Source: a virus
Strand: one strand, 5' to 3'
Virus record (IMG/VR): IMGVR_UViG_3300005523_000025
Coordinates: 1-21,117 of that record
DNA: 21,117 nt
A program made the position numbers and the translations under genes. Positions 1-21,117 of the stretch are shown piece by piece (the first letter of the stretch is position 1; every line of letters begins with the position of its first letter). The notes under the pieces are model-generated. The model did no database searches, was not told the DNA's origin, and saw only the letters and a program-made list of their open reading frames with translations.

Positions 1-3000
1 GCGGAGCCACTTCTTTTTGACGTATGAATCTTGCGATGTCATTATCCGTCTGACTCAGTGGATCTGTGCCTTCTTGCCAAATTTTACCTTGTTTACGTAT
101 CACCACAATTTTGGCATTTGTGGCTGGTGTATTTGTAAATGTAATCACAGGATTTACACCATCTACTGTGAAATCTGCTGACACAGTGTCATCTGCTTCT
201 GGACTATCTTGTCCGTTGGCTGGATTATACTGTGAAATACTGTTTTTACGCAGTCGCTTACCACCAACAAATAATTCAAATTGGTTAACATTTGTTGGAA
301 TAAACGAGATAGTTAATTCATTATTTGATACATTTGCACCTGTGTATACTTCAGATATGAACTCATCTTTATATGGAACAGTTTGGAATCCACTTTGATC
401 ATGAACTTCAGTATCAGCAAAGTGTTGAGTTGGTACTCCTGTACCGTGTGTACCTCTTCTTAATTGTTGTAATTTATTACCGTCTTTAATCCAGTATTCA
501 ATTCTCTCACCATCTATAAACACAATACCTGGTAAACTAGCAGTAATATTTGGCTCTGTGATTCCTGTTGCGTCTTTTAGATCAATTTCTTTATCATACC
601 AGTACAATGTATTTGCAAGGAAGTATTGTCTATCATTTCCTATACGTTTATAACTTGTTCTGTTCATCATATCTTTAAATTGTCTGTATGCAAATTTTCC
701 AATAAAACTTGGTGCAGAGAAATGCATTACATCTATTTGATCATTTTGACTTACAGTTCTTGAAATTAAAACTCTCATTTGATCATTCGACACAGTGTAG
801 TCAACACTTGGTGCTAACCACTCGCCATTTAATGATACCCAAACATATTGAGCATCAACTGCCGGCTTACGTAGATAAATTACTCCATTTGTCAATTGAT
901 TGTATTGATAATAATCATCAGTGTTTACTGTAATCGATAATCTAGCAATTACATCTGCCTGTTCTCTTTCTATATCTGCTATGTCATGTTTACTAAATTG
1001 GTAAGCAGTTACTTTTGTATTTTGTGTTGGTGCAGTTGTTAAAGTTAATACACCAGCATCTGATATACTGTATTGTCCGTTGTCTATAAACACATCTAAA
1101 ATATCTCCAGCAACACCAACACCTGATTCTAGTGTTACACTTGAGTTACCAGGATTCCATCTGTATTGTGAACTTGTCATTTCAACGTCATTTAAAAATG
1201 CTCTTACATCTGACGTTCCTATACTGCCTGGAATTATTTGCCAGTTTTCAATTTCATATTCTCTAACAGTTGAAACTTTAAATTGCTTGTACCAACCACT
1301 TCTAAGCATACTGTCACCAACTTTAACAATTACATTTGTGGTCAAAGGTTTTTGTGCAAAAGGTGTTGGCGATAATTGGTATGTTGCTGTGCTTCCGTCA
1401 CCAGTGAATTCATTTTGTGTAACTTCACTAAACGATTGGCTTGCACTTTCATATACACAAATACTAATTACAGCATCAATTGCCGGAGCCGTGTTAAATC
1501 TTATTGCTACTCTGTTTGGTACAGCAAATGAACTGTCTGTTTCTAAAACTTGGAACGTTGCTCTTTGCCCATTTACTCTTACAAAAACAGATATTTTTCC
1601 TTCTGTATATTTTGCTCTTGTAACAAAATCAACAGTTGAACCATCGCCAGTAAATGTATCAACATCTAAAACAGATTCACCGTTGTTACCCATTGTAATA
1701 AAATTAATTTTGTTTCCATTTGTAGGAGCACTATTGAATATAATTTTCTTGTTTTGATAATCAACTGTGAATAAATTGCTGTTATATAATATGTTGTTCA
1801 CAGAAACAAATACTGCATCAGCACTTTGCGGATAATCTGTATAAGCAAATTCTGTTGTTGTACCATCACCTATGTAATTGTAACTGTTAATTTTACTGCC
1901 AGTATTTGAACCTCTATCATAAACTTGTATGTCTAATGTGTCTAATACTTGTCCTGGTACAAATTCTTCTGGTCCATGTGATGATGTTGGAGTTACAAAT
2001 CCGTCTCCGTCAACATTAATATCTTCAGCATTCAAACCTTGTGCTGTAGAATATGCTAAATCACCACCTTGTAAAAGTGTGTCAACTTCTTTTGGATCAG
2101 GTAAGAATGAACCATCACTTGTGGATTTTCTTATAATGATTGTATCATTACCTGTTTCAACAGCACTGATGTTTACAGTTTTAGATACTCCATCGCCAAC
2201 GATTGTCTGCATAACGGCATTTACATTCGTTTGTTGTGGTGTTCCAAAATTAGGATCATCAACTCTTACACCATTTCTATAAACATTGTATTGTACATTT
2301 GCTTCTAATGTTTTAGAAAGAGTTAAAGATAATGTACTTTGATCAAGATAGAAAACTTCATCTTCATAACTTTCATCATAAGTGTCCCACTCACCATCCA
2401 TAAATGGTTGATTGTCCCAACCTGATTTGTTTTCAAAACCTATGCTACGTACTTCAACTCCACCGTAATCTATACCTTCTATAACCTGTGCAAGTTCTTT
2501 GCCTGGCATTCCAGCAGTTGGTGAATAATATAAATTAACTCTATCTTGTGTTTGCAATACATCTTGATCAATTAGATATTCGATTGATATATTCATATTG
2601 TTTGCTGGTGGTAAAGTAAATGAAACATAACCACAATTTCTTTCATACGATTTAGTATTATCTATATCATTATTGAAAGTGTATTCACTTCTTAATTTTA
2701 ATTGATTGTTTACTTTTACTTTGACAGTTGTTGTACGCAAGTCCATCGGCCACTTTAATTTAAATTTGAGTTGACTTGCATTTCCAGTGAACGTTTCAGT
2801 TCTTGTTAAATTAGCAAGTAAAAGGTCACCAGTTGTTCTATCAAATTTTACGCCAAGGTGTGTTGATCTTGCAAAACTATCACCTAACACAGCACTTGCT
2901 TTTGCTACTGTGCCTGTAGTTGAACCAACTATATTAATTGTAGGAGTAGAAATATATCCGCTACCTTTTTGGGTAACATTTATTCTACTTATTTTTCCAT

Positions 3001-6000
3001 TTTTTACATACGCAACTGCTTTGGCTCCTGTTCCGCCTCCGCCATTTATTTCTATTTGCGGTGCGTTTTTATATCCCGTACCTGCTTCGCCTATATTAAT
3101 TGCAGTTATTTGAAAACCAATATTATCTTTCCAATGCTTATCAGGGAACGTGTTAATATTATCGGCATTTACTAATGCACTGTTTTCTATTCTTATATTA
3201 GAAGGTGTAATAACTCCATTTACATATCTTGGAGGATAATCAAAATCTGTTAGAGTTGTATTTGTAGGTTCAATTTTTTCATATGAACTTACATATTCTC
3301 TAATTTTTGATTTAAATGGTTTAATTTCTTTAATGTAATCCTCATAATTTGATAGATTGTCATTTTTAAATGTTGCTTTTTGTTTTAAATCACCTACGTT
3401 GTGTTGTGCAGTTACAAAACTTGTTTTGAATACCCAATCATTTAAAGTGTTTTCTGATAGTGCATACCGTATACTTGCAAAGAATAATTTGTTGTATTCA
3501 ATTTTTAAGTCTTCAACAAATATATCATCACGTATTGTTTCTAAAATTATTCTTGTTTCTTCAATTGGCTGTCTATCGTATAATTGAATATCAAAACTAT
3601 TACTATCAAATCCTATGTTTTGGTTTGCATAATCATATAATTTTGTGTTAAACTGAATTGTGCCATTTTGTCTTCCAATAGTTTTGTAATTTACAGTATA
3701 GTCCACATCGGTTTGATTATCAATCTTTTCTAATAATAACCAGCCACCTGTGCCTACAGTTTCAATTTTTACTACATCACCGATATCACAATCTAACGCA
3801 TCTAGTTCATAAGTTTGCGAAACTTTTTTATCTATTGCTGTGAATATGCTGTATCCAGTATCATACCAGTCTGCATATTCCCAATATAAGTTTACATTAT
3901 AAGATTGTACTCTTGTTCTTGTCCAACCTTCAGTAGTATAAGAATATACTCCCCATTTGCCTGTTACTGTGCTATCTGCGTTTACTAATGCACTGAAGTT
4001 TCTTACTTGTAATGTGTCTGTTGTTTTGTAATTTTTACCTTGATCTCTTACCACAGCACTTGATACTGATCCGTTTATATCCAATGATAGTTCAATTACT
4101 GCACCTGTACCAGTTGTTGAATTAATTGTAACTGTAGGTTTGTAAGCATAACCTTTACCTGCATCAGAAACAAATACACTTTTTATTTTGCCGTCTTCGA
4201 TTGTAGGTACAAGTGTTGCTGTTTTAACTGTGCCTACACCTACAAATTGTAAATCTTTTTCTGTGTCCACCACAGTGTCATACAAGCCTGTTGCAGTTGT
4301 AGGTGCCGGATCCGATTTAATTAGTTTAGCAAGATTTATTTCATCTACTATTAAATTTTTAATTAAAACACTATTGATTCTTTCAATTGCTTGTTTTAAT
4401 GCTTCTGCTTTATTTTTGAACCAACTTTGTCTTGGTTGCATTAATGTTCCGTATTTTAATTTTTCACTTAAATCAGGATCTGGAACTTGATTCTCCAATG
4501 CGTCATATCCAACTAAACTGTTAAACCAAACTGTTTCTATATCTTTTGGAATGTAACTAGATGCAAGATTTTCAGTTATAATTGCATATTCATTGTGAAT
4601 GTTATTTGTTGTCACAGTATTGAACAATCTAAAGTTTAACACAGTGTCAGTATCTGTGATTAATCCGCCACAGTTTACAATAGCAAATTTATTTTTTCCA
4701 AATATAGTTACGTATTTGTAACCTTGTGATCTTGGATCTTTTATCAATTTCATTACGCCATTAGCAGATAAACTTCTTCCTTCAATTTGAGGAATAGTAG
4801 TTGGGCCTTTTACCCAATAATAATAAACGTTTGTGAACGTGCCTGCTATAGAATCGTATTTTCTTTTTAAGACAAAATCGTTTACATTAGATACAGAACC
4901 AGTAACACCTAATGCTAAACCTTCAGCACTTGCACTCAAAGTATTCCATTGAGTTGGTGTATATTTCGATTCTGTCCATTCATGCACATCTATTGATGCA
5001 CCTGGAAACAATTTATTCCAATAAGAGTTATTGAAAATAATATTACTTTGATATGGATAGTAATATTGTGCTGTGCTTAAATCCCACCATAGTCTACCCA
5101 ACTGTGTTTCATCCCAATGATTTGTGTCATCTCTTTTTGAAGAACCTGCTTGATTATAAGTTGCTGGATCGTATTTTGTTTTGTAATAAATTTCTTCTTC
5201 CGCTGGTCCTGGAATTTTTCCAAATATTGGATCAATGTAATCTAAATTTGCAAGGACCTCTTTTGTTTTTCTATCGTATAAAAAGATTCCTTTGATTTTA
5301 GATAAATCAGGTTGTTCAATACCACCCGTTGTTTCATGTATGCTAGTCCAATTTTTAGCGTCTTGTGATCTACGGAAATCTATTGTTGTGCCTATTTCTG
5401 CATTTGTTAATTGTAAATTAGGCATTCCAACATAAACATGATTTACATTGACTAATAAATTAGAACCAAATTGCTGTATACTTGTATCTGCATAAGTGAA
5501 TTTTTCTGAATATAATAATGTGTTATCAAATTTTTCATAAATGTGAATTGTACCTGTGTCTTGAACTACTTTCGTGAACGAGGTCATTTGATTGTCAAAA
5601 TTTGTTGTACCGTTATCAAATGATGTTTGGATAGTCATGTCACCTTTTAAACTTGTGACAGCAAGAATATCTCCACTGAAAGATAAAGCATACCCAAAGT
5701 TTTCACTTACTTCTTTAGCAGGACTTGTTAAAGTTTGTGTGAGAGCATACAAACCTGTATCATCTGTTGCTTTTTTGTAAACATAAACGGCACCCATATC
5801 TATATCAGTGAAATCTTTTAGAGGAGATCCAATAGCAATTAATTGACCATCACCACTGATACTGATATCAGCACCAAAATTAATTGTAGGTCCTGAATCA
5901 TCTGGTGCATTTATTGTTTGCTTGTATGTGTAATGATTGTCATGCAATCTGTATACAATTATTTTTTGACTGTCATTTGAGTACAATACATTGGCAATAA

Positions 6001-9000
6001 TATTATTTCCATTTGTGTCAATGTCAAATCTATTTCCAAACTGAACCATGTTGTTTTGATCTAGAGTGCTGTCATTTTCCAATTCAATTCCTGAATCATT
6101 TGGAATGTAACCTAAGAAGTCAGTATGAGTATTTTGCAATTCCCAGTTTGCTGTGTTGAATGCACCAGCAATCATATTGGTTGTCGCTTTGTACAATTGA
6201 CTGTTGTAAACAACTAATTCACCTGTTTGATAAGCAACTGTATTTTCAAAAGGTCCTCTGTATTGAGGATCAATGCCTAACCACCAATTTTTTGTAGCAC
6301 TGTTTTCTATGAAATAAATTTTACCAGGTAAATTTGTTGTGTTGTCACCTTCTGCTCCTATGTAAGCAACAGTTTCATTGCCCACAGTTCTAATTTTAAT
6401 ACGTGATCCAAATCTTAATCCAGTTGTAGCATCTGGTATACTGTAACCACCGGCAAAAGTAAATTGTCCATTAGTTTCTTTTTTGTACACAAGGAAACAA
6501 CCTTGATTAGTGAAAGCACTTTGCACTCCTTCACCTACTGGAATATTGTAAACTTGTATCCAATCTTTGTTTGTGCTACTTGGTATGTTCGCAGAAACAT
6601 TGATTCCGTCCAATGTTTGTTCATCCCAATTCCAATATTCAATATCTCTTCCGAAATATTCTGTGATTGTGCCTGAAAAGTTGATAGGTGCTGTGTGTTC
6701 AAACACTAGTAAATTACCAATTACTCCAGGAATATTACTGTCTGTGAATGCTGTTTGTTCAATATTACCTAACAATCTGTTTGGCGTTCCTACAACTGTG
6801 ATTGTTCCATTGGCGCCTGCATTGGAACCTTGCACAAATGGCATACCATTGCCTGATAAATTTTTGATCCATAATCTATATTTTTGCAATCCTGTGTATT
6901 GAATTGCCGCCACTGTACCTTCTCCGCCAAAGCCTGCTGTTCCTGTGTAAGTGGTATCACATCTAACAACGTCACCAACTGTTGGTACATAGAAGTTTGC
7001 ATTGTTGTCTGGTTGAGAGTCGACATCAACATAGCCTTCCCAAACATCACTGATTGTTTTCAATCCATTTGTGTCAGCATTAGAAATATTCAATCCTGGA
7101 AAAGTGTATCTATTGTTGGATACAGAATTAAACCATACATTTACTTGGTCACCTGCCTGTTTGCCCATTGCATGATAACTTGTTTGAACATCTGTTCTTA
7201 TAAAATACTTGTTGCTTAACACACTGACTGGTGAACCATTTGCCTGCCAACTGTTTGTGCTTTGATCAATGTAATAACTCTGAGCATAAGATATCATTCC
7301 AAATTCTGCATTGTAAACCGGACTCATTGGTGAGATAGGTGTCCATGGATATTCTAATGAATTGAAAAAATGACTTACTGTTCTTGTTACATTTTGTCTA
7401 ATGATGTCATATATTACAAGGTGATTAGATGTATCTGCACCCAAGTCTGTAGACACTGCTGTTGGAAAATCAACTCTCCACCAACCTCCTAGGTGATTAT
7501 AATCTTCTGTAATAACCCTGTCATATGCACCTATTTCTAAATTGCCAAAGTTTATTGAATCTGAATTAGAAAATACTCCCTGTACATCTTTCAAATAAAT
7601 TAATGTTTTTGTTCCAACTTTGTTTACATACACCACTGTTCCTTGTGCTGTATCTGTTGTAAGCACATTACCAACTACAGGATCTTTTAATGTTAAATCT
7701 ACTTTAAGTATTTCATCAATTTTTTCTACTATTGGTACAGCATTGAAAGAGAAAAGATCACCTAGTAGTGTTGATTGATTAATATTCTGTCCAAACGGTG
7801 CTTTTGGATCCTTCATGTAATTGTTTCTGTCCTGGTTGTAATCAGATGTGAACGACAGATAATTCATGTACAATTTGTCACCAATTTTTGTGCCGTTGTA
7901 TTGATCAGCACTTGCTCTTACTAAAAGGTGATTCGTTGTTGTGCCTGGGTGAACATAATCACCTATCAAAAGGTTTGTAATTGCTGAGTTAGTTGCTTCA
8001 TTGTATAAACCTGCGGCATCAAAAGTTGTAAAGTCTACAGAAGGATCTGAACCAATTATTTGATTAGTTGCTCTCCATAATTGTTTTTTGTATTGAACAA
8101 TATTTCCTGTTGCATAATTCTGTGTTTCAACATATTGACCTTTGTATTCTGTTTTAAGATTGCTGGCATCTGGAGCACCAACTAGAATGAAATCACCCTC
8201 AGGTGAAATTTCCATTGCTTTACCAAATTTACTATTAGAACCAAATAAGTCTGTTTGCTGATAGATAGGATCAACAGTTGGTGATTGAATTATTTGTATA
8301 AGTTTTAATGTAGCACTTTCAGTTCCTCTACTGAACACATAAATTTGTCCATCATTTTCATCTGGTTGTCCTACTAATAGTATTGTGTTATTTTGGTTTG
8401 CTGATAACACTTGCCCAAAACTTATATCACCTGAATCTGTGGTTGAACTTACAGTGTCATGCTGTTTGAAAACAAATTTATTGTTTACAATTTTCCATTT
8501 ACCATCATTACTTTGATCTACCCAGAATTTTTCATCATCTTTTAATCCTTGGTCAACAATTCTTTGATTTATTTCCGCAATATCTGACACACGACTTGTA
8601 ACAAGTCTTCTAATAAATCCTACTGCTGTTGTGATAGATTGAAATCCTGTTTTAGGTTCACACACAATTGAATTTAAAGACACTGAACTACATTTTAGCA
8701 CATAATCAGATCCATTTGCATTAACTACAAAAATTTCTCCAACTGCCATTTCAGCATTGTTTAAAGTTGTAACTGTGATTCCATTAGAACCTGCAACAAC
8801 ACTTGTAATTGTTTGTGCAGTATTTGAATATCTAAATACATTCCAACTTGAATTATAATTTCCTACCCAAGCATACTGTCCGTCTTTTAATGTTGTTAAG
8901 GTTGTGCTGGTTAATAAATCATCATATGTGCCTACAGTTAAAGATATATCTATTGGATTAACTGGCCCTGCTGTTTTTATGTAAGTGTTCTGATCATATT

Positions 9001-12000
9001 TTACAGGAAAAGGAGCATGAGTATAACCATCTGGTTTTAAATAAACTTCACCAGATTGTATTCTATAAACTAGATCAGTTTCAGCACCAGCACCATCATC
9101 AGTTAGTTCGACTGGCTGTGGATTTAATCTTACTTTTGATTCATTTAATCTATATTCTATTTCGTCAAATGTATCTGATGCTCCGTATTGACCTTTTCTA
9201 ATACCCCACTCTTCGTAGAAGTCAACGCTTTCTTTGTCTGCACTTGCTAATGCGTCAAATAATTTAGATAGTGCATTAGATGTACCTTTTTCTCTAATGT
9301 ATCCTTGATAAAATTTATATTGAGCAACATCATCATTAATAATATTTCTTAAATATTCTCTTGGTTGATAACCAATCAAATGCTGTGCCATTCTCTGTTG
9401 ATCACTGTCAAAATTATCTGTGTCTAAATCATAGAAGTCTGCAAATTGACTTGCTTTGTAATCAAAGTTTGCGTACAGTGATGGTGTAGGTTTAGAATCA
9501 AGTTTTCTCCAATCTTCATCACGAAATACTGCCACCCCTTTTAATTTTTTGTTGGCAGTGTAATAAAATTGTTTGTGTTTGACAACATCGCTCATTGCGT
9601 AATCTGTATAAGGCGACCAGTTTTTAGTCTTGGCTTCGTCAAATATAAAACCAGGTATGTTGCCACTACCATCCCATTCTGTCAAATATCCTAAAACTTT
9701 GATCCTATCCTGTTTGTAACCGCTGGCAGGATCAAATATAAGATCATTGAAACTAGTTGAGTTGTCTATAACACAAACATTTTCTTGTTGTACTACTGGT
9801 ATTTTCGCAAAATAAATTCCGTTAATTGTATTTTTTAAAAGTAATTCAAATCTATTACTATCTCTTAATACCCTTATTTGATTCTTTTCTAATTTATTAC
9901 CGTCTTCTTTTAAAATTCCATATGTATAAAAATTATTAATTACGTTGTCTGTTGTGCTATTTTTAGTCTCTAATATTAATCTTTCCGCAGATGGACTCAA
10001 ACTTATAACACTTCCATTATCCCAGTTTTGTGTTGTCCAATATAAAAACTCTCTTGTGCTTAAATCCCAATTAGCAACTTTTTCTAGTGACTTGTTAAAA
10101 TCATTAAATTGGAAGCCTAAGGATTGTAAATATTTTCCATAGCCTAAAATTATATCAACAATATCCTGTAGGTCTTCATAGGTCGTGCCATAAGATATAG
10201 TGCTTATTTCTGTTGCAAAATTTTTTCTTAATTGTGCAGTTACTCCACCTTCAATTGGTAAGTCAACTAGTTTTACAAATTTACTTAAATCAAATGCACT
10301 GCCTGAAACGTGTTGTGTTTCCACAGCATAAAATTCATTTGCATATTTTACATACTGTCCTACATCATATCTTTTGTTTGATGCCCAATTAACATATGAT
10401 GCACTAACTCCACCTACAGAAATAAAAGGATCTGTTGCAGTTTTTATCGGAGCAAAATATTTTATATTAGGATCATTTTTGTCATATCCTCTTAACAAGT
10501 AACCACTTGTAGTTTTTTCTACAATTAATGCACTGTAAGTTAATACATCTATAGCAGAACTTACATTGTAAATTAATTTGTAATTTTCTTCAGGTACAAA
10601 TATGTTTGCTGTATTTGTTGGCGATTTGCTATCCAACAATAAATTAAATTTATTTTTGTTACTGAATCCTCTTATTTTAAATCCAATTTGTGCTTTTATA
10701 TTTTTAATTTTGTTTTGATAATCTTTGTAATCTGTTAAAAGATTTGTGTCAACATAATCATAAATGTAGTTGACTAAACCACTTGTAAGGACAAGAGTTG
10801 TATCTGATACTGCACTAGGAAATATTAAACTACTAGGTGAAATTCGTAAACCAGTTGAATAAACAATTTGTCCTGCATCATTGCGTGTAATTCTACTAGT
10901 GTCCCAACCTAATCCAATTAGTTTAGCAGGTTGATGTAACATATAAGATTTAAGAATAGCAAAAGGATAATCAGAACTTCTTCTCCAAGCCGTTTCAACT
11001 GGACTGTGATCTCCGAATTTGTATTTTTCTTTTGTTAAATTTAATAAAACTCCTCTTGCATATCCACTTTCAAATGGACTCTTAATAGCGCCTGTGCTTG
11101 TTACAGGTATATACGAAGTTAAATTTGTTCTTTTATATTTGTCTAGAACAACTAATTTTTTGTTAGGTTCTCTAACAATGCCTGCTTCCATATCTTTCCA
11201 TAACACAAGGTTTTCTTCTGTGTATGGTGCGGGTCCATAAGTAGTTTCCCACCATGTTGGTTTCTCAGTGTAACCAATTATTTCCCATGGGGTAATATTA
11301 GGTCTATCTGTTCCAAATGCGTATTTGTATATTCCTCTCCAATGACCTAGTAATTTTTCGCCAGTTGGTGTAACAGCATTTGAGTAATTCCAAGTTAGAC
11401 TGTTTGAATCTTGCTGATATGTATTTGCTGTGTAATCTTCATTTCCAATGAATACTGCCCAAGCATTAAAATCTTGTATCAAAGTTTTATTAATAGAATC
11501 ATGTGTAAATAAATTTTTACGATTATCTTTAGGAATAAAAGAATTGTAATCTATTAAATCTTTATCAAATGTTGTTTTAATATTATTGTAAATTCTTTTT
11601 TCTAATTCTAATATTAAATCATCTCTGTAATCACCGTATGCTTTGGTGATACTTCCGTCATGTCCTTGTATTACATCAACTGGTTCAACAAGAGTTGTGT
11701 CACTGTATTTTTGCGGAATATATTTTGGATATAATCCTAATTTTGTTGGAGTTGCTGGTATATGTGAACCGTTTGATGTATCATATTCACGTATTACTAT
11801 TTCATCATCTAGTGCAACAGTTTTTGTTACACTTACAAATCCATTTGAAAACACATAGTCTTTGCCATAACATAGTTGTATTCCATTATGATAAACATTG
11901 ATTGCTTGGTTGGATAATACATTTAAGTCAAAATTACTTGCCACAGCAAAAAATTTACTATTTAAATCTAAAACTTTATGTGTGGTTGATTTAAACGCAC

Positions 12001-14686
12001 CAATTCCTATCATATCAGTTTGGAAAAATGGTGATGAATCTGTATTATTTTTATTAATTTTTTCTAGAATTTTATCAACTGCTATCGCAACTGAACCGTC
12101 ATATCCTAAATCAGTTGCTCTTTCTATAAAGGCTCTTTTGAATCTAGAGTATGCTTCTTGACTGTAAGATATTGCTTTGAATACATGGACATCGTTTCTT
12201 AACATTGTGTACATTGCAAGACTTAATGGGCCTGAATGCTGTAAAAATTTTCTTCCATATTGCGTTGCTTCTGGAAAATCTCTTAAGTTACTTTGCCCTG
12301 GCGTTACACCACTTATTCCAGGTAATTCATTAGTAATAGATTTGACATGGTCAGTAACTTGTCCTAGTGTAAAGGATGAGATATTTTCATTTAAAGTATT
12401 TCCTTCTAAATTACTTGGAAACTCATAATGACCATTTGCATTTTTCTTTGTTGCACTTGATGATTTAATTACAACAATGTCATCAATGTTCACAGCAGTG
12501 TTAAAATTGATAAATGCAACAGAATTAATTCTGTTTATTGTGTAGTCTGTTATTTCTAATTTAATTTGATTGTTTAAAAATACCTTGACTGTTAAATCGT
12601 TTAGATCTCCGCTTTTATCATAAACATCTACAGCAAAATCATTTAATTGGTTTGCGTTAGCAACATAAAGTCTTTCTACTCTTTGATAACTTTCTGTGTT
12701 TGCTTTTTCCCAACCATTTACTAAACTGTGTGTTGTTCTATCTGTATATTTTTTTAAAAATGCTGTATCAGTTTTTACTGTTGTTTGTGAGTCATCACCA
12801 TATACAAAAGAGTCATTTACAAGATTAAAATCAAAAGATATATCTCCAATATTTTCAACATTTAGATATGATAAAGGAAATCCTAATTCTGGATCATTAG
12901 CGCCTGTTCCTGTTTTGTAACTGAAAACTTTATTTCCAACAAAACTTGAATTACTATAATTTGTAGAATTAACATACGTATTTCCAATAGTATCAAATAA
13001 TTCAAATAACGGTGCTTGGTTTACCTCAGACTTGCTTTGTGTCAGTTGCCAGGTTGTTCCATCAAACCAATAAATTTTTCCTTGATTTTTTAATCCTTGT
13101 GTTACTAATACTGTCTCGTCTTGTAAAGAAGTAGAATTTGTTATTTCAACTAAACTAATTTGTCGTGTTGTTTTATTATTTTCTGTGAAATCTAAAAATT
13201 TAACTTCGTAAATTTTATTTTTTACTAAAGGATCTGGGTCAGCAGTAAACAAAACTCTCATTCCGTTTGTTAATTCTACGCCATCAATGTAATAACCTAT
13301 TGCTCCTTCAATATCAGACATTACATCTGTTGTTACACTATCAATTAAATTTACGTTACCTTTGCTAGATGTTCCAAAATTATATAATTTTAAACCTGAT
13401 TCAAACTCTATAATAGGTCGTCTTGCTCTTAATGATTGGTCTACATTTGCAATTTGTCCATTTGCTTTTGCACTTGCTTCTATAACTGATTTGTGTATCC
13501 ATCTGTTATGTCTACTCCAAGGATTTCTATCTGGAGATGCTTTGTTTATTACAATATAATCCTTGTTCAAAGCATATGAAGTTGCTGTTCCAAAGCCTAC
13601 AGTATCAAATTGCACTGTGTCAAAAGGAACCGGACTATTTTCTGTGTATGCACTTACAACTTCTAAATCTTGAACATTAATTAATTGTATTGCAGAGCCT
13701 ACTCCTTCTACATAATATTCACCTTCTGCGTATTCCGTAGGAGTAATTGTACCTTTAAAATTAATTTTCATTCCATTAGATAATTCAGTGCCGTCTGATA
13801 AAGTGTAAGATTTTTTACCTAACACTTCATTTGCTACATCTAATTCGCTATTTTCTTCTATTGTGTAAATTTTTATTAATCCCCAAGCATTTATATCATT
13901 GTTTGCACCATAGTATAATTTGTCAGGTGCTGTGTCTGAAACTGTGAATTCAATAATTCCCTTTTCAACTTTTTGTTGACTTACACCCACATTGTATATA
14001 AAGTCGTCGCTAGAACTTCTTGCCGTCTTAATTGTGAATGGAAGACCTTGTGCTGATATATCAAACTTATATGTTTGACCTTTATATAATTTTAAAGTAG
14101 GATTTACAGTTTTTCCGTCTGGAGTAAAAATGTATGCATAATTATCTCCTTGATCGCTTTTTGTCACTGTGTAGGTACTGACAACTGATCTTTGTTGTCC
14201 CGTTACTGTAACTGTAGATGCTCCATACGGCAACCAAAAATATTCTCTGTAATTTACAAATTTGTCCCAGTTAATTTTTGGAGACCATGTGTAATATTCT
14301 TGTGCATTTAAATTAGAATGATCATCTACATCACCATTAAGGTTTTTAATTTGATTTACATAATCAATATAATCTTTGTAGAAGTTTACATTACCTAGTT
14401 CGTCAGTTTCTGTAATGCTTGGCTCAAATTGATAATTTTGTCTATCATCATTTATATCAGGCAAATACAAATCATCTGCTTTGTAAGATTTAGTGTTCTT
14501 TCTACCGTAGTATGCAGAAATTTTTTCCAACGTTCCGCTGGAAATCATTTTGTCTAATGTGCTATTTAGAAACTTTTGGTTTACTGGTGTTCTGTAATAC
14601 TTAGGTAAAAATTCACTAGACTCTCTCTTACTAGAACCTTTGTCAGTTGGAACTGGAAAATCTTTTTGATTGTTGTCGTATGCCAT
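1..14686 (-). CDS. Giant multidomain virion (baseplate/tail-periphery) protein, C-terminus beyond window
   Basis: The frame starts at the ATG at 14684-14686 and stays open to the left edge: 4895 complete codons with no in-frame stop, so the protein exceeds 4895 residues (over about 530 kDa). The ATG overlaps the gp6 stop by one base and has a GGAGG Shine-Dalgarno sequence 12 nt upstream. In order, I see: an N-terminal region with LPKYYRTPVNQKFL and WDKFVNYREYFWLPYG; a cupredoxin-like sandwich (about 167-277); a Trp-rich block with KPTWW (about 1118-1170); four CBM5/12-like modules (about 1432, 1687, 2179, 2806); seven FG-GAP-like motifs (2090-3073); G-x-G-Y blocks (3505-3569, 3863-3935); a block ending YIKEIKPFKSKIREY (about 3731-3800); and TGDGST-type beta repeats (about 3964 to the end). 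It has no signal peptide, no transmembrane segment and no long helical coiled coil, which argues against a tape-measure protein. Its place after gp6 matches T4 gp7 (1032 aa), but I cannot show homology to gp7. From memory, similar very large structural proteins occur in marine T4-like phages. The reading frame is secure; the role is inferred. Confidence 0.93.
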   Translation of the reverse strand, partial: MAYDNNQKDFPVPTDKGSSKRESSEFLPKYYRTPVNQKFLNSTLDKMISSGTLEKISAYYGRKNTKSYKADDLYLPDINDDRQNYQFEPSITETDELGNVNFYKDYIDYVNQIKNLNGDVDDHSNLNAQEYYTWSPKINWDKFVNYREYFWLPYGASTVTVTGQQRSVVSTYTVTKSDQGDNYAYIFTPDGKTVNPTLKLYKGQTYKFDISAQGLPFTIKTARSSSDDFIYNVGVSQQKVEKGIIEFTVSDTAPDKLYYGANNDINAWGLIKIYTIEENSELDVANEVLGKKSYTLSDGTELSNGMKINFKGTITPTEYAEGEYYVEGVGSAIQLINVQDLEVVSAYTENSPVPFDTVQFDTVGFGTATSYALNKDYIVINKASPDRNPWSRHNRWIHKSVIEASAKANGQIANVDQSLRARRPIIEFESGLKLYNFGTSSKGNVNLIDSVTTDVMSDIEGAIGYYIDGVELTNGMRVLFTADPDPLVKNKIYEVKFLDFTENNKTTRQISLVEITNSTSLQDETVLVTQGLKNQGKIYWFDGTTWQLTQSKSEVNQAPLFELFDTIGNTYVNSTNYSNSSFVGNKVFSYKTGTGANDPELGFPLSYLNVENIGDISFDFNLVNDSFVYGDDSQTTVKTDTAFLKKYTDRTTHSLVNGWEKANTESYQRVERLYVANANQLNDFAVDVYDKSGDLNDLTVKVFLNNQIKLEITDYTINRINSVAFINFNTAVNIDDIVVIKSSSATKKNANGHYEFPSNLEGNTLNENISSFTLGQVTDHVKSITNELPGISGVTPGQSNLRDFPEATQYGRKFLQHSGPLSLAMYTMLRNDVHVFKAISYSQEAYSRFKRAFIERATDLGYDGSVAIAVDKILEKINKNNTDSSPFFQTDMIGIGAFKSTTHKVLDLNSKFFAVASNFDLNVLSNQAINVYHNGIQLCYGKDYVFSNGFVSVTKTVALDDEIVIREYDTSNGSHIPATPTKLGLYPKYIPQKYSDTTLVEPVDVIQGHDGSITKAYGDYRDDLILELEKRIYNNIKTTFDKDLIDYNSFIPKDNRKNLFTHDSINKTLIQDFNAWAVFIGNEDYTANTYQQDSNSLTWNYSNAVTPTGEKLLGHWRGIYKYAFGTDRPNITPWEIIGYTEKPTWWETTYGPAPYTEENLVLWKDMEAGIVREPNKKLVVLDKYKRTNLTSYIPVTSTGAIKSPFESGYARGVLLNLTKEKYKFGDHSPVETAWRRSSDYPFAILKSYMLHQPAKLIGLGWDTSRITRNDAGQIVYSTGLRISPSSLIFPSAVSDTTLVLTSGLVNYIYDYVDTNLLTDYKDYQNKIKNIKAQIGFKIRGFSNKNKFNLLLDSKSPTNTANIFVPEENYKLIYNVSSAIDVLTYSALIVEKTTSGYLLRGYDKNDPNIKYFAPIKTATDPFISVGGVSASYVNWASNKRYDVGQYVKYANEFYAVETQHVSGSAFDLSKFVKLVDLPIEGGVTAQLRKNFATEISTISYGTTYEDLQDIVDIILGYGKYLQSLGFQFNDFNKSLEKVANWDLSTREFLYWTTQNWDNGSVISLSPSAERLILETKNSTTDNVINNFYTYGILKEDGNKLEKNQIRVLRDSNRFELLLKNTINGIYFAKIPVVQQENVCVIDNSTSFNDLIFDPASGYKQDRIKVLGYLTEWDGSGNIPGFIFDEAKTKNWSPYTDYAMSDVVKHKQFYYTANKKLKGVAVFRDEDWRKLDSKPTPSLYANFDYKASQFADFYDLDTDNFDSDQQRMAQHLIGYQPREYLRNIINDDVAQYKFYQGYIREKGTSNALSKLFDALASADKESVDFYEEWGIRKGQYGASDTFDEIEYRLNESKVRLNPQPVELTDDGAGAETDLVYRIQSGEVYLKPDGYTHAPFPVKYDQNTYIKTAGPVNPIDISLTVGTYDDLLTSTTLTTLKDGQYAWVGNYNSSWNVFRYSNTAQTITSVVAGSNGITVTTLNNAEMAVGEIFVVNANGSDYVLKCSSVSLNSIVCEPKTGFQSITTAVGFIRRLVTSRVSDIAEINQRIVDQGLKDDEKFWVDQSNDGKWKIVNNKFVFKQHDTVSSTTDSGDISFGQVLSANQNNTILLVGQPDENDGQIYVFSRGTESATLKLIQIIQSPTVDPIYQQTDLFGSNSKFGKAMEISPEGDFILVGAPDASNLKTEYKGQYVETQNYATGNIVQYKKQLWRATNQIIGSDPSVDFTTFDAAGLYNEATNSAITNLLIGDYVHPGTTTNHLLVRASADQYNGTKIGDKLYMNYLSFTSDYNQDRNNYMKDPKAPFGQNINQSTLLGDLFSFNAVPIVEKIDEILKVDLTLKDPVVGNVLTTDTAQGTVVYVNKVGTKTLIYLKDVQGVFSNSDSINFGNLEIGAYDRVITEDYNHLGGWWRVDFPTAVSTDLGADTSNHLVIYDIIRQNVTRTVSHFFNSLEYPWTPISPMSPVYNAEFGMISYAQSYYIDQSTNSWQANGSPVSVLSNKYFIRTDVQTSYHAMGKQAGDQVNVWFNSVSNNRYTFPGLNISNADTNGLKTISDVWEGYVDVDSQPDNNANFYVPTVGDVVRCDTTYTGTAGFGGEGTVAAIQYTGLQKYRLWIKNLSGNGMPFVQGSNAGANGTITVVGTPNRLLGNIEQTAFTDSNIPGVIGNLLVFEHTAPINFSGTITEYFGRDIEYWNWDEQTLDGINVSANIPSSTNKDWIQVYNIPVGEGVQSAFTNQGCFLVYKKETNGQFTFAGGYSIPDATTGLRFGSRIKIRTVGNETVAYIGAEGDNTTNLPGKIYFIENSATKNWWLGIDPQYRGPFENTVAYQTGELVVYNSQLYKATTNMIAGAFNTANWELQNTHTDFLGYIPNDSGIELENDSTLDQNNMVQFGNRFDIDTNGNNIIANVLYSNDSQKIIVYRLHDNHYTYKQTINAPDDSGPTINFGADISISGDGQLIAIGSPLKDFTDIDMGAVYVYKKATDDTGLYALTQTLTSPAKEVSENFGYALSFSGDILAVTSLKGDMTIQTSFDNGTTNFDNQMTSFTKVVQDTGTIHIYEKFDNTLLYSEKFTYADTSIQQFGSNLLVNVNHVYVGMPNLQLTNAEIGTTIDFRRSQDAKNWTSIHETTGGIEQPDLSKIKGIFLYDRKTKEVLANLDYIDPIFGKIPGPAEEEIYYKTKYDPATYNQAGSSKRDDTNHWDETQLGRLWWDLSTAQYYYPYQSNIIFNNSYWNKLFPGASIDVHEWTESKYTPTQWNTLSASAEGLALGVTGSVSNVNDFVLKRKYDSIAGTFTNVYYYWVKGPTTIPQIEGRSLSANGVMKLIKDPRSQGYKYVTIFGKNKFAIVNCGGLITDTDTVLNFRLFNTVTTNNIHNEYAIITENLASSYIPKDIETVWFNSLVGYDALENQVPDPDLSEKLKYGTLMQPRQSWFKNKAEALKQAIERINSVLIKNLIVDEINLAKLIKSDPAPTTATGLYDTVVDTEKDLQFVGVGTVKTATLVPTIEDGKIKSVFVSDAGKGYAYKPTVTINSTTGTGAVIELSLDINGSVSSAVVRDQGKNYKTTDTLQVRNFSALVNADSTVTGKWGVYSYTTEGWTRTRVQSYNVNLYWEYADWYDTGYSIFTAIDKKVSQTYELDALDCDIGDVVKIETVGTGGWLLLEKIDNQTDVDYTVNYKTIGRQNGTIQFNTKLYDYANQNIGFDSNSFDIQLYDRQPIEETRIILETIRDDIFVEDLKIEYNKLFFASIRYALSENTLNDWVFKTSFVTAQHNVGDLKQKATFKNDNLSNYEDYIKEIKPFKSKIREYVSSYEKIEPTNTTLTDFDYPPRYVNGVITPSNIRIENSALVNADNINTFPDKHWKDNIGFQITAINIGEAGTGYKNAPQIEINGGGGTGAKAVAYVKNGKISRINVTQKGSGYISTPTINIVGSTTGTVAKASAVLGDSFARSTHLGVKFDRTTGDLLLANLTRTETFTGNASQLKFKLKWPMDLRTTTVKVKVNNQLKLRSEYTFNNDIDNTKSYERNCGYVSFTLPPANNMNISIEYLIDQDVLQTQDRVNLYYSPTAGMPGKELAQVIEGIDYGGVEVRSIGFENKSGWDNQPFMDGEWDTYDESYEDEVFYLDQSTLSLTLSKTLEANVQYNVYRNGVRVDDPNFGTPQQTNVNAVMQTIVGDGVSKTVNISAVETGNDTIIIRKSTSDGSFLPDPKEVDTLLQGGDLAYSTAQGLNAEDINVDGDGFVTPTSSHGPEEFVPGQVLDTLDIQVYDRGSNTGSKINSYNYIGDGTTTEFAYTDYPQSADAVFVSVNNILYNSNLFTVDYQNKKIIFNSAPTNGNKINFITMGNNGESVLDVDTFTGDGSTVDFVTRAKYTEGKISVFVRVNGQRATFQVLETDSSFAVPNRVAIRFNTAPAIDAVISICVYESASQSFSEVTQNEFTGDGSTATYQLSPTPFAQKPLTTNVIVKVGDSMLRSGWYKQFKVSTVREYEIENWQIIPGSIGTSDVRAFLNDVEMTSSQYRWNPGNSSVTLESGVGVAGDILDVFIDNGQYSISDAGVLTLTTAPTQNTKVTAYQFSKHDIADIEREQADVIARLSITVNTDDYYQYNQLTNGVIYLRKPAVDAQYVWVSLNGEWLAPSVDYTVSNDQMRVLISRTVSQNDQIDVMHFSAPSFIGKFAYRQFKDMMNRTSYKRIGNDRQYFLANTLYWYDKEIDLKDATGITEPNITASLPGIVFIDGERIEYWIKDGNKLQQLRRGTHGTGVPTQHFADTEVHDQSGFQTVPYKDEFISEVYTGANVSNNELTISFIPTNVNQFELFVGGKRLRKNSISQYNPANGQDSPEADDTVSADFTVDGVNPVITFTNTPATNAKIVVIRKQGKIWQEGTDPLSQTDNDIARFIRQKEVAP
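72..2795 (-). repeat. Tandem TGDGST-type beta repeats near the visible end of the giant protein
   Basis: Repeats of about 65-115 residues start with 'F(T/I)G(D/N)G(S/T)T..F' and continue with a 'V.V.VN(G/N)' strand and an 'I.FN.AP....I.I' strand. Clear copies are at about aa 4268-4333 (YIGDGTTTEF), 4338-4415 (TFTGDGSTVDF) and 4420-4535 (EFTGDGSTATYQL). Weaker copies are at about 3964-4040 (FTGNASQLKF), at IVGDGVSKTV near 2120-2240, and in two further segments closer to the left edge (about 715-950 and 90-380). Such serial beta-sandwich repeats are common in phage tail-fibre and appendage proteins. The array continues towards the window edge, so the true copy number is unknown. Confidence 0.6.
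2882..3100 (-). repeat. G-x-G-Y beta-repeat block 2 in the giant protein (aa about 3863-3935)
   Basis: Two tandem copies are visible: GEAGTGYKNAPQIEINGGGG followed by TGAKAVAYVKNGKISRINV, then QKGSGYISTPTINIVGSTTG followed by TVAKASAV. Each copy is about 35 residues with 'G.GY..(A/T)P.I.I.G....A.A.A'. It resembles block 1, about 290 residues upstream, so the unit has been duplicated within the same protein. Confidence 0.55.
3287..3496 (-). other. Conserved block ending in the EIKPF motif in the giant protein (aa about 3731-3800)
   Basis: The segment contains NKLFFASIRYALSENTLNDW, then VFKTSFVTAQHNVGDL, and closes with YEDYIKEIKPFKSKIREY. It looks predominantly helical, unlike its beta-rich surroundings. 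I recall near-identical wording ('W.FKTSFI....NV..L.Q', 'YI.EVKPY.TKIR.Y') in virion structural proteins of marine T4-like phages, so this is probably a structural anchor. No biochemical role is known to me. Confidence 0.45.
3980..4174 (-). repeat. G-x-G-Y beta-repeat block 1 in the giant protein (aa about 3505-3569)
   Basis: The block reads DAGKGYAYKPTVTINSTTGT, then GAVIELSLDING, a short VSSAVV strand and a second DQGKNYKTTDTLQV. This is the pattern 'G.GY..(A/K)P.V.I....GTGA...' repeated twice, a short beta unit I recall from marine phage structural proteins. The function is unknown; it may be a spacer or a small beta-helix or sandwich unit. Confidence 0.5.
6137..6271 (-). other. CBM5/12-like module 4 in the giant protein (aa about 2806-2850)
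   Basis: This is the clearest of the four modules. It reads YRGPFENTVAYQTGELVVYN then SQLYKATTNM and closes with NTANWELQ. Y2809, the G-E-L-V-V-Y core, Y-K-A-T and the closing W2848 all agree with CBM5/12 spacing. It lies between the third and fourth FG motifs, so it interrupts the propeller-like array. Confidence 0.6.
8006..8150 (-). other. CBM5/12-like module 3 in the giant protein (aa about 2179-2227)
   Basis: The translation reads EYKGQYVETQNYATGNIVQY then KKQLWRATNQIIGSDPS. Y2181, Y2185, Y2191, G2194, V2197, Y2199 and W2204 keep the CBM5/12 pattern, with 'LWRAT' in place of the more common 'LYRA'. It sits just after the second FG motif of the propeller-like region, as if inserted into or hung off a blade. 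Confidence 0.55.
9494..9628 (-). other. CBM5/12-like module 2 in the giant protein (aa about 1687-1731)
   Basis: The module reads NWSPYTDYAMSDVVKHKQFY and YTANKKLKG, closing with DEDWRKL. W1690, Y1696 and the closing W1726 match the aromatic frame of CBM5/12 (chitin-binding type 3) domains. It directly follows a PGFIFDEAKTK segment. Such modules occur on phage tail proteins and chitinases; here a role in contacting host-surface glycan is inference. Confidence 0.55.
10268..10393 (-). other. CBM5/12-like module 1 in the giant protein (aa about 1432-1473)
   Basis: This short aromatic module reads NWASNKRYDVGQYVKYANEF followed by YAVETQHVSG and a terminal FVKL strand. W1434, Y1440, G1443, Y1448 and Y1453 fit the carbohydrate-binding module 5/12 spacing 'W.....Y..G..V.Y....Y.A'. 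The usual closing Trp is replaced by Phe. Binding to a glycan is inferred from family resemblance; the ligand is unknown. Confidence 0.5.
11176..11335 (-). other. Conserved Trp-rich block in the giant protein (aa about 1118-1170)
   Basis: The translation contains GHWRGIYKYAFGTDRPN, ITPWEIIGYTEKPTWWETTY, then a GPAPYTEENLVLWKDM stretch. W1134 and the W1145-W1146 pair are notable. The density of Trp, Tyr and Pro suggests a well-ordered conserved core rather than a low-complexity linker. I recall similar 'PWE.LGY..KPTWW...YG.APYT' strings in large structural proteins of marine myoviruses, but I know of no assigned function. Confidence 0.45.
13855..14188 (-). other. Cupredoxin-like beta-sandwich domain in the giant protein (aa about 167-277)
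   Basis: The translation here runs from a TYTVT strand through NPTLKLYKGQTYKFDIS, a GVSQQKVEKGIIEFTV segment, and LYYGANNDINAWGLIKIY. This matches a module I recall from marine T4-like structural proteins, where the consensus resembles 'L.RG.TY.FD...PF.I.T' followed by 'GV.N.G...G...FTV...AP..LYY.C..H..M'. The fold assignment is by pattern only. The Cys and His residues expected of a copper site near LYY are absent (GANND occupies that position), so a metal-binding or redox role is unlikely and a structural sandwich is more probable. Confidence 0.5.
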
Positions 14687-17600
14687 TAATATCCACTGCC
14701 TCCCCCACTAGAGCCTCCTGAACTAGAACTCGTAGAACCTGTTGCACTCGAACTAGAAGCAAGTGTACCACTCAAAGTAGAAGAAGTAGTGCCGGAACCT
14801 GTTGTTACTGTTCCAGTAGATTTAATTTGTGCGGCTGTAATTGCATCTATTATTTGTATGTCGGTTACTTTTGCACCGCTGATGAATATCTCATCTGCTT
14901 CAGATTTAACTTCAAATAAACTACCAAACGTTTGTGTACCTTCATTAGGTACAATTATGAACGTGCTAACATCAGGTGCTAATTGATTCATTACATAAGC
15001 AGTTAGTTCTGAAAAGTAAAATGTATCACCGAAATCCCAATTTTCAAGTGCAAAAAATTCATTTATTGCCGCTATTATTCTGCTCTTAATATCTGCATCA
15101 TTTGTCACTTCATCTGGATTTTTTACAACTTTAAATGTTGCTTGTACATCTTCATCTGCAGAACTGCCAAATAATACTTTATATTTCACTGGATGGTAAA
15201 TTAGTGTATCACTAATTGATTTAATAGGTGCCAATGCTGTGTTAAAATTATTAAACAAAGAATCACTACTTGGTAATAAAGGTTTAGTTGCAGTCACTCC
15301 AGTCAGCCATTGTCTGAAATCAATATCGTAAGTTCTAGTTAATACATATAAGTCAATAATATTTGTTACACTAGGATCTAATCTTGTGTTTCCATCAACT
15401 GTGTGTACATATTGAAATTTAATTTTATCTCTTCCTAAATGAGCAACATAATTTGTTTCATCAGTTGATGTATTTGTAATCGTGTTTACTTTTTTAAATG
15501 AATTAGTGTCTATTATGTAAACAATTGATCCATCTGTGTAATCGCCAATAGCACCCACAGAACTTTGTCGTACATAAATTTTTTCATCTGTTGCATCTAC
15601 ATAAGCATATCTCTGCGTACCATTTTGTCCATCTATTAATTTTTGAAAAACATATTTTGATGTTGCGTTAGTTGTAGGCTCAACAACATTATTAAATGCA
15701 TCAGGATTATCTACAATGCCATCTTGATCAGAATCAAAATGCGTTAATTCTAATTTTGAACTATCTATATATCCTTGTGCTGTTCTAAATTCAGTTGCTA
15801 CACTGAAATCTATATCGTTAGTAAATGCATCAACAGAATCAGGTTTAGTGTTAAATGATAACACTGAAATTTTATCTTGCACTGTTTTTCCAGTTACTAT
15901 GTTGAAGTTTCTGTCTACACTATCGTAATAAAATCTTACTTCTTTTTTGCTTTCAAACACATATCGCAATACTCTTGTTGTGATAGTATATGTTTCGCCG
16001 TTATTTGTAAAACGTAAAATCCAACTTGAATCTAATTGTTGATTTGTTGTGTCACCAGTCTTACCTGTGCTGAAATCACCAAACACATTTAAATTATTTT
16101 CATCTATTAATTGCCATGATCTTGTCGCTACATCAAATCTTAAACCAAAATTATTGTATGCAAAAGTTTGGTCAATTATTAAAGTTTTTATATCACTTGA
16201 TAATTGTTTTGCAAATTTAGGTAGTATTTGTGTTGCAATAGCACCACTTGGTACCACGTCATTAAACTGTATAGGACCTTCGCCTGTTGTTGGAGCAGTT
16301 GCACCATCGTTGAACACACTGATTACCGCAGTCCAAATAAATGTTTTAGAACCTACGTGGTCAGCCGCGCCACTCATTAATGTGCCGTCTGCCATAAAAT
16401 GTTTTCCAGCAGGTGCTTCAAATTTTACCATTGCACCTGGTTCAATGTATTTCAATTGACTTGCTGTATATGTTCCAACTTGATAATCAACAGCAGAAGC
16501 AATATCTTGCAATTTACCAGTTGAACTATTTGTATCTTTTGTAGTTTGTGTCCATGTTGGATTTAAATCTGTTAATAATATTTTTGGAAATTTTTCTAGA
16601 TAATAATTTCTAACTTGTTTGTTTGATAATTTTGGTTCTATTGTGTTAGATATTACTGCTTCAATATCAGTTTGCGTTGTAAAATCAAATGTGTCAACAG
16701 TTTCAATTTCTTCTTTGTAAATTGCACCGTCATTTCCAAATAGATTTGTGTTACTGTATTTTCCTGTTGCATCTATCAAATCAAAGTATCTTGAAATACC
16801 ACTTGCTGTTCTATTCAATGCTTTTACTTTAATGATCTCTTGATTAGTAGCCAATGGAGCAACATTGTAATCTTCAGCAGTAACCATTCTATTTTGTGTG
16901 TAGTATGTTGCTGGAGCATTTGTTTTGACATTTTCATTTGTTTCAGATGATGTTGCATTGTCAACTGTGTACTGTAAACCTAAAGTTAATGTAAGAGTTT
17001 CTAATTGATTATTTTCTGAAACATAATCTATATCTACCTGTACATTCTGCATATCCTCAGGTACAATTCTAATAGGTTGGTTAGCACTTGTTCTGTAATA
17101 AACTCTAAAATTACCTTGCGGTAGATTTCCAAATAAACCATCTGCAAATTTTAATGCTATAGAATCATTTGTTTTACTTAATACTGTGTAAATATTTTTG
17201 ATTCCTTTTGCAGTTGAATTAAAGATAACATTATTACCAATAGTAGAATCTACTTTTGTCCATTCTTCTGCTTCTAAACCATTTTCGTCTAGACTGTATA
17301 ACCAAACATCTGTATTATTAATGTTTGATGAATCTACTGACACTGATTGGTTTGCAGAAGGTGTTGTTATAGAAAAATCTCCTTGGTCTAGTACACCTTG
17401 TCTAAATTGTAAAAAGAATCCAGTGTTATTACTAGAATTGCCTTTGCCATCATCTCTATGAAGAAAACTAAAAGGATTTCCAACTTGAGGACTTTCTTCT
17501 ACAACGTTGCCGTTATTAAATGTAGTTGAAACAACTTCAAAGTCTAAATTTTGTCCATCTACAATTTTAGAAAAAGAATATACAGGAGCATCTGCACTCT

Positions 17601-18174
17601 GTGAATTAAATCTATATTGTGCAGTTGGTATTCCATCTATTGAATCTTTCTTCACTGGTTTTCCAAATTTTTCATTCTCACCTAAACCAGAATTAATTAC
17701 TTTTATAAATTGTTCGTACCAGTTATTATTACCAGAGTCATTCCAAGTAACAGTTTGTCTAGACAAATTTAAGTTGTTACTGTCAGTAATATTTTCTGTT
17801 GTAGAAACTCCTATTACTTTCATTACGCCATTAGCACATTGATTTCTAGTTACATTGTAACTGATAAGTCTTGCTAATCTTAAAACACTTTCTCTTCTAT
17901 CTGCAAGATCAATAAAATTTTCTCGTGCATTTAAATCTATTCTGAATGAAACGTTTTGTCCTAAAAATGCTATTAAATCAATTAGTGCAAGATATTCTGA
18001 AGATTCTATATAGTCATTGAAATCTTCTGGATAGTTTGTTCTAATGTACTGAACCATTGTTCTACGAATAGTATCAAAATCATAACTTTGGAATTCAGCA
18101 TTTTTATAGGATTGATAAATCCTTTTCCAATCTTCTGCAAGTAATAATCTGTTTTGTCTATCTGTGGATGCCAT
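14686..18174 (-). CDS. 6: T4 gp6-like baseplate wedge protein (baseplate J-like)
   Basis: This 1162-residue protein would dimerise around the baseplate to form the inner wedge ring that connects wedges to each other and to the hub. The N-terminus carries YPEDFNDYIESSEYLALIDL (49-68) and the RIDLNARENFIDLADRRESV string (78-97), then RLARLISYN, a strong gp6 signature in T4-like phages. NRMVTAEDYNV around residue 430 resembles the baseplate-J core. It is much longer than T4 gp6 (660 aa); the extra length lies mainly in the beta-rich middle and C-terminal half. The last 44 residues (1119-1162) are an unusual Ser/Thr/Gly tail. The ATG at 18172-18174 is preceded by AAGGAA and agrees with the family N-terminus. 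The stop overlaps the start of the giant gene (TAATG), implying translational coupling. Assignment to gp6 is firm; the role of the tail is unknown. Confidence 0.93.
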   Translation of the reverse strand: MASTDRQNRLLLAEDWKRIYQSYKNAEFQSYDFDTIRRTMVQYIRTNYPEDFNDYIESSEYLALIDLIAFLGQNVSFRIDLNARENFIDLADRRESVLRLARLISYNVTRNQCANGVMKVIGVSTTENITDSNNLNLSRQTVTWNDSGNNNWYEQFIKVINSGLGENEKFGKPVKKDSIDGIPTAQYRFNSQSADAPVYSFSKIVDGQNLDFEVVSTTFNNGNVVEESPQVGNPFSFLHRDDGKGNSSNNTGFFLQFRQGVLDQGDFSITTPSANQSVSVDSSNINNTDVWLYSLDENGLEAEEWTKVDSTIGNNVIFNSTAKGIKNIYTVLSKTNDSIALKFADGLFGNLPQGNFRVYYRTSANQPIRIVPEDMQNVQVDIDYVSENNQLETLTLTLGLQYTVDNATSSETNENVKTNAPATYYTQNRMVTAEDYNVAPLATNQEIIKVKALNRTASGISRYFDLIDATGKYSNTNLFGNDGAIYKEEIETVDTFDFTTQTDIEAVISNTIEPKLSNKQVRNYYLEKFPKILLTDLNPTWTQTTKDTNSSTGKLQDIASAVDYQVGTYTASQLKYIEPGAMVKFEAPAGKHFMADGTLMSGAADHVGSKTFIWTAVISVFNDGATAPTTGEGPIQFNDVVPSGAIATQILPKFAKQLSSDIKTLIIDQTFAYNNFGLRFDVATRSWQLIDENNLNVFGDFSTGKTGDTTNQQLDSSWILRFTNNGETYTITTRVLRYVFESKKEVRFYYDSVDRNFNIVTGKTVQDKISVLSFNTKPDSVDAFTNDIDFSVATEFRTAQGYIDSSKLELTHFDSDQDGIVDNPDAFNNVVEPTTNATSKYVFQKLIDGQNGTQRYAYVDATDEKIYVRQSSVGAIGDYTDGSIVYIIDTNSFKKVNTITNTSTDETNYVAHLGRDKIKFQYVHTVDGNTRLDPSVTNIIDLYVLTRTYDIDFRQWLTGVTATKPLLPSSDSLFNNFNTALAPIKSISDTLIYHPVKYKVLFGSSADEDVQATFKVVKNPDEVTNDADIKSRIIAAINEFFALENWDFGDTFYFSELTAYVMNQLAPDVSTFIIVPNEGTQTFGSLFEVKSEADEIFISGAKVTDIQIIDAITAAQIKSTGTVTTGSGTTSSTLSGTLASSSSATGSTSSSSGGSSGGGSGY
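14689..14820 (-). repeat. Ser/Thr/Gly low-complexity C-terminal tail of gp6
   Basis: The last 44 residues of gp6 are almost only Ser, Thr and Gly (for example ASSSSATGSTSSSSGGSSGG), ending GSGY. It looks like a disordered linker. Its final glycine codons (GGG GGA GGC) also create the ribosome-binding site of the next gene. Confidence 0.85.
14699..14703 (-). promoter_or_regulatory. Shine-Dalgarno GGAGG for the giant gene
   Basis: A perfect GGAGG lies 12 nt before the ATG at 14686, inside the Gly codons at the end of gp6. The spacing is slightly long. It supports the choice of start and suggests coupled translation through the TAATG overlap. Confidence 0.6.
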
Positions 18175-18177
18175 GGT

Positions 18178-18183
18178 TTCCTT
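18178..18183 (-). promoter_or_regulatory. Shine-Dalgarno AAGGAA for gp6
   Basis: AAGGAA ends 3 nt before the gp6 ATG (AAGGAAACCATGG). It decides this ATG as the start and lies in the longest intergenic gap of the window. Confidence 0.6.
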
Positions 18184-18195
18184 AAATTATATCAT

Positions 18196-18203
18196 TATTT
18201 ATT
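18196..18203 (-). promoter_or_regulatory. Possible T4-type late promoter in the gp25-gp6 gap
   Basis: The minus strand reads AATAAATA, one mismatch from the T4 late promoter TATAAATA, about 20 nt before the gp6 ATG in the 49-nt gap between gp25 and gp6. The gap is AT-rich, so a chance match is quite possible. If real, it would give gp6 and the giant gene their own late transcript. Confidence 0.25.
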
Positions 18204-18223
18204 GTATCACATAAACTACGCAT

Positions 18224-18664
18224 TTAATTTAGTAATCCGTTGTTTTGGTCAAAAGTTAATCTCATCTTTTCAGATATGTTATATTTCACGTATGTTAGTT
18301 CCATTTCTATTTGAATACCTGATTCGAATGGAGTAATAAGCACTGAATCTGCTCTAACTCTAGGATCACTTGCTATAATTCTATCAACATCTTCTTTAAT
18401 TGCATTTTCAAGGTCAGCAGTTAACGGGTCAAACAGCACGTCCCATATGATTGTACCAAACTCTGGATTTTCAAGTCTTTCTCCTTGGCTTATGTGAAAA
18501 TGATTCAAAATATCCTGTTTAATTAATCCAACATCAAATAGACTGAAAGATGTGTTATCTGGATTAACAGTGCTTATGCCTCTGTAAGTTTTTTGTGTTG
18601 GTGGTTGTGTTCTAAACTTACCGCCTGCTACTGTAACTTCTTTATATAATTTTTTCTCTGCCAT
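18224..18664 (-). CDS. 25: gp25-like baseplate wedge protein
   Basis: This 146-residue protein belongs to the GPW/gp25 family, which sits at the inner baseplate ring and templates polymerisation of the contractile sheath. The core domain spans about residues 45-130, with GLIKQDILNHFHISQGERLE, NPEFGTIIWDVLFDP and IEMELTYVKYN matching the family's helix, the G-E-x4-P-x-F-G motif, and the final strands. It is slightly longer than T4 gp25 (132 aa) because of a basic N-terminal extension of about 35 residues. The start at 18664 lies 19 nt after the PAAR stop, with no strong Shine-Dalgarno sequence (AAATAAAGTAAATATTGTT precedes ATG). It may depend on coupling to PAAR translation. The stop is TAA, followed by the 49-nt gap before gp6. 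Confidence 0.93.
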   Translation of the reverse strand: MAEKKLYKEVTVAGGKFRTQPPTQKTYRGISTVNPDNTSFSLFDVGLIKQDILNHFHISQGERLENPEFGTIIWDVLFDPLTADLENAIKEDVDRIIASDPRVRADSVLITPFESGIQIEMELTYVKYNISEKMRLTFDQNNGLLN

Positions 18665-18683
18665 AACAATATTTACTTTATTT

Positions 18684-18986
18684 TTAACCCCCTATTATAA
18701 CTTTCCCTGATCCTGATGTCATTGCACCTGCATCAGCACTATCACCTACTCTTGCAACTGGTGAATTTACTACAATTACCTTTGAACTACCAGCATTAAC
18801 ATTTGCCACGTGATCAGGACAAGGTGGATTAGGTGGATTAGGATGTGCTACTGTTGGATCGCCCACTCTAGCCACTAATTTGTTTTGCACATAAACTTTG
18901 GATTGTCCAGGAGTATCTAATACTGTTGATCCTACGCAACCGTGTCCTGTGGATAATGAATCACCTTCTCTACTTGTTTCTGGCAT
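18684..18986 (-). CDS. PAAR-repeat spike-tip protein (T4 gp5.4-like)
   Basis: This 100-residue protein caps the central spike as a sharp cone that first touches the host envelope. Two related halves are visible: GQSKVYVQNKLVARVGDPTV (27-46) and GSSKVIVVNSPVARVGD (66-82), both with the 'V.(V/N)...VARVGD' core typical of PAAR proteins. His15, Cys17, His48, Cys56 and His59 are candidates for the metal site that stabilises PAAR tips (three His and one Cys in known structures); which of them bind metal is inference. The sequence between the halves is proline-rich (HPNPPNPPCPDH). The ATG overlaps the gp5 stop (TAATG) and has GAGGA 4 nt upstream. Adjacency to the gp5-like spike supports the assignment. 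Confidence 0.92.
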   Translation of the reverse strand: MPETSREGDSLSTGHGCVGSTVLDTPGQSKVYVQNKLVARVGDPTVAHPNPPNPPCPDHVANVNAGSSKVIVVNSPVARVGDSADAGAMTSGSGKVIIGG

Positions 18987-20449
18987 TATGTCCTCGCATT
19001 TTTAAATGTGTCTGGAATATTGATTGGTTCTGCAACTACAATATCTTCCTGTTCACTTCTGTCTGTTTTAGCCAATGCAACTGCCATTGGATCATAGTTT
19101 TCATGATGACTCCAAGGCTCATGCTGTGGCACACGTTTCATAATGGTCGGGTCAGTTTCGCCTGGAAGGCTCCAAGTCGCTAAAGGCGACACCGGCGTTG
19201 CGACAGCAATGCCATTGGCTATGTTCACTAAACCACCAACGTCTAAATTTATATTACCACCAGCATAATGATTAGTATTGCCTGTAGTAATTGTTTGTTG
19301 TCCTGTAACTTCTACTGTTTGTGCATCAGACACAAGAATATTATGAGTTGTTGATTCTTGGTTTACTGTGGCACTTTTTAAATTTATATCTCTACCTGCT
19401 TGTAAATTAAAATCTCTATCAGTTTTAAAATTGAAATCTCCTTTACTGTGAACACTTACACTGTCTTCTGCAAAGAAATCAATCTTGCCATTAGCAGTCA
19501 TTTCAATCCATGCTGTTCCATTTGCGTTGGCAATGTACACTAGGTCTTCAGAATTGTGCAATAATATTTGATGTCCTGTACGTGTTCTAATTCTGAACAA
19601 TTCATTGTGTGGTGTATTTTTCTCACCTTCAGTAACTGACTCACTTGTTTCAACATCGATGTATTCTAAAGGTCCAGTTTTTGCAGATGCTTTTCTTATA
19701 AATTTGTCATCACCATCATCCATTACTAGAGTGGTGCCGCCAAGTCTAGCATATCTTACAGGTTGGTTATTAGCATAAACTTTATCAATTGGTCCTGGTG
19801 TGTTAATTCCAAACACACTTGAAGGGACTTCACGTCTTGCACTTGATGTTGTAAGTCCTCTTGTTTCATCTTCCAGTAAGCCTTGGCTTTCCAAAACTGC
19901 CTTAAACAATTTGTTAATTGGTTTAGGAAACTGTAAAGGTTTGTTAGAATTATATTGCGTATTTGTCTCTACACCTGCTTTGGCTTTGTTGTGTTCACCC
20001 ACTGGTAATTTTTTTCCTATCAATGCTGGATCTTCTGTATCAGTGTTTGTTGTGGCTGGTGTTGAACCTGGCACCATCATATTCATTAAAGCCTGTGGCA
20101 TACAGCCAATCCAATATGCTTTATTGATGTTACCTTCTACAAAAACAATCATCACTCTGTTACCTATGTCAGGTGGAACAAACCACATTCCATAACTTTG
20201 TTGACTGTCTCTGTGGTCATCATTTTTGTTTAAGCCGCCCACAAATGTTGTGCCATAGAAAGGATGTAGATATTTTGCTGTGACCACTTGTCCTGTTGGT
20301 TCACTTACTCCAGATGATAATGTACGGACCAATTCAACTTCTATTGCTCCACTAAATTTAGGATCCAAAACATTCCGCACGATGGCTTCAAATGGTCCAC
20401 GCTCTTTTTTAGGATCCAATTTGAATGATTTACGTTTATCTAGTGGCAT
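18986..20449 (-). CDS. 5: gp5-like central spike protein with OB fold and beta-helix, no lysozyme domain
   Basis: This 487-residue protein is the central membrane-puncturing spike of the baseplate. The N-terminal OB-fold spans about residues 18-118 (FSGAIEVELVRTLSS, YGMWFVPPDIGNRVMIVFVE). A middle region (about 120-290) links to a predicted triple-stranded beta-helix at about 300-413, with octad-like strands such as FNFKTDRDFNLQAGRDINLK. T4 gp5 (575 aa) carries a lysozyme domain between these parts. Here I see no T4-lysozyme-like sequence, so the spike probably lacks cell-wall hydrolase activity, as I recall for other marine T4-like phages. A C-terminal extension of about 75 residues follows the helix, with MKRVPQHEPWSHHENYDP (437-454). 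The ATG overlaps the upstream stop (TAATG), and only a weak GAG precedes it. The PAAR tip is encoded immediately downstream. Confidence 0.88.
   Translation of the reverse strand: MPLDKRKSFKLDPKKERGPFEAIVRNVLDPKFSGAIEVELVRTLSSGVSEPTGQVVTAKYLHPFYGTTFVGGLNKNDDHRDSQQSYGMWFVPPDIGNRVMIVFVEGNINKAYWIGCMPQALMNMMVPGSTPATTNTDTEDPALIGKKLPVGEHNKAKAGVETNTQYNSNKPLQFPKPINKLFKAVLESQGLLEDETRGLTTSSARREVPSSVFGINTPGPIDKVYANNQPVRYARLGGTTLVMDDGDDKFIRKASAKTGPLEYIDVETSESVTEGEKNTPHNELFRIRTRTGHQILLHNSEDLVYIANANGTAWIEMTANGKIDFFAEDSVSVHSKGDFNFKTDRDFNLQAGRDINLKSATVNQESTTHNILVSDAQTVEVTGQQTITTGNTNHYAGGNINLDVGGLVNIANGIAVATPVSPLATWSLPGETDPTIMKRVPQHEPWSHHENYDPMAVALAKTDRSEQEDIVVAEPINIPDTFKNART
18991..18995 (-). promoter_or_regulatory. 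Shine-Dalgarno GAGGA for the PAAR gene
   Basis: GAGGA lies 4 nt before the PAAR ATG and within the last codons of the gp5-like gene, ensuring coupled synthesis of spike and tip. Confidence 0.6.
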
Positions 20450-21117
20450 TATTTTTTCTCATTTTTTTGTGCTTGTTCACCTTCACCTGCTTCTTGTAAA
20501 AGTTTTTCTTTGACAACACCATCTTTAGCATCAATGGCTACTGCTCTTCTTAATTCTAAAACTTGTTTGAATTGATTCTGCATAAACGAACTTCTAATTT
20601 TTGTAACTAAAAACAAACCACTGAATTCTCCCAATCGTCTTGTTTCTCCTATTCCATCAACATATGTACCTCCTTGCGGTAATACCATGTCACCGTTTGG
20701 TCCAATGTCTACTGGTGTTCTAAAATCTAATTCTACTACAACGTGTCCTTCAACTGATCTCATATCTCCATCTGGATTTAATTGCTTGTTGGTTCCGCTG
20801 ATACTACTGCCTGCATATTCGCCAAGATTAATATAATTACTCATTCCACTGTTTGGAATAAAATAAGGATCTCCTACGATTTCTAATTCAACATTAATCA
20901 AGTCACGTGCCGCATTTATAATTTTTTGATTGTAATCTCTGGCAAGTTTTAATTCTGGTGATTCGTCCTGTGTGCCTTCTGCGCCTGAGAATGTAGGATC
21001 TTGTTTTTGTATTGAAGGACTTGTTAATTCATCCCTGTTGCCCCCAACAATTTTATATTTTGTAGTGGGCGTAATCTTAGAACCTTTTTCAGCACTTGTT
21101 CCTTCTCCCGTCGCTGA
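20449..21117 (-). CDS. Baseplate hub-type structural protein, C-terminal 222 residues (N-terminus beyond window)
   Basis: The frame is open from the right edge to the TAA at 20449-20451, so the gene is partial and its start lies outside the window. The visible part contains ARDLINVELEIVGDPYFIPN, NSGMSNYINLGEY, VVVELDFRTPVDIGPNGDMV, and a C-terminal FSGLFLVTKIRSSFMQNQFK followed by QVLELRRA. 'L.I.GDP.F' and 'F.G.(F/Y).V..(I/V).S.F..(G/N).F.Q.L.L.R' are patterns I associate with hub proteins around the central spike (T4 gp27 and related injection-system hubs). The tail is Glu/Lys-rich. A TTG at 20899-20901 could be read as a start, but the frame runs on upstream with the same character and no ribosome-binding site is seen there. 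Adjacency to gp5 supports a hub role; the exact family is uncertain. Confidence 0.75.
   Translation of the reverse strand, partial: SATGEGTSAEKGSKITPTTKYKIVGGNRDELTSPSIQKQDPTFSGAEGTQDESPELKLARDYNQKIINAARDLINVELEIVGDPYFIPNSGMSNYINLGEYAGSSISGTNKQLNPDGDMRSVEGHVVVELDFRTPVDIGPNGDMVLPQGGTYVDGIGETRRLGEFSGLFLVTKIRSSFMQNQFKQVLELRRAVAIDAKDGVVKEKLLQEAGEGEQAQKNEKK

Follow-up and report, generated by a model that had tools for sequence, protein, structure and literature searches.

A giant protein encoded behind gp6 in a marine relative of Rak2-type jumbo phages, probably an enlarged baseplate wedge protein

The locus considered here raises a simple question: what is the protein encoded by a gene of almost 4,900 codons that directly follows gp6 in a phage genome? 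The sequence comes from IMG/VR as a virus fragment 21,117 bases long, the whole of which is referred to below as the window. A first-pass annotation had placed the gene where T4 has gp7, and had proposed that its product (here, the giant) merges wedge, appendage and receptor-contact roles in one chain.

1..14686, minus strand: giant open reading frame with 4,895 codons inside the window; ~4,897 aa by comparison with relatives, with the stop two codons past position 2

Re-translation of the window confirms that the minus-strand frame starts at an ATG and runs from 14686 to position 2, over 4,895 codons, with zero stops. Given the base composition of the window, the probability of such an open length arising by chance is approximately 10^-183. 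All five remaining frames are full of stops, with 405 and 555 in the other two sense frames and 237–336 in the antisense frames. Two close relatives, whose best segments are ~87% and 89% identical to the giant, can be aligned over 4,131 and 3,633 codons, and each alignment contains just 2 gap residues. Between these relatives and the giant gene, dN/dS is 0.04–0.12 in each 500-codon block. Strong purifying selection acts along the entire gene. Since gaps are few and dN/dS is low in all blocks, the full length is therefore one coding frame. Re-reading of the window frame found no in-frame stop, and the first-pass judgement that the frame is not due to chance stands. Its estimate of more than 4,895 codons is also correct, but by only about two codons, because relatives (L082, L083, L085, L104 and L105) end in ...FIRQKEVAPPQ-TAA, with the stop two codons beyond the window edge. 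Fuller records of relatives give lengths of 4,896, 4,890, 4,895 and ~4,797 aa. One related contig, L020, has one in-frame stop (13403–13405, codon ~1134 of the giant gene), which is either a sequencing error or a real interruption.

The neighbourhood of the giant gene is a baseplate operon, with the following genes upstream:

14686..18174, minus strand: gp6 homologue (BW2), 1,162 aa, directly upstream of the giant (phrog_10646, E 1e-301; phrog_219, E 5e-18)
18224..18664, minus strand: gp25 homologue (BW1, sheath initiator; PF04965, phrog_261/43)
18684..18986, minus strand: PAAR spike-tip protein (PF05488, E 1.5e-11)
18986..20449, minus strand: gp5-type hub/spike protein with an OB domain (phrog_13211, E 2.5e-44)

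The order in the window, gp5-PAAR-gp25-gp6-giant, matches that in T4, 5-5.4(PAAR)-6-7, and the giant gene occupies the place of T4 gp7, as first proposed. The gp6 stop codon and the giant start codon share one base (...TATTAATGG...). This arrangement is conserved: gp6 lies immediately upstream of the giant in 79 of 80 related loci, mostly with a 1-base overlap, SCTP-2 being the exception. On the other side, a phrog_11259 gene (203 residues) follows the giant in all 23 loci open to check. In SCTP-2, a second giant gene (gp141; L109 5612–14902, 3,096 codons) precedes the giant instead of gp6, and gp6 is located ~90 kb away. The window gp6 itself ends in a long Ser/Gly/Thr-rich tail (14689–14800, TGSGTTSSTLSGTLASSSSATGSTSSSSGGSSGGGSGY).

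The source is a marine relative of Rak2-type jumbo phages. The giant matches the family phrog_10938 ('virion structural protein') with an E value of 1.5e-292 over 4 stretches of the profile, and a search with the window gp6 also retrieves the Rak2-like group. By sequence, the giant is a member of this described family, and equally large relatives are already in databases. Named homologues include RaK2 ORF070 (3,326 aa), PA5oct gp355 (3,857), SCTP-2 gp140 (3,807) and Atu_ph07 gp180 (4,449), and ORF58 of AP-J-162, at 4,455 aa, is listed beside a 1,198-aa wedge protein (PMC11242549). The maps of Rak2-like phages begin at each phage's largest gene (PMC5259590), which would be the phrog_10938 giant. 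Members are homologous to the window giant over residues 1–1900 and 3100–3800, and all except that of SCTP-2 directly follow gp6. In a relative of PA5oct, a chitin-binding type-3 domain is annotated. In contrast, the window giant exceeds the named members by ~440–1,570 residues, shares mostly 20–43% identity with them in the conserved blocks, and has its own propeller and C-terminal modules. A megablast search of the window against phages gave no match, and phmmer/hmmsearch searches against PDB sequences returned nothing relevant; matches to ribosomal uL18 in the latter had E values of 0.03 or worse and were judged to be chance.

Virion presence is known for two members of the family, those of PA5oct and CBB. 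The PA5oct record marks gp355 'ESI-MS/MS' (peptides seen in virions), and CBB_236, which is listed adjoining the gp6 CBB_237, was detected by mass spectrometry through 21 peptides (PMC5259590). The coverage of CBB_236 was low (7.72%) and cannot prove an intact chain, which leaves some room for the idea that the long frame is translated and then cut into several virion proteins, in a polyprotein-like manner. Such processing is very improbable: no sign of cleavage was seen, and relatives show no split of the frame into separate genes, only L020 having its single in-frame stop.

P2 gpI, pyocin PA0619 and T4 gp7 are regarded as one role, BW3, which joins two copies of BW2/gp6 as (BW2)2-BW3 and usually bears receptor-binding proteins (PMC10811340; PMC10457771). 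The giant is encoded beside gp6/BW2 and gp25/BW1, as BW3 would be, and the P2 gene order J-I parallels gp6-giant. With T4 gp7 (phrog_964), the giant shares the position after gp6 and likely a wedge role. T4 gp7 has only 1,032 aa, which bears out the first-pass figure of a 4.7-fold difference in length, and is without a detectable sequence or Pfam-domain match to the giant. P2 gpI and PA0619 (PF09684, BW3) are smaller still, at ~176 aa, and are without propeller, CBM or repeat modules.

A candidate for the BW3 core was found around a strongly conserved segment of the giant, YQGxIxEKGTxNxLxKLFDxL...EEW:

9182..9454, minus strand: candidate gpI/gp7 (BW3) wedge core, residues 1745–1835 (hhalign against the gpI family, shuffle controls, conservation)

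The giant was divided into 76 tiled segments, which were compared by hhalign with an alignment built from 66 members of the P2 gpI family. The core segment aligns over residues 1798–1827 (REKGTSNALSKLF...EEW) with a score of 27.5 (P 6e-4), at a probability of only 28–30%. The best other part of the giant reaches 21.6 and a reversed control 10.6, and none of 150 column shuffles attains the score of the core (best 16.6). Marine rows alone score 25.2 and named-phage rows alone 25.3, both beginning at gpI position 79. After correction for the 76 segments, the value is ~0.05, which is borderline. The link, in which the KGT...EW segment falls in matching register with P2 gpI, is statistically weak. 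Compared with T4 gp7 and with a cyanophage giant, the segment again lands on this motif, below significance. AF2 models of the core alone have a pLDDT of ~25–40 and do not confirm a fold, and structures of gp7, gpI and gp8 are absent among the matches listed in VIA comparisons.

Direct comparison with T4 gp7, which the first-pass annotation had suggested, gave no match between the T4 gp7 family and any part of the giant by hhalign, nor did the T4 gp7 Pfam domains (Gp7_helical, Gp7_5th, Gp7_6th; phrog_964) match the giant. A search with PF09684 (gpI) found no match in PA5oct, Atu_ph07, RaK2 or relatives, and it also missed T4. The wedge role is therefore upheld in part, through a short core segment like that of the gpI/gp7 family, and not through T4 gp7 itself. 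These results leave a minority but appreciable chance that the giant serves as a scaffold or belt, associated with the wedge or peripheral to it, and is not a gp7/BW3 orthologue, with BW3 encoded by another, unrecognised gene. Besides the missing T4 gp7 match and the shortness of the gpI-like one, cyanophage S-SM1 lends this idea some weight, as it has a separate 'baseplate wedge subunit', SSM1_104, two genes past its own giant, and the S-CAM22 counterpart of SSM1_104 is annotated gp7.

The S-SM1 giant itself argues the other way. This protein, SSM1_102 (phrog_701, T4-GC969), shares with the window giant the position after gp6 and the GxGY repeats described below, and its cluster was detected in the virion (PMC3037559). 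It differs in being larger still (6,180 aa) and in the genes behind it, which are gp9, a wedge gene and gp8. Repeats aside, its sequence does not match the window giant significantly. T4 gp7 around residue 738 matches this post-gp6 giant with 95.6% probability, in agreement with hmmscan, whereas SSM1_104 has no match to T4 gp7. A giant encoded behind gp6 can therefore contain a gp7 core, which sets a precedent. Together with the conserved position right behind gp6 and a gpI-like segment that exceeds all controls, this favours the giant as BW3 over a scaffold lying beside it.

Beyond the candidate core, the chain carries binding-type modules, as the first-pass annotation had described:

13835..14209, minus strand: cupredoxin-fold (YHYH-type) domain, residues ~160–284 (AF2 pLDDT ~76–89; VIA Z 8.8 against a cupredoxin domain)
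12461..12688, minus strand: beta domain, residues ~667–742, like a domain of the LME-1 and P-SCSP1u portal-tail chains
10268..10372, minus strand: CBM5/12-like module 1, residues 1439–1473 (PF02839, E 6e-6; iterated HMM)
9500..9604, minus strand: CBM5/12-like module 2, residues 1695–1729 (iterated HMM)
8507..8959, minus strand: beta domain with no clear known fold, residues 1910–2060 (AF2 pLDDT 82–91 in most blocks)
5627..8422, minus strand: variable module of FG-GAP repeats and inserts, residues ~2089–3020 (PF14312, E 1.3e-11)
8015..8116, minus strand: CBM5/12-like module 3, residues 2191–2224 (iterated HMM)
6143..6232, minus strand: CBM5/12-like module 4, residues 2819–2848 (PF02839, E 1.3e-5; iterated HMM)
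4004..4186, minus strand: GxGY-repeat module 1, residues 3501–3561, common to cyanophage virion proteins
2930..3109, minus strand: GxGY-repeat module 2, residues 3860–3919, origin of a phrog_460 'head closure' match
1457..1876, minus strand: fibre-type beta repeats (GDGSTxxF...VxVNG), residues 4271–4410 (DUF2460, E 3.9e-6)

The cupredoxin-fold domain (phrog_677, E 1e-10; BFVD matches to cyanophage gp9) is a module that also forms the C-terminal part of cyanophage gp9. Its copper-ligand positions look degenerate, with no Cys, His or Met in LYYGANNDINAWGLI, and because they appear lost, a structural or binding role is more probable for this domain than a redox one. Similarity of the beta domain at 667–742 to the portal-tail chains is middling (VIA Z 8.3 and 8.2 over 68–70 residues). 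PF02839 matches to CBM5/12-like module 1 occur in 18 of 32 relatives, the best at 7.8e-11. FG-GAP-like copies begin at residues 2089, 2153 and 2936; this repeat region, which has low conservation outside near relatives, is likely to form a beta-propeller, judging from its repeats. A Foldseek search with a model of residues 1440–2080 returned nothing at E <= 0.001. Its matches to an E1 enzyme and tailspikes involve one small beta domain only, and a Milano baseplate chain at rank 41 was set aside as evidence. The phrog_460 'head closure' identity was likewise rejected, as that match is due to the GxGY repeats, which also occur in gp7-annotated and giant proteins of cyanophages.

A single chain that combines CBM-like, FG-GAP, cupredoxin, GxGY and fibre-type modules speaks for the first-pass idea that wedge, appendage and receptor-binding roles are merged, in which case the giant would replace gp7, gp8, gp9–gp11 and the fibres. 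In addition, Pfam gp8 was not found in PA5oct, Atu_ph07, RaK2 or the searched relatives, although T4 and S-SM1 match, and loss or replacement of gp8 in these jumbo phages is therefore possible. However, a full merger is improbable, as relatives keep their appendages in separate genes. Fibre/collar genes lie downstream of the giant in relative L085, PA5oct gp358 is noted as a T4-like gp10, and in a 400-kb relative (contig G205) a protein with the T4 gp9/gp10 N-terminal domain (PF07880, E 6.9e-7; 52721–52834, minus strand) directly follows the giant gene, whose end is at 52846. On this evidence, the claim that appendages have been absorbed into the chain is not supported. The three consecutive fibre/collar-type genes of L085 (11548–13578, 13578–15764 and 15795–17264) have a similar N-terminal stretch of ~90 residues, GKNY..YGE..NENFLHLLENFA....P..GQ.WFDT, which is likely a shared anchor. 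Two further adjacent genes in L085 (18543–19346 and 19339–20160) are glycosyltransferase-like by eye (DTD and DAD motifs).

Since separate fibre, gp10-like and gp9/gp10-N genes persist in relatives, the giant is read as an enlarged BW3 on which separate appendages dock. It is probably the BW3 protein of a jumbo phage related to Rak2, the counterpart of T4 gp7, P2 gpI and pyocin PA0619, expanded to ~4,900 residues. In this model, the helical segment at ~1745–1835 would tie a pair of gp6 chains together within the (BW2)2-BW3 core, and each wedge would contain one giant chain, each virion six. The rest of the chain would reach outward as an arm or platform that fibres and pins dock onto. Through its CBM-like and propeller modules, this part may also contact glycans on the host surface; such contact would pass an attachment signal to the wedge. 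Residues 1–1900 and 3100–3800, which are well conserved, can be seen as a conserved frame, while 1900–3100 and the C-terminal 900 residues, with conservation poor in the former and past 3900, represent exchangeable parts. A bolder version, in which the chain has absorbed most of the peripheral baseplate, the gp8 role included, and contacts host glycans directly, is unlikely; if true, one ~540-kDa chain per wedge would couple receptor contact to sheath triggering.

The giant is a striking protein, yet of an already known kind, as post-gp6 giants are known in Rak2-like jumbo phages and in cyanophages. Giant proteins in the wedge position are common among marine relatives of Rak2-type jumbo phages. 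The 'virion structural protein' family to which they belong probably represents the wedge protein gp7/BW3. Confirmation of this would transfer a family that PHROGs files under 'head and packaging' to the baseplate, and its exchangeable regions would then indicate where these phages mount their host-specific parts.
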